A DNA stretch of 64,000 nt. It comes from a bacterium. GTDB taxonomy: Bacteria > Patescibacteriota > Microgenomatia > UBA1406 > GWC2-37-13. Under the pieces are notes generated by a model. It made no database searches. It was not told where the DNA came from and saw nothing but the letters and a program-made list of their open reading frames with translations. The DNA lies in contig JAKBEU010000001.1 in NCBI GenBank assembly GCA_021833625.1, positions 310,001 to 374,000 of the forward strand. Reading direction: 5' to 3'. Position numbers and translations under genes: made by a program. Numbering within the stretch: position 1 is the stretch's first letter; each line of letters begins with the position of its first letter. This document shows, in pieces, positions 1 through 64,000 of this stretch.

Positions 1-100
1 GACGGTGGGACCAGCGGGTTATCTCGGCGGCTTTTTGCCCAAAAAAGGATTCCCTAAACGTATTATGAATGGCAATCGGGCTTAATGTTTCATGTCCCAT
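1..100 (-). CDS. Partial CDS running off the left edge, unknown product
   Basis: An open frame on the minus strand starts with ATG at 100 and stays open for all 33 visible codons to the window edge (it begins MGHETLSPIAIHNTF). It is supported by a good promoter just upstream (TTGACT, 17 nt, TACAAT), whose -10 box ends 10 nt before the ATG. The family cannot be told from so few residues. Confidence 0.5.
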   Translation of the reverse strand, partial: MGHETLSPIAIHNTFRESFFGQKAAEITRWSHR

Positions 101-110
101 AAGATTTGCT

Positions 111-139
111 ATTGTATCATTTATTTGAACAAAAGTCAA
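111..139 (-). promoter_or_regulatory. Sigma-70-like promoter for the left-edge CDS
   Basis: Read on the minus strand, there is a -35 box TTGACT at 134-139, a 17-nt spacer and a -10 box TACAAT at 111-116. The expected start of transcription is near 104, only a few bases before the ATG at 100. Confidence 0.6.
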
Positions 140-191
140 AGAATGGCTGTCCAATAGACGCAGGGACCGCTTTTTAGTATAATGGGGAGAT

Positions 192-764
192 ATGATGCTT
201 TCAGACACAGACATAAAACGGGCCCTTTCGGAAAAACGTATCGTTATCGATCCTCTTCCCAATTACGAAGAGGCGCTTTCTGCCTGCACCATCGACCTTC
301 GGCTGCATAATGAGTTTGAGGTATTTGAACGCACGGACATCCCCTATTTTGACCTAAAAAAAATGGATGACACCAATGTCACAAAAAAGGTGGTTATTGG
401 AGCAAATGAATCATTTATCTTAGCGCCGGGAAAGTTTGCTCTTGCTTCCACATATGAATGGGTTGAGCTTCCCGATGATATAGGCGCACGCTTAGAGGGA
501 AGGTCATCTTTGGGACGGCTTGGCATTATCGTTCATTCAACCGCAGCGCTTATTCATCCCGGAATGAGAGGAAGAATAGTGCTAGAGCTGAGTAATTTAT
601 CCGAGATTCCGGTTGCCCTCTACCCGGGACTTCGTATTTGTGCCCTTTCATTTGAAACACTATCATCTCCAGCAGAACTTCCTTATTACAAACAAAAATC
701 GGCCAAATACCGCAATCAAAAAGGAGTAACCAGCAGCAAGATTGGACTGGACGCAGACAAATAA
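192..764 (+). CDS. dcd: dCTP deaminase
   Basis: The 190-aa product matches the length and motifs of dCTP deaminases of the dUTPase-like fold, which convert dCTP to dUTP (some also hydrolyse it to dUMP) for thymidylate synthesis. Visible signatures are GRSSLGR at residues 103-109 and PGMRGRIVLEL at 123-133. The second includes the Glu (about 132) that is catalytic in the family. Two ATGs in a row (192 and 195) are possible starts. A TATAAT box at 178-183 ends 8 nt before the first, so the mRNA is probably leaderless. It is a stand-alone gene, divergent from the left-edge CDS and convergent with tRNA-Leu. Confidence 0.95.
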   Translation: MMLSDTDIKRALSEKRIVIDPLPNYEEALSACTIDLRLHNEFEVFERTDIPYFDLKKMDDTNVTKKVVIGANESFILAPGKFALASTYEWVELPDDIGARLEGRSSLGRLGIIVHSTAALIHPGMRGRIVLELSNLSEIPVALYPGLRICALSFETLSSPAELPYYKQKSAKYRNQKGVTSSKIGLDADK

Positions 765-766
765 AG

Positions 767-849
767 TGCCGGGAGAGGGGGTCGAACCCTCACGAGGTTG
801 CCCTCACTAGTTTTTGAGACTAGCCTGTCTGCCATTTCAGCACCCCGGC
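767..849 (-). tRNA. tRNA-Leu (anticodon CAA)
   Basis: Read on the minus strand this folds as a class II tRNA. The 7-bp acceptor stem is GCCGGGG/TCCCGGC, with A as discriminator. The anticodon stem ACTAG/CTAGT closes a 7-nt loop carrying CAA, there is a long variable arm (about 13 nt, as in Leu tRNAs), and the T-arm has GGTTCGACC. CCA is not encoded. It decodes UUG. Confidence 0.93.
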
Positions 850-885
850 ATGCCGTGTACGATTATATCAAAGAAACGGGCCAAA

Positions 886-2562
886 TTACCAGCTCCCTCC
901 TCCTCCACCTCCACCGCCTCCCCCTGAAAATCCTCCGCTAAATCCTGAAGAATGGCCTGTTGTAGATGAAACGGGCGTTGCGGACGTTTTAAAACTATTA
1001 GCACTCGAATGCATTACTGAAGCAAAATAGACTGCGTTGAACGCGGAATTGTTATGTCCGACATACCATGACGGCTGAGTGAGTGAGATATCCTTAAATC
1101 GCCCTGCCCATATTTTCTCTACACCGAACGCAATGGCAAAGGGTAACAGTTTTTCAAAAAACATCTGATTTTTTGCCTGGAATTCCAGTTGACGCTCCTG
1201 GGAAGACAGAAATGTCTTCAATGACTTTGCAACGCTTGCCTGTTGTGCTCCCAATATTGTTTTTGCAGGCATCCGTTTCGCAAAAATAAACAAAATAATC
1301 GCAAGCACGATATTGCCCGTAAACAGGGCAATCCCTCCCAAAACATAATAAAGCGTACGCGTTGTCTGGGGATTTTTTTTGAAAAAACCATCCCCAACCA
1401 CCTGTGTATAGAGACTGTCAGTCACTTTATTCATTTCTGAACTAAGTTCTGCACCTTTTATTTTCAATTCATCGCTGTCTTTAAATAATCCGGATAGAAG
1501 CAACTCCTCAAACGGCATAATATCAGCCTTTCCTTCCCATTCCTTTTTCTTTTTAAGGACAAAGTCATTTTTCTTTTCCTCAACAATTTGCAGATATCCT
1601 CTTTGGGCAAGGTGGACAATTGACCCGAATATGTCCCGCATGTCGACCGTTTCGTCGATAAGCGATCCCGTTTCGGCAGGAGTAAGAGATCTTCCCTTTT
1701 CCGTTTTCGGCGGATCATACCATACGCGCACGTCCTGCACCTTCGGATCCCGCCCGGTCAGATACCACCGTATCGGAATATAAACAGGCAGCACAATGTA
1801 CCAAATAAGGCCCAGGAGAGCTAATATAATGCCAAGCAGTGAGAGGATAAGCATTCCGTACCATGTATTCTCAAAACGGGTGTAGGGTGTCGGCTCCAAC
1901 ACCGCAACATTCCCTTTTGGAAATCCAACGACAATGGTAAGTCCCGAACCGGGAGTTAGGGTTGACTGTGAAGTAAATGTCGGAGCTTCTGCTGTGGTGA
2001 CCTCACAATCCCGCGCACTGCTTCCTGTTATTCCCGTGTAACAGGTGGAGGTAACTTTTTCTGAGGCAACAGAGGAGGGTAAGTGAACCGTTGCGGTTGC
2101 CGCCTCAATTGCGACCTGCCACTCGTTTCCCGTTGCGTTCCAGTACAATTCATCGTGATCGGAAAAATAAGTCAAAGCACCGGAAACCGTATAATCGATA
2201 AAGTATGTGTGCTCGCCCGTAATTGTCCTATCCCCGTCCCCTATTTTCACCTGGAGTGTGCTATTCACTTGTGAAGTCGTAAATGAATATGGGCTTCCTG
2301 TCTCATCCTTCACGGAGTTTACCAGGACGTCCATTTTATACTCTTTTCCTTGCGTATTTTTTGTAATGTAGGGGATGAAGCGGTATATTCCATGCTTATA
2401 AAGGGAGCCAAAATCGTAATTAATCTGCTCAATGACATGTATTCTTCCGTCTTTCTGAACCGTAATATCGCTACTGAATAACCGTATCGACTCAGCCTTT
2501 ACGGGAACGGAAAAAGCAAGGAAAAAGAATAAAAAGAAGGAAAAACAGAGTGTTTTTTTCAT
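886..2562 (-). CDS. DUF2207 family membrane protein with Gly-rich tail
   Basis: The 558-aa protein has an N-terminal signal peptide (residues 1-23) and a large extracytoplasmic beta-rich region, about 25-230, with the DUF2207 look ('DITVQKDGRIHVIEQINYDFG'-type opening, shown here only in part). A TM segment follows at about 237-262, then a cytosolic region, a second hydrophobic pair at about 405-430, and a Ser/Gly-rich tail ending in ten consecutive glycines and SW. Proteins of this family (YciQ-like) are common in Firmicutes, Actinobacteria and CPR and have no established function. The start at 2562 is the only Met fitting the signal peptide. A TATACT box lies 9 nt upstream. Confidence 0.85.
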   Translation of the reverse strand: MKKTLCFSFFLFFFLAFSVPVKAESIRLFSSDITVQKDGRIHVIEQINYDFGSLYKHGIYRFIPYITKNTQGKEYKMDVLVNSVKDETGSPYSFTTSQVNSTLQVKIGDGDRTITGEHTYFIDYTVSGALTYFSDHDELYWNATGNEWQVAIEAATATVHLPSSVASEKVTSTCYTGITGSSARDCEVTTAEAPTFTSQSTLTPGSGLTIVVGFPKGNVAVLEPTPYTRFENTWYGMLILSLLGIILALLGLIWYIVLPVYIPIRWYLTGRDPKVQDVRVWYDPPKTEKGRSLTPAETGSLIDETVDMRDIFGSIVHLAQRGYLQIVEEKKNDFVLKKKKEWEGKADIMPFEELLLSGLFKDSDELKIKGAELSSEMNKVTDSLYTQVVGDGFFKKNPQTTRTLYYVLGGIALFTGNIVLAIILFIFAKRMPAKTILGAQQASVAKSLKTFLSSQERQLEFQAKNQMFFEKLLPFAIAFGVEKIWAGRFKDISLTQPSWYVGHNNSAFNAVYFASVMHSSANSFKTSATPVSSTTGHSSGFSGGFSGGGGGGGGGGSW

Positions 2563-2626
2563 ATTAGTATCAGTATATCACGCCTTTTTTTTGCTCACGC
2601 ATCATAGGTAGTGCTATAATCAGTGG

Positions 2627-3184
2627 ATGTTTTCCCCCGTGTTTATTTTTCTTTTTGTTTTATTTTTAACGGTTGTTGTTATTTTTGCATTTCCCCGTTT
2701 TTCTCCCATTCCTTATTTTCCTTCAAATAAAAAGGACATGCCGTATATTGTTTCCGCCCTTCACCTTTCAGATAAGCAAACAATTGTTGACTTGGGAGCA
2801 GGAGACGGGATTGTCGTTTTTGAAGCGGCATATTCCGCTTACCTCAAAGGTCTGAATACCAAATTTTATGCCGTTGAGATTAATCCCGTTTTGTTACTTA
2901 TTCTCCATATAAGAAGAGCCTTCCATCCCCACCGGAAAAACATATTTATTTTAAAAGCCGACATGTTCAAAATGAACTATTCATTTCTTGCAGCCGACCG
3001 CGAAAACCAAACTACTTTTTATATTTATATTTCCCCCTGGTATATCGAAAAGACGATTTTGAATATCAAAAAACATCTGGAATCATTTGACGTCGTTTCG
3101 TATTTTTACCAGGTGAAATGTCTTAAACATCACAAAGAGACAATAAAAAAAGGCTTCCACATGCTCTATTCTTACCGGAGATAG
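2627..3184 (+). CDS. Membrane-anchored class I SAM-dependent methyltransferase
   Basis: This 185-aa protein opens with a single strong TM segment (residues 3-25) and then a short Rossmann methyltransferase. Motif I (VDLGAGDG) lies at about 58-65, the acidic residue ending strand 2 is in YAVEINP near 86, and a motif-II-like stretch is ILKADMF. The substrate is unknown. Small N-terminally anchored methyltransferases of this shape are frequent in CPR genomes (inference from general knowledge). A TATAAT box at 2615-2620 ends 6 nt before the ATG, so the transcript is leaderless. The gene is divergent from the DUF2207 gene and convergent with the amidohydrolase. Confidence 0.82.
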   Translation: MFSPVFIFLFVLFLTVVVIFAFPRFSPIPYFPSNKKDMPYIVSALHLSDKQTIVDLGAGDGIVVFEAAYSAYLKGLNTKFYAVEINPVLLLILHIRRAFHPHRKNIFILKADMFKMNYSFLAADRENQTTFYIYISPWYIEKTILNIKKHLESFDVVSYFYQVKCLKHHKETIKKGFHMLYSYRR

Positions 3185-3189
3185 CCGAT

Positions 3190-4215
3190 CTATATGCCAA
3201 GCCGTCTAGCGTTTCCCTGGAGAATTGCTTCCCTTACTTCTTTCTTCATCCCTTCTGTTGCTAGGAATACTTTTGCAAGCGGAAGTACTGACGGATAATA
3301 GGGCCAATCGGATCCGTAAAGAAGATTGTCATGTCCGTTGAGCTTTATCATGTCGGTAATTATTGAAGGCGGTTGTCCGCTCAGTTCAAGGAATATATTC
3401 TCCCGACCTCTTGCGATTTCTATTGCACGTTTATAATCCAAAACTCCCGAGTGTCCGAGAATAAACGTATTTTTGGGAAAATCCTTTATCACTTTTTCAA
3501 AGAGCGAAAACTCCACATATTTCTGCTGCCAACGCGGGGAAATAGGACTTAATCCGGTGTGAAACAGTATAGGGAGCTTATATTGAAGGGCCAATTCATA
3601 TATTTCATATGCGCCTTTACGTGTCGGTTTAAACATCTGAATTTGCGGGTGCAGCTTAATTCCCCGCGCTCCCTTTTTGATAAATTCTTTCAGCTTTTTT
3701 TCTTTATTCTGTTCCAAAGGGTGCAGCGAAACGTATACGTCTAATCTCTTTTTGCTCTCTTCGTTTTTCTTAATCGCATGCAGGACCGAATCGCTGTTAT
3801 GGGATATGACAGGAAAATCGATAGTAAGGACTACGCTTTTTTTTATTCCCAAACGGTTCATTTCTTCAAGCCTGTTGGGGATTGTATGAGTAGAGCTGTA
3901 TCCGCTGGAATCAATCGCTGCCCGCACCGTTTCCAACCGTGCTCTTTTTTTATTTTGAGGAAGATAGTCGAAAGCAGTGTATTGAGTGAAATCGACCGGG
4001 TTATCCTTTTCCGGAAAAAAATAGAGTGTTTCTTTCGTTTTTTTCGACAGGTTTATCGGCCTTCCAAACAAATACCACCATCCTAAATGCGTATGTGAAT
4101 CAATTATTCCTGACTGCGGAATATATTCCTTTTTTAAAAATAATTTTCCTTCGCTCTTCGTAAAATAAGGGAGTTTATCCAAATCAAGAACATCGTCAAA
4201 TTTCATATGCTTCAT
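3190..4215 (-). CDS. Amidohydrolase-2 family TIM-barrel metal hydrolase
   Basis: The 341-aa protein shows the order of metal-ligand motifs of the amidohydrolase-2 (ACMSD/2-pyrone-4,6-dicarboxylate hydrolase-like) family: DSHTHLG after strand 1 (about residue 40), GIKLHP (about 184), FHTGLSP (about 218), LGHSGV (about 253) and a late YGSDWP aspartate (about 298). Family members hydrolyse or decarboxylate small cyclic or aromatic acids; the substrate here is unknown. Its start overlaps the end of the upstream HAD gene by 4 nt (ATGA), so the two are co-translated. Confidence 0.86.
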   Translation of the reverse strand: MKHMKFDDVLDLDKLPYFTKSEGKLFLKKEYIPQSGIIDSHTHLGWWYLFGRPINLSKKTKETLYFFPEKDNPVDFTQYTAFDYLPQNKKRARLETVRAAIDSSGYSSTHTIPNRLEEMNRLGIKKSVVLTIDFPVISHNSDSVLHAIKKNEESKKRLDVYVSLHPLEQNKEKKLKEFIKKGARGIKLHPQIQMFKPTRKGAYEIYELALQYKLPILFHTGLSPISPRWQQKYVEFSLFEKVIKDFPKNTFILGHSGVLDYKRAIEIARGRENIFLELSGQPPSIITDMIKLNGHDNLLYGSDWPYYPSVLPLAKVFLATEGMKKEVREAILQGNARRLGI

Positions 4216-4844
4216 ACAAAAGAAACTATATCTTGAGGCTTCAGGGCAAGATAATTACTATTTTCCTTTTTCAGCGTATCGGGTGAATTGAATCCCCATC
4301 CGACGGAAATAACGTCAAGCCCTGCTTTTCTACATGCTTCAATATCCCGGAGCTCATCTCCTACATAAATCGTATCTTCTTTTTTCATTTTGTGCTCGTT
4401 AAGAAGTGCAACGAGCGCCTGATCTTTTCCAAAAAGGTTCAACTCGCTATGGACAAAATCAAATAAATCAACAAGATTGTATTTAAGAAGAAATTCCTGA
4501 ATAATATCCCTGCTGTTTGAGGACAGAATCCCCAAACGGTATCCCTTTTCTTTCAACACGTGGAGCGACTCTACCATCCCTTTGCATGCAGGAACGGAAA
4601 ACATCTGCTTTTTTAGCTTTTTTCTCCCCTCCATAAAAAGGTAGGGAATTTTTATGAGTGGGATATTGAATTTTTTGGGAATTTCGATTAACTTGTGCTC
4701 GCTTACCCACTTGATGTCTTCTTCGGTTATCCTTCTGTCATACCCAATTTCTTTTGCAAGCTCCCCTACTATGGTAAAAATAACGGGAACCGTATCGGCG
4801 AGTGTTCCGTCAAAATCGAAGATAATATTTTTCTTAATTCCCAT
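4212..4844 (-). CDS. HAD-superfamily phosphatase (Gph/PpaX-like)
   Basis: This 210-aa HAD hydrolase has motif I DFDGTLADT near residues 9-18, a helical cap, motif II SSNS near 107, a motif-III Lys in FGKDQA near 137, and motif IV GDELRDIEA near 160. This order fits phosphoglycolate-phosphatase-like enzymes that act on small phosphoesters. It is the first gene of a two-gene unit with the amidohydrolase and shares the ATGA overlap with it. The exact substrate cannot be predicted. Confidence 0.88.
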   Translation of the reverse strand: MGIKKNIIFDFDGTLADTVPVIFTIVGELAKEIGYDRRITEEDIKWVSEHKLIEIPKKFNIPLIKIPYLFMEGRKKLKKQMFSVPACKGMVESLHVLKEKGYRLGILSSNSRDIIQEFLLKYNLVDLFDFVHSELNLFGKDQALVALLNEHKMKKEDTIYVGDELRDIEACRKAGLDVISVGWGFNSPDTLKKENSNYLALKPQDIVSFV

Positions 4845-4985
4845 ATTCTTTATTAAGTTTTAATCCTATAAGAAATTAAAATCGCTGTATATTAAATATG
4901 AACAATATTTCTGTTTTTCATTAATTATACAAGAAAAAACAAATTGCTTTTTTTCGTCTTTTTTCACTTATAAGCACATCTATCA

Positions 4986-6335
4986 TTACAAAGAAATAGA
5001 GTTGCGTTCTACATTATAGAACTTGACCCTATCTCCCCTGAACATGAAGTCAAGCTCGCCCGTTGATCCGTTTCTGTGCTTTGCCATAAAGAGCTTTATC
5101 ATTCGTTTTGAAGTGTCAAGTAGATCTTCGTTTTCATCCTCATAGTACAGGAACATAACAACGTCTGCATCCTGTTCAATAGCCCCGGACTCACGAAGAT
5201 CGGCAAGCTGAGGCTTCTTTGTTCCTCGCTGCTCGACGGCTCGGGAAAGCTGAGATAATGCCAGAACCGGAACTTTGAGTTCACGGGCAAGGTTTTTAAG
5301 TCCTTGTGAAACGTAGGAAACTTCCTGTACGCGCGACTCAAATCGTTTTCCCGGGTTAGCCAACTGCAAGTAGTCAACGACGATAAGTTGGATGTCTTTT
5401 TCTGCTTTGAGCTTTCGTGCTTTTGTTCTCATCTCAAGAATAGAAATACCAGGCGTGTCGTCAATATATATTGGAGCCTCCGACAACTCCCCCATCGCTT
5501 CCGTAAGCCGCTTATAATCGTCATCTGAAAGTTTTCCGGTCTTCAGTCTCCATGCATCAATGTCTGCCTGCCCTACCAACAGTCTGTCGACCAATTCTTC
5601 CTTGCTCATTTCAAGAGAGAAAAATCCGACACCTTTTTTTGCTTTCATCGCAACGTTTGAGGCAATATTGAGCGCAAATGTCGTTTTTCCGATACCGGGA
5701 CGTGCAGCTAAGACAATCAAGTTTGAGGCTTGCATACCCGCCAATTTATTATCAAGATCGGTAAATCCAGTGGGAACTCCGCGCATTCCGGACCCGTTTT
5801 TCATGAAGTCCTCAAGCCGTTCAAAGCTCTCCGCCAGAATCTCTTTTAGACCGATAAAATCACGGTGCGACTGCTGTTGTGCGATTGAAAAGATCTCCGA
5901 TTCAACGGCGTCCAAGATTTGTTTGATATCGCCCGTATCGTTAAATGCCTGCTCTGCTGCACGGGATGCCATTTCAATAAGATTCCGTTTCGTGCTTTGG
6001 TCTTTTACGATATGAGCATAATTTTCTATATATGCAGAAGTCGGTACGGTATTTATTAGGTCGGAGAGATATGGAGCTCCTCCTGCGTCTTTTAATGTCC
6101 CGTTCTTCTGAAGTTGATTTTTTAAGGTAATAACGTCAATCGGCTGCTGCTTTTCAAACAGTTCAACCATCGCTCCAAAAATAAGCTTATGGGCACGCTG
6201 ATAAAAATGTTCACCGCGGAGAAACTCAACAACAAGGTGAATGGCCGAGGCATCAACAAGAATAGCGCCAAGTACTGATTTCTCAGCATCAAGATCCTGT
6301 GGTGGGACTCGAAGCGCTGCAGACGGTGAAGGCAT
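4986..6335 (-). CDS. dnaB: Replicative DNA helicase DnaB
   Basis: The 449-aa protein has the normal DnaB layout. An N-terminal helical domain (residues 12-115, opening PPQDLDAEKSVLGAIL) is followed by a linker and a RecA-like motor. The motor has Walker A ARPGIGKTT at about 207-215, the B-type segment VVDYLQL near 319, and the arginine-rich loop and C-terminal strand ending FMFRGDRVKF. It unwinds DNA ahead of the replication fork. It is the last gene of a three-gene unit: the upstream MBL gene ends 2 nt before this ATG. There is no intein. Confidence 0.97.
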   Translation of the reverse strand: MPSPSAALRVPPQDLDAEKSVLGAILVDASAIHLVVEFLRGEHFYQRAHKLIFGAMVELFEKQQPIDVITLKNQLQKNGTLKDAGGAPYLSDLINTVPTSAYIENYAHIVKDQSTKRNLIEMASRAAEQAFNDTGDIKQILDAVESEIFSIAQQQSHRDFIGLKEILAESFERLEDFMKNGSGMRGVPTGFTDLDNKLAGMQASNLIVLAARPGIGKTTFALNIASNVAMKAKKGVGFFSLEMSKEELVDRLLVGQADIDAWRLKTGKLSDDDYKRLTEAMGELSEAPIYIDDTPGISILEMRTKARKLKAEKDIQLIVVDYLQLANPGKRFESRVQEVSYVSQGLKNLARELKVPVLALSQLSRAVEQRGTKKPQLADLRESGAIEQDADVVMFLYYEDENEDLLDTSKRMIKLFMAKHRNGSTGELDFMFRGDRVKFYNVERNSISL

Positions 6336-6337
6336 AC

Positions 6338-6982
6338 TTATGATTTCAAAATAACGACGCGAACTGGTTGGTCGGCAATAAAGTCTTCTTTTTTTAATAC
6401 TAATTTGTCGACCGGTTCGGTATTTTCAGCACCCATTTTTTTCAAAAAATCACCAAGCGGAGCAAGCCCCTCGATGAGCAGTTCGGACCTTCCGTAATGC
6501 ATCGGAATAACAATCATCGGATCGACTTTTTTTATGAGAGCCATTGCTTCCGTTGAATCGAGAGAAAACTTTCCTCCGACAGGTACCATCAGGACGTGTA
6601 CTTCCCCTATTTCATCGATAAACTCATCTGTCGGAATTACGCCAAGATCTCCGCAGTGAAGAAGAGACACTCCTTCCGTTTCAACTTTATACAACACGTT
6701 TTCTCCCCGTTCTGCCCCTTCTTTTTTATCGTGAAACGACCCATATCCCCAAATGCGGATTCCTTTTTTTTCAAACTGTCCCGGCCAATCAAGAACAAGA
6801 GGGTTTCCTTCTATTTGAGAGGAAAGAGAATGGTCGGGATGACTGTGTGAAACCGTAACGACATCTGCTTCCTGTTTCGGAAATTTAAGTCCTACCACTT
6901 TCGGATCAAAGGGATCCATAACAAGTTTTCCTTCCTTGTTTTTGATGAGAAATGAAGCGTGACCTAAGTATTTTATTTCCAT
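6338..6982 (-). CDS. MBL-fold metal-dependent hydrolase (UlaG-like)
   Basis: A protein of about 214 aa starting MEIKYLGHASF. The metallo-beta-lactamase motif is in the form SHSHPDHS (about residue 46), with further ligand candidates in HCGDLG (about 110) and PMHYG (about 161). The sequence resembles UlaG/YtkL-type hydrolases, whose substrates in uncharacterised members are unknown. I chose the ATG at 6982 because the family begins exactly there; an upstream in-frame ATG at 7024 would add an unrelated 14 residues. Probably co-transcribed with the upstream small membrane protein and dnaB. Confidence 0.9.
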   Translation of the reverse strand: MEIKYLGHASFLIKNKEGKLVMDPFDPKVVGLKFPKQEADVVTVSHSHPDHSLSSQIEGNPLVLDWPGQFEKKGIRIWGYGSFHDKKEGAERGENVLYKVETEGVSLLHCGDLGVIPTDEFIDEIGEVHVLMVPVGGKFSLDSTEAMALIKKVDPMIVIPMHYGRSELLIEGLAPLGDFLKKMGAENTEPVDKLVLKKEDFIADQPVRVVILKS

Positions 6983-7024
6983 AGTGCAATAAAGATACCA
7001 AAACATCCGCAAATTTGCAAACAC

Positions 7025-7432
7025 CTATTTGCAGATTTCTTTTTTCAGCTCTTCCTGTACGGGAGAAGGGAGTTTTTTTACCTGGTCTATCAGTTTTCCA
7101 AGAGATGAGTCAAGGACATAGTTTTTTGCCTGATCGGCTGATTCTGCAGCAAGGGAGGCAACCGTTTGGGCAGCCGAGTTGATGAGTGACTGCGAAGCAT
7201 TTCCAAGGCTTGAAACGTACGGTTTTGAAGCGTCTTCCAGTGTTTTTTGGAGGGAATTCACATTTATTTCCGTGCCGAGAACATTTCCCGTTGTTTTTTT
7301 CGGTGCTACCTTTTTGCTTCCAATGACGAAGGTCGTCGCAGTGCCGGCAACAAGAAGAATGCCCAATATGGCAAGTTTCCAGGAGAAACTATTTGGTTTC
7401 TTCTCTTCTTCAAGGGCGTGGAGTTTGGCCAT
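7025..7432 (-). CDS. Single-pass membrane protein of unknown function
   Basis: A 135-aa protein with a Lys/Glu-rich cytosolic N-terminus, one TM segment (about residues 18-40) and an extracytoplasmic, mostly helical domain with Ala/Ser-rich amphipathic stretches and a final KKEICK. No family was recognised. The start at 7432 (MAKLHALEEEK) is preferred over 7447 because a TATCAT box on the minus strand (7439-7444) ends 6 nt before it. It heads the unit with the MBL hydrolase and dnaB. Confidence 0.7.
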   Translation of the reverse strand: MAKLHALEEEKKPNSFSWKLAILGILLVAGTATTFVIGSKKVAPKKTTGNVLGTEINVNSLQKTLEDASKPYVSSLGNASQSLINSAAQTVASLAAESADQAKNYVLDSSLGKLIDQVKKLPSPVQEELKKEICK

Positions 7433-7490
7433 GGTTATATGATACAATACTATACGGTTTACTGCCGCATGAATTGCGCACGAGACCTAT

Positions 7491-7569
7491 GGTGACTGTA
7501 GCTCAACCTGGTTAGAGCGTCGCCCTGTGGAGGCGAATGTTGCGGGTTCAACTCCCGTCAGTCACCCCA
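7491..7569 (+). tRNA. tRNA-His (anticodon GTG), CCA encoded
   Basis: The acceptor stem GTGACTG/CAGTCAC is preceded by the extra G(-1) at 7491, which faces C73; this pair is the identity mark of His tRNAs. The anticodon stem TCGCC/GGCGA closes the loop CTGTGGA, which carries GTG. The T-arm reads GGGTTCAACTCCC, and the 3' CCA is encoded (7567-7569). A promoter -10 box for the next gene starts only 11 nt downstream. Confidence 0.95.
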
Positions 7570-7591
7570 ATTACCCGTGTATAATAGAGAT

Positions 7592-7930
7592 ATGGGAATT
7601 ATTGTTTCTCTTCTTATCAACGGCCTTGCGGTATATATCACTGCCCGTATTTTGCCGGGAGTATCGGTTGATAGTTTTATCACTGCAATAATTGTTTCCG
7701 TTGTTTTGGGAATTGTGAATACGTTTATCAAACCTATTCTTTTTATCCTTACCCTTCCCGCAACTATTTCGACGTTGGGGCTTTTCACCTTCGTGATTAA
7801 CGCCCTGATGGTCTTTCTGGTTGCCGCTTTTGTCCCGGGATTTCATGTAAACGGATTCTGGTCTGCAATTCTATTCAGCATCGTGCTTTCCTTAGTGAGC
7901 TTTGTCCTCCGGAAATTGTCGGAAAGTTAA
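7592..7930 (+). CDS. Phage-holin-4_2/YvlD-type small membrane protein
   Basis: A 112-aa protein made almost entirely of four TM segments, with the typical sequence of the YvlD/'phage holin family' (PF04020) proteins: short N-terminal helix, GIVNTFIKPI, then FVINALMVFLVA. These proteins are widespread in bacterial membranes and are not proven holins. The start at 7592 follows a TATAAT box (7580-7585) by 6 nt. It lies between tRNA-His and rlmN, and may be cotranscribed with rlmN 17 nt downstream. Confidence 0.85.
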   Translation: MGIIVSLLINGLAVYITARILPGVSVDSFITAIIVSVVLGIVNTFIKPILFILTLPATISTLGLFTFVINALMVFLVAAFVPGFHVNGFWSAILFSIVLSLVSFVLRKLSES

Positions 7931-7947
7931 GTTTAACTCACCCTATT

Positions 7948-8964
7948 ATGATTGAACCATTTGCCGCCTCACACCTGCTTCCTGCATTTCGCATCAAGCA
8001 ATTTAATTTAGCCTATTACAGGGACCTTATCGACTCATATGACGAGTTGACGACATGGCCCAAAACATTAAGGGAAGAACTTGCGCAGACAATCCCCTTC
8101 TCAACTATTGTCCCTGTCAAAAAAACAAAGTCCACTAATGAGGGGACCCAAAAAGTACTGTTCAAAAGAATATCCGACAACAAATGCTTTGAGTCGGTCA
8201 TCATGCGACATAGGGACGGCAGAAATACCATTTGCGTCAGCTGTATGATAGGGTGTCCTGTCGGATGTGTCTTTTGCGCAACGGGAAAAATGGGGTTTGT
8301 TGCAAACTTATCCGCACGGGAAATCGTCGATCAGGTCCTTTATTTCGGAAGAATGCTAAAAAAAGAAAAAGAGACGATAACAAATGTTGTTTTTATGGGA
8401 ATGGGAGAACCGCTCCTGAACCTGGAGCAGGTTATGGAGGCGATAAAAATAATGAACAGCCCGGATTTTATGGGCCTTGGAATACGCCGCATAACCATTT
8501 CCACCTCAGGCATTACCCCTAAAATATATGAATTAATGAAGGGTGGATATAAGGGCCGGCTTGCGCTTAGCCTTCATGCGCCGGACCAAACTCTTCGCGA
8601 GCGGATTATGCCTATCGCAAAAAAATATCCGTTGCCCGAACTCATGTCAACCGTGAAGGCGTTTGCCACCCGCACTCAGCTTCGCGTCAGTTATGAGTAT
8701 ATTCTTATCGACGGAGTGAATGATACTCCGGAGCATGCACGTGCACTTGTCTACCTTTTTGGGGAAGATATTACCTTCGTCCATGTGAATCTTATTCCCT
8801 ACAATCCCATTCCCGGAGCGCCGTACAAGCGTTCAACGCCGGCAGCGGTTCGTGCATTTTCCCAAATCCTTTCCGATTTTGAGATTTCCAACACTTTCCG
8901 CGTTACGATGGGAGATGATATACAGGCGGCATGCGGACAACTTGCAACAGAGGCGACCTCTTAG
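7948..8964 (+). CDS. rlmN: Dual-specificity RNA methyltransferase RlmN (23S rRNA A2503 / tRNA A37)
   Basis: This 338-aa radical-SAM enzyme has the cluster motif C-x3-C-x2-C inside CPVGCVFCATG (about residues 106-116), the family's VVFMGMGEPLLN (about 148-159) and RITISTSG, and a C-terminal VTMGDDIQAACGQL carrying the Cys (near 331) that forms the methyl-transfer intermediate in RlmN/Cfr. It methylates C2 of A2503 in 23S rRNA and of A37 in some tRNAs. The length is normal and the catalytic residues are all present. Confidence 0.96.
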   Translation: MIEPFAASHLLPAFRIKQFNLAYYRDLIDSYDELTTWPKTLREELAQTIPFSTIVPVKKTKSTNEGTQKVLFKRISDNKCFESVIMRHRDGRNTICVSCMIGCPVGCVFCATGKMGFVANLSAREIVDQVLYFGRMLKKEKETITNVVFMGMGEPLLNLEQVMEAIKIMNSPDFMGLGIRRITISTSGITPKIYELMKGGYKGRLALSLHAPDQTLRERIMPIAKKYPLPELMSTVKAFATRTQLRVSYEYILIDGVNDTPEHARALVYLFGEDITFVHVNLIPYNPIPGAPYKRSTPAAVRAFSQILSDFEISNTFRVTMGDDIQAACGQLATEATS

Positions 8965-9044
8965 ATCTCACCATATTCCTATCTTTCAGCTCTTCTTCAG
9001 TCGGTAGTGCTATATTTTTGCATGAAAGGTGGTGAAAAATAATT

Positions 9045-9347
9045 ATGATGTACAGATATATGTATTATTCTCCGTTCTCGTGGATACCGGTCGTTTTCGG
9101 AATACTATTCTGGGTTCTTGTCGTTGCACTTATCGTGTCCCTTATCAAACATGCAGGCAGGCACTATTCGTATGAGGATGAGTCAAGTGGAGAAGACAAA
9201 AATACCCGTTATCTCAATATTGTGAAAGAACGCTATGTAAAGGGTGAGATAAGTCGGGAAAAATATCGAGAACTTAAGGATGAGTTTTCAGGATACGAAG
9301 AGGATGAAAAAGATGAAGAAGAGCCAAAAGAAGAAAAAGAGAAATAA
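9045..9347 (+). CDS. SHOCT-domain membrane protein
   Basis: A 100-aa protein with one TM segment (about residues 12-35) and a C-terminal SHOCT domain (short C-terminal domain, 'IVKERYVKGEISREKYREL' pattern, about 62-83), ending in a Glu/Lys-rich tail. SHOCT domains often sit at the end of small membrane proteins and are thought to aid oligomerisation. A six-codon ORF (MKGGEK, 9022-9042) begins 5 nt after a TATATT box and stops 2 nt before this gene's ATG; its GGTGG could also act as a weak Shine-Dalgarno site. Confidence 0.82.
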   Translation: MMYRYMYYSPFSWIPVVFGILFWVLVVALIVSLIKHAGRHYSYEDESSGEDKNTRYLNIVKERYVKGEISREKYRELKDEFSGYEEDEKDEEEPKEEKEK

Positions 9348-9369
9348 ACAAGCCTTTGACGGACTTTTG

Positions 9370-10164
9370 TTACTGCGTTTTCTTGGTTACAAAGCCAAGC
9401 TCTAGTCCTGCAAAGGCGGTTTTCAGAAAGGCGCGTTCTCTCAGTTCTTCTATAATCGTTGCGCCGTCCACTTGTTTTGCTTTTAACATCTCTCTCAGGC
9501 GTGTTGTACTCATCTTTAAGCTTTCCTGTAAATGTTTAAGTGTGGAATAGGTTGGATCCGACTCTGCAACGGAGATGGTTGCAACATTCATATCATCAAA
9601 AAACATTTCTGGCTTGACGTTTGCCTCCATTTTTCCCGCTTCCCGATAATAACCCAAGCTGAGCGATGCTTGTCTTCCATCCGTTAACCGTTGGAAAAGC
9701 CTGCGCACATCTATTTTGTCCGGAGGGTTGTTTCCATATAACTCAAGTGCTCGTGATTCGCCTATCGCATCAAAAAGATGTCTCATGCTCTGAAGTTGCA
9801 TTTCTTTATGAAGATCAAGAGGACTAATTCCATTTTCAGCAACCCGAACGAGGAGAGGATCGTACCCTTCCGTTTCCCGGGGACTTTTCTTAATTCCCTG
9901 CCATAGGGAAAGTGATTGTACTTCTCCATCCAACCGCAATAACCCCGCTGTTTTGTAATCAAACGTCTTAACAAGTCCTGCGACGACCGGATGATCCATT
10001 TGAATAAAATCTCCCGACCGTGCCTGCTGCATGTTTCTTAATCCCATATCATCAAGAGATGATATTCGTGCAACAGGTTTTGGTAATTCTCCCACCGGAC
10101 TACTTTTAGCTTCAGATATTATCGTTCTTAATTGCGTTTGTGGTACGGGTGTTGATACCTCCAT
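9370..10164 (-). CDS. Hypothetical cytosolic protein
   Basis: A protein of about 264 aa with no signal peptide or TM segment and a mixed helical, charged sequence. The C-terminal third (about 190-245) contains a possible DNA-binding-like helix pair ('TLKHLQESLKMSTTRL' then REMLKAKQVDGATI), which is only a guess. No family was recognised. The start at 10164 (MEVSTPV) is preferred because a minus-strand TATAAT box (10171-10176) ends 6 nt before it. The longer frame from 10194 would run through that box and share CATG with the hflX start. It is divergent from hflX through a back-to-back promoter. Confidence 0.72.
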   Translation of the reverse strand: MEVSTPVPQTQLRTIISEAKSSPVGELPKPVARISSLDDMGLRNMQQARSGDFIQMDHPVVAGLVKTFDYKTAGLLRLDGEVQSLSLWQGIKKSPRETEGYDPLLVRVAENGISPLDLHKEMQLQSMRHLFDAIGESRALELYGNNPPDKIDVRRLFQRLTDGRQASLSLGYYREAGKMEANVKPEMFFDDMNVATISVAESDPTYSTLKHLQESLKMSTTRLREMLKAKQVDGATIIEELRERAFLKTAFAGLELGFVTKKTQ

Positions 10165-10170
10165 TTCTTC

Positions 10171-10185
10171 ATTATAACGTATAAT
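10171..10185. promoter_or_regulatory. Back-to-back -10 boxes of a bidirectional promoter
   Basis: The sequence ATTATAACGTATAAT contains a perfect TATAAT on each strand, pointing away from each other with only 3 bp between. The plus box ends 7 nt before the hflX ATG (10193), and the minus box ends 6 nt before the ATG of the 264-aa gene (10164). Each unit would start at or next to its ATG. Confidence 0.75.
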
Positions 10186-10192
10186 AGGGTTC

Positions 10193-11308
10193 ATGCAATC
10201 ATCACATCGTATTATCCTGGTTGACGTAGTTGATCCTCATGTCCCTCTCAAACAGGCTGAAGAAGAATTAGCTGAGCTTCGTGCATTGGTGAAGACATTT
10301 GGAGGAATTGATACCATGCACGTGTTCCAGCACAGGAGTAAGCCAAGCAAAGATTCGTTTATCGGTTCCGGAAAACTGCAGGAGATATATCAAACGGTCC
10401 ATGATGAGAAGGTAGATATTGTCATATTGAATGCGATAGTGAAGCCAACCCAACTGTTTCACATCATGAAGTCATTGTGGCCGGTCAATCCTGACATTGA
10501 GGTCTGGGACCGCATCGACCTTATTCTGCATATTTTTGAAAAACATGCAACCTCTGCCGAAAGCAAACTACAAATAGAGATCGCCCGTATGAGTCATATG
10601 GGTCCGCGTATTTCAGGCCTTGGGGGAACATTATTTTCACGACAAACGGGAGGCGTTGGAGGAAGAGGACAGGGAGAAACAAATACGGAGCTGATGAAAC
10701 GACACTGGAGAGGACTTATCAAAAAAAAGCAGGAAGAATTAAAAAAACATGCCTCCTATCGCCTTTTGCAGCTGGAACGAAGAAAAGAAAAAGGAATAAA
10801 ACATATTGCGCTCGTCGGCTATACAAATGCAGGAAAAACAACTCTTTTCAATGCACTGACGGGAAAACAAAAGATAATGAAAGATGCGCTCTTTGTTACG
10901 CTTGATACCACAATCGGAAAAGCGCAGCTTTCCCGCACGGGACCTCTTCTTACCGTTTCTGACACCATTGGATTTATTCAACAACTTCCCCCTTCCCTCA
11001 TCGAAACCTTTAAGTCTACCCTTATGGAAGCAATCCATGCGGATTTAATCCTTCATGTTGCCGACGTTTCAGATGACAAGCGGGATATGAAAATCGAGGT
11101 TGTCCAATCTATCCTTTCCGACATAGGGGCCAAAGATATTCCCCAGATCATTGTCTTTACCAAGGCTGACTTGCTGCCTGAGGAGCGATGGGGCGAGTTT
11201 GCACAGTTGAAGGCAAGATATGCACAGTTTTCCCCTCTTTTTCTCTCTACAACGGAAAAAATTAATGTTGACGCGTTAAAACGAAGGATAGAAGAACGGG
11301 TACGGTAA
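10193..11308 (+). CDS. hflX: Ribosome-associated GTPase HflX
   Basis: A 371-aa GTPase. The N-terminal HflX domain (residues 1-190, including RSKPSKDSFIGSGK and the Gly-rich stretch GPRISGLGGTLFSRQTGG) precedes a G domain. This has G1 GYTNAGKTT (about 205-213), G3 DTIGF (about 262) and G4 TKAD (about 324). HflX binds the 50S subunit and splits stalled ribosomes, mainly under stress. The length is slightly short because the C-terminal domain is minimal, as in several small genomes. The start follows a TATAAT box by 7 nt. Confidence 0.94.
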   Translation: MQSSHRIILVDVVDPHVPLKQAEEELAELRALVKTFGGIDTMHVFQHRSKPSKDSFIGSGKLQEIYQTVHDEKVDIVILNAIVKPTQLFHIMKSLWPVNPDIEVWDRIDLILHIFEKHATSAESKLQIEIARMSHMGPRISGLGGTLFSRQTGGVGGRGQGETNTELMKRHWRGLIKKKQEELKKHASYRLLQLERRKEKGIKHIALVGYTNAGKTTLFNALTGKQKIMKDALFVTLDTTIGKAQLSRTGPLLTVSDTIGFIQQLPPSLIETFKSTLMEAIHADLILHVADVSDDKRDMKIEVVQSILSDIGAKDIPQIIVFTKADLLPEERWGEFAQLKARYAQFSPLFLSTTEKINVDALKRRIEERVR

Positions 11309-11694
11309 TTCTCCTTCAGACAAAAAACGCGCCGAGCCCTCGGTATGTCTTCGGACTCGGCAGCGATTAGGTTTGGAAAAGTACTTCTTTTGATCTTTTC
11401 CCCTTGATTGTTTTTTTAGCTTTGAGTGGGAAAGCTTTTTTAGATGTGTGCTTTTAAAGTTTTTTAATTATTAATGTGAAAACTTTTTTAAGCTGTCTCT
11501 TTTTTTGCTCTCCTCTTTTCAGCTATTAATTTCTTATTTCTCTAGTTTTGTATTTTTTTATTTAACTTATAATAAATACATGTATACTCTCAATGTAGAG
11601 TATTATTTATTGTTTGTCAAGGGGTATTTTATCTTATAGTTATTTACTATGTACAAACAACTCCCTTTTCCTCAAATTAGCCTTGAAAGTGCAG
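11309..11694 (+). other. AT-rich intergenic region with hairpins, no gene seen
   Basis: About 390 nt without a credible ORF. It begins with a GC-rich hairpin (GCCGAG about 11331 pairing with CTCGGC), then a second hairpin GGAAAAG/CTTTTCC, the terminator at 11418-11441, and a run of T-rich tracts. Much of this would serve as the 3' end of the hflX mRNA. A small RNA cannot be ruled out, but there is no promoter that stands out. Confidence 0.5.
11418..11441 (+). terminator. Rho-independent terminator downstream of hflX
   Basis: The stem AGCTTT/AAAGCT with 7-nt loop GAGTGGG is followed directly by a run of six T. The stem is short but the U-tract is good. Confidence 0.6.
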
Positions 11695-11707
11695 TATAAT
11701 GACGTCT

Positions 11708-12841
11708 ATGAAAGTGGTTGTTACGTCTTTTTTAAAGAAAAAGCTAACTATCTGGCATCTTATTTTTGCCTCTCTTATCGTCCATCTCGCTCTTATCATA
11801 CTCAGTGCTCCCTACACAAACTATGACACTCACTCCGTACGAATAGTGGGAGAAAAAATACTGCATGGCACCAACATCTATCCCACCATAGCCATGGGCA
11901 GGCATCCTTATTTCCCTCTTTTCCTTTATTTTGAGGCCGGCTCCCTGCTACTATCGACAAAATTGTTTTCTCAAGTAATGTTGCTTAAAGTGTTGTTTTC
12001 CCTTGCAAACCTTGCGGTTGTCTACCTTATCTATATTCTTTCCAAAAAGAACATACTTTTGGCACTTCTTTATGCGTTTAATCCCATATCCCTTCTTATT
12101 ACCTGCTTCCAGGGGCAGTTTGACAGTATTCCCGTGTTTTTCCTGTTGCTGAGCATCCATTTCCTTCATACAAAGCATAAGGTCCCCGCACTTCTTGCCC
12201 TATCGGGTGCGATTGCTTTTAAAACCTGGCCAGTCCTTTTTGTTATCCCATTACTCAAAAGAATGAATAAGGCGTTTTCCCTAAAAAAGATATTTGTGCA
12301 AGTTGCCATACTCGTGAGTGTTCCCCTCATTTGTACGCTTGTCTATTCTCTCCTTTTCCGCGCAAATCCGCTTTTCATCGGAAAGGTCATTCTTTCCTAC
12401 GGAGGAGTTATTAACGTCTGGGGCCTGGGGAAAGGACTTTTTCTGCTGTTTGGGAATAATAAACTTGCCTTCTTTTTCTTCAAAATCCTCTCTGTAGCCG
12501 TCATCCTTCTTTTTGAACTGAAAAATAAGGAGGAAACTCTTTATTCTCAGCTGTTTATGGCTCTCCTTCTCTTTTTTGTTATTACGCCGGGATTTGGAAT
12601 TCAATATTTTTTTTGGATTATTCCATTCGCCCTTCTTTCGGGGAAATGGGGAGTAAAAGAATATATAAGCATACTGTGCTCGGTAATTACGACCTACCTT
12701 GTTTTTATGGGCCTTTCTCTCTCGGAAATATGGGTTGATACCATCTATTTCATTACCTGGATCGTTCTTTCCACCTCATTCGTCGAATTCCTCGTATATC
12801 CTCTCTTACTTCCCCTTTCAAAATCAAAAAAAATTTCATGA
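11708..12841 (+). CDS. GT-C-type integral membrane glycosyltransferase (GT87/PIG-M-like)
   Basis: A polytopic protein of about 377 aa with eight to ten TM segments. The early extracytoplasmic loop contains NYDTHSVRIVGE and a later HPYFPL, where GT-C enzymes carry their acidic residues, and the motif CFQGQFDSIPVFF near residue 140 recalls the GQFD motif of mannosyltransferases that use polyprenyl-phosphate sugars. The donor and acceptor are unknown. The start at 11708 follows a TATAAT box (11695-11700) by 7 nt; an ATG at 11699 overlaps that box and is unlikely. It is followed 49 nt later by the HPr-kinase-like gene. Confidence 0.8.
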   Translation: MKVVVTSFLKKKLTIWHLIFASLIVHLALIILSAPYTNYDTHSVRIVGEKILHGTNIYPTIAMGRHPYFPLFLYFEAGSLLLSTKLFSQVMLLKVLFSLANLAVVYLIYILSKKNILLALLYAFNPISLLITCFQGQFDSIPVFFLLLSIHFLHTKHKVPALLALSGAIAFKTWPVLFVIPLLKRMNKAFSLKKIFVQVAILVSVPLICTLVYSLLFRANPLFIGKVILSYGGVINVWGLGKGLFLLFGNNKLAFFFFKILSVAVILLFELKNKEETLYSQLFMALLLFFVITPGFGIQYFFWIIPFALLSGKWGVKEYISILCSVITTYLVFMGLSLSEIWVDTIYFITWIVLSTSFVEFLVYPLLLPLSKSKKIS

Positions 12842-12890
12842 CTCAGCCTCATCTGTCTTCTACTTTGCTATTGTTGGGTATAATGTGCTT

Positions 12891-13637
12891 ATGAAAAAGG
12901 AGAAGGTGACTGTCTTTTATCTTAAGATTGTTCATGCCTACTGTCGGATTACTCTTAACGACGCTTCTCTTCTTACCTATTTCAAAAACGAATACTCTCT
13001 TCTCACAACGCCCCACCGGGCAAAGTATGGAGTGGAGGTAGTGCGAAAAGGAGACAAGCTATTATTCCGGATAAAAAACGTTAAAAAAATACACTCGCTC
13101 CCCGTTGGACCGGACATTGATTTCAAATATATAGACTTTGTTTTGATGAGCTGCATAGGTCTTCAATTGATTCAGGATAATGTTTACTTTGCCCACGCCT
13201 CCTCTTTTGAGAAAAATGGAAAGGGGTATGTGTTCTTTGGACCTTCGGGCATGGGTAAATCTACCATAACAAAAAAAGTAGAAAGAAAGCACATGTACAG
13301 TGACGATACCGCGATAATCAGCGTCAAACGAGGAGACGTCTTTCTGCACGGCTCTCCTTTTGACAAAAAAATAACCGCTGATAGCGCAAAGGCAATTATC
13401 CCTCTCTCTTCTTTATTCGTGCTCCAACAGTCAAAGCAGAACAGAAAAGAAGTTATGCCGCCTATTGAACGGATAAAAACCTTATTGGAGAGCGATGTCT
13501 ACACCTATCTGTTTAACCTACGGCTTGTGACTAGCCAGCAAAAGAAAAAGCTTTTTACATTGATTACGGACATGGTGGGCAGGATAAAAATGCAAAGATT
13601 GTACTTCACGAAGAATTTTGATCCTTTCAAAAAATAA
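12891..13637 (+). CDS. HPr kinase-like P-loop protein
   Basis: A 248-aa protein whose C-terminal half resembles HPr kinase/phosphorylase-type folds: VYFAHASSFEKNGKGYVFFG leads into the P-loop FGPSGMGKST near residues 114-123, followed by MYSDDTAII (acidic catalytic-like segment). The HPr(Ser) partner system was not seen in the window. Related stand-alone proteins are found beside peptide-modification and surface-glycan genes, so the substrate is open. The start at 12891 follows TATAAT (12879-12884) by 6 nt; the frame extends upstream to 12699 but that part overlaps the GT-C gene. Confidence 0.75.
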   Translation: MKKEKVTVFYLKIVHAYCRITLNDASLLTYFKNEYSLLTTPHRAKYGVEVVRKGDKLLFRIKNVKKIHSLPVGPDIDFKYIDFVLMSCIGLQLIQDNVYFAHASSFEKNGKGYVFFGPSGMGKSTITKKVERKHMYSDDTAIISVKRGDVFLHGSPFDKKITADSAKAIIPLSSLFVLQQSKQNRKEVMPPIERIKTLLESDVYTYLFNLRLVTSQQKKKLFTLITDMVGRIKMQRLYFTKNFDPFKK

Positions 13638-13764
13638 TAATTGGCTTGTAGTAATGCTTCACTCTAGGCCCTTCGCCCCATTAAAAAGAAAGAATCTGCA
13701 TTTGAAACAAAAAAATAAAGCAGAGATGGAGGAATATGGCTCTTTGGTGATATAATTACTTCTT

Positions 13765-14844
13765 ATGAAACTCTCAATCGGCATTGTCGGATTGCCAAAT
13801 GTAGGAAAATCAACACTTTTTAATGCACTGCTCAAGAAACAGGTTGCCGATGCGGCAAATTATCCTTTTTGTACCATCGAACCCAATGTCGGAATTGTTG
13901 AAGTACCGGACGAAAGGCTCCCTGTTCTTGCAAAAATCGTGAAAACGGAAAAGATTGTCCCTGCGGTTGTCGAATTTTACGATATCGCAGGAATAGTTAA
14001 AGGAGCCTCAGTTGGAGAAGGATTGGGAAATAAATTTTTGTCCCATATCCGTGAAGTTGCCGCGATAGTTCATGTCGTACGTCTTTTTGAAGACGCAAAC
14101 GTTGTTCACGTCTCAAATAAGGTTGATCCGCGAAGCGATATCGACACCATTAATGCCGAACTTATCTTAGCCGACCTTGAAACGCTCAAAAAGCAAAGAG
14201 AGCCGAAGATGAACGCCACCAAGGCCGAACGCGCGACCTTTAAGGTCGCGGGACGGCTCAAGGAGGAGCTTGATAGGGGTATTTCCGCACGCGATGTTGC
14301 ACTCACCGATGAAGAAAAGGAACTAGTGAAAGGACTCAATCTTCTTACAATGAAGCCTGTCATGTATGCGTTTAATGTATCGGAGGAACAACTGGGGCAA
14401 CAGGAAGAGATAAAGGGAAAAATTGCCGCACTTGGCATAACGACTAACTGGATTTTTTTCAATGCAAAACTTGAAAATGATGTTCTCGCCTTTGCACCCT
14501 CTGAGCAGAAAGAATATCTTGATCAATTTCATCTAAAAGATACGGGACTTAATCGCCTGATAAAAAAATCATATGAAATTCTGGGACTTATTTCCTTTTT
14601 GACAGCCGGGACACTTGAAGCGCGCGCATGGACTATTAAAAAGGGTGAATTAGCCCCCCAGGCCGCCGGAACAATCCATACTGATTTTGAAAAGAAGTTT
14701 ATTAAGGCAGATATCTGTGCGTATCCTGACTTCGTATCCCATTCAGGGTGGGTCGGTGCACGTGAGGTAGGAAAAGTAGTAAGTGCGGGACGTGACTACG
14801 AGATGAAAGATGGAGATGTTGTGGAATTTAAAATCGGAGCGTAA
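13765..14844 (+). CDS. ychF: Redox-regulated ATPase YchF (Obg-like)
   Basis: A 359-aa protein with the YchF layout: G1 GLPNVGKST at about 8-16, the G3-type DIAGIV near 73, a coiled-coil insertion (about 130-200), the altered G4-like region with NVSEE, and a TGS domain at the end ([14 protein letters not shown]...GDVVEFK). YchF binds ATP rather than GTP and associates with ribosomes. A palindromic element at 14231-14252 lies inside the coiled-coil part and is read in frame as [14 protein letters not shown] at 13751-13756 ends 8 nt before the ATG. Confidence 0.96.
14231..14252. repeat. Palindromic element, copy 1 (inside ychF)
   Basis: It contains the core CGCGACCTTTAAGGTCGCG (9-bp arms around one T). 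The same 22 bases recur at 28174-28195. Here it is translated in frame within the helical insertion of YchF. Confidence 0.75.
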
Positions 14845-14853
14845 ATCTTACAT

Positions 14854-17514
14854 CTACGGAGAAGTAACAACTTGATTTATTCTTGCATAATACGGGTTAC
14901 GCACGTTTCCTCCTGCGGATATGAATTGTTGTGTATCCCTAGGCAGTATCGAAGAACGGTCAATCTGTTCTGTGGTTACGGGTTCATTTTCAAGTGTATA
15001 GGTAGAAACCTCCCTTTCTCTGTCTTTTTTTGTACCTGTTTTTTTAAATAAACAGTCCTTAAATCCTTCATATACACATTGGGAAAGAGCGGCTTCATCC
15101 ATCGCTTCTGTTCCCGTCTCTTTATAATCCAATCTATCAAGTAGGTCTGCAAGCTCATCCTCTATTCTTTGAAGAGTTTCATAACGAAAGTGATGAGTTG
15201 CTGCCCACTCTTTTCGCAGTTCTTCTCTTTTTGTTTCATCGCTTTCATCTTTTCCCTGTTTTTTAAATTCATTAAACATACGCAGCCTTACTATAAAATC
15301 AGAAGTGTCTGCTTTTGTAGCAAAGCTATTTAAAGCCTCTGCGGGAAGATTCCTGCCTTTTCCTTCAATCCGCTCAAACAGATCTGTTTGATTGCAGACA
15401 GTTACAATTGTTGCCGCATCTCTCACACAACCTCGTTTTTTTGCTTCAACGAGCATACGGCTAAAATGGACATCCTCTGGGATTTCAAGCATTTCTCTTC
15501 CTATGTCAGTTATTCTCTCATCACGATCAAACGCGCCCAGTTCCTTTAATCGTCGTTTTGCTCTAGCTATATGTTCAGGTAATAATTTTTCCTTGTCGAC
15601 AAGTGGTATTTCATCAATAGCATATCCTATTTTCTTCAAGAGCAGGATTTCATTACTCAAATCGGAACTTACAATTTCAGGATCATGACGATCTCCCAAT
15701 TTCTTATATTCATCTTCTGACCCTAAGTAGTACCATATTCCATCACTCTCTCTCCCTGTTCTTCCCTTTTGTTGTCTTAACCCATATTTAGAATGAAGAG
15801 TTTCTGTTAAATAATGCAACCCTGTGTGTGGGTCGTCATGAGAAATATTAACAAGTCCGGAACTTATAACATCAACTCTTGCCACGGTAAGACTCGTTTC
15901 TGCAATGGGTGAACAAATGATAATGTGCTTCTTACCATCTGAAACCTCTTTTCCATTAACCACATTGTTTACTTTTATCACTCTTTCTTGCTCTTCTCGC
16001 GTCATGGATCCTGTAAGTCTGTCTATGACAACATTAGGTAGTAATTTGTCTTTTAGCTTCACCAATGCATCATATGTCTGAGAGATAAGTGCATCTCCTG
16101 GCATAAAAATGAGTATGTTTCGGTCGGAAGCGCGTGTTTGAACCAAATCAAGAACGGCGCCAACTGATCTTTGCGGGATAACATCTCTGGTTAACGGATT
16201 ATTATCTTGTTTCCAAAATCGGCTTTCAATCGTATGGGAATTTCCTTCAATTTCAAGCGATTTTGTGCGGTCTCCTAGTTGTCGTACCAAATCTTCCCTA
16301 TTCATTGTGGCTGATGTAATGATAAGTTTAAGAGGTGGATCTCCGGCTTTTTTTCGAAGTGCCTGTGCTTTCTGAAGCAGCGCAACAAGCATGTCAGTAT
16401 CTTTGTGCCGCTCATGCCATTCATCGACCATCACATAGTTGTACTTTAGTAATCGTTGGTCCCGCGAGAGCTGAATGAGAAGAGATTTCTCCGTGGTAAA
16501 AAGTAAGCTTGTATTTTTATTTGCCTCTCTTCCTTTCCCGTGAGCATATCCAACTTCATCTCCAAACTTTTCGATTCCCATTTGTTTCCTGACGGTTTCC
16601 GCCAATGCTTGTGTTGCTATCCGACGCGGTTGCGTAACTGCAGCTTTTTCCCCTGGGCCCAGTAGCTCATAGATATATTGTGGTATTTTCGTTGTCTTTC
16701 CGGCTCCCGTACCCGCAGAAATTACAATTTTATCTACATCCGGATCTCGTAGTAAATTTTGAATATCTTCTTTTCGTTTTTCAACAGGTAATTGTCCATT
16801 TTCAATTGCATGTACCTCTTCATCCACTTTTTTATCATAGATAAATCCCATCAATTTCTTTTCCGGCTCAGTTACCGTATGTATCGTTTTATTGAGCGTT
16901 TCAAAGCAATGAGGATCGGCAAGGAGCTTTGCCTCAGAGAGGATAAGCTGACTTATCATTTCACTCGACGTGCCGCCAAACAACTCAGACATCCATTGTA
17001 AAGACTCCCTGTCACGTTCAATTGCCGCTAAATCTACTTTTCCCTCAACCTTATAGGTATCAAGAACGTCTTTCACAAATGTTTTTATTCCTGATGATGA
17101 AAGATTTGAATTGAAATAGCGGTCGTACAGGCCCTGTATATCGGCGCTTTCCATCTGGGGGCCCATTATTCCTATTTTGACAAAGAGGGGCTTTAAGGTC
17201 TCCATTTTTGCCTTATTTACAGTGGCACCGAAGCATGTTGACACTCCCTCGCTCCATCGCTGATATTTTATTGCGTATGTTTCTGTTTCATTTGACTGCG
17301 CTCTTCGCTCTCGACGTGATGCATCTTCAAAAAGGCCGTAGTTTCTGTTGGCAAATTGTGCCACTGTATCATTATTAAGAAGCGGAGCTTGTGTCGTTTC
17401 CGTTGGATTTAAGTAGGATTGATTTTTAAGGAGCATGCGTGCCTGAACTGCAGGCATATCAACAACTGCTCTGTGTTCAGTTTCAACTTGCGGCATGGGA
17501 GCATTTTCCGTCAT
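14854..17514 (-). CDS. DEAH-family (HrpA/HrpB-like) helicase with extra N-terminal domain
   Basis: An 886-aa protein. Residues about 55-230 form a domain not known to me that is shared with the 832-aa protein at 42339. The helicase core follows: Walker A GTGAGKTT (268-275), motif Ia QPRRIA (295-300), motif II DEWH (364-367) in place of DEAH, motif III SAT (401-403), and motif VI QQKGRTGR, then a winged-helix/ratchet region. Such helicases unwind RNA or remodel RNPs, and HrpA helps rescue collided ribosomes in E. coli. The C-terminal OB region seems reduced. TACAAT (17521-17526) ends 6 nt before the ATG. Confidence 0.88.
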   Translation of the reverse strand: MTENAPMPQVETEHRAVVDMPAVQARMLLKNQSYLNPTETTQAPLLNNDTVAQFANRNYGLFEDASRRERRAQSNETETYAIKYQRWSEGVSTCFGATVNKAKMETLKPLFVKIGIMGPQMESADIQGLYDRYFNSNLSSSGIKTFVKDVLDTYKVEGKVDLAAIERDRESLQWMSELFGGTSSEMISQLILSEAKLLADPHCFETLNKTIHTVTEPEKKLMGFIYDKKVDEEVHAIENGQLPVEKRKEDIQNLLRDPDVDKIVISAGTGAGKTTKIPQYIYELLGPGEKAAVTQPRRIATQALAETVRKQMGIEKFGDEVGYAHGKGREANKNTSLLFTTEKSLLIQLSRDQRLLKYNYVMVDEWHERHKDTDMLVALLQKAQALRKKAGDPPLKLIITSATMNREDLVRQLGDRTKSLEIEGNSHTIESRFWKQDNNPLTRDVIPQRSVGAVLDLVQTRASDRNILIFMPGDALISQTYDALVKLKDKLLPNVVIDRLTGSMTREEQERVIKVNNVVNGKEVSDGKKHIIICSPIAETSLTVARVDVISSGLVNISHDDPHTGLHYLTETLHSKYGLRQQKGRTGRESDGIWYYLGSEDEYKKLGDRHDPEIVSSDLSNEILLLKKIGYAIDEIPLVDKEKLLPEHIARAKRRLKELGAFDRDERITDIGREMLEIPEDVHFSRMLVEAKKRGCVRDAATIVTVCNQTDLFERIEGKGRNLPAEALNSFATKADTSDFIVRLRMFNEFKKQGKDESDETKREELRKEWAATHHFRYETLQRIEDELADLLDRLDYKETGTEAMDEAALSQCVYEGFKDCLFKKTGTKKDREREVSTYTLENEPVTTEQIDRSSILPRDTQQFISAGGNVRNPYYARINQVVTSP

Positions 17515-17551
17515 TACATCATTGTATATCCTCCGTGCCCTTTCGTAAACT

Positions 17552-18334
17552 CTATTCCTTTGTTGATTTCCACCATTTTACGTAGATGACATAAAAACGC
17601 AAGCTTGAAAAAAGAGAGAAGACAAATCCCGGAAATCCGTCCACAAACCCCTTATGACGGAAGTACATGGAAAAAAATGTTGTCAGAGGTTTCCAAAAGA
17701 AATATTCGACAAACATGAGGGCAAGATTTTTCCCCCTATTTTGTGCACGAAATTTCGCATTCTGTACTTCAAGAGTCGTATAACGGTCCCAGCGCATCAG
17801 ATAGCGGGAAAAGTCTGGATCCGCATAGTGAAGAATGGGGTTTTTAAGATATCCCACCTCTCCGTTTATCTCTACATTCTCATGCACGTCTTTGCAGGGA
17901 AATGTTGCGACCCCATTTTTATAAAGTCGGACCGTGTAGTCGGGATATTGCCCTCCCTTTTCCAGGAATCGGGTAAGGAAAAGGTTCTTTCTCGGCAACC
18001 AATACGCAACAAGTGTATCTTTTTTTGGTCCGGAGATAAGCGTCACTATTTCTTTTTTCAGTTCGGGAGAAAGTGCCTCATCAGCGTCAAGCTGAAGTAT
18101 CCACTCCCCCTCTGCTGCCATAATTGCTTTTTCTTTGTTTTTATGGAACATGGCGGGATTGTCTGACTGGATTATTCTGACCTTCTCACCATATGTTTTT
18201 GCAATCTCAATTGTTTTGTCCTCCGAACCTCCGTCAACGATAATAACTTCGTCAACAATATCGTATACGCTGTCCATCGGATAATGGATGTTTTTTTCCT
18301 CGTTAAAAGCTGCTATGCAGAGCGATAATTTCAT
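17552..18334 (-). CDS. Family 2 glycosyltransferase (WaaE/KdtX-like)
   Basis: A 260-aa GT2 protein that opens LSLCIAAFNEEKNI, with the nucleotide-sugar binding segment IIVDGGSEDKT (about 31-41) and the DxD-type LQLDADE (about 82-86). The C-terminal hydrophobic helix pair resembles the membrane-associated WaaE/KdtX glucosyltransferases. It probably adds a sugar to a cell-surface glycan. An AAGGT sequence lies 7 nt before the ATG, so this gene may have a short leader of about 15 nt from the promoter shared with def. Confidence 0.9.
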   Translation of the reverse strand: MKLSLCIAAFNEEKNIHYPMDSVYDIVDEVIIVDGGSEDKTIEIAKTYGEKVRIIQSDNPAMFHKNKEKAIMAAEGEWILQLDADEALSPELKKEIVTLISGPKKDTLVAYWLPRKNLFLTRFLEKGGQYPDYTVRLYKNGVATFPCKDVHENVEINGEVGYLKNPILHYADPDFSRYLMRWDRYTTLEVQNAKFRAQNRGKNLALMFVEYFFWKPLTTFFSMYFRHKGFVDGFPGFVFSLFSSLRFYVIYVKWWKSTKE

Positions 18335-18356
18335 ATTTTGACCTTAATCTATCTCT

Positions 18357-18366
18357 ATTATATAAT
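18357..18366. promoter_or_regulatory. Overlapping bidirectional -10 boxes (GT2 gene / def)
   Basis: ATTATATAAT holds a minus-strand TATAAT (18357-18362) and a plus-strand TATAAT (18361-18366) that overlap by 2 bp. The plus box ends 6 nt before the def ATG. The minus box is 22 nt from the GT2 ATG. Confidence 0.65.
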
Positions 18367-18372
18367 ACTCTC

Positions 18373-18924
18373 ATGCTAAAAATAATTCATGCGCCAGCCC
18401 CCGTGCTTGGAAAAGGAGTCAGACAGGTCAAGAAGATAGACAAGAAGGTACGAGAATTGGTCTACGATATGGAAGAGACTTTGATAGTCCAAACCGATCC
18501 AGAAGGGGTCGGGCTCGCTGCCCCACAGGTCGGAGTTGATCTGGCTATTTTTATCATCAAACCGAATTTGAAGTCTCAAACCGAAGTTTTCATCAATCCG
18601 AAGATTCTTGAGGTGAAAAAGGCAAAAAATGAGCCGAAAGAAAAAAAACACATGCACGATGAAGAAGATGTTGAAGGCATGAAGCTTGAAGGATGTCTTT
18701 CCGTTCCCCGTATTTGGGGACCGGTCGACCGCGACGCGGAAGTCTTGGTTGAATATCTTGATTTAAACGGCAAAAAACAGTCAAAATGGTTCTCCGGTCT
18801 TAAAGCAGTCATAGTGCAGCATGAAACGGATCATCTGAACGGCATTCTCTTCACACAACGCGTGCTTGAACAAAAAGGACGACTCTACGAAGAAAAAAAC
18901 GGGGAACTAGAAAAAATATCCTAA
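18373..18924 (+). CDS. def: Peptide deformylase
   Basis: A 183-aa protein carrying all three deformylase motifs: GVGLAAPQVG (about 41-50), EGCLSVP (about 109-115) and QHETDHLNG (about 153-161), whose HExxH-type histidines plus the Cys of motif 2 bind the metal. It removes the formyl group from nascent proteins. A Lys/Glu-rich insertion (about 78-105, with KEKKHMHDEED) between strands is longer than in E. coli Def. Leaderless start after TATAAT at 18361. Confidence 0.96.
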   Translation: MLKIIHAPAPVLGKGVRQVKKIDKKVRELVYDMEETLIVQTDPEGVGLAAPQVGVDLAIFIIKPNLKSQTEVFINPKILEVKKAKNEPKEKKHMHDEEDVEGMKLEGCLSVPRIWGPVDRDAEVLVEYLDLNGKKQSKWFSGLKAVIVQHETDHLNGILFTQRVLEQKGRLYEEKNGELEKIS

Positions 18925-18936
18925 AAGAAGTTGGCC

Positions 18937-19230
18937 TTATTTTGAAGCTACAGCTGCTTCTTTCTTCAGATCTGTTGATCCCACTATTTTGAAGAATGGG
19001 ACTTTCTTATCAACAATGTCTTTTCGTACTCTTTTCAAACATTTTGTGCAGACATTTACCTGTTTTGCGACTGCTCCTACCATTATTCTGACCTTCTGCA
19101 AGTTCGGTGAGAACACTTTAAGTGTTTTTGGAGCTCTCTTCTTCCATCGTCCTCCAGCCACACCACGATGGTGTGTATGTTGACGACCAAGTAATTTCCC
19201 TTTTCCGCAGTTGTAACATTCGTTTTTCAT
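18937..19230 (-). CDS. rpmB: 50S ribosomal protein L28
   Basis: A 97-aa protein with the L28 pattern: C-x2-C in YNCGKG at the N-terminus, then a basic stretch RKRVRKD-like near 66-71. The C-x2-C...C-x2-C arrangement (CYNC and CTKC) marks the zinc-binding form, consistent with zinc ribbon ribosomal proteins of the older type. The final 20 residues (STDLKKEAAVASK) are an extension. Convergent with def, 12 nt apart. Confidence 0.9.
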   Translation of the reverse strand: MKNECYNCGKGKLLGRQHTHHRGVAGGRWKKRAPKTLKVFSPNLQKVRIMVGAVAKQVNVCTKCLKRVRKDIVDKKVPFFKIVGSTDLKKEAAVASK

Positions 19231-19312
19231 AAGACTAGAGATTTATGATATCATAGGGAATCTAAGAAATCAATTAGATTTCAGTTATTCGTTTCCTTTC
19301 ACTATAAAATCT

Positions 19313-19957
19313 ATGTTATTTTCCCTTTTTTCAAATCCGCTTTCCTTCCTGTTTTACATCTTGTCCTTATTCCTTGCCCTTTCAATCCATGAAAGTGCCC
19401 ACGCGTGGACGGCTGACCGGCTTGGAGATCCGACCGCACGCCTGGAGGGACGCATTTCGCTTAATCCCATCCGCCATATTGACATTTCAGGGCTTCTGTT
19501 CATGCTCTTTTTCGGCTTTGGATGGGGGAAACCGGTCATGTTTGACCCCTATAACCTCAAAAATCCCCGAAAAGACGCAGCGCTCATCTCACTTGCCGGC
19601 CCCGCATCCAATATTTTATGTGCCCTGCTCCTATCTCTTCTTATCAGATTGTTCAACCTTCTTTCACTTCCCTCAATTGCAACTATAGGATATCTCGTGC
19701 TTGGCCCATTAATCACTATTAATATAACCTTAGGGCTGTTTAATCTTCTCCCCATCCATCCGCTGGACGGATTCAAGATAGTGGGCGGAATTCTGCCCTC
19801 CGACAAGGCTGAGGAGTGGTATGGACTGCAGCGCTACGGCATGATCTTTTTACTTCTCCTTATTATCCCGCTTGGCAGCACTTCGATGCTTGATACCATT
19901 ATGCAGCCTATCGTACGGGTCATTCTTCCCTTATTCCTCCCTTCGATTGGAGGCTAA
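19313..19957 (+). CDS. Site-2-protease (M50) family membrane metalloprotease
   Basis: A 214-aa polytopic protein with the zinc motif HESAH (about residues 25-29) in the first TM segment, followed by DRLGDPTARLEGRISLNP, and a second motif NLLPIHPLDG (about 148-157) supplying the Asp ligand. This short form without a PDZ domain matches the common S2P-like group that cleaves membrane-embedded substrates; the target is unknown. The frame downstream ends 22 nt before tRNA-Thr. Confidence 0.92.
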   Translation: MLFSLFSNPLSFLFYILSLFLALSIHESAHAWTADRLGDPTARLEGRISLNPIRHIDISGLLFMLFFGFGWGKPVMFDPYNLKNPRKDAALISLAGPASNILCALLLSLLIRLFNLLSLPSIATIGYLVLGPLITINITLGLFNLLPIHPLDGFKIVGGILPSDKAEEWYGLQRYGMIFLLLLIIPLGSTSMLDTIMQPIVRVILPLFLPSIGG

Positions 19958-19979
19958 GATATTGTATAATGGAAAAATT

Positions 19980-20051
19980 GCCCAAATAGTTTAGTGGTAA
20001 AACAAGCCCTTGGTAAGGGCTAGAGTGTGGGTCCGATTCCCACTTTGGGCT
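19980..20051 (+). tRNA. tRNA-Thr (anticodon GGT)
   Basis: The acceptor stem GCCCAAA/TTTGGGC with T73, D-arm GTTTAGTGGTAAAAC, anticodon stem AGCCC/GGGCT around loop TTGGTAA, and T-arm GTGGGTCCGATTCCCAC all fold. CCA is not encoded. TATAAT at 19965-19970 ends 9 nt upstream. The trmH start codon lies only 5 nt beyond its 3' end. Confidence 0.94.
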
Positions 20052-20056
20052 CTCGT

Positions 20057-20599
20057 ATGAAACTTAACGCAAAACAGCTTCGAACAGCTTCAGATAATGA
20101 GGCAAAAGAAGCAACAGCAAAAAAGCGCAATCCCCTCTATCTCATTCTTGAGAATGTGTATGATACCTACAATATAGGGGGGCTTTTCCGTCTTGCAGAC
20201 GGACTGAATGTCGAAAAACTGTATCTGTGCGGGATAATGGAAACTCCTCCCAACCCCAAAATCAAGAAATCATCCATTGGCACCTATAAAATCGTTCCCT
20301 GGGAACATAAAAAGAGCGTAAAAGAAGCACTTGACGACATACAATCCCACCTACTAAGCGGAGAAAAGCTTCTTTCTGTCGCTGTTGAGCAAAACGAGCG
20401 CTCAGTGCCTTATACAATGGTTGATTACACCCGCCCCACGGCACTTATTGTCGGGAATGAGACGTATGGTGTGCTTCCGCAAACCCTTGACATAGTTGAT
20501 ACAATTGCCGAAATTCCCATGTGGGGAGTGAACAAAAGTCTCAATGTTATCGTCTCTGCTGCTATCGTTTCCTTCGAGGCTATCCGGAAGCTGGCATAA
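20057..20599 (+). CDS. TrmH/SpoU-family RNA 2'-O-methyltransferase
   Basis: A 180-aa SPOUT methyltransferase: motif 1 LENVYDTYNIGGLFRLAD (about 33-50), motif 2 LIVGNETYGV (about 134-143) and motif 3 IPMWGVNKSLNVIVSAAIV (about 155-173). It methylates a ribose in tRNA or rRNA; the short N-terminus does not decide which. The start at 20057 was chosen because the upstream alternative (20027) lies inside tRNA-Thr. The gene has no promoter of its own, so it is read through from the tRNA, and 3' processing of the tRNA would leave an mRNA starting at about 20052. Confidence 0.9.
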   Translation: MKLNAKQLRTASDNEAKEATAKKRNPLYLILENVYDTYNIGGLFRLADGLNVEKLYLCGIMETPPNPKIKKSSIGTYKIVPWEHKKSVKEALDDIQSHLLSGEKLLSVAVEQNERSVPYTMVDYTRPTALIVGNETYGVLPQTLDIVDTIAEIPMWGVNKSLNVIVSAAIVSFEAIRKLA

Positions 20600-20662
20600 C
20601 TTCTTCTTTTTGTCCTTTTTCTTTGACCTTGTTATTGTGTCCTCGAAATATTTGTCCTATAG

Positions 20663-20691
20663 TTGACAAACGATAAGTCTTATAGTATAAT
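20663..20691 (+). promoter_or_regulatory. Consensus sigma-70 promoter (TTGACA-17-TATAAT)
   Basis: TTGACA at 20663-20668, a spacer of exactly 17 nt and TATAAT at 20686-20691. The -10 box ends 8 nt before the ATG of the secreted DUF11-like protein, so the gene should be strongly transcribed and leaderless. Confidence 0.85.
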
Positions 20692-20699
20692 GCTCTCAT

Positions 20700-21362
20700 A
20701 TGAAAAAAACATCTATTGCTCTTGCTTTTATAGTAGCTTTGTTTTTCGTCTCTGCTGTTCCCTCTTTTGCTCAATACGGGCAATATGGACAGTACGGACA
20801 GACCACTCCTTCTCAATCAATTTTGATTGACAAACAGGTCGGTAAACCTGTTGGAACCACAAAAGGGGGAGTTACTGAAATTGAATATGTTGACAATCTT
20901 ACGCCTGCTGATCCCCGTTTTAAGCCTGGGGCTGAGGTTGATTTTAAGATACGAGTAAAAAATACTTCAAGCGTTCAGCTCGATGCAGTTACTGTAACCG
21001 ATACTGTTCCTGCCTATATCGAGCCTATTGAAGGGCCCGGAACGTATGACGCATCAACACGTATCATTACATTTAATGCCGGAACGTTTGCTCCCGGTGA
21101 AGAAAAAACATACTTTTTGAAAACACAGTTATACGGTCAGGATAAGCTTCCAAGCGACCGTGGACTTATGTGTATAACGAATTATGCTAAGGCTTATAAT
21201 GCCAACGTATCAGACGATGATACCGCACAATTCTGTATTGAAAAAGAGGTCCTTGGAGTAACACAAACCCCAAAATCCGGTCCTGAGCTCGATTTCCTCC
21301 TGCTTGCAGGCCAGATGAGCGTACTTGGAGTCGGAGTAATAATTAAGAAGAAAGCAAAATAA
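20700..21362 (+). CDS. Secreted DUF11-like surface protein with C-terminal anchor
   Basis: A 220-aa protein with a signal peptide (about 1-24, ending PSFA), a YGQ-repeat (QYGQYGQYGQ), then a DUF11-type Ig-like domain (about 65-160; DFKIRVKNTSSVQLDAVTVTD pattern). The end has VLGVTQTPKSGPELD followed by a hydrophobic segment and a KKKAK tail. This tail resembles a sortase-type sorting signal, but the motif TPKSG is not a clean LPxTG. Strong promoter and terminator on both sides make it a single-gene unit; this suggests an abundant surface protein. Confidence 0.85.
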   Translation: MKKTSIALAFIVALFFVSAVPSFAQYGQYGQYGQTTPSQSILIDKQVGKPVGTTKGGVTEIEYVDNLTPADPRFKPGAEVDFKIRVKNTSSVQLDAVTVTDTVPAYIEPIEGPGTYDASTRIITFNAGTFAPGEEKTYFLKTQLYGQDKLPSDRGLMCITNYAKAYNANVSDDDTAQFCIEKEVLGVTQTPKSGPELDFLLLAGQMSVLGVGVIIKKKAK

Positions 21363-21380
21363 TTCACTCCATTCACTATA

Positions 21381-21410
21381 AAAAAATCCTCCCAAAAGGA
21401 GGATTTTTTT
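21381..21410 (+). terminator. Rho-independent terminator
   Basis: The stem AAAAAATCCTCC pairs with GGAGGATTTTTTT around the loop CAAAA, 18 nt after the stop of the DUF11-like gene. Confidence 0.92.
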
Positions 21411-21531
21411 ATTATAGTATTATTATTATGTCTATTGTGTATTGATTGTGGATAACAATAAACAGACTATTACGACAATAACTATATTATAAATAGCCTT
21501 GTTTATGTTCATACTATAAGCCACATTCTAC

Positions 21532-21559
21532 TTGACAATGTCGTATTTCCTGTTAAACT
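21532..21559 (+). promoter_or_regulatory. Possible promoter (TTGACA-16-TAAACT)
   Basis: TTGACA at 21532-21537 and TAAACT at 21554-21559, spaced 16 nt. Transcription near 21566 would give a leader of about 32 nt before the ATG at 21598. Confidence 0.45.
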
Positions 21560-21597
21560 GTAGGGTAGATAGTTATATTAATTATCAAAATACCTCT

Positions 21598-22548
21598 ATG
21601 GCAACGCGAAACAGGAGTGAAGGATTAGTCTCTATTAGCAGCGTCGTCCCTCCCCAACCGGCACGAGTTCCCTCTTCGGAAAAGCCGCTTAAAGTACCTA
21701 AGTCATTATTTCCCGTTCTGACAGCAGTTGCATTTGCGCTTGGAGCTTGTTCCACTTCACCAACTAGAACCCCTGAGGTTCAGCCACCCGTTGCAACAGC
21801 AGCAGCGACAGCAACGGCCCCGTCAACGGCAGTCCCAGTTGAAGCGGCTACCGCAGCCTCATATGAAGCTCTTAGCCCGTCTGAGCTAGCGAAGCTTCAA
21901 AGCGAGCCTATTTCCATAGAAGAAATCAGATTAATGCAGCAAAATATCCCCTATGTTGACGAAAGTGGGGCTATTCACATGAATTCAGGCTCATTTATGG
22001 AATTCATTAAAATAGATACCGGAGACGGAGCAGGCATAATCGTGCCCAAAGATCCGCATATCCGTGCACGTCTTGAATGGCTTGCCATTCATCACCCGAC
22101 AAATGATAAAACCGGAAATTGGCAAAATCCCGGAGACTTCAAGGTTGAGTCAACCGCCGGAGATGCGCGGGAATATTGGAAAGTACTTGAATTATGGGGC
22201 CCAGGCTCAACAAGTGAAGGCGAATGGAAAACCATGCTCTCTCCAGGCCAAAGTGTTGAAGCGGGCACAGGCACACGCCTCGCAGGCTCAGAATGGGGAT
22301 ATCCGGCCGTGTTAGATGCCAATTCCCAACCGACAAGTGAAGGCTGGACGGCTCCAGACGTGCTTGCCGATGTTCTTTTCAGCATCGCACGAAGAGCAAG
22401 CTTTACCGTTGTCTCCCCTCAGGTTCAAGGCTGGGTAAATGGACAGCAAACAACCGGCTTTTTGACCGTTCAGGATGCAGTAAATGCAAATTGGCTTCAG
22501 CCACGCGTGCAGATGACGCCGGCTCCAAAAGCGACGCAAAAGCCTTAA
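21598..22548 (+). CDS. Putative lipoprotein of unknown function
   Basis: A 316-aa protein with an N-terminal extension of about 35 residues, then a hydrophobic segment ending in LGACSTS (lipobox-like, Cys about 50), an Ala/Thr/Pro-rich linker, and a domain of about 220 residues. The late domain (YVDESGAIHMNSGSFMEF, then WLAIHHPTND) is not recognised. The extension before the lipobox is longer than usual, so a TM anchor is also possible. The start at 21598 is preferred over a TTG at 21532 that lies in the -35 box. A strong terminator follows. Confidence 0.78.
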   Translation: MATRNRSEGLVSISSVVPPQPARVPSSEKPLKVPKSLFPVLTAVAFALGACSTSPTRTPEVQPPVATAAATATAPSTAVPVEAATAASYEALSPSELAKLQSEPISIEEIRLMQQNIPYVDESGAIHMNSGSFMEFIKIDTGDGAGIIVPKDPHIRARLEWLAIHHPTNDKTGNWQNPGDFKVESTAGDAREYWKVLELWGPGSTSEGEWKTMLSPGQSVEAGTGTRLAGSEWGYPAVLDANSQPTSEGWTAPDVLADVLFSIARRASFTVVSPQVQGWVNGQQTTGFLTVQDAVNANWLQPRVQMTPAPKATQKP

Positions 22549-22563
22549 TTTTTGACAATACGT

Positions 22564-22594
22564 AAAAAAACCCGCTTTTCAGGCGGGTTTTTTT
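22564..22594 (+). terminator. Rho-independent terminator
   Basis: The stem AAAAAAACCCGC pairs with GCGGGTTTTTTT around TTTTCAG, 16 nt after the stop of the putative lipoprotein gene. Confidence 0.92.
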
Positions 22595-22609
22595 ATAGGC
22601 CTATTACTA

Positions 22610-22638
22610 TTGACAAAGGACCTCTATCATGTTATACT
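22610..22638 (+). promoter_or_regulatory. Strong promoter for a long-leader unit (TTGACA-17-TATACT)
   Basis: TTGACA at 22610-22615, 17-nt spacer and TATACT at 22633-22638. Transcription is expected near 22645, about 380 nt before the next gene, unlike the leaderless pattern elsewhere. Confidence 0.85.
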
Positions 22639-22644
22639 ATAGGC

Positions 22645-23028
22645 TGTATGAGTAATGACCAATCATATGGTTTTTAACTCATAACCGAGTTTTGAGGACT
22701 TGGAAGAGAGAGCAAATGCTGCCCTCACCCTACAAGACTTTAAGACTTACGATTCTTTCTCACAAGAAAGAATTCTGTGCCAGAAATATCGCTTCTCAAT
22801 AGCTGAGAAGAGGAATGTTTCCAGGCGCTCTTTGAAAACTTGGGTTTAGGAATTTTCACTTTGAATACGAATAAAAGTGGTATCTATCTCTTTGTGGTCC
22901 GCGTTATGGAGAGAACAAGATCTGTTTTCTTCACAGCGTGGACCACAGAACATCGATGGTACCATAGGGATAGTAACCCTACTCAAATAACTATGTTTTG
23001 ATCAATGGGAAAAGGAGCCCTGATTAAA
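22645..23028 (+). ncRNA. Long structured 5' leader (or small RNA)
   Basis: About 384 nt with no real ORF between promoter and coding start. It has several hairpins: ATTCTTTCT/AGAAAGAAT (about 22754-22776), CTTCTCA/TGAGAAG (about 22793-22811), and a 25-bp stem at 22893-22947 with only one mismatch, four G-U pairs and the loop AGATC. A last small stem TAGGG/CCCTA follows near 22970. The many G-U pairs suggest selection at the RNA level. It could be a regulatory leader, a stability element or a processed RNA. No known riboswitch class was recognised. Confidence 0.65.
22893..22947 (+). other. 25-bp imperfect hairpin in leader
   Basis: The arm opening TGTGGTCCGCG pairs with the arm closing CGTGGACCACA. 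Twenty-four of 25 positions pair, including four G-U, and the loop has 5 nt (AGATC). Confidence 0.85.
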
Positions 23029-23787
23029 ATGACTACGACTTTGCTTGTAACCCTGTTCTGCATTATCCCGCTCGTGCTGATGGTTGTTCTGTTAGTCGCC
23101 ATCATCAAGTTTGGGGTAAAGGTTATCACGTGGCCCTTCCGGGCTATTGCTAACCTGTTCAACAAACGCCCTGCTCAGACTGCTGCCCCCGTGGCACAGC
23201 CCGTCCAGGATGGCCGGATGCCGCAGCAATACGGCGCTCCGGTTACGCAGACCGTTACTCTGAATAACAATGGTGTTGGTGGAACCGCACTCGCGATCGT
23301 CGCCCTCGTGGTGACCCTCGTCGTACTTGCGATTGTGGCGCTTGCTCTGTTCTCTGCCACTCCCACCGCCGCTCCGGTTGCCGCACCCGCACAGATCGTC
23401 TATGTGGCTGCCCCGACCGCTATGGCACCCGTTGTTGTTCCGACCACTGCTTCCGTTCCCGCTGTTAACGCCCCCGTTCAGCAGTGCCGTGTCATCCATG
23501 ATTACCAGCTCAAGGACCTCCCTGAGGTCTCGACCAGCTTTGGTAATTTCATTCACGTTGAATACTACGTGGATGGGCAGCCGGAGTTTGAAACTCTCCT
23601 GCCTGGCGGACGCTACACCCTGAACACCCAGTTCCCTGGCGGTCACGTCTGGGAATATACTGGCTGCACCCAGAACGAAGTGATGGCGCAGATCAATGCG
23701 CATATCGCCCGCCGTCTGGAGCAGAAGGCAAATAACGGTGGCTACCAGGAATGGCAGTCGACGGGTTTTTTCTCCCCCGTGCAATAA
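23029..23787 (+). CDS. Two-TM Ala/Pro/Val-rich membrane protein of unknown function
   Basis: A 252-aa protein with a TM segment at the N-terminus (about 4-30), a linker rich in Ala/Pro/Gln, a second TM (about 84-108), a Pro/Ala/Thr/Val-rich stretch (about 110-155) and a globular C-terminus (about 157-252, with three Cys). I recognise no family. The start at 23029 has AAAGGAG 11 nt upstream; 23005 is a possible longer start but lacks such a site. Codon use favours CTG, GTG, CGC, ACC and other C/G-ending codons, unlike all neighbours. Together with the strong promoter, structured leader and Shine-Dalgarno site, this suggests very high expression or a foreign origin. Confidence 0.75.
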   Translation: MTTTLLVTLFCIIPLVLMVVLLVAIIKFGVKVITWPFRAIANLFNKRPAQTAAPVAQPVQDGRMPQQYGAPVTQTVTLNNNGVGGTALAIVALVVTLVVLAIVALALFSATPTAAPVAAPAQIVYVAAPTAMAPVVVPTTASVPAVNAPVQQCRVIHDYQLKDLPEVSTSFGNFIHVEYYVDGQPEFETLLPGGRYTLNTQFPGGHVWEYTGCTQNEVMAQINAHIARRLEQKANNGGYQEWQSTGFFSPVQ

Positions 23788-24008
23788 GAGAGAAAGAGAG
23801 GAAAGTTCCTAGTATAACCCAAGGAGTTACAGCCCAAAAGCTGTAACGGGGGAGCTCTGTTGATGCTTGGTTTTGCGGCGTGATCTTCACGCCCAATTGC
23901 CTCACCGCAATCAAAATCAAACTCAACACCTCCCCTTCTTCTCCTAAATGCAGGATAAACAAAATCGTGCACTGAGGAAAAGGAGATAAACGCAACAAAA
24001 TAAACAAT
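23788..24008 (+). other. Structured 3' region after the two-TM gene
   Basis: No gene. It holds an 8-bp hairpin GTTACAGC/GCTGTAAC (23826-23847) and a second hairpin GGCGTGA/TCACGCC (23877-23893). Around the second, TTGCGG and CCGCAA and then GTTGA and TCAAC can also pair, giving an extended arm out to GGGGAG/CTCCCC. There is no T-tract, so it is not a classical terminator. It may stabilise the mRNA end. Confidence 0.55.
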
Positions 24009-24935
24009 ATGAAAAAAAATCAGACAATACACAATCCGCTCGTTTCAGTCGTTATGCCCATATATAACGCAGAACTCTTTTTGCGTGAGGCTGTCGACAG
24101 TATATTAGCCCAGACCTATCAGCACTTTGAACTTATATTGGTCAATGACGCCTCTACCGACTCTTCGCTTTCCATCATGCAGTCGTACAAGAAACAGTTT
24201 CCGAAAAAAATAACCATCCTTAATCTGAAAAAAACCCTGAACCGTGGAGGAGATTCATGTGCAAACAAGGGTCTTGAAGTAGCAAAAGGAACGTATGTTG
24301 CGCGTATGGACGCCGACGACGTAGCTCACCCGGAACGACTTGCAAAACAGGTTGCTTTTCTTGAAAAAAATCCCGCAACCTTCCTTGTCGGAACAAATGC
24401 GTTTGTCATCGATGCGAAAGGACAAGTTATTGGAGAGAAAAATGAACCTTCTTCTCATAGCCAGATCTATAATAACTACTTTACTTACCACCCTATTATC
24501 CATCCTTCTGCAATGTATCGCAGATTATATAAAAACACTCCCTTCTCTTATACACTTAAGTTTAGTGCCAATAACGACTATTATTCTTTTTTCCGCTTGA
24601 TCTGTCAGGGAGCTCAGTTTGCAAATTTGCCGGAAAAGCTTCTTTTCTACCGTGTTCATAAAAATAACAATACGTTTAACAATATAAAAACAAAGTTCAT
24701 GAATACGCTGAAGACACGTATAAAGATGGTGAAGACATATGGATACTCTCCTACTGCTGCACAAATCGCAATTACCGTCATTCAATTTTTGACCATCATG
24801 TGCCTGCCGGAAGGTGTCCTGACCCGCTTATACCTCATATCAAAAGGAGTCATAAAGCCCGGTAAAAAAATAGGGGAACTCTTTTCCTCTTTTCTCTCAC
24901 TTTTAAGCCGAAAGTCTACGGCCGTCACCTCATAA
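24009..24935 (+). CDS. Family 2 glycosyltransferase
   Basis: A 308-aa GT2 protein with PLVSVVMPIYNAELFL at the N-terminus, LVNDASTDSS (about 44-53), the DxD motif in ARMDADDVAHPERL (about 98-111), and H-rich acceptor segment YHPIIHPSAMYRR. The C-terminal part (about 230-300) is hydrophobic and basic, suggesting membrane association. It probably adds a sugar during surface polysaccharide or glycolipid synthesis, alongside the YfhO-like membrane protein 40 nt downstream. Confidence 0.92.
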   Translation: MKKNQTIHNPLVSVVMPIYNAELFLREAVDSILAQTYQHFELILVNDASTDSSLSIMQSYKKQFPKKITILNLKKTLNRGGDSCANKGLEVAKGTYVARMDADDVAHPERLAKQVAFLEKNPATFLVGTNAFVIDAKGQVIGEKNEPSSHSQIYNNYFTYHPIIHPSAMYRRLYKNTPFSYTLKFSANNDYYSFFRLICQGAQFANLPEKLLFYRVHKNNNTFNNIKTKFMNTLKTRIKMVKTYGYSPTAAQIAITVIQFLTIMCLPEGVLTRLYLISKGVIKPGKKIGELFSSFLSLLSRKSTAVTS

Positions 24936-24975
24936 AACGAGTCTCTCACGAAAAGATAATCTGTATACTGTGAAT

Positions 24976-27900
24976 ATGGGTAAAAAATACCGCCATCTTC
25001 TTCCCATTTTTATGTTTATTCTTCTTGAGGTTATTCTTTTTATCACCAATTATGTTCCCCATACCTATCTTGTCGGATGGGACAACGTGTTTTCGGAGCT
25101 TAATTTTAAGAATGCCTTCAAAATAAACCTCTTCTCCGTTTGGCAACAATACAGAGGACTAGGGGTGCAGGATGGGATGGCTCATGCGGCAAATCTCATT
25201 CACACCTGTATTGCCCTTTTGCTTTCGCTTTTTCTTCCACAAAATCTTATCCGCTATGTCTTCCACTTTTCAATGCACCTCCTTGGGATGGTAGGAATGT
25301 ACATCATCCTTCATAAAGAATTTAAAAAAAGTATATTCGTTTCCACCTTAGGAGGACTCTTCTATGGCCTTAATCTTGCGACAATCCAGATGTTTTTTGC
25401 TCCCCTTGAGGTGTTCTCCGTGCATTTTGCTGCTATTCCTTGTGGTATTCTTGCTTTACTCACCTTCTTTGAGAAGCCAAGCAAAAAAAGTGCTCTTATT
25501 CTTTTCCTTACCAACGTCCTTTTCTCTCCGCAGGGCTTCGTACCAACGGTTTTTATTGCCTATCTTATTGGTCTTTTTTGTTTTAGTACGTATGCTTTCT
25601 TTCGTCATTGGAACTGGAAAACTGCAAGAATAGTTTGTATCGCATTTGCAATAATTCTTTCGGCCAATGCATTCTGGCTTTTTCCCTTCATAAATGGAGC
25701 TATAACACAGGGAAACACGATAAAAAATACAAAAATAAACCAAATTTCTTCCGAAGAAATTTATCAGAAAAACATAAAAAGAGGAAATCTTACTGACGTT
25801 ATACTCCTCAAGGGATTTATGCTTGATACGGTCGAAAACAATCTCGGTGGAACCCCCACTTTCATTATGGAAGGGTGGAATAGACACTTCAGCAATGGAG
25901 GTGTGGCGGCCATTTCTTATTTTCTCGCCGCTTTAGCGCTCTTAGGGATGGGGGCTGTTGCACTGCGAAACAAAGACAAGCGGAGCTATGCGCCTCTCTT
26001 ACTTTTTATCAGTGCTTTTTTCTTTCTAGGAACCGATGTTCCCGGTATAGGTTTTTTAAACGAAATCATACGGAAATATATTCCCCTTTTTGGGGAAGCG
26101 TTTCGTTTTCCTTTCACGAAACTTGTGCTGATATTCGCTTTTGCCTATGGAATTTTGGTCGCTGAAGGAATTGAATTATTAGGAAGTTGGCTTACCAAAC
26201 AAATAAGGTCAGTGCTTTATCTTATTATCCTTGGTTTTATTCTTATATATTCTTTCCCTGCATTCTCGGGATTGTTCTTCTATCCTTCCATCCGTCTCCC
26301 CATTCCTCAAGATTATTTTGCAATAATTTCCTATTTCAAAAATGAACCTCCCAATGCGCGGATAATGACACTTCCCCAGTCAAGTTTTTGGAACTGGCTT
26401 TACTACAGATGGGGAGAGCGGGGCTCGGGATTTGCGTGGTACGGGATCGAACAACCAACTCTGGAGCGTCCGTTTGACCCATGGAGTAATTATAATGGGC
26501 AGTACTTCAATGAGGTTGTCTATGCGGTGCAAACTGAAAATAAGGGGCTCTTCCAAAATATTGTAAACAAATACGATATCAGCTACATCCTCATCGATGA
26601 CAATATATTACAGACGAGTAAAATACAACGGAAGGAAAAAATGGAAGAATTTATCGCTTCCATTTATCCTAATAGTCACCTTTTTAGGACGAGTTCCATC
26701 GATGTTTTTAAGTTAGATGAAAAGCCGTTTATTAAAAAAATCTCACCAATGACAGTCCAGGGTGTGGCTCCTTATGATTTTATCGATACGGTATACAGAG
26801 AAAATGGAGATTATGCCACCTCCCTGACTGAAGGAGTGTTTTACCCCTTTTCTTCCCTGTTTACTAATAAAACCCAGCCTGATATTTCAACCCAGGTCAC
26901 TCGTAACGACAACACTCTTGTTTTGAGAGATGAAATCAATCAGATGCGTGTGCCACAAAACGGCCAGGTTTTCGTTCAGTTCCCGTCCTTTGCAGAAAAT
27001 GAAAAATCCGTATTCGCTAAAATCATTACCCAAAAAGATACGCTCATCATCTCGCCAGTTATTTTCTCACTTAAGGTGGGCAATCAAATTATTTCCTATA
27101 CTCCGTTTAAACAGGAGACTATTGCAGCAAAAGGGATAAGCGAATGCGTACTTAACGATGCACCCATTGATTCAAAAAAAACCACATCTTTGACCATTGA
27201 TCTTCCTAACGTATTCCATTGTACCTACGGAGATGGATCTGAAAAGTCTCTGCAGTATTATCCACGGGTAAACCCCTCACTGTCCCAGCCAATTCAGCTT
27301 AAGGAGGGAGAGTATCACTTCGATCTTTCTTTTGAATACCCGCAATACCCCATTTTGGCCGAGGGGAAGGTACAGAGCGCAATTGACGAAAACATCAAGC
27401 AAACCTGCTCGGAAGAGCTTCGAAAAGGAGATAGCTCTCTAGTAAAAACAGAGGACGAAGTATCCATGCAATCAAGGGACAGCTCTTCTTGCTATGATTT
27501 GTTTCTTTCAAGCGCGTCTCAAAGACAAGGCCTTCTATTGTTTATTAACACAAAAAATACCTCCGGGTTATCACTTCGTTTTGTCGTCGATAATCCTCAG
27601 CAAAAAGTGAATATTATCGATACAAAACTTGATGGTGAAGAAGGAAAAAATGTAATTATTGTTCCACCAACATCTTCATATGTCTATTTTGGATATGGAA
27701 TACACTTTAGGAATATTTCACTTGACAATTCATTATCAAAAAATTCAATTCAGAATATAGATGCCGGAGCAATTCCCTATTCTTGGATAAAGGGCATTAA
27801 AATAGGAGCAACTAGTGCTCCTCCTATTGAACTCGGCACTGTTTCCTTTCGAGAGATAAACCCCTCGTACTACATTATTGACAATAATACAGCTAATACC

Positions 27901-28161
27901 GTTGTATTGTCCCAATCGTTCAATCAGGAATGGGGGGCATATTCGTTTGACACGTCGCCAAATGTATTCCAACAACTTCTCCCCTTCCTTTTTGGAAAGA
28001 GAATACAAGACCATGTGCTCGTAAATAATTGGGCAAATGGCTGGATTGTCAACGGACAAACAGATATTGTTATTGTGTTTCTCCCGCAGTATTTAGAATA
28101 TCTTGGATTTGGAGTTCTCCTTTTCTCGCTCGCTATAATTCTGCTCCGAAAAGAAAAATGA
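24976..28161 (+). CDS. Large YfhO-like GT-C membrane protein
   Basis: A 1061-aa protein. The N-terminal 480 residues hold about 12 TM segments and a first extracytoplasmic loop with GWDNVFSELNF (acidic, as in GT-C enzymes), and an EAFRFPFTKL segment like the RxPxRF region of YfhO and arabinofuranosyltransferase-type proteins. It is followed by an extracytoplasmic beta-rich region of about 550 residues and one last TM (about 1035-1055) with the tail LLRKEK. It likely transfers sugars from a lipid-linked donor to surface molecules. The start at 24976 follows TATACT (24964-24969) by 6 nt; the GTG at 24970 is less likely. Confidence 0.85.
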   Translation: MGKKYRHLLPIFMFILLEVILFITNYVPHTYLVGWDNVFSELNFKNAFKINLFSVWQQYRGLGVQDGMAHAANLIHTCIALLLSLFLPQNLIRYVFHFSMHLLGMVGMYIILHKEFKKSIFVSTLGGLFYGLNLATIQMFFAPLEVFSVHFAAIPCGILALLTFFEKPSKKSALILFLTNVLFSPQGFVPTVFIAYLIGLFCFSTYAFFRHWNWKTARIVCIAFAIILSANAFWLFPFINGAITQGNTIKNTKINQISSEEIYQKNIKRGNLTDVILLKGFMLDTVENNLGGTPTFIMEGWNRHFSNGGVAAISYFLAALALLGMGAVALRNKDKRSYAPLLLFISAFFFLGTDVPGIGFLNEIIRKYIPLFGEAFRFPFTKLVLIFAFAYGILVAEGIELLGSWLTKQIRSVLYLIILGFILIYSFPAFSGLFFYPSIRLPIPQDYFAIISYFKNEPPNARIMTLPQSSFWNWLYYRWGERGSGFAWYGIEQPTLERPFDPWSNYNGQYFNEVVYAVQTENKGLFQNIVNKYDISYILIDDNILQTSKIQRKEKMEEFIASIYPNSHLFRTSSIDVFKLDEKPFIKKISPMTVQGVAPYDFIDTVYRENGDYATSLTEGVFYPFSSLFTNKTQPDISTQVTRNDNTLVLRDEINQMRVPQNGQVFVQFPSFAENEKSVFAKIITQKDTLIISPVIFSLKVGNQIISYTPFKQETIAAKGISECVLNDAPIDSKKTTSLTIDLPNVFHCTYGDGSEKSLQYYPRVNPSLSQPIQLKEGEYHFDLSFEYPQYPILAEGKVQSAIDENIKQTCSEELRKGDSSLVKTEDEVSMQSRDSSSCYDLFLSSASQRQGLLLFINTKNTSGLSLRFVVDNPQQKVNIIDTKLDGEEGKNVIIVPPTSSYVYFGYGIHFRNISLDNSLSKNSIQNIDAGAIPYSWIKGIKIGATSAPPIELGTVSFREINPSYYIIDNNTANTVVLSQSFNQEWGAYSFDTSPNVFQQLLPFLFGKRIQDHVLVNNWANGWIVNGQTDIVIVFLPQYLEYLGFGVLLFSLAIILLRKEK

Positions 28162-28162
28162 G

Positions 28163-28206
28163 TCAGGGCCAGGGCGCGACCTTTAAGGTCGCGGGTTCAG
28201 GGCCAG
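28163..28206. repeat. Palindromic element copy 2 with flanking 10-bp direct repeats
   Basis: The 22-base palindromic element (28174-28195) identical to the copy in ychF lies 2 nt after the stop codon of the YfhO-like gene. It is bracketed by two copies of TCAGGGCCAG (28163-28172 and 28197-28206), which look like a target-site duplication or part of a longer mobile unit. Confidence 0.65.
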
Positions 28207-28421
28207 AAGGTTGTCTTTCCCTCTCTGCATAAATTCCTTCATTTATAGAGAAAGGGAAAGAGAGGGGTTGTGGAGAAGATGATTTTAATAGCGGTAGGGC
28301 TATGGCTGCAGAAGTGCACAGCCAAGCACAAGCTCTATATATCAGATCTCAACAACCCCTCAGTGGAGGACCGCGAAGCATGGAAAGCTTCGTATTCACA
28401 CTATCCTCCTTTCGGGTGTAT
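28207..28421. other. Structured convergent intergenic region
   Basis: No credible gene. A 19-position stem (16 paired) spans 28215-28233 and 28242-28260. Further pairs are AGGGGTTGT (about 28263) with ACAACCCCT (about 28351) and GAAGC/GCTTC (about 28374-28390). It probably forms the 3' ends of the two convergent genes. There is no T-tract on either strand. Confidence 0.5.
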
Positions 28422-28844
28422 CTACTGAGTGTTCGTTGGCGCTGTTGTCGGCGTTTTGGGGAGAGCACGATTCCACCAGATTCTCGCTTCCTGCTCGCAG
28501 GAGAACGAGAACTTGATGTTGGCAGCAACTTCCATGCCTTCGGTGGCGGCACTGCTTCCGGTGGGGAGATTGTCACTGTTCAATGAGAACAAAGTGCAAT
28601 TTCCCTCCACGTGAGTGGTCCACTTCAGGTCAGGATTTGAACCTCCAGGCAGAGTCACAACGACTTCCTGCTTCGCCAACACTTCTTCGGGAATGTACGT
28701 TTCCACCGTTTGTCCGTATCGCTTGGCAGACTGGAGTGAGTAGGGTCCGCCTGCACCACCACACGCCGTAAGCAGCATGCCAAATACGGCAATCAGACTC
28801 AGCACGACCAACAACTTCTTCGTGGTAAAACCTGTCTTTTTCAT
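28422..28844 (-). CDS. Small lipoprotein of unknown function
   Basis: A 140-aa protein with a signal peptide and a clean lipobox LLTACGG (Cys about 27), so it should be lipid-anchored outside the membrane. The mature part (about 113 residues, YSLQSAKRYGQTVETYIPEE..., with a Cys pair) is not recognised, and ends in a TPTTAPTNTQ tail. The start at 28844 has AAAGGA 9 nt upstream; 28862 is an alternative that would add six basic residues. Codon use is richer in C/G third positions than the neighbours, like the two-TM gene at 23029, and it too has a long structured leader. Confidence 0.8.
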   Translation of the reverse strand: MKKTGFTTKKLLVVLSLIAVFGMLLTACGGAGGPYSLQSAKRYGQTVETYIPEEVLAKQEVVVTLPGGSNPDLKWTTHVEGNCTLFSLNSDNLPTGSSAATEGMEVAANIKFSFSCEQEARIWWNRALPKTPTTAPTNTQ

Positions 28845-29189
28845 GATCCTTTTTCCTTTCATCGAAACCGATTTTTCTCATCTCTCAGGCACCCTTAGGG
28901 CACTTTACGCTGAGTTTGCCAGAGCTTTTTAGGCTCTGAACAGGGATTTGAGAAAATTCCCTTTTTTGCTTCACCACCTCTTTTCGTTTCATGTTCCGAA
29001 CTGATCCTACGTCCTGTCCTTAAACAACAATTTAAAGCCAAGACATAGGACCAATTCATACCAACGCAAGTAGTTAAAAATAACCCGAAATGTAAAAGAG
29101 CTTGTTATGACAGCATCATAAGCCGGCTTTTGGCATATTTTACTGTCTGACAACCGTCTATTTATACATATTTATTATGTATAGTTTAC
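28845..29189 (-). ncRNA. Long structured 5' leader of the lipoprotein gene (or small RNA)
   Basis: About 345 nt from the expected transcription start near 29189 to the coding start, without a real ORF. It has a 22-position stem at 29003-29052 (21 paired, four of them G-U, loop TTGTTG), plus TATACATA/TATGTATA (about 29164-29184), TTATGA/TCATAA (about 29104-29121) and CAGAGC/GCTCTG (about 28920-28939). The design is like that of the leader at 22645, but I see no long shared sequence. Confidence 0.65.
29003..29052 (-). other. 22-bp imperfect hairpin in leader
   Basis: On the minus strand the arm opening GGTCCTATGTC pairs with the arm closing GACGTAGGATC. Twenty-one of 22 positions pair, four of them G-U, around a 6-nt loop. 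Confidence 0.85.
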
Positions 29190-29195
29190 CTGTTC

Positions 29196-29224
29196 ATTAT
29201 ATCATACTATAGGCTTGAATTCAA
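29196..29224 (-). promoter_or_regulatory. Promoter of the lipoprotein unit (TTGAAT-17-TATAAT)
   Basis: Read on the minus strand, TTGAAT (29219-29224), a 17-nt spacer and TATAAT (29196-29201). Its -10 is 345-350 nt from the coding start. Confidence 0.8.
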
Positions 29225-29267
29225 GTTGATACCCCCTGCTCATTTTTTATGTATAATGAGAGTAATT

Positions 29268-31439
29268 ATGGTCAAAAAACTGGTTCATCTGCATATCCGT
29301 AATCCCAAAACGGATGAAACGCCCATTGAGGCTGCGACACAGATATTCTCCTCGGCGCTCCCCTATCCCTACCTTCCTCTCTGGAAAAGGTGGCTTCTTG
29401 TTCACCCGAAAACCTATGCATTCGAACTTTTTCTTATTAATCAGCTTATTTATTTTTATGCAACGGTTCCGGCAGAAAGCGAGACTCTCGTACACAGCGT
29501 GATTTCCTCCTCATTTCCTCAATCGAAAATCTCAAAAACGACTGATCCGATGGATATTATTTTTAAATCCAAGCACATTGCCTTCGGTCAGGTCGGTCTT
29601 ACCTCCTACCCCTACCTTCCCACGAAAACATACTTTGACTTTAAGGATGTCGATCCGCTCTCTGCAGTACTCGGATATATGGCCAAACAGCCGCCCACCA
29701 TCCGTATGGCAGTACAGATTATTATTACACCTCCCTATTTCCCATGGCAGGATCAGGGAGTGAAGGCGGCAGGACTGGGAGTATATGATGAAAACGCCCT
29801 CAAATATTCCATGAACCCGCAGAAAATGGCAATCATGAGAAAGGCAACGTTCCAGGGAGGAAAAGCAGCCATACGGCTTGTTGTCGGATCCAATCATGAC
29901 GGAATAGATCCGAGGCCCTACGTCAGTAACCTCGCGGGCACATTCGGAACATTTTCTCTCGGAGAAGGAAATCAGTTTGTATATCGACGGCCCTATTTTT
30001 TTAAAGATAGATTTGTCAAACGTATTAGACAACGAAAGATAAGTTACTTTGAATGCAAAAATCAAATACTTAATGCTCAGGAGCTCGCCTCAATGTGGCA
30101 TCCCCCAGGGATACTTCTTGCAGGACTAAAAAATATCAGTTGGGGGAAAACGCTTGTTGGAGAGCCCCCGGAGAACCTTCCTATCTCCGATAACAGCACT
30201 GACGAACAAAAGGCAAAGATTAATTTCTTTGCAAAAACTGAGTTCCGCAGCAAGCCCACTATTTTTGGCATTAAAGAAGAAGACAGACGAAAACACGTCT
30301 ACATAATCGGCAAAACGGGTGCCGGAAAGTCGACTCTGATTGCAAATATGGCAATTGACGATATTCGAAAAGACCGAGGCGTTGGCATTATTGACCCTCA
30401 CGGAGACCTCTGTGAAACGATTCTCAACTACATTCCCAAAAGGAGACTCAATGATGTCGTCTATCTTGAACCATTTGACACGGAACGTCCTTTTGCCTTA
30501 AATGTTCTTCAAATACACAATAAACAGCACAAGGACCTTATTTCATCAGGAATCGTTTCGATTTTCAGTAAACTCTACAAAGACAGCTGGGGCCCGAGAC
30601 TTGAATATATTCTAAGAAACGTCATTCTGACCCTTCTTGATATTCCCGGTGCAACGCTTCCCGACGTCCTTTCGCTTCTTGCACATGAAGATTACCGAAA
30701 AAAAGTAGTCAGCCAACTGGAGGATCCTGTGTTAAAAGGGTTCTGGGAAAAAGAATTTGCCAAAATGCCCGATAAATTGAGAGCTGAAGCCATTTCCCCT
30801 ATCCAAAACAAGGTGGGGCAGTTTGTTACCTCCCGCATGATCCGCAACATTGTCGGACGCGCACAGTCAACAATTAACCTTGAGGAAATAATGAACGGAA
30901 AAAAAATTCTTCTGCTTAATCTGTCCCAGGGAAAGTTAGGAGAAGACAATGCATCCCTACTGGGGGCCATGATTATCACGCAAATCCAGCTGGCCGCAAT
31001 GAACAGGGCGTTTATTAAAGAAACCGACAGAAAGGATTTTTTCCTTTATGTTGATGAGTTCCAAAACTTTGCGACGACATCATTTATAAAAATCCTCTCT
31101 GAGGCCCGGAAATACCGCCTCTCGCTTACTCTGACCAACCAGTATATTGAACAGTTGGAGGAAGAGATAGAACGGGCTATTTTTGGCAACGTTGGCACTC
31201 TTATGTCCTTTGTTGTGGGAGCGCGGGACGCTCATCTGCTGTCACTTGAATACGGGGAAATGTACACGGAAAATGACCTTGTGGCTCTTGGCAAATATGA
31301 ACTTGTCATGAAGCTCTCTATAGAGAATATGACATCTCTCCCCTTTCCGGCAACAACTCTCCCACTTCCTGCAATGAAGAATAACAATAGGGAGTCGATA
31401 ATACGCCTCTCAAAAGAAAAATACGGATATAAAGTCTAA
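29268..31439 (+). CDS. VirD4/TraM-recognition-like ATPase
   Basis: A 723-aa protein of the VirD4/TraG-like superfamily (DUF87/TraM-recognition type). The N-terminal 340 residues are an accessory domain. The motor domain begins with Walker A IGKTGAGKST at about 346-355, then GIIDPHGDLCE, and Walker B in FFLYVDEFQNFAT (about 594-606). Members couple DNA or protein substrates to a type IV secretion channel. No relaxase or channel gene was seen in the window, so its role here is unclear. The start at 29268 was chosen from the TATAAT at 29252-29257 (10 nt gap); upstream ATGs overlap or precede this box. Confidence 0.88.
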   Translation: MVKKLVHLHIRNPKTDETPIEAATQIFSSALPYPYLPLWKRWLLVHPKTYAFELFLINQLIYFYATVPAESETLVHSVISSSFPQSKISKTTDPMDIIFKSKHIAFGQVGLTSYPYLPTKTYFDFKDVDPLSAVLGYMAKQPPTIRMAVQIIITPPYFPWQDQGVKAAGLGVYDENALKYSMNPQKMAIMRKATFQGGKAAIRLVVGSNHDGIDPRPYVSNLAGTFGTFSLGEGNQFVYRRPYFFKDRFVKRIRQRKISYFECKNQILNAQELASMWHPPGILLAGLKNISWGKTLVGEPPENLPISDNSTDEQKAKINFFAKTEFRSKPTIFGIKEEDRRKHVYIIGKTGAGKSTLIANMAIDDIRKDRGVGIIDPHGDLCETILNYIPKRRLNDVVYLEPFDTERPFALNVLQIHNKQHKDLISSGIVSIFSKLYKDSWGPRLEYILRNVILTLLDIPGATLPDVLSLLAHEDYRKKVVSQLEDPVLKGFWEKEFAKMPDKLRAEAISPIQNKVGQFVTSRMIRNIVGRAQSTINLEEIMNGKKILLLNLSQGKLGEDNASLLGAMIITQIQLAAMNRAFIKETDRKDFFLYVDEFQNFATTSFIKILSEARKYRLSLTLTNQYIEQLEEEIERAIFGNVGTLMSFVVGARDAHLLSLEYGEMYTENDLVALGKYELVMKLSIENMTSLPFPATTLPLPAMKNNNRESIIRLSKEKYGYKV

Positions 31440-31441
31440 TC

Positions 31442-31879
31442 TTACGATTTTGACTTTGATTTTGGACTGAGTTTTTTCCACTCTTTTGCAAGTTCATTCT
31501 TCAATTTTTCCATTTCCTGTCCTTCATGCTTTGCTTCTTTCTTAATAATTTCGACGGTGTTTTTTGCCACTTTTTCAACCTTTTCTTTATCAAGCCCTGC
31601 AACTGTCTCTTTTACGTCGGCAAGCTCTTTTATAAACTCTTTTTTGGCTTTTTTATAGGTGGATGTTGCCTCTTCCGTCACCTCACCGAAGATTTCTTTT
31701 ACTTTTTCTTCAATGTCGCTGTCGGCAAGCAGTTTTTCCAGTTCCTTTATTTTTTTTGCGACCATCTCGCGATTCTCGCGTCCTGAAGTGGGGGAAAGAA
31801 AAAATGCGGCAAGTCCTCCAACAAGTGTTCCAAATAACAACCCCAGTCCGAATTTGTTTGATGTTTTTGAGTCTGACAT
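31442..31879 (-). CDS. YtxH-domain membrane protein
   Basis: A 145-aa protein with one TM segment (about 8-28; GLGLLFGTLVGGLAAFFLSPTSG is the YtxH/GasA hallmark) and a long charged helical tail (about 30-145) with Lys/Glu heptad-like repeats. YtxH proteins are general membrane-associated stress or envelope proteins of unknown biochemical role. Convergent with the VirD4-like gene, 2 nt apart. Confidence 0.87.
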   Translation of the reverse strand: MSDSKTSNKFGLGLLFGTLVGGLAAFFLSPTSGRENREMVAKKIKELEKLLADSDIEEKVKEIFGEVTEEATSTYKKAKKEFIKELADVKETVAGLDKEKVEKVAKNTVEIIKKEAKHEGQEMEKLKNELAKEWKKLSPKSKSKS

Positions 31880-31949
31880 ATAAAATCAGATATTAAATAA
31901 GTAACGCATTCACTATACCAGTTTCTATGGGCGGATTTCAATCCCTAAT

Positions 31950-32813
31950 TTATTGCATGTAGCTCGGGAGCGTGGGAGCCGGAGTTGCTGTAGGACCGGT
32001 TGTCGGTGTGGGAGTCGGAGAAGCGGTGGGACTAGGAGTTAGGGGGTTCCATGTGGGTGTTGGAGTAGGAGCAAGGGTGGGCGTAATGGAAAAACAAGAG
32101 CCGAGAGTCACCTTTCCGACACACCCTGATTTCATCCAATCAAGCGTGCTGCATGTCATTCCTATTTTTTGGCATATTTTAAGACAGTCCGTTTCACCGC
32201 AGACAAATGAAGTGAGAGTCGGAACCGCGTAAGGCGTTGCTGTGGCATAGGGCGCCAGTGTTGGGGTGGGAGTCAAAACAACCGTCATACGTTGAGTCGG
32301 AATGGCTCCTTGTGTCGGGGCAACTGTCGGGCTGACAATGGCTGCAGAAGGAGTTGCTATGGGAGTGGTTGCGGGACCGGTTGGGGTAATTCCCACTTTT
32401 GATTTGGTGGTAAATGTCCATGGGACTCCCCCATTATCGTATTTTGTATCTCCTATGCGGATCTGAAAATAATAAGAAGTGTTTCCGGTCAACAAAGTTA
32501 ATTCGACGGTGTGCGATTTATTTTTTGCTCCTTCTGGCGCAAATAAATTAAGCGAAGTCGGAGAAGATCCGTACTCGATTATTCCCTGTGTTTCCTGATC
32601 TGTTGTCCACGATACTTTTGCTCCATTTTCAGTCAGCCCATTAATGACGATGTCACGCGGGGCGGAGTCGGAGGCCCGTGTAAACACTCCCTGCACAAGC
32701 AAAAATCCTCCGGCAAGTACCAAAAGCCCTACGACAACACCCATCACTATGGTAAGGGTCTTTTTGCCCTTCAACGCACTCAGTTGGGGAAATTTTATTT
32801 CGGGCAATTTCAT
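31950..32813 (-). CDS. Membrane-anchored fibronectin-III-like surface protein with Thr/Pro tail
   Basis: A 287-aa protein with an N-terminal cytosolic stretch, a TM anchor (about 20-42), a fibronectin-III/purple-acid-phosphatase-like beta domain (about 55-140; VSWTTDQETQGIIEYG), a Thr/Pro-rich linker, a small Cys-rich motif with six Cys (about 203-245), and a second Thr/Pro-rich tail that may be a cell-wall spanner. The last gene of the cohesin-dockerin cluster, 3 nt after the upstream gene's stop. Confidence 0.83.
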   Translation of the reverse strand: MKLPEIKFPQLSALKGKKTLTIVMGVVVGLLVLAGGFLLVQGVFTRASDSAPRDIVINGLTENGAKVSWTTDQETQGIIEYGSSPTSLNLFAPEGAKNKSHTVELTLLTGNTSYYFQIRIGDTKYDNGGVPWTFTTKSKVGITPTGPATTPIATPSAAIVSPTVAPTQGAIPTQRMTVVLTPTPTLAPYATATPYAVPTLTSFVCGETDCLKICQKIGMTCSTLDWMKSGCVGKVTLGSCFSITPTLAPTPTPTWNPLTPSPTASPTPTPTTGPTATPAPTLPSYMQ

Positions 32814-32816
32814 ATA

Positions 32817-33503
32817 TTAAAGTATCATCAACTGTAATATAACACCGACAACGAGCAAGAATGCACCCATTCCCGCAATTTTTGGAAACTGGTCCATGAT
32901 ACCGGTTTGAGGAAGTGCGGTTGGTTGAACTGACGACTGATAAGGTGAGGTTATCGCGGCGGTTGGAACAGTTGTTGGGACAACGGGGCCTCCCGTCCCA
33001 ATGGTTACGACGGAGGTTCCGTTTTGGGTACAGACAATGATATTTGTTGGGTCAATCGCATTTTTTATTACCTTTGACGAATTGCTTGCGTCGGTACGAC
33101 AATCATACGCGAGTGTTGCCGTCCCGTCCTTCAGTGCTTTAAAAGTGATAACCGCAACGGTTCCGGACCCGGTTTTATAGCTGCCAGGGTCGGTGATAAG
33201 TCCGGCAACATAGGTCTTTCCCGCCGAGATATTACTCGTTACTGCGGGAAAAAAAGCAGCGGGAGAGGCTGTTTGCGCCTCAATAAGTGTCGGATCATAC
33301 GTAATCCACATATCCGTTGAAGTAATCTGATCGCTTTGCGCATCAACTATTGCCTGAAGCTGAAATGTTTGTCCGACACTCACCGATACTGTTGATTGAT
33401 CAAATTTAAGGAGTGCCGCTTGTGCCGAAGAAGAGAGGAAAAAAAGATAAATAGGCACACAAAAAAAGATACCAACAAGAAAATTACGCAGCGTATTCAT
33501 CAT
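32817..33503 (-). CDS. Cohesin-domain protein with LPQTG-type C-terminal signal
   Basis: A 228-aa secreted protein: signal peptide (about 1-29), cohesin domain (about 30-170; VSVSVGQTFQLQAIVDAQS, MWITYDPTLIEAQ and VAVITFKAL patterns), a Pro/Thr linker, then LPQTG (about 198-202) and a hydrophobic stretch to the last residue. The motif fits a sortase signal, but the basic tail is missing and no sortase gene was seen. It may act as the surface anchor to which dockerin proteins of the cluster bind. Confidence 0.85.
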   Translation of the reverse strand: MMNTLRNFLVGIFFCVPIYLFFLSSSAQAALLKFDQSTVSVSVGQTFQLQAIVDAQSDQITSTDMWITYDPTLIEAQTASPAAFFPAVTSNISAGKTYVAGLITDPGSYKTGSGTVAVITFKALKDGTATLAYDCRTDASNSSKVIKNAIDPTNIIVCTQNGTSVVTIGTGGPVVPTTVPTAAITSPYQSSVQPTALPQTGIMDQFPKIAGMGAFLLVVGVILQLMIL

Positions 33504-33523
33504 ATTTCATTATTCATTATTCT

Positions 33524-34123
33524 TTATTGAATTTCAAGCACAAGGTCTTTGTAGTTGGGATATGTCGCCTGAGCCGTATCATCAACATATTTCGAACTTT
33601 CCTGGCCTAAAGGTTTAAGGGAGAAAGTAAACCTCCCCTTTTTCTTAGGAAGAAAAGTAAAGGAAAGGATGGGCGTTTCTTCAAACTGCGTTATTTGCGT
33701 GGATTGCAGCTGCTTTGTTGCGGAAATGGACACTCTGTTTTCCCTGTCGAACGTAAAAATGCGGAAAGTCGTGTCCCCGTTCTGTACCGCTTGCCTCTCA
33801 AAGGCGGTTTTGTCATAGGTCATAACAACATCATATCCTGCAATTTTACTGTTCCCCGATGTTGCAACGAGCTGAATGACAAAAGGCTTCCCGACGGGCA
33901 CTGAGGTTGCTTTTTTCTCTTCTTTCAACTCCATTATTCCATTTATCGGATGAGGCAAACGGGTCGGAATAACAGTCGGTTCCGCTTTACGTTGCGCCCT
34001 TGCGTTCTCAGTTCCTTCTCCTTTTTTTGAATTAATAACCAGGTATCCGACGATACTCCCTCCCAGTAGGAGAAGTGCAAGGACGATGAGCATTATTTTG
34101 GTGTATTTTGTGTGCGTTTCCAT
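33524..34123 (-). CDS. Membrane-anchored cohesin-like protein
   Basis: A 199-aa protein with one N-terminal TM (about 10-30), a Lys/Arg/Glu-rich linker and a beta-sandwich domain (about 75-199) that has the cohesin pattern: IAGYDVVMTYDKTAFER, then VSISATKQLQ and PILSFTFLPKKKGRFTFSL. Its ATG at 34123 comes 1 nt after the upstream stop (TAATATG), so translation is likely coupled. The domain is more divergent than in the 228- and 402-aa proteins. Confidence 0.78.
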   Translation of the reverse strand: METHTKYTKIMLIVLALLLLGGSIVGYLVINSKKGEGTENARAQRKAEPTVIPTRLPHPINGIMELKEEKKATSVPVGKPFVIQLVATSGNSKIAGYDVVMTYDKTAFERQAVQNGDTTFRIFTFDRENRVSISATKQLQSTQITQFEETPILSFTFLPKKKGRFTFSLKPLGQESSKYVDDTAQATYPNYKDLVLEIQ

Positions 34124-34124
34124 A

Positions 34125-35891
34125 TTATTCTTCATCATATTTTATTGATAACGCCTGTAGTACTATTGAATAGTCCTGAGTATCAATGATATTGTCAAGA
34201 TTAAGATCTCCTATTGCGAGTTTGCTTGCATCGGTTGAGCCTAGATTCTGGCGAATAAATGTCGTATCGTACGAATCGATTATCCCGTTTTGTTTCCCAT
34301 TTGTTTCCGGCAAGTCTCCGCTTAACATCACTATTCTCGAGAAGTCGAGCGTATTTGTTCCTGATTTTAATGTAATATTTCCGTCAGCACAATGATATGC
34401 TCCCGCTTTTGATTCGGTCGGTGCACTGTCACACACTTTCTTTTGCAGTTGTTTCGGACCTTTGACGTATACCCTATATCCGCCGCCGTTTGCGATATTG
34501 TTAAATGTTGCCTGGCCCGACCAGACGCCTGAGTCGTCAACCGTGAACGAAACTGTTTGATATGCGGTTGCAGACGTAAGACCTCCTCCGCCTAACTTCA
34601 CCTGTACTTTGAGCGGAGTGCTGTTTGCCGGTTTTTTTGTGATACCTTGTATCTTTATTTTTAAGGCAAGTGTTGCTGACCCTGAGCTGCCGGGAACTGA
34701 CGTTGGACCCACGACCGGATTAGTAACTCCAGGCACCGGTACATTGGGATTCGTGTTTCCCGAGGAGGTCATAAGTGATCCATAATAGTATCCAACTCTG
34801 TTGTCCCCTTCTCCCCACGCAACCGGCTGGGAGGTGTTTATTGAACCCTGGACTATACCGCTAAAGTCTCCATTTTGTACGAGTTCTTTTCCACTAGCAT
34901 TTTTCATCGACACATAATCAAAAAAGGCCTCAGACCCGCGGTCAACGCTTAAACGTAAAAGATAATGACGGTCATCTCCTGTCCCAGAAAGCGTAATGGG
35001 TTGATTTGTTTTTTCCACATAGTCTTTTGATTCGGGGAAAGCAAGACTATAGATAGTTGCATTTTGCTTTGTGCTGTTTGCACACGTGTCCGAATTACAC
35101 ACGAGTGTCACCCTCACTCCTTTTCCTTGAGATACTCCCGTAAGCACGCGAGCAGAGAGAGTATATTTGCCAAAAGGAAGGATTAATTCCTGGTCATAAT
35201 TCACGTCCGTTCCCAGAACCGTCATGTTTCCTGTTGCGTTTGAAGCTGCACAACAGTCATCAGACGTACCTGTCGACAGTTGGCATTTCGTATCATCATA
35301 ATAGCCCGCGTTTGGACTCGCAGAACAAACAAAAATGTTATCCGTCCCCTCATATCTACTGTATCGACATCCCGTCAAACCGGCACCAACTACTTTCAAA
35401 CAATCAAGACGTTTTCCGTAGTTACACTTCACTGTCACTTCGTCATATGGGCGGAGTGTCGAAGGAGCCACAGAAGCAGAGACAAATGTCTGTGCTTTAC
35501 ATTCATTATTGTTGTTATTGTTATTGTTGTTATTGTTATTGTTGTTATTGTTGTTATTGTTATTGTTATTATTGTTATTATCCCCACAAGTACAATCTTG
35601 CGTCTGAGCATCGCAAGTCTTCCCTGCCTGAGAACATGTACATGTACGAGTTTGCTGACATTTCGATCCGGTTGAGGCACACGCACTCCAAGCACCATAC
35701 GTTGGGGTACAGGTGCTACTATTTTGAACGCAACAATGAGCCTGACACGCCCAGCCAACTCCACCATTGCCACAATCGCTTGCTTGGCTACATTCATATA
35801 CTCCATTATCAATCATGCAAGCAGCACCTACGGTTCCCACAAAAAGGAGAATCGTATAAATCAAACTAAAATATATAAATAGTTTCTTCAT
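34125..35891 (-). CDS. Secreted modular protein with poly-Asn tract and C-terminal dockerin
   Basis: A 588-aa protein in the order: signal peptide (about 1-23), a Cys-rich region (about 24-103), 25 consecutive Asn (about 105-129), a galactose-binding-like beta domain with paired Cys (about 230-360) that is also present in the 402-aa protein, an Ig-like X-module (about 405-500) and a type-I dockerin. The dockerin has two calcium loops (NGKQNGIIDSYD and DLNLDNIIDTQD, about 527-576). This is a candidate ligand for the cohesins of the cluster. Its start overlaps the end of the upstream gene by 4 nt. Confidence 0.87.
   Translation of the reverse strand: MKKLFIYFSLIYTILLFVGTVGAACMIDNGVYECSQASDCGNGGVGWACQAHCCVQNSSTCTPTYGAWSACASTGSKCQQTRTCTCSQAGKTCDAQTQDCTCGDNNNNNNNNNNNNNNNNNNNNNNNNNECKAQTFVSASVAPSTLRPYDEVTVKCNYGKRLDCLKVVGAGLTGCRYSRYEGTDNIFVCSASPNAGYYDDTKCQLSTGTSDDCCAASNATGNMTVLGTDVNYDQELILPFGKYTLSARVLTGVSQGKGVRVTLVCNSDTCANSTKQNATIYSLAFPESKDYVEKTNQPITLSGTGDDRHYLLRLSVDRGSEAFFDYVSMKNASGKELVQNGDFSGIVQGSINTSQPVAWGEGDNRVGYYYGSLMTSSGNTNPNVPVPGVTNPVVGPTSVPGSSGSATLALKIKIQGITKKPANSTPLKVQVKLGGGGLTSATAYQTVSFTVDDSGVWSGQATFNNIANGGGYRVYVKGPKQLQKKVCDSAPTESKAGAYHCADGNITLKSGTNTLDFSRIVMLSGDLPETNGKQNGIIDSYDTTFIRQNLGSTDASKLAIGDLNLDNIIDTQDYSIVLQALSIKYDEE
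35505..35579 (-). repeat. Trinucleotide repeat coding for 25 Asn
   Basis: Twenty-five consecutive AAC/AAT codons (GTT/ATT on the plus strand) in irregular order. The mixed codons make it a partly degenerate microsatellite. A change in repeat number would alter the linker length without breaking the frame. Confidence 0.95.
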
Positions 35892-37096
35892 TTCGTTGGA
35901 TTGTTGATTATTAACGCCCCATGTACCCCTGCCGCCGGATCAACTGTCCCAAATAAATTTGCAGTTCCATCTACAATCCAAGATGTCGGTTGTTTTCGCG
36001 GATCAGTATAAGACTGTGAATCCGCAAATTGAGAATTCACTATTCTGTCGCTTCCCCATGCATCTTCAAGTGTTATATAGTCAATCTCACATTCCGTCCC
36101 GTCTTCGCAATAAATACGCACCGTGTATTTTTTTCTATCACCTTCCTGTGGAATGACAACGTTTGTCTGCATTTCGCTGAAATCTGCCTTTACGGGAAAG
36201 ACGGGTGTTCGTGCGATGATGTCGTTGCGTTTTTTTCCTCCTCCGCAATCACTTTCATTGCAATGTATCGCAATAACCATTCCTCTTCCTTTGTTGTAAT
36301 ACACTTTTGCACCGACAATAAGATTGTAAGTTCCCTTGTCAAGAACGACATTTTGTTCGTAGCGGAACGGTGCGGGATTTGCAATAATCGAATTGATATA
36401 CAGTCTGTCTCCCCGGGGTAATATTTCTGTCGTCGTACCGATTTGGTCCTGATTTCCCGTAATTTGAGGAGCAGGACTTGCGCCGACGGTGGGAACAGGT
36501 GTTCCGTTCCCTCCTGCGCCCGTCGGGACCGTCACGGGAGTTGCGCCTGACGGAACGGGAACTGTCGGGGTAATGCCGGTATAGGCAAGATCTTCCTTAC
36601 TTATTGCACTCTGCCCTGCGATATTTGTTGTTGAGTCCCAATTAAACTGCAACGGAAGCGCCGTTTCCGGTTTCATGACAAATGCGATTTTCGCAAGCTG
36701 AACCGGCTCTCCCCCTGCAAATGGAGTTACAGTACGCGTTCCCTTTATCGTAACGACATGGGTCAGAATATCAACTGCGGGCTCACTGATGACCGCACTG
36801 TCCAACATCGTCACATTTGAGATGGGGTTTGCCTCATCAACAAAATTCACTTTTGTCGGATCATAGGTAAACTTCAAATCAAAGGAGTAAAAAGGAGAGC
36901 TGTTAGGATTGATATTCACATAAAGGTCAAAATTACTACCCGCTTCAACTTTTGCGCCGGGAACCGTAAAAAAAAGACGCGGAGGCGCAGCAGTTGCCTT
37001 TGATTTTTGCTTATATTGTTGGAACCACCACACACCAAACCCGACAGAAAGAAAAAACACCACCAATACCGCCAGTATTCGTATTTGAAATTTCAT
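35888..37096 (-). CDS. Membrane-anchored cohesin protein with galactose-binding-like C-terminus
   Basis: A 402-aa protein: N-terminal TM anchor (about 8-26), cohesin domain (about 38-160; FDLKFTYDPTKVNFVD, then TIKGTRTVTPF and KIAFVMK), Pro/Thr/Val linker (about 175-215), and a domain (about 228-345) with YINSIIANP, CNESDC and a late DYITLEDAW, homologous to that of the 588-aa protein. It overlaps the downstream gene by 4 nt and follows the upstream gene by 2 nt. Confidence 0.85.
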   Translation of the reverse strand: MKFQIRILAVLVVFFLSVGFGVWWFQQYKQKSKATAAPPRLFFTVPGAKVEAGSNFDLYVNINPNSSPFYSFDLKFTYDPTKVNFVDEANPISNVTMLDSAVISEPAVDILTHVVTIKGTRTVTPFAGGEPVQLAKIAFVMKPETALPLQFNWDSTTNIAGQSAISKEDLAYTGITPTVPVPSGATPVTVPTGAGGNGTPVPTVGASPAPQITGNQDQIGTTTEILPRGDRLYINSIIANPAPFRYEQNVVLDKGTYNLIVGAKVYYNKGRGMVIAIHCNESDCGGGKKRNDIIARTPVFPVKADFSEMQTNVVIPQEGDRKKYTVRIYCEDGTECEIDYITLEDAWGSDRIVNSQFADSQSYTDPRKQPTSWIVDGTANLFGTVDPAAGVHGALIINNPTK

Positions 37097-37098
37097 AA

Positions 37099-38544
37099 CT
37101 AATCCCCTTTTTGTCCAAAATTTTTTCCGACAATCCCTATATCAACTGTATCACTTATTCCGTCAAAGTTCATGTCTCCCTGATCGGTTTTTTGGCTTAC
37201 TGCAATACTTACTGCACTCAAGTCTTTTTTATCAATAATATTGTATCCCTCGCTTTGCGTATCAAACCCATTCGTATCACCTGAATACATCGGTCTTCTG
37301 TCAATTTCTGACAACAGCTGTCCGCAGGCAGAGTCAAACCCTATAGAACAGTTGAGCAACTTATTTTTTTGCATATAAACGAATTTATAGGAACGACTTA
37401 CGGTGATTGCTTGTTTTACAACCACTGTGTAAGGAAGGGTCTGTTCGAGTCTGAAACTCAGCTGTGGAGAGACAAAGTAGTTTCCGACTCGCGTAAAGCT
37501 CACCATCTGGGAACATCCGGGACACGCGAGTGCGCTGCCATTCATTATATCCACCTTTACGTTTCTGATAGCCTGTACACTGCTTGCCGCATCCGGGAAG
37601 TTGAGTTTCAAAATGATATCCGCGGTGTTGACGGGTTGAATTGTTCCTTGAGTCGGGGAAGGAATTGTGTTGTCGCACTTACTGCACGCACAGTCCATCG
37701 TGGGAAGCGTTGTTGATTGTGAGCCACAGGCCGCGTTATATGCAATAACCTTGTAAGCATGTTTATCCAGATCTCCGCACCAGGCATACGTATATGCGGT
37801 CTGATTTTTCCCCAATATCGCAATCGGAATTGTCTGGGTGTCCTTATAAATTCTATATCCGTCTTCATTTGTTACATCCTTCCACTTGAGAATAACGTTT
37901 GTACCGCATTGTGAATCGCACGTTAGACCCTGAGGAATCTCCGCGCGACAATCAGGAGTCGGGGTTGGAGTAAGAGGGTTGGAATCAACGACAAAATCAA
38001 GAGGGTTCGTAGCTCCTGCAAGAGTAAACACGTTCTCCGGAATGTTTGGGCCTGAAACTTGGGACGATGTGAGGTTGATCCGCAATGTCGAAAGATACGA
38101 TGTCCCCCTATTTGTCACCTTAAAAGTAAGAGGAATAATGACTGACGATGTGGGGAGTTGAGCCTCAGTTTTTTTGGATACGAATATGAGTCTCTTTAAT
38201 CTTTTTGTCTGGTCCACTCTGGTTGTTGTGACATCGCTGTCTGCCAATACTTGCTCATCAAACCCGGTAGGGAGTGTTGCGCTTACAAAATCAAGATTAT
38301 CATCCCCTATATTTTCAAATGAGAGATCAATCCCTGACATATGCAGTGTTCCTGTCGAAACAGTAACACCCACATTCACCGTTCCGCCAGGTTGCACGGA
38401 AGCTCTTGTGACGGTATACGATATATTAGCAATGGCCTCTGACGCTTTTGAACTTGCCTTGTAGTTGTTTAAGTAATACCAAGCCCCTATAACTGAAGCG
38501 ATTGCTATCGCTCCAAAAAAGGCCACCCGTAAAATCGTTTTCAT
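37099..38544 (-). CDS. Membrane-anchored cohesin-FN3-X-module-dockerin protein
   Basis: A 481-aa protein: TM anchor (about 4-22), cohesin-like domain (about 35-180; GTVNVGVTVSTGTLHMSGIDLSF is the opening strand pair, shown in part), a fibronectin-III-like domain (about 200-285) with several Cys, an X-module-like domain (about 310-420), then a dockerin (about 425-481) whose second loop DMNFDGISDTVD is canonical. It has both a cohesin and a dockerin, so it could act as a scaffold. The start at 38544 comes 1 nt after the upstream stop (TAATATG). Confidence 0.84.
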   Translation of the reverse strand: MKTILRVAFFGAIAIASVIGAWYYLNNYKASSKASEAIANISYTVTRASVQPGGTVNVGVTVSTGTLHMSGIDLSFENIGDDNLDFVSATLPTGFDEQVLADSDVTTTRVDQTKRLKRLIFVSKKTEAQLPTSSVIIPLTFKVTNRGTSYLSTLRINLTSSQVSGPNIPENVFTLAGATNPLDFVVDSNPLTPTPTPDCRAEIPQGLTCDSQCGTNVILKWKDVTNEDGYRIYKDTQTIPIAILGKNQTAYTYAWCGDLDKHAYKVIAYNAACGSQSTTLPTMDCACSKCDNTIPSPTQGTIQPVNTADIILKLNFPDAASSVQAIRNVKVDIMNGSALACPGCSQMVSFTRVGNYFVSPQLSFRLEQTLPYTVVVKQAITVSRSYKFVYMQKNKLLNCSIGFDSACGQLLSEIDRRPMYSGDTNGFDTQSEGYNIIDKKDLSAVSIAVSQKTDQGDMNFDGISDTVDIGIVGKNFGQKGD

Positions 38545-38545
38545 A

Positions 38546-38893
38546 TTAGTTAAAACGCGTAAGACGCCATATTTCAAAATCTTTAAGATTCACGAGCGTG
38601 TCATTGTTGAAATCGGCAGAACAGTATGTACAGGTACTTGTTGCACCTCTTATCTTTGACAGCCAAAAATTGTAGTCAAGGTCATTTATCACGCCATTAC
38701 AATCCGCATCCCCATCCGGACGACGAGAACAGTTTGGGGTCGGGGTCGGGGTTATGGTGGGAATAGGAGTGCTTGAAGGACAGATATTGTATTCTCCACA
38801 GATTGCATGTACTGGAAATTTTTGAGAAACAGGTAGTAGGAAATAAACAACTATAGCTAACAATAAAAAATGCCAAAAAGATAATCTTTTCAT
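38546..38893 (-). CDS. Small secreted dockerin protein
   Basis: A 115-aa protein: signal peptide (about 1-20), a Thr/Pro linker (about 32-50), and a dockerin (about 54-112) with two canonical loops, DADCNGVINDLD and DFNNDTLVNLKD. Apart from the linker it is nearly only a dockerin, so it may be a cap or adaptor. The start at 38893 is preferred over 38950 because the latter would overlap the upstream gene and break the signal peptide. A TAGTAT-like box lies just upstream. Confidence 0.85.
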   Translation of the reverse strand: MKRLSFWHFLLLAIVVYFLLPVSQKFPVHAICGEYNICPSSTPIPTITPTPTPNCSRRPDGDADCNGVINDLDYNFWLSKIRGATSTCTYCSADFNNDTLVNLKDFEIWRLTRFN

Positions 38894-38946
38894 GGATACT
38901 AATACTATAGATAAACGTAGGCCTGTTTGCAAGCAGAAAACGACAC

Positions 38947-39243
38947 TCAAATCACCTTCAAAAGACGGAAGAGCGCGAACGAAATAAAATAGAACAAAAT
39001 GAGTTGAAAAAGAGGAAGATAGAGAGACAAGAAAATCGTTACCAACGCAAGGATAAAGAAAGATTCGTTGTGAATTGCAGGAAGTAGACCTTTTGTAATA
39101 AGCATGAGAATAACAAGAAGAAGTAACACGCGTGGATTAAACCAGTAGAGTGGCCAACTGAAATATGATGCAAGCCCAATTAAAATAGCGGCCAGAATGA
39201 GAAAAATCTCCTTTGTGTCAAAATAAAATGGACCGAGGTACAT
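38947..39243 (-). CDS. Small polytopic membrane protein
   Basis: A 98-aa protein with about four TM segments and very few charged residues. No family was recognised. It lies within the surface-protein cluster, 53 nt after the 143-aa gene. Confidence 0.7.
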   Translation of the reverse strand: MYLGPFYFDTKEIFLILAAILIGLASYFSWPLYWFNPRVLLLLVILMLITKGLLPAIHNESFFILALVTIFLSLYLPLFQLILFYFISFALFRLLKVI

Positions 39244-39295
39244 AGATTTATACTACTGAAACAAAAAATAAAATACAAGACCCTATTTTACCTAT

Positions 39296-39727
39296 TTACA
39301 ACACCCCATCCGGAGGCGGCTTTTGCCCCTCAGGAATCTTAATGACAACCACACTTCCGTCAAGTCTTGTGTATGTGTGGTTTATCCATTTAATATTATT
39401 TACATCGTACACCGTTTCAGCTACCCCATCTTTTTCATGTGCCGCAACTCCCGAGGCAATTTGCGAAAAGGGAACGTTCTTTAGAGCATCATATCTTTCT
39501 GCGACAGTCTGCTTGTCCACATTACTTGACGTTTTTCCCTGCAGTTTTGCAATTAACTCAGCTACCGGAGTAACAACGGAACGTACTCTCATTGCCAAAT
39601 AAAGATCAAGATGCGGACGGACGACGTACGTACTCTCAATAAAAATCTCTTTCGACAAAAAGCGACTTATGCCAAGAGAAAATGACATTAATAAGGCAAT
39701 GATTAAATATCTTTTGAGTTTTTCCAT
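39296..39727 (-). CDS. Membrane-anchored small protein of unknown function
   Basis: A 143-aa protein with an N-terminal TM (about 6-22), then a soluble helical region (about 45-100) and a beta-like end (NHTYTRLDGSVVVIKIPEG). No family recognised. It follows the Cys-rich gene by 7 nt and is probably co-transcribed. Confidence 0.72.
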   Translation of the reverse strand: MEKLKRYLIIALLMSFSLGISRFLSKEIFIESTYVVRPHLDLYLAMRVRSVVTPVAELIAKLQGKTSSNVDKQTVAERYDALKNVPFSQIASGVAAHEKDGVAETVYDVNNIKWINHTYTRLDGSVVVIKIPEGQKPPPDGVL

Positions 39728-39734
39728 ATGATTG

Positions 39735-41981
39735 TTAATTCCTTGGATTTATTCCATCAACTGTTAATCCATACCCGCCTTGTTTTGGGAGATTGTCCGC
39801 ATTAATGTTAATTGTGATATCAGACTGATATAGATGGTTAGAAATGTCGAAAACGTATCCCACAGCCCACTGATAGCTGTCCTTCGGCGTAAATTTAAAA
39901 GTTTTCACATAGACACCTTGAGAATTGAGTTCATCCTTCGAAATTTGCTGACAAACATCATTTTTTGGATTATTGGTAAGACAGATTGCGCCATTACTGA
40001 GAAAATTTTTAACCGATTCATAGTTCTTTATTGTTAAAGATACACTAAACGATACGGATGCATCGGCATTTGGTTCACAATATGCATCTTGCCTCGCTGA
40101 ATTAACAGAAGTTACATCTCCAACAGTTCCATCAAATGAACCACCGCTACCGTCCATTTTACGCATCCAAGGAGCATACCCACACATCCAGGGAGAAAAC
40201 GGTTGACAATATGTGGTGTATTTCCCCTTCCCTGCCCAGCCGGACAGGTTGGTACAATCAAATGTCGTCACCACAGCGCCTTGTGTTGGATTACAGTTGA
40301 CAATTTTTTGTGTGTAGTTATCCACGCACGCTGTTTTTCCAAGATTGCGATCATAACATGTAGGAGTACTACTATCAGAATCACACAATTGCTGTTTATC
40401 TGTGCACGATATCGATGTTCCTGTTCCCCCTGCCGCCGGACAACTGTAAACGATATTGTTTTTGCATATTGCTTTTCCCGTGCTAACAACTGTCCCTCCG
40501 CCAAAATCACATTGAGTCGCTTCTCCCGTTCCGGCTTTACATCCACAATCCGTTTTTAATTCATCAAGAGTTTTATTATTACAATTATTTCCGTTTTTCA
40601 CCCAATATTTGAGGTTTCCGTCCGTAGTATTTCCTGAAATATAGTATCCATTTGAATTCCCGCCTATACACCCTTCCAATCCTGTACACGACTTGGAGTC
40701 TGTAGTACATGCAGACGTTGCGGGAGCCTCTCCTAAGCAATAATTATTTGCCACTTCTGTCCATGTCGATTGTTTACAGTTTGAGGAATCTGAAATACTA
40801 TAGCATTTATCTCCCGTGCAGTTTTTTGATTTGTAGTAAGAAAATTTATTATCTCCTTGGTAATGTGAATTGCCAGCTCCACAATTGGCATCATTTTTTT
40901 CACAGTCCGAAGCCGCAGGGGTGCTGCCATAACAGCATATTTTTGAAGAATCTCCACAGGAAAGAACGCTGCTATAAGTATAGTTATTGTTCTTACATTT
41001 ATCCAAATTTGTATTTCCCGTTGATGAAGAAGGAATACACCCGTAGGTTGTTCCTGTACAATAATTTGTTGTATCAACTTTTTTGAGACAACACCTTTTG
41101 TTTGCGGCCGAATCGCAGATTTTTGACGGACTTACAAGGGAATCTCCGGTATTACAACTCCCTCCTGCTCCTCCGCAATACTCGGTTGGCGAATCGCAGA
41201 CGGCATCCGCCCCCGTTCCCAAACACACCGATATGTTTTCCGTACCGTTTGCCGGTTTATTTCCGCTTTTTATGCACAGGCCTTTGCTTGCATCACAACA
41301 CTTATGTGCTCCGTTTGCACAGGTTTTTACGCTCCACGGTTGATCGCAATACACGACATCTCCCGTGCAACTGCTGTCATTCTCAAAACAATTGTAGCTG
41401 AGCCACTGCCCTCCGTGCTGACATTGAACACACCTCTTCCCTTGATAACAAGAACCAAACTGATAGTTGTCTCCTCCGGACCCGCATCCTCCCCCTTTAT
41501 CCACTCCCCAATTTAAGGGGTTACTCAATGGAACCGGTGTTACATTTGCTCCGCCTGTTTCCTTACAATAATCCGTAAGAGTCTTTGTGATGACTGTGCT
41601 ACATCCTGCATCAGAATAATTGGTAGATGAACTTGTTGTCTTTTGATAATATTTTTTTGTAGTATTTCCGCTGCATGATAATTGTTTGCAACCGGGATCA
41701 TTAAGACATCCAACGCTGACCGGGCTGTTTGACGCCCATGTCCACTCGGGATGCGCCGGATTTTTCCCCTTATCGCAACACTTATATCCATAATATACCG
41801 TTCCTACGGGAACACATAAGGTCCCTCCTCCACTACACTCATTCGCAGCACACCCCGACGCCCTTGAACTGGTTGTTTGTTTTTTATTGAGATTGAGCGA
41901 AGAAACAAGAGCAGTAACACCGAACATCACTAGCGCCGCAACTGTAAGAATGGTGGCGATTTCACCTCGTCTGCTTTTCAT
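39735..41981 (-). CDS. Membrane-anchored Cys-rich surface protein
   Basis: A 748-aa protein with an N-terminal TM anchor (about 9-30) and about 60 Cys (8%). The Cys are arranged in repeated modules that contain CC pairs (YKCCD, HKCCDA, KRCCLK, KICCYG) about 50-120 residues apart. These should form disulfide knots outside the membrane. The last about 100 residues have few Cys and a beta-rich pattern. Ser/Thr/Gly-rich, no catalytic motif seen. The first gene of the cluster; a TATATT box lies 10 nt upstream of its ATG. Confidence 0.83.
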   Translation of the reverse strand: MKSRRGEIATILTVAALVMFGVTALVSSLNLNKKQTTSSRASGCAANECSGGGTLCVPVGTVYYGYKCCDKGKNPAHPEWTWASNSPVSVGCLNDPGCKQLSCSGNTTKKYYQKTTSSSTNYSDAGCSTVITKTLTDYCKETGGANVTPVPLSNPLNWGVDKGGGCGSGGDNYQFGSCYQGKRCVQCQHGGQWLSYNCFENDSSCTGDVVYCDQPWSVKTCANGAHKCCDASKGLCIKSGNKPANGTENISVCLGTGADAVCDSPTEYCGGAGGSCNTGDSLVSPSKICDSAANKRCCLKKVDTTNYCTGTTYGCIPSSSTGNTNLDKCKNNNYTYSSVLSCGDSSKICCYGSTPAASDCEKNDANCGAGNSHYQGDNKFSYYKSKNCTGDKCYSISDSSNCKQSTWTEVANNYCLGEAPATSACTTDSKSCTGLEGCIGGNSNGYYISGNTTDGNLKYWVKNGNNCNNKTLDELKTDCGCKAGTGEATQCDFGGGTVVSTGKAICKNNIVYSCPAAGGTGTSISCTDKQQLCDSDSSTPTCYDRNLGKTACVDNYTQKIVNCNPTQGAVVTTFDCTNLSGWAGKGKYTTYCQPFSPWMCGYAPWMRKMDGSGGSFDGTVGDVTSVNSARQDAYCEPNADASVSFSVSLTIKNYESVKNFLSNGAICLTNNPKNDVCQQISKDELNSQGVYVKTFKFTPKDSYQWAVGYVFDISNHLYQSDITININADNLPKQGGYGLTVDGINPRN

Positions 41982-42065
41982 GTTTACTTAAAATATAACA
42001 TATTTAGAAATAAAGGTATAAGTTTTCATATATCTGTTTGGATTGTCATTCATTTCTTTCTCTCC

Positions 42066-42094
42066 TTGACAACCTCAAAGTAGGTCTATATAAT
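42066..42094 (+). promoter_or_regulatory. Perfect consensus promoter (TTGACA-17-TATAAT)
   Basis: TTGACA at 42066-42071, a spacer of 17 nt and TATAAT at 42089-42094, ending 7 nt before the ATG of the HTH gene. It would drive a leaderless transcript. Confidence 0.9.
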
Positions 42095-42101
42095 TCGTTC
42101 C

Positions 42102-42323
42102 ATGTCATACAAAACCAAAACACTTCCAAAGGTATCACTTGCAGATCTTCCTGACCTAATCACCATCCGAGAAGTTGCATCCCTTCTTCGCGTTTCATCT
42201 CTTACCATAAAACGATGGGGAAAAAAAGGAAAGCTTCCCGCAATCCGCATCAACTCCCGTGGAGACAGACGCTACAAAAAATCAGTCGTCCTCAAACTTC
42301 TTGGCGAGGTTACGGAAGAGTAA
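42102..42323 (+). CDS. MerR/excisionase-type helix-turn-helix DNA-binding protein
   Basis: A 73-aa protein with a MerR-like winged HTH at about residues 20-65: LITIREVASLLRVSSLTIKR, then GKLPAIRINSRGDRRYKKS. Proteins of this size act as excisionases or local regulators. It has the strongest promoter in the window and sits 15 nt before the 832-aa gene, so it may control the large-protein locus or the divergent surface cluster (inference). Confidence 0.88.
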   Translation: MSYKTKTLPKVSLADLPDLITIREVASLLRVSSLTIKRWGKKGKLPAIRINSRGDRRYKKSVVLKLLGEVTEE

Positions 42324-42338
42324 TGTATACTATAATGC

Positions 42339-44837
42339 ATGGTTGAAATTCCTCCGCGATCGGCTCACACAGAAAATCCCACTACACCAGAAAGGCCACT
42401 TGTCTATACACCACTTTTGGGGCTTCAGGGAAGGCTAGCAATAGGAGGCAGTGCTCTTTTTCCTTCAACTGCAGCGGAACTCACGCATGGGATAAACAAG
42501 CAAAATGAGCAGGCAACTATCGCACTTTTGAATAGGGCATCGACACGTGAGAGAGGTTCCTATTGGACGGCTCAGGCGGAGCAATCAAAAGATGAGCAGC
42601 TTGCGAAATGGAAAAAAAACGTCACAGCGAAAATTAATCTCATACCGGAATCATCATTAGGAAAAGATCATGCCAAATTTTTTGCAAAAATCGGTATCAC
42701 AGCTGCAGCGTTTACCGAAGAGGGGGCGCAAAGAATGTACGACAGATATTTTTCAAAGGCTCACGCCGGCGGACAGGGGCTCAATCTCTTTGTTGCAGAT
42801 ACGGTAAGAGCTTTTACCAACGAGAGTGGGATTGATACTGTTGCCCTCAAAAGTCATCTTCCCGCGTTTCAGTGGATGGCAGGAATGTTCGGAGGGAATT
42901 CAGCAGAAATAATCACCCAACTTATTGACACCGAAATTGAGAGTAGTACAAATGAAGCTGCTTTTGTATCGGCACGAAAAGATAAAGTGAACAATTTAAC
43001 TCATCACGAAACAGAATTGCTTACTTTTTTAACGGAAGGAGAAACAGTACGCCTGGAACCTCCCCTACCGCAGCATACACCTGACAATCCGACAACTATC
43101 CGGACGGAACCGATAATCACCATCACTCCTGAAGAAATTGAAAAGCTCTCGAAATTGAATGCAAAACCAGAAATTGTTTCCCTCGGAAAAGACGCAAAAG
43201 GCCACGATATGACGGTGCATGTGGGATTTCCTGATAAGAAAGATGCGGATGGGCACATACTTTTCCCCTCAGAGCCTTACGTATTTATTGCGGATGAACT
43301 TACGGTAAGCGATAAAAATCACCATGAGACACTCAAAAAAGTGTGTGTTATTGCGGCACACGGAATAAAAACGCAGGACAATACGTGGAAATTCTTAAAC
43401 CAGCGGGAGATATATGACACCGTTTCGAAATATAATAAATACGCACGAAAAAACGGCCTTCCTCCTATTGAATTTATCATGTCGTGCAACGCTCCCGGTC
43501 AACCAGATAAAGTAAATATTATTTCCATCAATACGGGAGACGGAACAATAGTCCAAAGCGACAATGCATCCATTAACGTCTCTCTTTACACCGATGCCAC
43601 AACCGGAGAACACGGAGCAACGGCACATTTTGGAAGCGGAGAGTTTATCGGAATTGATGATTTGATACGGCGGAAAAAAAGACAGGAAGCAATTCCCGCA
43701 GCCGAACTTGACGTTCACGTAAAACATGCGGCAGAGTATCTTGCCCGACTGGACAAGCAGGCGGAACAAATAGAAATTGACTCTGTCAGCGGAGAGATTC
43801 TTGAGATAGTTCCCTATCCCACCCCCTCGCTTGAACCACATCTCTCGGATTATGAAAAACGGTACACACAACTGCGACAAAAGTTTGAGGCTCAAAGCAC
43901 TGCGTGCGTTACCGAATTAAAACAGACTCCCGGAGTTCTTGATGCCAAACTTGTTATGGGCGCTGTAGTGGTGACCTACGATTCTTCAAAACAAACGCCT
44001 GTTGATCTCCCTTATGCCGAATTTATTTCTGCAACAGACTCATCCCGCGGAAGATATGGAAGAGCATCTAAGTCGGCCCTCGGAGTTGTGATTGTTGATC
44101 TTAATCCAAATAAACGTGCGGACAATATCCCTCCCACCGTGTCCACTGTCCATGAACTGCAACATCATGCACTTGCAATGAGCGATTATCTCCTTACGAC
44201 CGACCCCACTCTTCCCTTGGCTTCAGCATATCGTTCAGGCCGAAATGAGGCCCTATTCGGCGATCAACACATTCAGATGAGCGATGATCTTTTCGAGCAG
44301 GACTTCCCCCAGTATGAGAAAGTGATGGGGAGATCGCTTATACGTGGTGACGTAAATAATATTCGGGATCAGCTTGCATATCTTGACGAATTACATTCAT
44401 CATTCATGCAAAAAAAACCCAACTGGTTCAGCGCTGCAGAGGACGTATATTCTTCCAGTTCATTGCAAAAAAAGAAACACTGGGAGCTCGTGGGAAATAG
44501 TACTTCAGATATAGAGTCATCCAAACGATTGTTGAAATATACACAGGGGTTATATCATATGACGAGGGTCCGTGACGTGTGGGCGAAGCGGACCGATTTG
44601 GGTCCGGAACAGACTGCTTTTATGGCAAACATTGATGTTCTTTTCAACCAAGCAGGTTCCTATATTGGCACTGCGCGAAGCGTCCAACAGGCCGAGCGAC
44701 TGGTTGGAGACGTATGGGAGTCGCTTAAGACTCAATTTCCTCACACACTCGAAATGCCCGAGCTCACCGAATCTTTCCTGATTGGGGAAGCAACCGGAGC
44801 GGTACTTCCCGGAACCGCACACTTCCTTTTTGATTAA
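42339..44837 (+). CDS. Large protein with shared N-terminal domain, caspase-like and HExxH motifs
   Basis: An 832-aa protein. Residues about 55-230 match the N-terminal domain of the DEAH helicase (FxKIGI 114-119, YDRYF 134-138, QWM 178-180, FGG 184-186). Residues about 310-410 look caspase-like (clan CD): hydrophobic strand then HG with His341, and FIMSC with Cys383. Near the C-terminus is a zinc-peptidase motif HELQH (605-609) with Glu637 28 residues later, as in gluzincins. Two protease types on one chain would be unusual. There is no signal peptide. TATACT (42326-42331) ends 7 nt before the ATG. Confidence 0.75.
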   Translation: MVEIPPRSAHTENPTTPERPLVYTPLLGLQGRLAIGGSALFPSTAAELTHGINKQNEQATIALLNRASTRERGSYWTAQAEQSKDEQLAKWKKNVTAKINLIPESSLGKDHAKFFAKIGITAAAFTEEGAQRMYDRYFSKAHAGGQGLNLFVADTVRAFTNESGIDTVALKSHLPAFQWMAGMFGGNSAEIITQLIDTEIESSTNEAAFVSARKDKVNNLTHHETELLTFLTEGETVRLEPPLPQHTPDNPTTIRTEPIITITPEEIEKLSKLNAKPEIVSLGKDAKGHDMTVHVGFPDKKDADGHILFPSEPYVFIADELTVSDKNHHETLKKVCVIAAHGIKTQDNTWKFLNQREIYDTVSKYNKYARKNGLPPIEFIMSCNAPGQPDKVNIISINTGDGTIVQSDNASINVSLYTDATTGEHGATAHFGSGEFIGIDDLIRRKKRQEAIPAAELDVHVKHAAEYLARLDKQAEQIEIDSVSGEILEIVPYPTPSLEPHLSDYEKRYTQLRQKFEAQSTACVTELKQTPGVLDAKLVMGAVVVTYDSSKQTPVDLPYAEFISATDSSRGRYGRASKSALGVVIVDLNPNKRADNIPPTVSTVHELQHHALAMSDYLLTTDPTLPLASAYRSGRNEALFGDQHIQMSDDLFEQDFPQYEKVMGRSLIRGDVNNIRDQLAYLDELHSSFMQKKPNWFSAAEDVYSSSSLQKKKHWELVGNSTSDIESSKRLLKYTQGLYHMTRVRDVWAKRTDLGPEQTAFMANIDVLFNQAGSYIGTARSVQQAERLVGDVWESLKTQFPHTLEMPELTESFLIGEATGAVLPGTAHFLFD

Positions 44838-44851
44838 CACGCTTTAACGCA

Positions 44852-45304
44852 TTACGCAACCGGGGCCGGAGGAAGATGATCTACGTTTTGTTTTTCATTA
44901 TTTGCATCCGTCTTTTCGGTCGGAACTACTTTATTTTGTTCTTCCTGCTGTTTTTTCCAAACCGGATATAAATATGCCGCGCGGAAATTAAGAAGTGCCG
45001 TTGCAACTTCGACTGAAATATTCTGTATTTTTTTTCTGAAAAATTCATTTAATTCGCCGTCCGGAATATCAGCCTCAAGAAGCTTATCAAGCTCCTCAAC
45101 ATCAGAATCGTTCAACAAACTTATGAAGTGCTCGTTAATGGCTTCATTCACTTTTTTTATCAGCAACGAACGGACAACTGGCATATTTGCGGCAGTTACC
45201 TCAGGGTCCTTCCGTTCCTCGATGAGTTTATCGACGAACGTCTGAATCGCCATCTGGTCCTGCATCCCGTTTTTGTAACTGTTCATGTCTTGCTGACTTA
45301 TCAT
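44852..45304 (-). CDS. Small helical cytosolic protein (DUF5663-like from memory)
   Basis: A 150-aa helical protein with a C-terminal Pro/Glu/Asn-rich tail. The central part (about 22-115, with LLNDSDVEELDKLL and VATALLNFRAAYL) recalls a DUF5663-type helical domain, though I cannot verify this. The 116-aa protein at 56245 is of a similar kind. A TAATAC box ends 6 nt before the ATG. Confidence 0.72.
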   Translation of the reverse strand: MISQQDMNSYKNGMQDQMAIQTFVDKLIEERKDPEVTAANMPVVRSLLIKKVNEAINEHFISLLNDSDVEELDKLLEADIPDGELNEFFRKKIQNISVEVATALLNFRAAYLYPVWKKQQEEQNKVVPTEKTDANNEKQNVDHLPPAPVA

Positions 45305-45353
45305 AGGTGTGTATTAATAATAAATTTTTAACTCGCTGTTTGCAACGGAAAAC

Positions 45354-48300
45354 TTATGCTTCTTCTTCTCCTTCTCCTACCACATCGGCTGTCGTCTGAG
45401 CTGCCCCGCCCCCCGCTCCCTCAGAAGTTGTAGTTGTTGTGGCTTCCTGTTCTCCTGCTTTCCTCTTCTTCTCCTCTTCATCTTTTTTCTTAGCAACAAG
45501 GTCTTCTTCCATCTGCTTTTGTATTTTTTTCTGCTTCTGTTCGTCAAGATATGCATCAAGTTCATCTATTTGACTTTCTTTAAAAGGAGCAAGTCCAAAG
45601 ACCCCTCCCTCCCTGCTATGGAGGACCCTCAACAGTTCTTTTCTTGCGGCATCATATTCCCGTTGTTTTTGTTGTTTTTCACTATCCTTCGCCAGCTGCA
45701 GGGTTCGTCTTGCTTTTTCGTACGCAATAAATGCTTTTTGCGAGGCAGTAAATCGCTCATTGGACGATCTTCTTTCTCCTTCCTTATCATGCTTTCCAAA
45801 ACTTTTTCCTTTTTCAAGACCGAAGAGCTGCATCATGTCATCCGGACCGGCGTATGCTTTTGAATCCACGACCCCCACTGATTTTTTCTTTTCTTCTTCC
45901 GTCAATACTATTTCACTTGTCGCTGAAGTGGGAGTAGGTGTGGGTGAAGGAGTAGGAGTTGGCACAGTTTGTGTAGGCGGTACTACCGTTTCTTGCGGCG
46001 TTACTCCTCCCTCGACCGGTTCAACATTCTCTCTTCCCATTGGAATAGGAATGAGCGGAATAACTATCGGAGGAACAAGAACAGAGGGAGCATCAATAAC
46101 GTATGTCGGGGTATTTCCTGATACTGTTGTCGTAATGGGTCCTGCTATTGCAATAAGAGATTCTGATGTGGAAACAGGAGGAGTATTTGTAGTAATAACG
46201 TCATGAAGCGGCGCCCCTCCTCGGACGACACCAAAGTCATATAACTTTCCATTATCTGTCAATATAGAAGAGGTTATTGTCCCAGCATGTGGAGAGTCAG
46301 GGGCGGTAAGATGGAGAATCTGGTCCCAAATGTTGTTATACTCCGTTCCCAAAATACCGTCCGGATGACTGCGTAAGTTATCCTGATCCACAAACATTTT
46401 TGCGACCTCACCATACGTAAATTCATGTCCCTGAGGGGTGACAAATGTATGTGTGTCGGACGGATCAAGACGAAGGGCATCGTTCAGACTATCATGTGCC
46501 GCGGAATAATTTGCCGGAATGGCAATATCACCATGTCCGGGAACGGAAAGCGTAAAGTAGAGATGCCCCTCTGCCATTTCATGAGGAACGTTAAAGGTGA
46601 TGCTTGGATCATGTGCCGGATACAAAATATCTCCTCTTCCTGCCTGAATAACATACACAGCGTCTCCTGTTTGAGGATTGGTATCTTTATAGTCGTAAAT
46701 CGGTCGATGATAGGCCATACCATTATTTTCATTTCCCCCGTACATTGACTGTCGTTGTGTGTGCACATCAAACGTATCGTGTTTTTGAGTCAAAATGCCG
46801 TCCGGTCCTGAGATGTGTATTTCCTGACTGCTTCCGCCCGGAATGGTATGACTTGAAGTTTCGAGAGTAACTCCGCTGTGCAACTGTCCGCCGCTTACTA
46901 TCCCATCTGCTCCGATGTGTGCATTATCTATGAGAACAACATCATGATGTCCGATAACGACGAGGTCGTTATTGCCCTGGGCGTCTTTTACCCATTCCGT
47001 TCCTGACGGGACGTGCATTGTGTGCCCGTCAAATGACTGATCGATTGTGCTTCCTGTCGGGCTTAATACGGTCTCCGAGTGACTGGTTGCAATTGTCTCT
47101 CCCTGATGAATGGAAATACCGTGAGATTGCAAGGTAGCAACAACGTCTGTGTTTACCACGTGTCCGTTTCCGTCAACTTCAATCAGTTTTCCATGTGTGT
47201 CAACCTGCAAATCGTGTCCAGACAAGTTCATGATGACGTGTCCGTCAGCAGAATCAACAATCCGTTCCGTTTCCGTTCCCGGTTGGGCACCCGGAGTATG
47301 TTCATATCTATATCTCCCCGGCAATTGTACGTGAATTCCATCTATGACTTCATCGTGAGCCGGAAGAACTTCCGTGTGTGCCACATTTTCAACCGTATGA
47401 CGCACCGTCAAAACGGCTGTTTGAAACGTACTCAGTTGTAACGGTACCGACCGTCCTGAAATCACGTCTCCCCAGTCTTTGCTCCATACTGGTATTCCTT
47501 CCCGTATTACATGTTGCACTTCCTGGGCAACCCCACTAAGCACTTGATATTCCATTCCCATAACTGCGCCTCCAATTGGCATCATAATGGCGGATTGTAA
47601 GACAACCGTTGCAGCGCGTTTAGCAGCAAGGCGTCTCAGTACTCTTTCTTTGTTGTGAATACTCTGTTCCTTCGTCACCGCTCCCCTTGCTTCGCTATAA
47701 TATGCATTCATCAGATTTTTTGCATCCTCTGGCGACATCCCCAACCCTGCGTTATTATCAAGCAAACCGTTGTTGTCCTGGAGCCATTTCAGAACCTCAG
47801 CCCGTGTTCCATAGCGAAGTTGTGCCTCAGCAAGAGCTGAGAATTTCTCAAATAGTCCAAGACCTGCATTCCCTCCCTTTGCCCCATACGTAAGTTCAAC
47901 ATTCCCTGTTATGGGTTCTCCATGACAGAAATCGGTGTGTAAGGCTCCATATTCTTCAAGTTTTTGTAATCCCGCAATAACATCACTCTTTAATCTTAAA
48001 TATTGTTCGTTTCTCTGTAATTCGTCATAAATAATGTAATTTTGTGTTGTAAACTGCAAATCTTTTGTTCCGGAAATATCGGCAATGCGCATTCGCGCAT
48101 CAAGTTGTGCTATTTCCCTTAATATTTGGAATGCTTCCCGTTCCGTCATTTGACTGACATCCTTACCGTTGAGAAGACTCTCAATCCTCAAGGCTACCGT
48201 GTCGGCATTTTCCATCATGCCAGGCTCAACAAGTGCCCGTCCCATTTCGGTTCGAATACGAGCGGCTTCCGGTCCTTTTTTCCCGAGGGCAACTTCACGT

Positions 48301-51300
48301 GAAACCTGAGCCACCTCTCCTCGATATCTTCCTCTGAAAACTTCATGTCCTCCAACGCGCAGTCCCATTTCTTTTGCCGCAGTCATACCCATTATTCCTC
48401 CGAGTCCTCCTACTATTTTTGAGGCTGTCCGTGCTCCAAATAATGCCGCACTGCTTCCTGCCCCAAGGACAAATGCTCCTCCATATGTTGCAATATCGGC
48501 AGTAATGGACCACGTTGCAAGCTCCACTCCGTGAGTTCTTTCGTTCTCTCCGACAAACAACTCACGCTCTGCCATTCTGCGGAGTACGCGCTCTCTCAAT
48601 CCTTTTATGGGTGTTTCTCCGCCCTCTCCTCCCCAACGTGATTCTGCAGTCGTTATATTTATTTTGAAATCTTTCCACTTATCTTCTTCCTGAAGAAGCT
48701 GCCATTTTGTTTTTCCCGTTTCGCCAAATGGCTTTGATAATTCATTCACTACAGAGAGAACGTTAGAAGAAAGTTCAATTCCAGTACTTAAGTCGATTGG
48801 TCCACCGCTGGTTTGTTTTCCAAATGTATTTACCTTCGCGACAAGCCGTATTTGTGCTTCGGCTACAAGTCTGCTTTTTTTCTCAGCATCCGTTCCGGCG
48901 CTTGCCTCAGCTGCCGCTATTTCTGCGAAATATGCTTCAATAGCGCCTTTAACTGGAACGGCAAGTGGAGAATTAGCTATCACTTCCCGCCTTTCCCCTC
49001 TTCTTAATCCTTTGACTGCAATTCTGCTTGCAACCGCATCCTGCTCTTTCAGTGCATGCTGATAAATGGATTCAATAAGCGGATCACGGCTTCCCGCCCT
49101 GTCTTCAACGAGTCTGTCTCCTAACCACTGTTTTGCAAAGTGCATCTGGGAGGTCTCTCCAAGTGCTGTTATACGCGCAACCGCATTTCTTCCTCCCCAC
49201 CAAAGGCGCGTCAAAAAGCCCTGTTCACGCAACATCTTTCTCCCTTCTTCAAGGGACTTATCAATAAGCTCTGAAGTGACTTCAACGGGAATGCGCATCT
49301 GACCTATTGCGGCATTTCTGTCGACCCCTTCTCCTCCTACGAAATGGCCTTTAAGGGTCATACTCATCCTGTCTACAAACCGTCTGTTTTGTTCACGGGC
49401 TGCCTCACGGTATAGTCCGTTTCTCCATATAGTTTGTACCGGATGAAGAATACTTCCTACGACCCCTCCCAAAAGAGGAACCTTTGAATACCAGTGGGTT
49501 CCCGACGTTTCCACTTTCGACATGACGTGATCTACGAGGTTGTTATTATGACTGATGTAGTGAGTGTCGTCTTTTGCAACCACTACCTGTGCCTGAAGAT
49601 CATTCTCCGTAATCACTCTTGGTTCAGGAGGGGGCGCGACAGGAGGCTTCGTCGGATCCGGTTTATCCGGATCTGGTTCAACCGGAGCGGGCTCAACCGG
49701 TTCCGGCTCTACAATTCTTTTTAAAATCTCTCTTTGATTTCCCGTTTTTTCATACACTACTCCCAAATCTCCCACTTTTTTCTTTCCCTTTGGAACAACA
49801 AGTTCACGGCGTACTTCCAAGTCTTGTCCTCCCCTATTCCAATCTTCCTGCATCCGTTCCTGATCGTTCGGGTTTGTTGAAGAACGCAGCGGGTCAAGAT
49901 GCCTTTGGTTTGCTTCCAACTGTTGACGGGCTTCCATAAGCTCGTCAATCTTTTTAAATTTTGTTCCTGCTCCTTTTTTTTCATCCCTGTCTTTGAGGGG
50001 AATTTCCCTGTACAGTCTGCTGTTGTTTTTTAGCGTGTCATAGAGCGTCTGGAATTTTGCTGCCTCTTCCTGATTTCCCGCCGTTGTTGCAGCTTCAATT
50101 TTTGACTGCAAGAAAATCATTACCCCTTCAACAGGAACTCCTTCGGTTATGATATGAGAAGGCAACTCTCCGTGGGCTCTCAGCTCCACTTCAAAGCTCC
50201 AATTTTTTGTTTCTTTTGCGCGATCAACTGCGGACTTTGTATACAGATAGCGGGCACGCACTTCTCTTTCATCGCGTGAAAGAGTAGAAATATCCCTGCT
50301 GACGAGCGCCTGCATCTCTGCTTCATAAAGGCCAAAGGCTTCGCTGAATGCATTTTTTACCTCTTCAGGACTCCCCACCGTCTCCGCTGAGGCAAATTGC
50401 GGATCGTATAATTCCGGAGCTTTCTTTAAAAGTACTACAACCGCATCAAGCGTTGTCAATTCTCCCCCTCTGTCCGGATTCTCTCCCGTTGAGGCGTCCT
50501 CCGCCTCGGATGCAAGACGAGAGAGGGGACTGTCTTCATTCTCTCCTGCTGCAGAAAGGTGCTTTTGTAAAGCCTCAACTACTCTTTTTGTATAAACTAA
50601 TTCACTCTCTCCGTCTTTCCGTTTTAACTCTGTGACTGTCGGATCCGCCGACACTTGAATCGCCTCAATTACCTTTCCCAGCCAAACTCTGTTCTGTTGA
50701 TATTCAGATGTCTGAATATATTCTTCCACCTTATGGGGCTTGCCCTTATTATCTTCATAGGTGACTTTCTTTAAAACAAGTGTTTCCGTAGGGGTAGCAA
50801 CGGGAGCGGGAACTTCAACCTGGGGAGGTTTTTCTACTTCAGACCCGGAGATTGCGTGATCTCCGCTTATCCCCTCCATCATCTCCCCCAATGGTTTTTT
50901 TCCGTCAAGCGCAGTTAACTTCCTTACGTCCGCAATTACTATTTTCTCTCCCGGCTTTAGCTGATAGTCTGTGCCTGTTACAGTTTTTTTTCCGTCTGCA
51001 TCAATTGTAACAATGGAAACGTGTGATGAGCCCATTTCAGTCGCAATCACACCTTGTTTGTCGATAAGTCCCATCGTAACGTGTGAAGTGGAATTGGTCG
51101 TATCTGTCGGATTGTTTTTTTTGTAAAAATCAACCAATTTTCCCTTAATAAGAGCGAGTACTTCCGCCTGAGGTTTTCCTTTCATCTCAGGACTTGCAAG
51201 CTCGTGTGCAACGATGGTCATAATGGCAGCAGAAGTAAGTCCTGTGGCCAACTCACGACTTGAAGTCTGGAACAAGACTGCAGCATAGGGTCCGTCCTGC

Positions 51301-51608
51301 CCGGTGAGTTGTTCCATTATCGTTCCCACTGCTAAAACATCCTCCGCCGTATAATTGTCTTCCCCTTTTTTTACTCCCAGTGATTTGAGCCTATCGGCAA
51401 CCTTTTTTGCGTTTTCTTGTTGTTGTTCAGGTGTCAATGGAGCAGCGTCTTTTTTGTTTCTTTCAAGGTAGGCCATGTGAACTTCACGTCCGGCACATAC
51501 CGCTTCCTGTCTTTTTCCGAGCCTGCTGACGGAGGAAGATATCGAGAGTTCTGAAGATTTAGGTGCCTCTGAGGTTGTTGGCCGGGCTCCTTCAGCTGAT
51601 AGAGTCAT
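45354..51608 (-). CDS. Giant (2084 aa) protein of unknown function with two membrane segments
   Basis: Residues about 40-250 contain a region with a faint resemblance to a PP2C-like fold (low confidence). A charged helical part follows, then hydrophobic segments near 1040-1075 (YGGAFVLGAGSSAALFG) and 1335-1360 (SAIMMPIGGAVMGM) that could insert into the membrane. A His/Asp/Gly-rich beta region lies at about 1390-1720, then a Pro/Val/Thr-rich stretch (about 1820-1910) and a coiled-coil Lys/Glu/Gln-rich tail ending GEGEEEA. There is no signal peptide. The gene is divergent from the 979-aa gene. Confidence 0.82.
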   Translation of the reverse strand: MTLSAEGARPTTSEAPKSSELSISSSVSRLGKRQEAVCAGREVHMAYLERNKKDAAPLTPEQQQENAKKVADRLKSLGVKKGEDNYTAEDVLAVGTIMEQLTGQDGPYAAVLFQTSSRELATGLTSAAIMTIVAHELASPEMKGKPQAEVLALIKGKLVDFYKKNNPTDTTNSTSHVTMGLIDKQGVIATEMGSSHVSIVTIDADGKKTVTGTDYQLKPGEKIVIADVRKLTALDGKKPLGEMMEGISGDHAISGSEVEKPPQVEVPAPVATPTETLVLKKVTYEDNKGKPHKVEEYIQTSEYQQNRVWLGKVIEAIQVSADPTVTELKRKDGESELVYTKRVVEALQKHLSAAGENEDSPLSRLASEAEDASTGENPDRGGELTTLDAVVVLLKKAPELYDPQFASAETVGSPEEVKNAFSEAFGLYEAEMQALVSRDISTLSRDEREVRARYLYTKSAVDRAKETKNWSFEVELRAHGELPSHIITEGVPVEGVMIFLQSKIEAATTAGNQEEAAKFQTLYDTLKNNSRLYREIPLKDRDEKKGAGTKFKKIDELMEARQQLEANQRHLDPLRSSTNPNDQERMQEDWNRGGQDLEVRRELVVPKGKKKVGDLGVVYEKTGNQREILKRIVEPEPVEPAPVEPDPDKPDPTKPPVAPPPEPRVITENDLQAQVVVAKDDTHYISHNNNLVDHVMSKVETSGTHWYSKVPLLGGVVGSILHPVQTIWRNGLYREAAREQNRRFVDRMSMTLKGHFVGGEGVDRNAAIGQMRIPVEVTSELIDKSLEEGRKMLREQGFLTRLWWGGRNAVARITALGETSQMHFAKQWLGDRLVEDRAGSRDPLIESIYQHALKEQDAVASRIAVKGLRRGERREVIANSPLAVPVKGAIEAYFAEIAAAEASAGTDAEKKSRLVAEAQIRLVAKVNTFGKQTSGGPIDLSTGIELSSNVLSVVNELSKPFGETGKTKWQLLQEEDKWKDFKINITTAESRWGGEGGETPIKGLRERVLRRMAERELFVGENERTHGVELATWSITADIATYGGAFVLGAGSSAALFGARTASKIVGGLGGIMGMTAAKEMGLRVGGHEVFRGRYRGEVAQVSREVALGKKGPEAARIRTEMGRALVEPGMMENADTVALRIESLLNGKDVSQMTEREAFQILREIAQLDARMRIADISGTKDLQFTTQNYIIYDELQRNEQYLRLKSDVIAGLQKLEEYGALHTDFCHGEPITGNVELTYGAKGGNAGLGLFEKFSALAEAQLRYGTRAEVLKWLQDNNGLLDNNAGLGMSPEDAKNLMNAYYSEARGAVTKEQSIHNKERVLRRLAAKRAATVVLQSAIMMPIGGAVMGMEYQVLSGVAQEVQHVIREGIPVWSKDWGDVISGRSVPLQLSTFQTAVLTVRHTVENVAHTEVLPAHDEVIDGIHVQLPGRYRYEHTPGAQPGTETERIVDSADGHVIMNLSGHDLQVDTHGKLIEVDGNGHVVNTDVVATLQSHGISIHQGETIATSHSETVLSPTGSTIDQSFDGHTMHVPSGTEWVKDAQGNNDLVVIGHHDVVLIDNAHIGADGIVSGGQLHSGVTLETSSHTIPGGSSQEIHISGPDGILTQKHDTFDVHTQRQSMYGGNENNGMAYHRPIYDYKDTNPQTGDAVYVIQAGRGDILYPAHDPSITFNVPHEMAEGHLYFTLSVPGHGDIAIPANYSAAHDSLNDALRLDPSDTHTFVTPQGHEFTYGEVAKMFVDQDNLRSHPDGILGTEYNNIWDQILHLTAPDSPHAGTITSSILTDNGKLYDFGVVRGGAPLHDVITTNTPPVSTSESLIAIAGPITTTVSGNTPTYVIDAPSVLVPPIVIPLIPIPMGRENVEPVEGGVTPQETVVPPTQTVPTPTPSPTPTPTSATSEIVLTEEEKKKSVGVVDSKAYAGPDDMMQLFGLEKGKSFGKHDKEGERRSSNERFTASQKAFIAYEKARRTLQLAKDSEKQQKQREYDAARKELLRVLHSREGGVFGLAPFKESQIDELDAYLDEQKQKKIQKQMEEDLVAKKKDEEEKKRKAGEQEATTTTTSEGAGGGAAQTTADVVGEGEEEA

Positions 51609-51734
51609 AAGTGAATGATTTTACCCTCAGTATAAGTATGTAATAACTAATACTAATTAAACTTTGAAGGTCTGTCAATAACCTATAGAATATTACTAGT
51701 TGTATTGAGAAACGACATAACCTATATTTTATCT

Positions 51735-54671
51735 ATGGCAGAGATTCAAAGTCCAATTCCTCAACCGACTGAAGCTCCAAAAACACAAGAAGCTGCTGCC
51801 CTCGCCCGAGCATCCGTCACCACAATTCTCCATCCTAATTTTATTGACCATCCCGACAAAAAGCCGGACGGAGTTCTCTGGCCAAAAATCAAACCGGGAG
51901 AGAAAACAGGTGCCGATCAGATATATAAAAAGTTTGCAATAGATGTCGACGGGCAAAGTGTCAGTCTTTACAACTACCTTGACGACACAAAAGACGTTTT
52001 TGAGTCACTTATCGCTTGCCTTTCACAAGAGCAAATAGCAAAGTTACCGAAACGCACTGTGGGAGACGTTGAGTTGCTCGATTTTAAAAGTCCTGAAGTG
52101 CGCCTTCACGTCATTCAAGGAATAGTAGAGCAAATTGATGATGTAGGAATGGATAAATTTGGAACGGTTATCGCAAAGTTCGGGGACATTCAGTCGACTG
52201 ATGCGCTGCAGGTCCTTCAGGCCCTTGGGGTTTCATATGCAAATGACATTATAAATGCTTCTGTAGAGCCCCAAACCGTAACAACAACGACGGAGACAAC
52301 GGTAAAAAAATCAAGAAGACACGTTTCTCGGGTTAATCACGGAAGACTACAGATGCCCTCTGAGTTTTCCCGTACGCTAAGAGAAGGAGAAGATAAAAAG
52401 ACACTGGAACTGTCAAAAGAAACAAATGGATTATTTAGAAATCCTGACGGTTCACCGACAAAAGAATTTCAACGTCCTGTCGAGGTCGATCTTCGGACCG
52501 CAGTTGCCTTACAAGACATTTTACTCCCTCCCGGCGAGCGACTTGCCCGCATTCGGCTTGAAGGATTAATTGCCACAAAAAAAGCAGCGCGTGCAGCGAC
52601 GGAAACCACTACGACGGAAGGAAATGAACTTAATAAAATTCTGAAAAAACTTGTATCTGATGAAGATGCAGTTGCCGAAATCAATGTTCTTACTCAACAG
52701 CTCGAACAAATGCGTCAAATGGAACGCAGCGCGATTTTGGTGGGACTGAAAGTAGGATATGAAGACGGGACACGAGCCATCCAGCCTCCTGTAAGCGAGG
52801 ACGTGCAAAGATTGGCAGATGAAATTACAAAGGGAATGCCGGCAGTGTTAGGAGGGAAAACACTTGAGACAAACAGAAACCAGACAGCCCTCATGTTGGA
52901 ATCCGTTCTTACAACCCCTCTTTCTGCCGAACAACAACAGGTATTGCAAAAATATTTAAGCGGTACATCCCTACAAACCACTACCTCAGCTGAATCCGTC
53001 TTGAAGGATTTGGGATGGGAAAACAATCCGGAAAAAAATTCCCTTCTTCGCATTCTTGCCGACGGGCGACGCGTCACGAGGGCTTTTGGTTCACTGGCAA
53101 AAAAACAGGATAGCTACACACAGGTTGACGACATGTATACGCGAGGAACGGTATTTGATATGGGACTCAAGGGCGTTGAATACCTCTACCGACAAGGAGA
53201 TATAAAAAGCGAGGTAATCACAGAGACCACTACTCTCTCTCCCGAGGTAAAAACAGAAACTATTACCTCCACTCCTCACCTCATACAAGAAAGCATCCCC
53301 GAATATACGGTCGATGAATCACCATTACGGATAGAGACTCCAAAAGTCGAGGAAGAACCAGAAGTAGTCGCCTCAGAAAATCCTGATGCGGTTGATGTCT
53401 CAAAAATCCCACAAACAACTAAACTTCCTGGTGATCCTTCTCCAGAAGACGTTGCCTTCGCTGAGCGAATTCTTGCAAGACGTAAAGCAGAAAGAGAAGC
53501 ACAAGAAGCTCCACCGACTCTTCCTAAGACAGAGGAAGCACCGCGGCCCGTTGACAGAAGTGATGAGGTTGATGCGGGAGTTGGCGCTATTTATGGAGAA
53601 CCCGCAGAGAGAGTGCCTTCTCAGTTTGAACAATTACTTGAACAGGATGCGCGGGCTGTCCAGGACAGCGAACTTGAGAATGATACTACTCCTCCTGAAG
53701 TCCCCACAACCGTCGATACGGGTAAGGAGACGCGCAAAAGACCTTCAAAAGAGGATCAAAAACAAGTAGCGGCATATTATATTTGGGAAAAAAGAACGTC
53801 CGGAGATGAGCTTACTGATCAGGAAAGAGCCCGAGCAGGACTGTCCGCTCACCGACAGGATAGAGTGGATGCGTTTCAAGCACAAGTGGTACTTGCCGAA
53901 CAGTTTGCAACAGTTGAACCTACCGATGACCAAATAAAACTTCCCGCCCGCATAAATTATGAAGTAAGAAAAAGAGCAGGAGCGCAGGAAGTCAGTCCAA
54001 GTGAAGATCAAACTGCCGACTGGGAAGAGGCACGAAAGCATTTGATGGAACTCAGAAAACAGGCAGCTGAAGAAGCTCAGGCAATATACCAATCCCGTCT
54101 TGTCGAAGCGCAAGCCCCCCCTTCCCAATCTGAAGTCGATGAACAGGCTTATGCGCATTTTGACAGACGCGTCACTGGGACTGATAAAACAGACTGGTCA
54201 GAGGCGGAAAAACTGTTGAAACTAAAGGTGGGAGGGAGATCGCTCCAAGACCTTCAACACTTGGGATTTAGTCAACAAGAAATTATTGCTTTTGGCAAAA
54301 TAAACAATAAAGGAAAAATTATTGAAAAAATAAATGAGCGGAACCAAGCGCTTGGCTATCCGCTGTGGACAGATAATACAGCAACGCGGAAGTTTGTTGC
54401 ATATGGAGTCCGCGAAGCACGCAATGTACAACAAGTCGAGGAAAGAACAAGAGCAGAACAGGTTAGCTCGCTTATTGATACCATCATTCTGAAGAAAATA
54501 GGCAAAGAGGGACTTGATCGTTTACACCAAATGGGCGTTGAAACAACCACACTAACGGCACTTGAAAACAATGACGAAGCAATCGCCACGTTTATCACTG
54601 CACAAGGATGGCAAAGCGACGAGCAAACGGTTACCTTCTTAAAAAGCGTTATTGAAGCGGCAAAAGCGTAA
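51735..54671 (+). CDS. Large modular helical protein with DUF2934-like repeats
   Basis: A protein of about 978 aa without signal peptide or TM. It has a Pro-rich N-terminus, helical regions with Thr-rich linkers (TVTTTTETT), an acidic/Pro-rich part (about 525-670), then three weak DUF2934-like repeats (AYYIWEKR... about 678, INYEVRKRAG... about 740, AYAHFDRRV...DWSEAEKLL about 810-832). It ends in two copies of a roughly 60-residue module also found at the N-terminus of the convergent 520-aa protein. The start at 51735 follows TATATT (51723-51728) by 6 nt. Confidence 0.78.
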   Translation: MAEIQSPIPQPTEAPKTQEAAALARASVTTILHPNFIDHPDKKPDGVLWPKIKPGEKTGADQIYKKFAIDVDGQSVSLYNYLDDTKDVFESLIACLSQEQIAKLPKRTVGDVELLDFKSPEVRLHVIQGIVEQIDDVGMDKFGTVIAKFGDIQSTDALQVLQALGVSYANDIINASVEPQTVTTTTETTVKKSRRHVSRVNHGRLQMPSEFSRTLREGEDKKTLELSKETNGLFRNPDGSPTKEFQRPVEVDLRTAVALQDILLPPGERLARIRLEGLIATKKAARAATETTTTEGNELNKILKKLVSDEDAVAEINVLTQQLEQMRQMERSAILVGLKVGYEDGTRAIQPPVSEDVQRLADEITKGMPAVLGGKTLETNRNQTALMLESVLTTPLSAEQQQVLQKYLSGTSLQTTTSAESVLKDLGWENNPEKNSLLRILADGRRVTRAFGSLAKKQDSYTQVDDMYTRGTVFDMGLKGVEYLYRQGDIKSEVITETTTLSPEVKTETITSTPHLIQESIPEYTVDESPLRIETPKVEEEPEVVASENPDAVDVSKIPQTTKLPGDPSPEDVAFAERILARRKAEREAQEAPPTLPKTEEAPRPVDRSDEVDAGVGAIYGEPAERVPSQFEQLLEQDARAVQDSELENDTTPPEVPTTVDTGKETRKRPSKEDQKQVAAYYIWEKRTSGDELTDQERARAGLSAHRQDRVDAFQAQVVLAEQFATVEPTDDQIKLPARINYEVRKRAGAQEVSPSEDQTADWEEARKHLMELRKQAAEEAQAIYQSRLVEAQAPPSQSEVDEQAYAHFDRRVTGTDKTDWSEAEKLLKLKVGGRSLQDLQHLGFSQQEIIAFGKINNKGKIIEKINERNQALGYPLWTDNTATRKFVAYGVREARNVQQVEERTRAEQVSSLIDTIILKKIGKEGLDRLHQMGVETTTLTALENNDEAIATFITAQGWQSDEQTVTFLKSVIEAAKA

Positions 54672-54680
54672 AGACAGAAG

Positions 54681-56243
54681 TTATCCCATCGCCTGACCCT
54701 TTGATTTTTTGTTTGCTCCATAGGCCGTATAGAGAAGAAGAAGTATCGCCATAAGTCCTGTTTTTCCTGTATTAAGTGCCACTCCTTCAACTTCACGTTC
54801 TTTTACTCTTCTCTCTGCAGCCTTTGCAATTGCAGTATCGAGTAGTTTTTTTTGGGTTCTTGGGTCAATCCCACTCTGTTCAAGTACCTCCACCATTCCC
54901 TCTGGTGTATTGACTTGATCTTGCAAGTACCCCAGACTATCTTTTAATATTGCCGCTCTTCTTTCTTCTGCGCTCTCTGTAGTAACGACTTCTTTTTCAT
55001 CTTTATCAATTGTTTTTGTTGTCCTTAGAGGGACCTTTTCCAGAAGGAGCATTACCTCGGCCGTGACATAATTTATATCTCGTTGGCCTGGTTCTCCGAT
55101 CTGTTCCCGTTCATCATTAAGTTTTGTTTTCTTATCTAAAAGTGCTTGCCGGTCAGCCTTTGCTTTATCCAATCTCGCCTGAACAGCCGCTCGCCTTTCG
55201 GGAGAGATGGTCGCATCGGTGGCAAGGGTGTCGACCGCACTTTCTAGCTTGTCAACTGTTTGATCGGCTGATTCCAGTTCTATATTTACTTGTATCAAAT
55301 CCATGTCATACGCAAAAAGCCTATCTTCAACCGAAGCTTTAGGATCAGTTTTAAGTCGTTCAAATTTTTTTCGTTCCTCAGCAAGAGCTCTTTCTGCTTC
55401 CTCTTGTGCTTTTTTTGCACGTTCATATGAAGGTTTAATTGCTTCTTTTTGTTTATCTGTTACTGCATTAGCAAGAGCATCTTCTAGTTTATCCGCCTTG
55501 TTTTTTGCTGCCACAACACCCTCTTCAGCTGCGGCAATACCGACTAGGGTTTCCCGTGCTAAATCAGAACTTCCTCCAGCCGCTACATAATCATTTATTG
55601 CTTTCTCTATTCTCGCTTGTTCTGTTTTTTCTGCTGCCGCTTTCCTATCCTGCTCTTTCTTTTCATCTGCGGCCTTTTTCTCGGCTGCAATTTCTTCGGG
55701 GGTTTTTGGTTTTGTTTCAACCCCTACTTGAACAGTAGCCCCTCCTTCTGCCTTATCGTCCCCCTCAGGAGGAGAAACTGCGCCTGGAGTCTTAGACATT
55801 GCGGCTGCAACCCTCTTCTCAAGAACTCGTTTTCGTGCTTCAGTCACAATTGCTTGTTCATCTATTTGTTCATTGTTTTCATTTTTTTCAAGCCTTATCT
55901 GGTCTCTTGCTATCTGCAATTCTCTATTAAGTTCCATTCCCCCTTGAACATAGGCCTTTGTCGTTTCATCATTTTGCCATCCGGCACCATTTTTATTAAG
56001 TTCCTGTATCACATCTTCTGGAGTACGCCCATTGAACTTACTTAGATCAGTAATCCCTCTTGCACGCAACTCATCAATCGCCCTTTGTTGATCATTTATT
56101 CTCCCATCTTCTTGTTTTTCTATCTTTTTTTGTAGCCTTCTCGCCTTTTGTTCAGGTGTTTGCGTACGCTTTGTAGTTTCTGGAGCAGGAATATGTTTCT
56201 GTTCAACGGGGGGTTGAGGCGGTGCTGGTGTTTCTCCTCCCAT
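54681..56243 (-). CDS. Coiled-coil protein with C-terminal TM segment
   Basis: A 520-aa protein: Pro-rich N-terminus, then the module shared with the 979-aa protein (about 55-110; ELRARGITDLSKFNG, GWQNDETTKAYV), long Glu/Lys/Ala-rich coiled coils (about 165-440), and a C-terminal TM (about 495-512) with a KKSKGQAMG tail. It may be a tail-anchored partner of the large proteins. The start at 56243 comes 1 nt after the upstream stop (TAATATG), so it is co-translated with the 116-aa gene. Confidence 0.8.
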   Translation of the reverse strand: MGGETPAPPQPPVEQKHIPAPETTKRTQTPEQKARRLQKKIEKQEDGRINDQQRAIDELRARGITDLSKFNGRTPEDVIQELNKNGAGWQNDETTKAYVQGGMELNRELQIARDQIRLEKNENNEQIDEQAIVTEARKRVLEKRVAAAMSKTPGAVSPPEGDDKAEGGATVQVGVETKPKTPEEIAAEKKAADEKKEQDRKAAAEKTEQARIEKAINDYVAAGGSSDLARETLVGIAAAEEGVVAAKNKADKLEDALANAVTDKQKEAIKPSYERAKKAQEEAERALAEERKKFERLKTDPKASVEDRLFAYDMDLIQVNIELESADQTVDKLESAVDTLATDATISPERRAAVQARLDKAKADRQALLDKKTKLNDEREQIGEPGQRDINYVTAEVMLLLEKVPLRTTKTIDKDEKEVVTTESAEERRAAILKDSLGYLQDQVNTPEGMVEVLEQSGIDPRTQKKLLDTAIAKAAERRVKEREVEGVALNTGKTGLMAILLLLYTAYGANKKSKGQAMG

Positions 56244-56244
56244 A

Positions 56245-56595
56245 TTATGTGGATTTAAATAACAGAACTTTTTTAACCATATTCTGGGCATCATCGTACT
56301 GACCTTTTTTTATTAAATCAGAAACGGACCCGATTGCCTTCATTGAATAGTCCTCTTCGTATTTTTTCATTATCTTAAAAACGACCGGGGCCAATTCACC
56401 GAAGCGATCGTCAAGTTTTACCGCATTTGCATACAGCTGTTCCATGCTCATGTTTGGTTTTATCAGAAGAAGTGTTTCGCGCGCCATTTCTTTTATGTGC
56501 TCGGAGTCTGCCGTTTTTCCTTCCACCAATTTTCGTATTACTCCCAGTACTTCAGCCTCAATAAATTTCCGGAATTCATCTGCCTTCTTATCCAT
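56245..56595 (-). CDS. Small helical cytosolic protein
   Basis: A 116-aa, all-helical, charged protein without TM. No family recognised, though it is of the same style as the 150-aa protein at 44852. It heads the unit with the 520-aa coiled-coil gene. TATAGT (56604-56609) ends 8 nt before the ATG. Confidence 0.72.
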   Translation of the reverse strand: MDKKADEFRKFIEAEVLGVIRKLVEGKTADSEHIKEMARETLLLIKPNMSMEQLYANAVKLDDRFGELAPVVFKIMKKYEEDYSMKAIGSVSDLIKKGQYDDAQNMVKKVLLFKST

Positions 56596-56711
56596 ATCAC
56601 TTCACTATAACACAAAGGTGTGTTTCCTGTCACCTCCCTCTTTTTCAAACTATTACCCTTTCCTTATTTGTCTCATTGATATTTCAAACGTGCCATGATA
56701 TCTTTATTCAT

Positions 56712-57440
56712 ATGCTCTGCCCAAACTGCGGACAACAAATGAGTGTACGAAACGCCGACAACGAAATTGTCCTTCACTGTACGGTTTGCGGATCCAGTTT
56801 TTTTGATAAAGGAGGAATAGACAAAATATCACCCGCTTCAGCCAAACAGTTGTCCGAAGATGCACAGGGTCAGTATGTTTTGGGGAATCAAAAGCTCTGC
56901 CCGAAAGACAGCAGCATTCTTTTTGAGAAGGCAGATGCAACCCTTCCAAAAAATACTGTTTTGCTCGAGTGTCCCACGTGTGATGGCGTATTTGTCTATC
57001 CGGATGATTTATTGAAATACAAGGGACTCACGTCTCCCAAACCTCTTTCAGCCGGAGCTTTTAAGCTTCTCCCCGCTCCTAAAAGTTTGTTCATGCTTGC
57101 AACATTTGCCGTTTTGACACTGGCAGTCCTTATGAATATTCCTACCCTTTCCAATTTAGGTTCATCCAATGCCCGTGCCGAAAAAGTCATCGGAAAAGTA
57201 TATCTGTCCCAATCGGGCCCCCTTCTCTCCGTCAGTTTTAAGACGGATGTTTCAGAAGTGTCCACTATTGTCTTTTATGATCAAAGTAAAAAGGAGACAG
57301 GACGATACGTTATCTCATCCGAACCGAAAAAAATACATGTCGGCACCGTTCGAGGATTTGACAAACAACGGGACGCTTTCTATTCGATAGTATTCTCCAA
57401 AACTTCAACTCCTATAAGCGAAGTTCAGTTGGAACAATAA
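56712..57440 (+). CDS. Zinc-ribbon membrane protein of unknown function
   Basis: A 242-aa protein with two zinc ribbon-like Cys groups: CPNC and CTVC (about 3-28), and CPKD...CPTC (about 63-93). A TM segment follows (about 128-146) and an extracytoplasmic beta domain (about 155-242). This resembles 'zf-TFIIB'-type ribbons joined to a membrane protein; function unknown. The start at 56712 has a TATCTT box 7 nt upstream. Confidence 0.8.
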   Translation: MLCPNCGQQMSVRNADNEIVLHCTVCGSSFFDKGGIDKISPASAKQLSEDAQGQYVLGNQKLCPKDSSILFEKADATLPKNTVLLECPTCDGVFVYPDDLLKYKGLTSPKPLSAGAFKLLPAPKSLFMLATFAVLTLAVLMNIPTLSNLGSSNARAEKVIGKVYLSQSGPLLSVSFKTDVSEVSTIVFYDQSKKETGRYVISSEPKKIHVGTVRGFDKQRDAFYSIVFSKTSTPISEVQLEQ

Positions 57441-57457
57441 AAAAATAAAAAGAAGCA

Positions 57458-58348
57458 TTATATTTTTCCTTTAAGTTTACTGAGTACACCGATTATCTTT
57501 GATTCTATTCCTCGCAGCTCAAGTGCGGCTTCCGACGGATCAACGACATTCACATTCAACCCCGTCCCAAGCTCAAATCCGGCACGATATACAAAGCGCG
57601 GAATGATGCGCAGATACCAATTATGACCCGGATAAATATAATAGTTATACGCAAATGGAATGTTGCTGATTTTATGACTCGTATATATTTTTTTTAGCTG
57701 TTTTATCAACCCTTGTAGTATCTCTGCCATCTCTTCCAGTTGTGTATCCGTGAGGTCTGCATATTTTCCTGTTCCATCTTTTGGCGCAATCCACACTTCA
57801 TATGGCCACTGGGAAAAATCAGGACAATACGAGATAAAGCTTTCAGTATCGCTCACCACATTATTAATGGGCTCTTTGGCAAGAGTATCAAGGTTTATCT
57901 GGCTTGGGATGACGACAAGCTGTGAGTGAGGATGTTGCATTGAGGCTCCAGCTTGCTCTCCGTTGTTACAGAAGATAAGAACTTGTCCCAGTTTTCGATA
58001 AAATCTAAACCGTTCCCGATAGGCAAGAAGAATGTGACCTACCTGCTGCTTTGACAGATCTTCTATGTTTTTTTCATGATCGGGTGAGTGGATGACGATT
58101 TCGTGATAATCGGTGATGGGGTATTTGTTTGAGATGACTCTCACCTTCCACCCCGGCTCGTTTATCTTTCCTTTTCCGACTCGATATACCTCAGTTGAAG
58201 ACAGTTTTTCATTATTTTCACAAAAAACACACGGTTTCTTCTTGGTTTTTTTTTGTTTTTTTGAAGAGACCTCTTCGGGACGAGAAAGACGGGAAGAGGC
58301 GATAATTACCCACCTGTGCGAGATAATGTCCGGAACGTACTTTGACAT
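57458..58348 (-). CDS. Galactose-1-phosphate uridylyltransferase (GalT-like)
   Basis: A 296-aa HIT-superfamily protein: PDIISHRWVIIASSR at the N-terminus, zinc-type CVFC (about 41-44), IHSPDHEKN, and the active-site HPHSQ (about 152-156), where the central His is the nucleotidylated residue. It interconverts UDP-glucose and galactose-1-phosphate, or a related sugar-1-phosphate. The start at 58348 follows TATACT (58355-58360) by 6 nt. It is divergent from pth. Confidence 0.88.
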   Translation of the reverse strand: MSKYVPDIISHRWVIIASSRLSRPEEVSSKKQKKTKKKPCVFCENNEKLSSTEVYRVGKGKINEPGWKVRVISNKYPITDYHEIVIHSPDHEKNIEDLSKQQVGHILLAYRERFRFYRKLGQVLIFCNNGEQAGASMQHPHSQLVVIPSQINLDTLAKEPINNVVSDTESFISYCPDFSQWPYEVWIAPKDGTGKYADLTDTQLEEMAEILQGLIKQLKKIYTSHKISNIPFAYNYYIYPGHNWYLRIIPRFVYRAGFELGTGLNVNVVDPSEAALELRGIESKIIGVLSKLKGKI

Positions 58349-58401
58349 ATTTTCAGTATAAACGAACAAACAGTAAAGAATCAACTGCTATAATTGGGTG
58401 T

Positions 58402-58941
58402 ATGAAATTGCTTGTGGGACTGGGGAATCCGGGAGAAAAATATGAAAATAACCGCCATAATGTCGGATTCATGTTTGTCGACTACCTTGCGCGCGCTAAA
58501 GGTGCTTCCTGGAAATATGACAAATACGTCTCTGCTCAAATATGCATGCTTTCGGGAGAAATAATTCTTGCCAAACCCCAAACATTCATGAACAGGTCCG
58601 GAGAATCAGTGAAAAAACTGCTTGAAAAGTTTGATCTCAAAAGCTCTGACCTTATCGTGGTACACGATGACCTTGATATTCCCCTCAACAAATTCAAATT
58701 ACAGCTTCAGGGACCAAAATTGCACAACGGCCTCACCTCCATTCAGGACAGGTTGCGGACAATGGATTTCATGCGAATCCGTATTGGAGTGGATGCCCGC
58801 TCAACCGAAAACAGAATGCCCGGAGAAGAATTCGTGCTGCAGAATTTTACGAAAGAAGAATTGCTTCTGCTGCCAGAAATGTTTAAAAAAATTGAACTTA
58901 GGTTTGAAGCGTTATTGCAATCCGAAAATAGTTGCAGTTGA
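58402..58941 (+). CDS. pth: Peptidyl-tRNA hydrolase
   Basis: A 179-aa protein with the Pth motifs: LLVGLGNPGEKYENNRHNVG (start; Asn and His of the active site near 8-20), LAKPQTFMNRSGES (about 55-68) and VVHDDLDIP (about 87-95). It releases tRNA from peptidyl-tRNA that falls off the ribosome. The usual conserved GGHNG segment is GPKLHNG here. The start at 58402 follows TATAAT (58389-58394) by 7 nt. Confidence 0.94.
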   Translation: MKLLVGLGNPGEKYENNRHNVGFMFVDYLARAKGASWKYDKYVSAQICMLSGEIILAKPQTFMNRSGESVKKLLEKFDLKSSDLIVVHDDLDIPLNKFKLQLQGPKLHNGLTSIQDRLRTMDFMRIRIGVDARSTENRMPGEEFVLQNFTKEELLLLPEMFKKIELRFEALLQSENSCS

Positions 58942-58966
58942 AATGTCAATTTGATATACTTTCGGT

Positions 58967-59533
58967 ATGAAAATATTTTTTACATCATCCCTCAGAGGAC
59001 AATCGGAATATGGAAAATTCTACAAAGAAATTTTCAGCATGATTGAAAAAATGGGAGCAAAAAATCTCGATGATGAGATCCTCAAACTCTCCAGGAATTA
59101 TTACGAAACAATTCAAAAACAAGGAAGGACTGCTTTTGTTGATTTGTATAAAAGAAAGATAAAAGCACTGCAACAGGCTGATATATGTATTTTTGAAGGG
59201 AGCATCCCAAGCCTTTCTATCGGATACCTTATTGAAAAAGCGCTCGATTTTAATAAACCAACAATAATTTTTTATTATAAAGACAATACTCCCGAATTCA
59301 TCTCCGGTATTGACGAAGAAAAGATTATTCTCAAACAGTATTTTGATGACACTTTGCCAAAAGCGTTTGAAAGCGCGATGGAGGAAGCAAAACACCTTCA
59401 GGATAAACGGTTTAATTTCTTCATTTCTCCGGACTTGTTAACTTATCTTGAAAAAGCGAGCAGAGAGGAAGAAATAACAAAATCGACATTCATCCGAAAT
59501 TTGATCCTTCAACACAAAAAAAGACACCCCTAA
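58967..59533 (+). CDS. Nucleoside deoxyribosyltransferase-like protein with C-terminal helical tail
   Basis: A 188-aa protein. Residues about 1-140 fit the nucleoside 2-deoxyribosyltransferase-like fold: FFTSSLRG at the N-terminus, ADICIFEGSIPSLSIGYLIE (about 65-84) and KPTIIFYY. A C-terminal segment (about 148-188, ISPDLLTYLEKASREEEITKS) looks like a ribbon-helix-helix-type DNA-binding unit. The fusion is unusual: it may couple nucleotide or nucleotide-derivative sensing to DNA binding. TATACT (58955-58960) ends 6 nt before the ATG. Confidence 0.78.
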   Translation: MKIFFTSSLRGQSEYGKFYKEIFSMIEKMGAKNLDDEILKLSRNYYETIQKQGRTAFVDLYKRKIKALQQADICIFEGSIPSLSIGYLIEKALDFNKPTIIFYYKDNTPEFISGIDEEKIILKQYFDDTLPKAFESAMEEAKHLQDKRFNFFISPDLLTYLEKASREEEITKSTFIRNLILQHKKRHP

Positions 59534-59549
59534 GGCAAATACTCGCATC

Positions 59550-60461
59550 TTATTCCCTGTCGCAGATGATCCATGCCTGTAGACTTTGATGAAGTTTCGT
59601 TTTTTCAAACCCATACCATTTGATCTTGATGATTTTATATCCGACGGAATTAAGAAGCGCCTTCCATTCGTCCAATCTCTTGAAGTTAAACGGAAGGTCC
59701 ATATTATCTATCCCATGAGCGATAATATTTCCAAAAAAATCAACCAGAACAAGGGCATCATATTGACTTTTCGTTCCAAGGCTAATATACCGTTTTAAAA
59801 ATACGTCTTTTTCAAGAATATCGCTCTGTACAAAATCTTCTTCGGTCACCCCAAAAATGTCTTCTTTAATGATTATTCTCTTCGAAATAGAATGAAGCGA
59901 TTTTAATACGTCGATCAAATATCGATTATCAATGTGGTGGAACACTGTTTTTACAATCGTGGTATCAAACGAATCTTTTTCAAAAGGCACCACGTTCGGC
60001 TTCTCCATCTTAATGAAAGGAATGTGCTTTGCCGACTGATCACGACAATCAAGGACATCTGTTGTCGTAACCGTATAACCATTATTTGCCAACACAAGCG
60101 CATAATACCCTCCGTTACTTCCGAAGTCTAATACCTTCCCTTTTATATAGGGAGATATTGCCCTAAAGTCGACTCTTGAACGGGTAGTAATCTTGTAGTT
60201 CCGATAAAGAAGCGAAAACCAGTAGTTTTTATCTCCGTTAAAAAAAATGTGTTTATGGATTGTCTGAGTGGCTTTTTGCAGAAGAAGAGAGTCTTTTTTC
60301 TTACCCGCTTCAATTAATAGCTCAAATGCCTCTTTTACCTTCTCCCGCACCTCATTTTTATTAAGGGGAAAAAAGCAAGAATAGCTCTCAAGAAGGGTAT
60401 CGCGGACAAAAGTCACGGCTAAAACGTCTCTCAATGCTTCAAATAGTGCTGCGTCGCGCAT
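59550..60461 (-). CDS. SAM-dependent methyltransferase
   Basis: A 303-aa protein with a helical N-terminal part (about 1-90) and a class I methyltransferase: motif I VLDFGSNGGYYAL (about 111-123), the acidic end of strand 2 in TTTDVLD, and a later motif DTTIVKTVFHHI. The substrate is unknown. TATAAT (60467-60472) ends 5 nt before the ATG. Divergent from the GT4 gene. Confidence 0.85.
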   Translation of the reverse strand: MRDAALFEALRDVLAVTFVRDTLLESYSCFFPLNKNEVREKVKEAFELLIEAGKKKDSLLLQKATQTIHKHIFFNGDKNYWFSLLYRNYKITTRSRVDFRAISPYIKGKVLDFGSNGGYYALVLANNGYTVTTTDVLDCRDQSAKHIPFIKMEKPNVVPFEKDSFDTTIVKTVFHHIDNRYLIDVLKSLHSISKRIIIKEDIFGVTEEDFVQSDILEKDVFLKRYISLGTKSQYDALVLVDFFGNIIAHGIDNMDLPFNFKRLDEWKALLNSVGYKIIKIKWYGFEKTKLHQSLQAWIICDRE

Positions 60462-60522
60462 TTCGTATTATATCATATGTTTTTGAATATTATAGGCCTT
60501 TTTTATTCTATTTTTATTCTAT

Positions 60523-60551
60523 TTGCAGTTTACTTTATCTTTCCATATAAT
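60523..60551 (+). promoter_or_regulatory. Promoter for the GT4 operon (TTGCAG-17-TATAAT)
   Basis: TTGCAG at 60523-60528, a spacer of 17 nt and TATAAT at 60546-60551, ending 7 nt before the ATG at 60559. Confidence 0.7.
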
Positions 60552-60558
60552 TGTGCAT

Positions 60559-61842
60559 ATGGCGCTAAAAAAAATTGATTTGTCAACAAAAAAAATTAAC
60601 CGTGTATGCTTTCTTAATCCACAGGGATATGTCCAAACTCCTCCTCCCTTAGGTAAAACCGACACCGGCGGACAGACTATTTACGTTCTCCAGCTTGCCG
60701 AAGCATTGGGCAAAAAAAACATCAAAGTCGACATCATAACGCGCCAGTTTGACAATCAACCGCAGGAAGAACAGGTTTCTCCCAACGTAAAAATCGTACG
60801 CATTCCGGCGGGAGGAAACGAATTCGTCGCAAAAGAAAAAATGTATGAACTCATGCCAGAATGGGTAGAAAATTTCATGCAGTACATTGAAAAAACACGA
60901 AAAAGATATGATATTATCCATTCCCATTATTGGGACGGCGGATATGCGGGTGTTTTGCTAAAAAAAATGCTTGATATCCCCCACATCCACACGCCTCACA
61001 CGCTGGGAAAAGCAAAAAAAATGGAGCTTGCTATAGAAGAAACGCCGGTCCAAAAACTTAAGCCGTCCTACAGGTATCACGTCCGCATTGCGATAGAACA
61101 AAGGATAATAAATGATGCGGATGCGGTTATCGTTCTTTGCGAGACAACACGTATTCAGATTCTCCATTATTACATGGCTGATTTTGAGAAACTGCACGTT
61201 ATTTTTCCCGGAATTGACGTTTCCTATTTTTCACCAAAGCCGAGTGCTGCCGACAAAAAGGTAAAGTTTGAACCTAACTCCATTCTCACAATGAGTCGGG
61301 TAGTTCCCGCAAAGGGACTCGACCGTCTTATCGACGCGGTTGCACTCCTTAAAAATAAAATTCCGTTCCACGTTTACATGGGAGGAGACATAACACAAGG
61401 AACAATCTCAAATGAGGAAAAAAATGCCCGCCTCCAGATTGAACTCTTGATAAAAAAATATCACATGGAAAAATACGTGACCTTTTTGGGTCAGACAGAC
61501 CACAATGAATTCCTTCCTGCATACTATCGCAAGGCAGACATTTTCTGTCTCCCTGCTCGTTATGAACCGTTCGGACTCACGACACTCGAGGCTATGGCCT
61601 GCGGGACAACCCCACTCGTTTCAAGCGTCGCCGGAAGCCGCGAAGTCATTATTGATGGCCTTAATGGATTTATAATCAATAGCCATGACAGAAAACAACT
61701 TGCCGACCAGATATTCAATCTGTTAAAAAACAAAACGTTACTTAAAAAAGTGTCTGAAAATGCTTCCTTTACTATCAAGGAGCATTATTCGTGGGACAAA
61801 ATCGTTGAAAAATTTATCACGCTCTATAAGAGGATGATATGA
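60559..61842 (+). CDS. Family 4 glycosyltransferase (sucrose-phosphate-synthase-like)
   Basis: A 427-aa GT4 protein with a GT-B fold: N-terminal TDTGGQTIYVLQLAEAL (about 34-50; typical of sucrose-phosphate synthase-like enzymes), IIHSHYWDGGYAGV (about 120-133), the hinge ILTMSRVVPAKGLDRL, and the C-terminal EPFGLTTLEAMACGTTPLVS (about 338-357) that binds the nucleotide sugar. It probably makes a glycan or compatible solute. The start at 60559 is fixed by the TATAAT box. It overlaps the next gene by 4 nt (ATGA). Confidence 0.9.
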   Translation: MALKKIDLSTKKINRVCFLNPQGYVQTPPPLGKTDTGGQTIYVLQLAEALGKKNIKVDIITRQFDNQPQEEQVSPNVKIVRIPAGGNEFVAKEKMYELMPEWVENFMQYIEKTRKRYDIIHSHYWDGGYAGVLLKKMLDIPHIHTPHTLGKAKKMELAIEETPVQKLKPSYRYHVRIAIEQRIINDADAVIVLCETTRIQILHYYMADFEKLHVIFPGIDVSYFSPKPSAADKKVKFEPNSILTMSRVVPAKGLDRLIDAVALLKNKIPFHVYMGGDITQGTISNEEKNARLQIELLIKKYHMEKYVTFLGQTDHNEFLPAYYRKADIFCLPARYEPFGLTTLEAMACGTTPLVSSVAGSREVIIDGLNGFIINSHDRKQLADQIFNLLKNKTLLKKVSENASFTIKEHYSWDKIVEKFITLYKRMI

Positions 61843-63032
61843 GAATAGCCATAGCCGCAAATTTTGATAAAAAAGTTGCCATCGATTCAAGGGGTGGCTC
61901 GGAGGTTTTTACCTATCTGCAGGCAAATGAGCTGGCGAAAAGAAGCAGTGTCGAAAAAATAATTGTATTTGGAGTCGGGGCTAACTATTTTCAAAGCGAC
62001 AAGATCACTTTTGTCTCCCTTCTCCCCGAGGAAATGCGTGTTTTTGCCTCAAAAACACCTCTTCTTGAAGGGCTGATTGCAAAACGCCCGGATACCTATT
62101 CTCAAATTGAAGGAGTGATGGGAACTAAGCTTTTTTCACATATAAAAAAATACTTATCCGAGATTGACATCTTTCAGAACAATGCAACATCCTCCGTTTT
62201 CAACTCTCTCATTTCCCTTATCGACAAACCGGTTGTCACCACTCTTCATACGAATGCCGACAGTCCCAGTATGCTCGTCCCCTATTCTCTCGGATCATTT
62301 GACGGCTCTCCCCATCACTATTTTGTAAGGATCGCAAACCATCAAGATAATTTCATAAAAAAGAATGATATTAAGCTCAATGTCGTAAAAACTATTTACA
62401 ACGGAATCGATACGACCCGTAATGCTCCGCTTTTCACGACAAGTAATGCGGAAGGCGGCCTGTGGATTGGAAGAATAAGCGAAAAACACAACAAAGGGAT
62501 AAAGGAGGCTATGCAATCAACCCATGCATCCCATAAAAAGTTATCCTGTTTTGTTACCATCGACGACAAGGAATATTATCAAAAAGAGGTCGCTCCCCGT
62601 TGTGACGGAGACATCACAGTCAGCGATGCCGTCATCTCTTTTGAAGAAAAGATTGCAGAATATCAAAAAGCCGCCTATTTCCTCTATCCGATTATGTGGG
62701 AAGAGCCGTTTGGTCTTGTGCTGACTGAGGCCATGGCCTGCGGAACGCCGGTTATCGCCTTTGCAAAAGGTGCAGTTCCTGAAATAGTCAGGGACGGCGA
62801 GACAGGTTTTATCGTCAATTCTTCAGACGATGATATCCGGGGGGACTTTTTAATCAAAAAAACGGGGAAAGAAGGGTTGAGCGAAGCTATGGAAAGGATC
62901 AGCGCTCTCTCTCCACAACAATATATGACAATGAGAAAGAACAGTCGCCGGCTTATTGAAGACAATTTCACGATAGAGAAAATGGTAGACCAATATGAGG
63001 CGCTCTATCAAGATATTCTTCAAAAAAAATAA
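61839..63032 (+). CDS. Family 4 glycosyltransferase
   Basis: A 397-aa GT4 protein with SRGGSEVFTYLQANELAKR (about 16-34) at the N-terminus, a middle hinge GLWIGRISEKHNKGI (about 206-220) and the C-terminal EEPFGLVLTEAMACGTPVIAF (about 287-307). It is similar in its C-terminal half to the convergent partial GT4 gene (63309). Co-translated with the preceding GT4 gene. Confidence 0.9.
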   Translation: MRIAIAANFDKKVAIDSRGGSEVFTYLQANELAKRSSVEKIIVFGVGANYFQSDKITFVSLLPEEMRVFASKTPLLEGLIAKRPDTYSQIEGVMGTKLFSHIKKYLSEIDIFQNNATSSVFNSLISLIDKPVVTTLHTNADSPSMLVPYSLGSFDGSPHHYFVRIANHQDNFIKKNDIKLNVVKTIYNGIDTTRNAPLFTTSNAEGGLWIGRISEKHNKGIKEAMQSTHASHKKLSCFVTIDDKEYYQKEVAPRCDGDITVSDAVISFEEKIAEYQKAAYFLYPIMWEEPFGLVLTEAMACGTPVIAFAKGAVPEIVRDGETGFIVNSSDDDIRGDFLIKKTGKEGLSEAMERISALSPQQYMTMRKNSRRLIEDNFTIEKMVDQYEALYQDILQKK

Positions 63033-63046
63033 GATTATAGCATTGT

Positions 63047-63373
63047 ATGGATAATATCAAGGATATTCTAAAAAACTTTAAGCCCACTCAGGATAAGTAT
63101 ATTTCCCGTGAGTTCCAACCGTTTGGCGTATATTTGTCCGAAAAACTGGAAGATAAACGGCGGATTGGCCTTTATATGAAGTATGCAAAAACCCTTCCCC
63201 GCCCGGTCCTTGAAGAAGCGCTCCGTTTTGTCATCGATGCGAAGGCGCGCAACAAAGCAGCACTTTTTATGTGGAAACTGAAGGAACTGGGAATAATCGG
63301 AAAAAAAACTATTTCTTCGAAAGGATCTCCCGGTACAAAGAAACGTATTCGTCAACCATTCGATTTACATTAA
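63047..63373 (+). CDS. Small charged protein, convergently overlapping
   Basis: A 108-aa basic protein without TM (helical pattern, YMKYAKTLPRPVLEEALRF). No family was recognised. Its last 65 nt overlap the 3' end of the minus-strand GT4 gene. The first 80 residues look real (good codon pattern and helical), whereas the end (GSPGTKKRIRQPFDLH) may be an artefact of reading the antisense of the GT4 C-terminus. It follows the GT4 gene by 14 nt. Confidence 0.6.
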   Translation: MDNIKDILKNFKPTQDKYISREFQPFGVYLSEKLEDKRRIGLYMKYAKTLPRPVLEEALRFVIDAKARNKAALFMWKLKELGIIGKKTISSKGSPGTKKRIRQPFDLH

Positions 63374-64000
63374 ATTTTTCCTCTGCGTGCGTCCGGCATG
63401 CCTTTCTCATTGCCTCGTATTCTGCCGGCTTCATTGCATATATGCGTGCAACGGCCTCACATAAGCCGTCAATGCCCGTCTTTTTTATTAAGAAGTTACC
63501 TCGGATATCGTCTTCCGAAGGGTTTACCAAAAATCCGGTCACCCCGTCTTTGACAAGCTCAGGCAATGATCCTCGAGAATACGCAACAACGGGAGTGCCG
63601 CATGCCATCGATTCGATAACGGTAAAGCCGAAGGGTTCTTCCCATTTGACCGGAAATAAAAACACCTTACTGTTTTGATACTCAACGACAAGCTTACTCC
63701 GTATGACATTAAAATCTATACGCACTCTGTCCAGCTGATTTATGATATCCCGTTTTTCCAGAACTTCCGTATATAACCAATTAAAATATTCATTTTTAAT
63801 GATAGGAAATGCTTTCGTAGGAATTTTCATTCGTTTGGAAACCATCATCACTTCATCAAGCCCTTTCTCTGGAATAGCCCGTCCCGTCCATATAATATTA
63901 TTTCCTCCCTTTTCATTGAAAAGAAACTTATTGCTTGTGTCGATACCATGATAAATGGTTCTCGATTTATTAAAGTAGGTGTTTTTCTTTTGCATGTCGC
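63309..64000 (-). CDS. Partial family 4 glycosyltransferase (C-terminal part)
   Basis: The C-terminal GT-B half of a GT4 protein; the frame stays open to the window edge, so the start lies beyond 64000. Visible: IYHGIDTS, WTGRAIPEKGLDEV (hinge), then EEPFGFTVIESMACGTPVVAY and a long C-terminal stretch with the shared segment EDDIRGNFLIKKTG. This strongly resembles the GT4 protein at 61839 and suggests a duplicated pair in inverted orientation. Confidence 0.9.
   Translation of the reverse strand, partial: DMQKKNTYFNKSRTIYHGIDTSNKFLFNEKGGNNIIWTGRAIPEKGLDEVMMVSKRMKIPTKAFPIIKNEYFNWLYTEVLEKRDIINQLDRVRIDFNVIRSKLVVEYQNSKVFLFPVKWEEPFGFTVIESMACGTPVVAYSRGSLPELVKDGVTGFLVNPSEDDIRGNFLIKKTGIDGLCEAVARIYAMKPAEYEAMRKACRTHAEEKFNVNRMVDEYVSLYREILSKK

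Follow-up and report, generated by a model that had tools for sequence, protein, structure and literature searches.

The window, a stretch of 64,000 nt at positions 310001–374000 of contig C2 in a genome of 1.10 Mb and three contigs (G000), carries on its minus strand a unit (28422–29224; 28200–29224 with its trailer) that begins with a promoter-like site at 29196–29224. Its −35 hexamer TTGAAT (29224–29219) and −10 hexamer TATAAT (29201–29196) are separated by 17 nt, as a preliminary description of this DNA had claimed; the site, a consensus match only, agrees at 10 of 12 positions and has TG ahead of the −10, and taken alone it is not significant (one site here in the scan against 1.5 expected in shuffles). 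From the inferred transcription start, at about 29189, a leader of 345 nt (28845–29189), the length previously given, runs to an ATG at 28844 with the Shine–Dalgarno-like AAAGGAAAAAGG ahead of it; the longest frame of the gene opens at an earlier ATG, 28862, and would specify 146 aa instead of 140 aa. The predicted folds of the leader include a 5′ AU-rich hairpin (29163–29183), a hairpin (29109–29147) immediately upstream of a boxA-like element, GCTCTTTTACATTTCGGG (29084–29101, located by rrn-matrix score and alignment), a long hairpin (28997–29058) and a 3′ hairpin, CAGAGCC..GCTCTG (28920–28938). The stem of 22 positions described earlier is present but is longer than described, since in the minimum-energy fold it spans 29058–28997 with 19 pairs, one mismatch, 8 pairs and a 4-nt loop. 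An open frame of 54 aa within the leader (28895–29059, minus strand) overlaps this hairpin; no clear Shine–Dalgarno sequence was seen for it. The gene proper (28422–28844) has a GC content of 0.52 and a GC3 of 0.60, and its product has a hydrophobic N-terminus and, by eye, a lipobox-like LLTAC, in keeping with the ribosome-binding site and GC-rich lipoprotein gene first described. A folded trailer follows (28200–28421, z −6.6; its 3′ boundary is nominal). Nineteen bases, TGATATAATGAACAGGTAA, are common to the −10/start region and to a promoter upstream of 13389 on the same strand (L152), behind which the upstream region is also strongly folded (z −6.2).

A second unit of the same design within 6 kb had also been claimed, and the plus-strand sister unit (22610–23787; to 24007 with its trailer), 6 kb away, confirms this with its promoter, folded leader and GC-rich gene. 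It comprises a promoter-like site, TTGACA-17-TATACT (22610–22638, 11 of 12 consensus matches), a leader (22645–23028, start inferred; fold z −7.7, and −7.3 in a second run) with boxA, GCTCTTTGAAAACTTGGG, followed by GGGTTTAGGA (22827–22844; located by rrn-matrix score, motif search and alignment), a gene for a membrane protein of 252 aa (23029–23787, longest frame from 23005; GC3 0.64) and a folded trailer (23788–24007, z −5.4). Between the two units lie, on the plus strand, genes for a family 2 glycosyltransferase (24009–24935) and a giant membrane protein (24970–28161). Elsewhere in the window, a predicted secreted protein encoded at 34125–35891 (minus strand) has about 25 consecutive asparagines.

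The proteins encoded by the units, including those from other genomes discussed below, are unlike each other, with only weak, mostly low-complexity matches; the best match of the lipoprotein within a set of ten such proteins is 25% identity over 104 residues (E 0.007). It gave only weak matches, mostly N-terminal, in 57 relatives, one weak match below the cut-off in Pfam, and no relatives in NCBIfam, plasmids or phages, and the sister protein had no relative in viral contigs. An AlphaFold2 model of the lipoprotein, built without relatives, has a mean pLDDT of 64, with helix and beta strands, and no PDB match at E ≤ 0.001.

The two units had been proposed to be related or regulated together. 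They are of one kind, but a relation by overall leader sequence did not hold up: the whole-leader alignment is not significant (score 12, reached by 25 of 100 shuffles), and a common fold of the two leaders was not established. Their best local alignment starts at GCTCTTT. The boxA-like element of the sister reads GCTCTTTGAAAACTTGGGTTTAGGA, and its GCTCTTTGAAAA is an identical 12-mer to one upstream of the genome's own 16S rRNA gene (C2:152887), where GCTCTTTGAAAAGTTGTT begins 77 nt upstream of the gene. The lipoprotein leader has a weaker boxA variant, GCTCTTTTACA; its GCTCTTTTACATTTCGGGTTA resembles the variant in one rrn leader (L135, GCACTTTTACAT) and is one base off GYTCTTTAANA, a published consensus that is gamma-proteobacterial (PMC5725501), and the element continues into CGGGTTA (29087–29081), similar to the GGGTTAGG element of rrn leaders. 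We surveyed rrn leaders at 33 loci, 30 of them anchorable (L058, L105, L112 and L120–L147 are among those in which boxA spacing was read), and used those of G075, G000, G002, G022, G007 and G090, which matched the boxA search, as the rrn reference. A site with at most two mismatches from GYWCTTTGANAA is present in 26 of the 30 anchored leaders, and GGGTTAGG lies 31–69 nt past the start of the boxA site in 28 of them; this CGGGTTAGG element may be a boxC-like component of rRNA antitermination. With a scoring matrix built from the family's rrn sites only and 2000 shuffles per leader, the score was equalled by 4 of 2000 shuffles for the sister and by 21 of 2000, a moderate significance, for the lipoprotein leader, and because of this difference we regard the latter element as probably boxA and the sister element as near certain, as judged from sequence. 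Of the 39 genes preceded by a gap of at least 220 nt, these two have the best boxA scores; a third unit, at C3:97849, is absent from that set, probably since its gap is interrupted by a spurious antisense ORF. An 18-mer boxA motif, itself derived from unit leaders, occurs three times in 464 kb sampled from the genome, in each case in one of these three units.

A genomic family of such leaders had been named as the check on the description, and besides the third unit we found five in other genomes of the order: two in G009, two in G037 (of another family of that order) and one in G033. All eight have a promoter-like site (recognized by eye, except for the two in the window), with boxA 55–384 nt past the inferred start. 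The lipoprotein, sister and one G009 leader were found without boxA, the last through its 3′ hairpin in common with the lipoprotein leader (alignment score 25, best of 100 shuffles 14), and all three have boxA; the other five, including the second G009 unit, were found through boxA, which in them is no independent evidence. The 5′ AU-rich hairpin likewise recurs in the third unit (score 18, best of 100 shuffles 14). The boxA score was equalled by 4 of 2000 shuffles in the third unit, 8 of 2000 in the G033 unit and none of 2000 in the four others; boxA of the units thus fits the rRNA leaders of the lineage, the lipoprotein leader being weaker than the rest. What is common to the units, on this sequence evidence, is a boxA-like element, a strong promoter, a folded leader and trailer, and a gene, usually GC-rich, for a predicted envelope protein; the leaders very probably form a real family.

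The 18-mer search of 372 genomes of the class found 82 sites, spread over 65 genomes, compared with 31 sites in the control, and the eight units are among the 58 of the 82 whose contexts were viewed. The extended core pattern occurs in unit context in only 3 of the 372 genomes; it was this pattern search that pointed to G037, whose gene then proved to be secreted-like with a GC3 of 0.82. In 84,980 species genomes the only match was record MGBH01000001.1, which corresponds to G009, and in viral contigs the boxA core pattern had no match. Two genomes of the same genus (G001, G002) are without the lipoprotein gene and its leader. By BLAST among 72 genomes of the family, the leader matched at E ≤ 0.01 in seven, its own included; seven of the eight other places were viewed, and only L022, in G009, is a leader. 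BoxA-like sites in G004 (five, L096–L100, at contig starts) and G057 (one, L102) were set aside for their resemblance to the ends of a repeated transposon-like element, in which GYTCTTTGAAAAATCGG lies inside a short inverted repeat; it is probably a transposon end, and in L102 a transposase-like ORF follows. Three copies of one sequence in G091 (L209, start of C2; L210, end of C6; L211, start of C14) have boxA-like GTTCTTTGACAATCCGGG at contig ends with the same AT-rich stretch ahead, a repeated element with a boxA-like leader. A site in G140 (L188, around 1500) has a promoter-like site, a boxA-like element and a gene with hardly any leader; we took it for a different boxA arrangement and did not count it.

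In all four genomes with units, a unit adjoins homologs of the giant membrane protein gene (in G009, G033 and G037 as in the window), the glycosyltransferase gene adjoins units in G009 and G037 too, and a DUF11 protein encoded upstream of the sister is 62% identical to one whose gene precedes a G009 unit. Because the neighbours are conserved and the unit proteins are unlike each other, a glycosylation-type locus would thus have next to it a conserved control region that drives different envelope proteins.

The unit genes also stand out in composition. In G000 their GC3 values (0.65, 0.64 and 0.60, the last that of the lipoprotein gene) are the three highest of 438 ORFs (mean 0.41, SD 0.06). 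Those of G037 have 0.62–0.82 against 0.19–0.36 for most neighbouring ORFs, the exceptions being short doubtful ORFs and one more secreted gene; the latter, just upstream of a unit (L229, 941–2095; GC3 0.77), encodes a VWA-domain protein and is perhaps another member. We rejected codon bias linked to high expression as the source of the high GC3 because EF-Tu, S12 and L28 (identified from motifs or by eye) lie at 0.31–0.35. Against synonymous shuffles, nine unit genes fold with a mean z of −1.67 (20 tiles) and 50 control ORFs with −0.27 (Mann–Whitney p 3e-5); the sister, the third unit and one G009 gene show the effect strongly, the lipoprotein gene not at all (z −0.48). The composition could come from selection on RNA folding, from foreign origin, or from both.

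Our working hypothesis, which we hold with moderate confidence, is that each unit makes its envelope-protein mRNA from a strong promoter and through a boxA antitermination leader of the rrn type, boxA-dependent processivity being the function. NusB is encoded in the genome and a Rho homolog was detected just under its cut-off, so that on these two the Nus machinery appears to be present. NusB with S10 (NusE) would bind boxA on the nascent RNA and help to load Nus factors onto RNA polymerase; the modified polymerase would resist Rho and pausing across hundreds of untranslated, folded nucleotides and the folded gene beyond, and the folded ends would give a long-lived mRNA and hence surface protein in large amounts. 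The products would be fast-evolving surface proteins, and the mRNAs long, folded and partly untranslated. The placement of boxA 125–604 nt from the start codon (239 nt in the lipoprotein unit, to the first start codon used) argues against suhB-type repression and for a role of the rrn and CRISPR-array type, in which boxA keeps the polymerase going through untranslated folded RNA (PMC7862264, PMC10250234) and, with a strong promoter, raises the precursor RNA of a CRISPR array about 10-fold (PMC7862264). Joint regulation of the units through the general Nus machinery is plausible. If this is correct, an uncultured, reduced lineage would be using Nus-dependent processivity to build its cell surface as well, the units would point to likely major surface proteins missed by every family search, and there would be a testable reason for coding regions with codon use far from that of their genome. 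More tentatively, and with rather less chance of being right, the units may be expression sites, in which the conserved rrn-like promoter and boxA leader, next to the conserved glycosyltransferase and giant membrane protein genes, drive whichever fast-changing surface gene sits there, and selection would act on the mRNA over its full length, also in the coding region, to fold like stable RNA; such selection would explain the extreme GC3.

Processivity need not be invoked if the leaders are simply folded, mRNA-stabilizing 5′ UTRs of abundant surface proteins in which boxA is minor or accidental and has no Nus-dependent role. All leaders do fold strongly (179–906 nt, z between −3.6 and −8.6, only the final 420 nt being folded in the two longest; for the lipoprotein leader z −5.53, with none of 100 shuffles as stable, and −8.6 over 327 nt with 30 shuffles), as do the seven trailers tested (z −4.0 or lower, down to −11), and boxA of the lipoprotein leader is weak. 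Yet boxA is present in eight of eight leaders that otherwise differ, three of them not found through it, and we consider this explanation unlikely. Equally doubtful is that the units are foreign GC-rich genes recently acquired behind native control regions, with the leaders only as landing sites: GC3 far above that of the genome and of its highly expressed genes would fit, but the lipoprotein has no relatives in plasmids, phages or the 57 related genomes, the G033 lipoprotein gene is not GC-rich (GC3 0.38), and the better folding of unit genes than of their synonymous shuffles, though not of the lipoprotein gene itself, points to selection on RNA. There is still less to recommend regulation of the suhB kind, in which Nus factors on the RNA close to the ribosome-binding site hold down translation. 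Such repression by boxA in an mRNA 5′ UTR is described for suhB, but the published screen covered distances of up to 50 bp, with one suhB case at 82 bp (PMC5725501), and boxA is farther than about 50 bp from the start codon in all eight units. A ligand-binding riboswitch or attenuator, which a long, strongly folded leader might suggest, is very improbable, as boxA is the only sequence common to all leaders, a minus-strand terminator scan from leader to gene found none, and Rfam gave no match at gathering score in the window apart from two tRNAs elsewhere in it (those of a permissive scan all lay far below their families' gathering scores), so that identity with an Rfam family or known riboswitch was rejected.

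The best-known occurrences of boxA are in rRNA, phage, suhB and CRISPR-array transcripts. At the nut sites of phage lambda, boxA in a leader modifies the polymerase for downstream protein genes (see also PMC10250234). The units resemble these in having boxA in a leader ahead of protein genes and differ in that no N-like protein or phage context was seen around them. With the boxB–boxA–boxC leader of rrn operons they share the boxA sequence (to the identical 12-mer in the sister), a hairpin that several of the predicted folds place ahead of boxA, a GGGTT(T)AGGA-like element past boxA, and a strong promoter with long folded RNA. Unlike rrn leaders, they drive protein genes, and GGGTTTAGGA follows boxA directly instead of 31–69 nt later. 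Two results of our modelling speak against a closer likeness: no leader–trailer helix of the rrn kind was found, native pairs being no stronger than mismatched ones in a crude test that takes no account of intrastrand folding, and in six of the eight predicted folds boxA shows no particular tendency to be unpaired, which leaves a special accessibility unsupported. CRISPR-array leaders, as cited in PMC7862264, similarly place boxA between a strong promoter and a long untranslated folded RNA, whereas the RNA downstream of boxA in the units is coding. As in suhB, the units have boxA in an mRNA 5′ UTR; suhB itself (PMC5725501) encodes a Nus factor, whereas the units encode predicted envelope proteins and have boxA far from the start codon in a long folded leader. 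boxA on an mRNA is thus already known from suhB, and what the units add is putative boxA on the mRNAs of unrelated envelope proteins.

Follow-up and report, generated by a model that had tools for sequence, protein, structure and literature searches.

Organisation of the gene cluster

The locus we have investigated lies at 31950-41981 of the window (the whole stretch of DNA that was analysed, 64,000 nucleotides in length) and consists of ten open reading frames, all on the minus strand, which overlap or almost touch one another and so bear out the co-directional cluster that a preliminary description had proposed. The host genome, from an uncultured ultra-small bacterium of Roizmanbacteria type, amounts to 1.10 Mb in 3 contigs, and the MAGs that share the cluster belong chiefly to Candidatus Roizmanbacteria, with some labelled Microgenomates or Patescibacteria. 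The genes, referred to here as P1 to P10, and their domains are as follows.

P1, 31950-32813, minus strand: N-terminal transmembrane (TM) segment, FN3-like domain and a tail rich in Pro and Thr; closes the conserved core
P2, 32817-33503, minus strand: signal peptide, cohesin (32994-33416), LPQTG (32901-32915) and C-terminal TM segment
P3, 33524-34138, minus strand: N-terminal TM segment and cohesin (33527-33931)
P4, 34125-35891, minus strand: secreted, with a Cys-rich N-terminal part and an Asn tract
P4 domains, minus strand: Ig-like (35208-35501), CBM-like (34893-35207), X module (34326-34679), type II-like dockerin (34128-34322)
P5, 35888-37096, minus strand: N-terminal TM segment, cohesin (36572-36985) and CBM-like domain (35891-36412)
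P6, 37099-38577, minus strand: N-terminal TM segment, cohesin (37975-38442) and FN3-like region (37684-37965)
P6 C-terminal part, minus strand: X module (37303-37626) and dockerin (37102-37290)
P7, 38546-38950, minus strand: short, secreted or anchored, with a C-terminal dockerin (38549-38713)
P8, 38947-39243, minus strand: hydrophobic membrane protein of 98 aa
P9, 39296-39727, minus strand: small protein with an N-terminal TM segment; neighbour
P10, 39735-41981, minus strand: Cys-rich protein of 748 aa (60 Cys) with an N-terminal TM segment; possible member

From the reading frames, the likelier start of P7 is an internal ATG at about 38893 and that of P6 an internal ATG at about 38544. The assignment of all ten genes to one system needs qualification at P8, which has matches in 55 of the 83 genomes of the order, mostly at 52-89% identity over the full length, and which is also present in genomes lacking a P5 match. 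Because of this wide distribution P8 was set aside; it probably adjoins the docking system without belonging to it. Genes 22-35% identical to P9 adjoin P8 in relatives. P10 is a possible member of the docking system, and in one related locus (L061:2627-4648) a protein with the same N-terminus ends in a dockerin.

With regard to the layout of the window as a whole, no separate cohesin gene and dockerin gene share one continuous frame; a promoter scan gave a count of promoter-like sites not clearly above that of shuffled sequences, and a terminator scan gave more terminator-like sites than shuffles, many of them inside genes.

Cohesins and their proposed anchors

The preliminary count of four cohesins (P2, P3, P5 and P6) and three dockerins (P4, P6 and P7) is upheld by Pfam, by comparison of profiles with the PDB and by fold comparison. 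The curated cut-off of the Pfam cohesin family PF00963 is 24.1 bits, which is passed by P2 (31.4 bits) and P5 (28.7 bits), while P3 (20.1 bits) and P6 (16.8 bits) fall below it. The P3 profile is weak against the PDB (E 0.035) and matches that of the P2 orthologues when profile is compared with profile in hhalign (97%, 8e-11). The best PDB matches of the P2 cohesin profile are the type II cohesins of Acetivibrio cellulolyticus ScaB (3l8q, 1.2e-6; 4u3s_A, 3.9e-5). The structure of 4u3s_A was solved in complex with the X-dockerin 4u3s_B, and profiles from this cluster match both chains. Fold comparison, which among the cohesins covers the P6 model, places residues 46-201 of P6 with solved cohesins of the beta-sandwich fold (Z about 10-13.5).

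Each cohesin protein of the window carries a single cohesin, and there is no multi-cohesin protein among them. A Pfam search of the genome gave one further cohesin gene, at about 128 kb of contig C3, with LPQTG before a hydrophobic stretch. The CBM-like domain of P5 is homologous to that of P4, as judged by a BLAST match between them.

The orthologues of P2 keep the motif LP[QKR][TSA]G with a hydrophobic segment after it, and in an alignment of 24 of them the L, P and G do not vary. Three sortase genes are present in the genome. Against the NCBIfam model for LPXTG anchors, TIGR01167, P2 scores 12.8 for a cut-off of 15.9, and its tail has no clear basic end. We propose that P2 may be a sortase-type surface anchor and that P3 may be a membrane anchor held through its N-terminal TM segment. 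Signal peptides and TM segments were assigned by eye, and we infer the surface location.

Dockerins and X modules

Of 68 dockerin proteins from relatives, 52 give a match to the Pfam dockerin family PF00404. The family has a cut-off of 22.9 bits; all of the window dockerins are below it and only P7 gives a Pfam line at all (12.7 bits). Since Pfam alone is thus too insensitive for the window dockerins, family profiles were built from alignments of relatives. The P7-type profile matches PDB dockerins at up to 2.2e-13, and at the same location in another locus (L057) there are dockerin genes, 38% identical to P7, which do exceed the Pfam cut-off.

Absent from the preliminary description is that P4 and P6 both end in a dyad of an X module and a dockerin (X-Doc). 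Compared with the PDB, the X-Doc family profile of P4 matches 5lxv (4.5e-6), the X-Doc of 5k39 (4e-5) and 4wi0 and 4u3s (about 1e-3), and that of P6 matches 5k39 (9.4e-5) and 4wi0 (1.3e-4). The two are mutually homologous (97.5% in a profile comparison).

Predicted structures point the same way. The P6 model was made with AlphaFold2 from a six-row alignment, with pLDDT mostly 70-90 for the X-Doc and mostly 60-80 for the cohesin, and its residues 318-492 match type II X-dockerins (Z about 12). Its top rows are the cohesin-X-dockerin chains of CipA (4fl4_C and 3kcp_A), for which the whole-chain rmsd is very large, so that it is the modules and their order that are alike and not the spatial arrangement. 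The P4 prediction, from a 23-row alignment, gives residues 405-588 as matching type II X-dockerins (Z 12.7-13.9), residues 131-228 as Ig-like (InvE, InvD and intimin; Z 7.8-9.9) and residues 228-333 as a CBM-like sandwich at Z 7.9, which is under the reliable level. At a guess, from this model, the CBM-like domain of P4 might bind glycans.

The dockerins had been described as keeping the calcium-loop pattern D-x-N-x-D-G-x-I. This is correct for the second loops of P4 and P6, which are canonical and, like the X modules, strongly conserved, but not for their first loops, which carry an insertion. In P4 the first loop, GDLPETNGKQNGIIDSYD, carries its insertion as does the first loop of 5k39, GDVERKGVQDNAINMVD, in a profile alignment, and because of this match the P4 loop looks like the type II form and not like a defect. 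Outside the cluster, the sole other clear dockerin of the genome is in a 112-aa membrane protein at about 275 kb of contig C2.

Conservation of the core

The order X-dockerin protein, TM-cohesin, LPxTG-cohesin and FN3 protein holds throughout Roizmanbacteria, and the core is found again in other families of Microgenomatia, over much of the class. We collected 39 X-Doc loci from named genomes; as these were chosen by their X-Doc, it is the remaining genes that carry evidential weight. A P2 orthologue is present in 29 of the 39, with several of the remainder stopping at a contig edge. In the 29 P2-bearing loci a P3-type cohesin usually precedes P2, and an FN3 protein follows it directly in 26. 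P1 itself matches Pfam PF16656 at 31.3 bits and fn3 at 18.8. With P5 as query, 11 of the 60 genomes searched in the family gave relatives, with the adjoining genes in the same order. Moreover, the P5-type cohesin and the X-Doc of P4 form one polypeptide in several related loci (L031, L032, L034 and L036), a fusion which argues that the P4 and P5 genes are functionally linked.

Across the class, the X-Doc profile is matched in 162 of 373 genomes and the P2 profile in 266 of 350, although some of the latter matches span the cohesin part alone. Outside the order, 41 of the 60 X-Doc genomes listed have a P2-type gene that lies on the same strand, downstream at a median gap of 656 bp, or about one P3-sized gene. 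Twelve full regions from outside the order mostly read X-Doc, small TM gene, cohesin with LPxTG and FN3, the P3 profile recognising the small TM gene in just a part of them, and several of these regions adjoin genes which by eye resemble dnaX, ybaB and recR. In the wider phylum, single cohesin matches occur in 112 of 287 genomes, mostly without the full length of P2.

Cargo of the dockerins and alternative explanations

In relatives the anchors are constant while the cargo varies. Among 68 dockerin proteins of relatives, Pfam identifies M4 peptidases (4), S8 subtilases (2), cohesins (11), beta-helix (2), CARDB (2), LamG (1) and RHS (1) domains, and tandem cohesins occur in relatives as well. 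The scan of the whole set listed at least 25 families; members outside the individual scans were rescanned, and the rescan gave only 6 families. The absence of any carbohydrate-active enzyme, as reported earlier for the cluster, is confirmed by Pfam, which finds no glycosidase in it. The more general claim that no enzyme is visible holds for the host genome, to the extent that it has no M4_C or S8 match at E ≤ 0.001, but not for relatives, where four loci have a dockerin-tagged M4 protease of thermolysin type and two a dockerin-tagged subtilase. In one of these (L059) a gene for an M4 protease with an X-Doc occupies the slot of P4, directly before the P3-type cohesin.

One alternative is that the system is mainly a protein-degrading platform, on which secreted proteases are mounted to supply amino acids for uptake, and of which the host genome would be a derived case without protease cargo. 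The same dockerins are indeed found on M4 and S8 proteases, and HExxH is kept in all four of the dockerin-tagged M4 proteins. However, M4_C occurs in just 8 of the 83 genomes of the order and in none of the host's genus, and most of the dockerin proteins in relatives have no hit to an enzyme family. We therefore regard this alternative as unlikely. For the host genome, where the cargo consists of Ig-like, CBM-like and FN3 domains, a structural role or one in adhesion appears the better guess, since there is no M4_C or S8 match there.

It could also be argued that the modules are degenerate or repurposed, no longer bind one another and act as mere spacers in cell-surface proteins, as might be read from the several window domains below Pfam cut-offs and from the unusual first calcium loops. 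We consider this decidedly unlikely, given that both partner types stay adjacent in conserved order across the class, that the second calcium loops and the X modules show such strong conservation, and that the anchors persist as cargo changes. Very unlikely is a cellulosome-like complex acting on polysaccharides, whose sugar-cleaving enzymes would have diverged beyond recognition: its X-dockerin and type II cohesin parts resemble those of cellulosomes, some proteins have CBM-like, LamG or beta-helix domains, and a remark in PMC9123182, on related Shapirobacterales, would favour it, but there are 0 glycoside hydrolase families in the 68 dockerin proteins of relatives or in the window cluster, and the lack of any dockerin-bearing glycosidase in these sets led to its rejection.

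A proposed mechanism

We consider it probable, although by no means certain, that the cluster encodes a calcium-dependent cohesin-dockerin surface assembly without cellulases, which has two anchors and whose cargo would be adhesive here and proteolytic in some relatives. A non-cellulosomal surface assembly had been suggested previously, and the Pfam results and the folds of P4 and P6 support it. Dockerin-cohesin binding, its pairing and the biological role are what we infer from these parts. Specifically, the assembly could operate as follows: 1) P2 would be linked to the cell surface by sortase via its LPxTG motif, showing one cohesin; 2) P3, as a second anchor held by its N-terminal TM segment, would show another; 3) the X-dockerin ends of P4 and P6 would dock into cohesins in a calcium-dependent manner, in pairings that we can only presume; 4) the cohesins of P5 and P6 would allow the assembly to branch or chain, and P7 could cap or cross-link it; and, 5) the cargo would face outward, where the Ig-like, CBM-like and FN3 domains found here would most likely serve adhesion to glycans or to another cell, and the M4 or S8 cargo of some relatives would bring about local proteolysis.

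Beyond this locus, we tentatively suggest, at somewhat less than even confidence, that Microgenomatia inherited a dedicated platform, made up of two anchored cohesin kinds and X-dockerin cargo, that mounts swappable adhesins, lectins and proteases, possibly for host-cell contact. Such a platform would bear on how ultra-small Patescibacteria attach to other cells and exploit them, and a modular chassis conserved in much of a class offers concrete protein pairs for measurement. If the platform reading is true, a cellulosome chassis would be serving a lifestyle unrelated to cellulose. There is also a caution here, in that cohesin and dockerin genes in such genomes should not be taken as evidence of cellulose use.

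Comparison with known systems

Cohesins and dockerins outside cellulosomes have been described in other lineages. ANME archaea have non-cellulosomal dockerin and cohesin proteins with varied cargo and a suggested role in the extracellular space (PMC9012536); their cargo is mainly transporter binding proteins and S-layer proteins, and no conserved X-Doc, twin anchor and FN3 cassette is described there. Candidatus Stygibacter, of the Cloacimonadota, has a dockerin-tagged S8 peptidase among its cargo, but differs in its large scaffoldin, which is 3,755 aa long and bears CBMs as well as tandem cohesins, in the presence of glycosidases and in CTD attachment (PMC8542988). A cohesin-dockerin system outside cellulosomes is also reported from Omnitrophota (PMC10066038). 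Closer to the present host, Shapirobacterales, of the same Microgenomates group, have expressed cohesin and dockerin genes interpreted as a cellulosome (PMC9123182), and Southlakia epibionticum has essential dockerin and FN3 proteins (PMC10633639). Both are of the same phylum and resemble our case in having dockerin and FN3 proteins at the cell envelope; the two mentions are single sentences, which describe neither a cassette nor an X module and set out no logic of anchors or cargo. For Roizmanbacteria, we found no description of cohesins or dockerins in the open-licence literature, and one may exist elsewhere. The parts are thus of a known kind, and it is the conserved cassette with interchangeable cargo that appears to be undescribed in the open-licence literature searched.

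The nearest known systems are the cellulosomal type II cohesin-X-dockerin pairs of Clostridium thermocellum (CipA) and Acetivibrio cellulolyticus (ScaA/ScaB). Unlike these, the present system has no cellulase or glycosidase that we could find and no multi-cohesin scaffoldin in the genome, its proposed anchors are LPxTG-TM and TM proteins, and its host is of the Microgenomates type. The likeness lies in the X module joined to a dockerin, in the insertion in the first calcium loop of P4, in the best-matching cohesin type and in P6, which, like the C-terminus of CipA, has a cohesin and then an X-dockerin on one chain. This suggests that the cohesin-X-dockerin design may be a general tool for surface assembly and not a speciality of cellulose degraders.

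Cohesin and dockerin genes outside the cluster

Two further genes of this kind lie elsewhere in the same genome:

L039:9756-10403 (contig C3, about 128 kb), second LPQTG cohesin gene, outside the cluster
L040:9151-9489 (contig C2, about 275 kb), stand-alone dockerin protein, 112 aa

In the cohesin protein a hydrophobic segment and a basic tail follow the LPQTG motif. The 112-aa protein, which consists of one transmembrane segment and one dockerin, carries the clearest Pfam dockerin of the genome.

Features within and beside the cluster

42066-42094 (+), promoter-like site, perfect TTGACA-17-TATAAT
39735-41981 (-), P10, with 60 cysteines
38947-39243 (-), P8, 98-aa hydrophobic membrane protein

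The promoter-like site, found by promoter scan, points away from the cluster (divergent) and lies immediately upstream of a small ORF at 42102. In P4, the secreted X-module-dockerin protein, 25 asparagines form an unbroken run (window 35496-35582, (-)) whose coding DNA is a short tandem repeat with imperfections, and by alignment the tract differs in length or place among relatives. With identities reaching 89%, P8 is conserved far better than the surrounding surface genes, and it has homologues in 55 of the 83 genomes of the order. The same N-terminus as that of P10 is joined to a C-terminal dockerin at L061:2627-4648, in a relative, and this N-terminus (RRGEIATILTVAALV...) recalls a prepilin-type start.

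Follow-up and report, generated by a model that had tools for sequence, protein, structure and literature searches.

A modular protein with an invariant His–Cys pair represents an apparently undescribed family at a conserved Microgenomatia locus

The 64,000-nucleotide stretch of Microgenomatia DNA analysed here (the window) carries, at 42339–44837 on the forward strand, an ATG-initiated gene for an 832-residue modular protein, the same open reading frame that an initial annotation had described. The source genome measures 1.10 Mb in 3 contigs at a completeness of 99.6%, and the bacterium is tiny and probably host-dependent. The protein begins with an N-terminal module (residues 10–238; 42366–43052, +; profile E values ~3e-74 to 3e-76), followed by a proline-rich linker recognisable in the sequence (residues 239–266; 43053–43136, +). 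Next comes a His/Cys domain (residues ~267–450; 43137–43688, +), delineated by its standalone relatives and an AF2 model, and the chain ends in an orphan region with an HELQH motif (residues 494–832; 43818–44834, +). The protein yielded no Pfam match and no PDB sequence match worth keeping, and a hydropathy scan revealed neither a signal peptide nor a transmembrane segment.

The N-terminal likeness to a DEAH-box helicase pointed out in the initial annotation is borne out: residues 49–233 match a second, 886-residue protein of the window (14854–17514, −; DEAD, Helicase_C and HA2 domains) with an E value of 1.1e-15. The shared module of ~230 residues heads at least 29 Microgenomatia proteins with differing C-termini. 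In a first search, covering 96 relatives, the N-terminal part of the window protein gave hits at 18 further sites spread over 11 genomes, including its own, and nearly all of these hits were N-terminal themselves. The helicase C-terminus recurs in L023, and other modules carry a PP2C/SpoIIE phosphatase (L027), a GNAT-like domain (L026), an M54-like metalloprotease (L024 and L028) or, in several cases, a C-terminus without assignment; that of L034 looks calcineurin-like, judged by eye only. A HopA1 match (E 0.08) fell below the cut-off and was rejected. Longer proline-rich linkers are found at the same place in several relatives. Within the module itself, R32, S68, R72, W91, Y134, F184 and G185 are invariant in a 14-row alignment (A6). 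The module has no match in Pfam or PDB. Its profile is positive in 11 of 281 genomes of the class, mostly from the window's own family, and none was seen outside the class among the 211 genomes of the phylum sampled. The 832-residue protein is a member of a modular family that appears to be undescribed and whose locus is conserved in Microgenomatia; a literature search of open-access titles and abstract openings brought up no paper recognised as describing it.

The locus is recognisable by its flanking genes. Only 15 bp upstream lies a gene for a 73-residue HTH_17/MerR/excisionase-like DNA-binding protein (42102–42323, +; Pfam HTH_17 E 1.4e-8). Its homologs occur in 57 of 70 family genomes, most at 66–96% identity, and adjoin N-module genes in six other genomes, thereby marking the place. 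At this same place, between the HTH gene and galT, genomes that lack the module carry other large families of ~600–730 residues (L142 and L143, in G038 and G009), so this site could be a hot spot of broader scope. On the other side, convergent with the 832-residue gene across a gap of 14 bp, lies a gene for a 150-residue protein (44852–45304, −) that is present in 16 of the 70 family genomes. This gene is mostly adjacent to or near N-module genes and convergent with them, with gaps of 2–1204 bp in most loci and of 5 kb in one; in the order-level relative L026 both genes lie on the same strand. The two co-occur: the 150-residue gene is present in 9 of the 10 genomes that carry the module but in only 6 of the 50 that lack it (Fisher p 3e-6, a value uncorrected for shared ancestry). 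Thirteen sequences of the 150-residue family share a helical-looking core, a variable linker and a nearly invariant LPPAPV tail at the C-terminus, in which P145 and P146 are invariant and A147 and P148 are conserved in more than 90%. This tail may serve as a recognition or processing signal.

Following on the same strand as the 150-residue gene is a giant gene for a protein of 2084 residues (45354–51608, −). Giant homologs, elsewhere 1.5–2.3 thousand residues long, adjoin the 150-residue gene in most such loci and also end in variable enzymes: a eukaryotic-type protein kinase in one (L166:2-6502; residues 1894–2150, E 8.8e-32) and a calcineurin phosphoesterase in another (L164:1-6912; residues 1962–2093, E 1.1e-13). 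A TCAD9 match inside the kinase match was below the cut-off and was rejected. As N-module proteins and giants both vary in their C-terminal enzymes, two types of gene at this locus carry exchangeable enzymes. No immunity gene matched to the cargo was detected; the only close downstream gene encodes the 150-residue protein, which belongs to the same family whatever the cargo.

Beyond the giant gene, the window encodes two large cytosolic proteins of 988 (51705–54671, +) and 537 residues (54681–56294, −), which have no family matches and were not found in the relatives' loci examined. Further upstream, at 32817–38950 (−), lies a cluster of cohesin-domain and dockerin-like secreted proteins, one of which (34125–35891) contains a run of more than 20 asparagines. 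This cluster suggests a cohesin–dockerin surface assembly in a Patescibacterium.

The His/Cys domain also exists on its own. Standalone relatives of 140–250 residues were found in seven other Microgenomatia genomes with the raw C-terminal query (E 1.7e-22 to 2.4e-4), and a profile search added an eighth, weak one. One of these standalone proteins, 194 residues long, is encoded at L061:7941-8525. A scan of genome contigs returned three relatives, none beyond those from the whole-genome search. Overall, the domain is rare and scattered over families: counting the source genome of the window, 9 of the 372 genomes of the class carry it. In an alignment of eight homologs, made up of the window's domain and seven standalone proteins (mean pairwise identity 29%, minimum 17.5%), nine of the 108 gap-free columns are invariant, namely a G, a P, an F, H341, G342, F352, T361, V362 and C383. 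His341 (43359–43361, +; within AAHG from residue 339) and Cys383 (43485–43487, +; within MSC from residue 381) lie 42 residues apart, as originally numbered, and the spacing stays within 40–45 in all eight homologs. Among the ionisable residues (H, C, D, E, K and R), they are the only two that are invariant. This pattern is the expected signature of a functional His–Cys pair and supports the pairing proposed in the initial annotation; metal-binding or structural roles would also be possible. If active, the domain would represent a new hydrolase family. Its mid-protein position would fit self-processing of the kind seen in large autoprocessing toxins; that the domain also exists in standalone form speaks against this being its main role.

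To what extent does this domain resemble clan CD peptidases? We modelled residues 267–477 with AF2 together with three relatives (four sequences in total; pLDDT 74.6, pTM 0.74). The predicted order of elements is E-E-E-E(His)-E-H-E(Cys)-E-E-E, a mostly β-structure with a single core helix. His341, with the invariant Gly342 directly behind it, lies towards the end of a long strand; a short strand and the sole core helix come next, and Cys383 ends the subsequent strand. The similarity to caspases (C14), CHAT and gingipains (C25) lies in the order of His and Cys, the HG after a hydrophobic strand, the Cys ending the next major strand and the spacing of ~40–45. Such a local strand–His–helix–strand–Cys arrangement would let the predicted domain work in a clan-CD-like manner. 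However, a caspase core requires helices upstream of the His. In the four-sequence model, strands alone precede His341 and no helix is predicted between residues 275 and 357 (pLDDT ~80–88 there), and the α/β/α sandwich is likewise missing.

The database searches agree with this picture. The window domain and five relatives gave no match to clan CD profiles in Pfam even at E 10, no clan CD match appeared in Pfam, NCBIfam, PADLOC, PDB sequence or Foldseek searches, and Foldseek found no match for the model in PDB or viral structures. No CHAT protein was found among 57 relatives. The VIA list contains no caspase or CHAT row, which on its own says nothing about the fold, and absence from the Foldseek list, taken alone, would not decide the matter either; the VIA list's DapF/proline racemase matches (Z up to 3.3, rmsd 4–5) are too weak to trust. 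Matches to LPD11 (E 0.027) and ThiS-like proteins (E 0.045) were below the cut-off. Since the upstream helices are missing from the model, only ~85 residues precede the His in the standalone forms and fold and profile matches are lacking, we do not file the domain under clan CD. The caspase–hemoglobinase fold originally proposed is thus not upheld, whereas the accompanying proposal of an unusual effector- or toxin-like protein stands in so far as the modular, effector-like nature extends to the whole family.

The C-terminal region is more difficult to place. Searches of the 372 Microgenomatia genomes, of viral contigs and of phage and plasmid records returned no relatives for residues 494–832. 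The HELQH motif, a candidate zinc-binding HExxH (residues 605–609; 44151–44165, +), and Glu637, a candidate third ligand (44247–44249, +), are positioned as first described, the Glu 28 residues past His609. The motif is preceded by a segment that is strand-like by sequence (GVVIVDLN...STVHELQHH, the strand being GVVIVDLN), and it is helical in a single-sequence AF2 model of the orphan region, which is of low confidence (pLDDT 41). This strand-then-helix appearance is presumably akin to that of zincins. In comparison with HExxH/Glu zinc metallopeptidases (gluzincins and M78 ImmA-like proteins), the C-terminal region shares the motif after a strand-like segment and a Glu that follows at a distance of 28 residues, set within RNEALFGD; unlike them, it has no profile match (Pfam detected no peptidase here) or relatives, and at this pLDDT the model is unusable for the comparison. 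HELQH by itself in one protein would be weak evidence. Across the N-module family, however many as 9 of the 29 variable C-termini contain HExxH, where shuffled sequences would give 0.42. The motif is found in three or more settings that are unrelated to one another: HE(T/Y/L)xH in L088, L022, L032 and L026, HE(I/A)GH in L024, L028 and L036, and the window protein. The nine cases are not independent, because proteins within one setting are homologous. The C-termini of L024 and L028 additionally show weak M54 matches. Based on this indirect support, we consider it rather probable that the candidate HELQH is a real zinc site. A likeness to the DnaN β-clamp in residues 628–668 (44220–44342; DFPxYEKV segment; E 0.001–0.004) is at about chance level over the 372 genomes, and homology was rejected.

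Taken together, we propose that the 832-residue gene encodes one of the cargo proteins of a Microgenomatia locus of the polymorphic effector or conflict type, a reading to which we assign a probability of roughly 45%. The N-module of ~230 residues would act as a shared handle that docks to a secretion or assembly partner, while the enzyme domains behind the linker are exchanged between species, an exchange that is directly observed. The window cargo would comprise the His341–Cys383 domain, most likely cysteine hydrolase- or peptidase-like with a fold that is not that of a classical caspase, together with the C-terminal region, whose motif is likely that of a zinc metallopeptidase. Judging from genomic linkage, the 150-residue protein would be an adaptor and the giant a carrier or second effector, both as likely partners. 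The cargo would then act enzymatically on proteins of another cell, its likeliest use being on host or competitor cells, possibly via the type IV secretion or pilus machinery of the lineage. The modularity, the linkage to the 150-residue gene, the variable giants, the patchy spread (11 of 281), the invariant His and Cys and the HExxH enrichment all count for an effector or conflict locus. Against it speak the helicase, which would be an odd toxin cargo, the lack of a signal peptide or recognised secretion signal on the 832-residue protein and of a matching immunity gene, and the standalone His/Cys proteins, which occur singly among housekeeping genes and thus suit a cytosolic role.

The overall organisation is reminiscent of polymorphic toxin and effector systems (Zhang et al. 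2012, PMC3482391), with a conserved N-terminal region, exchangeable C-terminal enzymes, several architectures per lineage and a patchy distribution. However, the window family has no recognised trafficking domain or cargo-matched immunity gene, its 150-residue neighbour is constant whatever the cargo, its cargoes include a helicase and a PP2C phosphatase, and it is restricted to Microgenomatia in the genomes sampled. As there is no cargo-specific immunity gene, an effector aimed at the host or a protein of intracellular conflict is more likely than a classical antibacterial toxin. A candidate export route is offered by type IV secretion systems, which are widespread in Patescibacteria (PMC12102498). 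The window contains, 11 kb away, a gene for a coupling-protein-like protein of 737 residues (29226–31439, +; TrwB_AAD_bind E 4e-9; no predicted transmembrane segments). As VirD4-like proteins are common in Patescibacteria and often lie far from, and are usually unlinked to, virB4 (PMC12102498), this gene is weak evidence for export. It has no effector set attached; module proteins would be hypothetical substrates, and their export by this route would be possible.

A rival reading is an intracellular conflict or phage-defence system. Here, the N-module would be an adaptor, and exchangeable effectors (proteases, phosphatases, a helicase, an acetyltransferase) would be recruited through it upon phage or plasmid entry, with the 150-residue protein and the giant as other adaptors or sensors. 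Variable effector domains on a shared adaptor, the patchy distribution and the hot-spot locus are consistent with this, as is the missing signal peptide, and intracellular conflict and defence systems characteristically contain protease-like, helicase, kinase and phosphatase domains. Yet PADLOC gave no match at E 1 for the 832-residue protein or its fragments, leaving room for systems not yet known; no sensor NTPase or known defence gene was identified adjoining the gene, and there was no match in phage or plasmid records. We therefore regard a defence function as possible, if doubtful.

A housekeeping function seems improbable. It would involve a scaffold or signalling set of the lineage, in which large proteins of the cytosol organise the cell surface or the pili and direct their enzyme domains at proteins of the bacterium itself. 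Such a set would suit the pilus-like, cohesin and Cys-rich surface genes in the neighbourhood, the core HTH gene and the housekeeping surroundings of the standalone His/Cys proteins, but core functions do not usually show so patchy a distribution or such rapid swapping of C-termini. Less probable still is the two-protease effector as first proposed, in which a true clan CD peptidase (caspase, CHAT or gingipain-like) is fused to a zincin. The strand–His–Gly, helix and Cys-terminated strand with two invariant residues at a spacing of 40–45 favour it, and the motifs locally resemble those of gingipains and CHAT; the short stretch that precedes the His of the standalone proteins, a prediction without the upstream helices to be expected, the Pfam, PDB sequence and Foldseek lists without clan CD and a top VIA Z of 3.3 for racemase folds stand against it.

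In its most specific and rather speculative form, the effector or conflict-locus reading would describe a hitherto undescribed polymorphic effector system of Microgenomatia, in which two carriers of exchangeable enzymes, the N-module proteins and the giants, are joined by an LPPAPV-tailed adaptor, and the window cargo, a cysteine–His hydrolase of new fold combined with a metallopeptidase, is delivered to a host or rival cell. The means by which Patescibacteria influence their hosts are a central question of the field, for which only a small number of candidate effectors have been named. One N-module, one putative adaptor and a fixed locus offer a way to search genomes for a candidate repertoire of Microgenomatia effectors.
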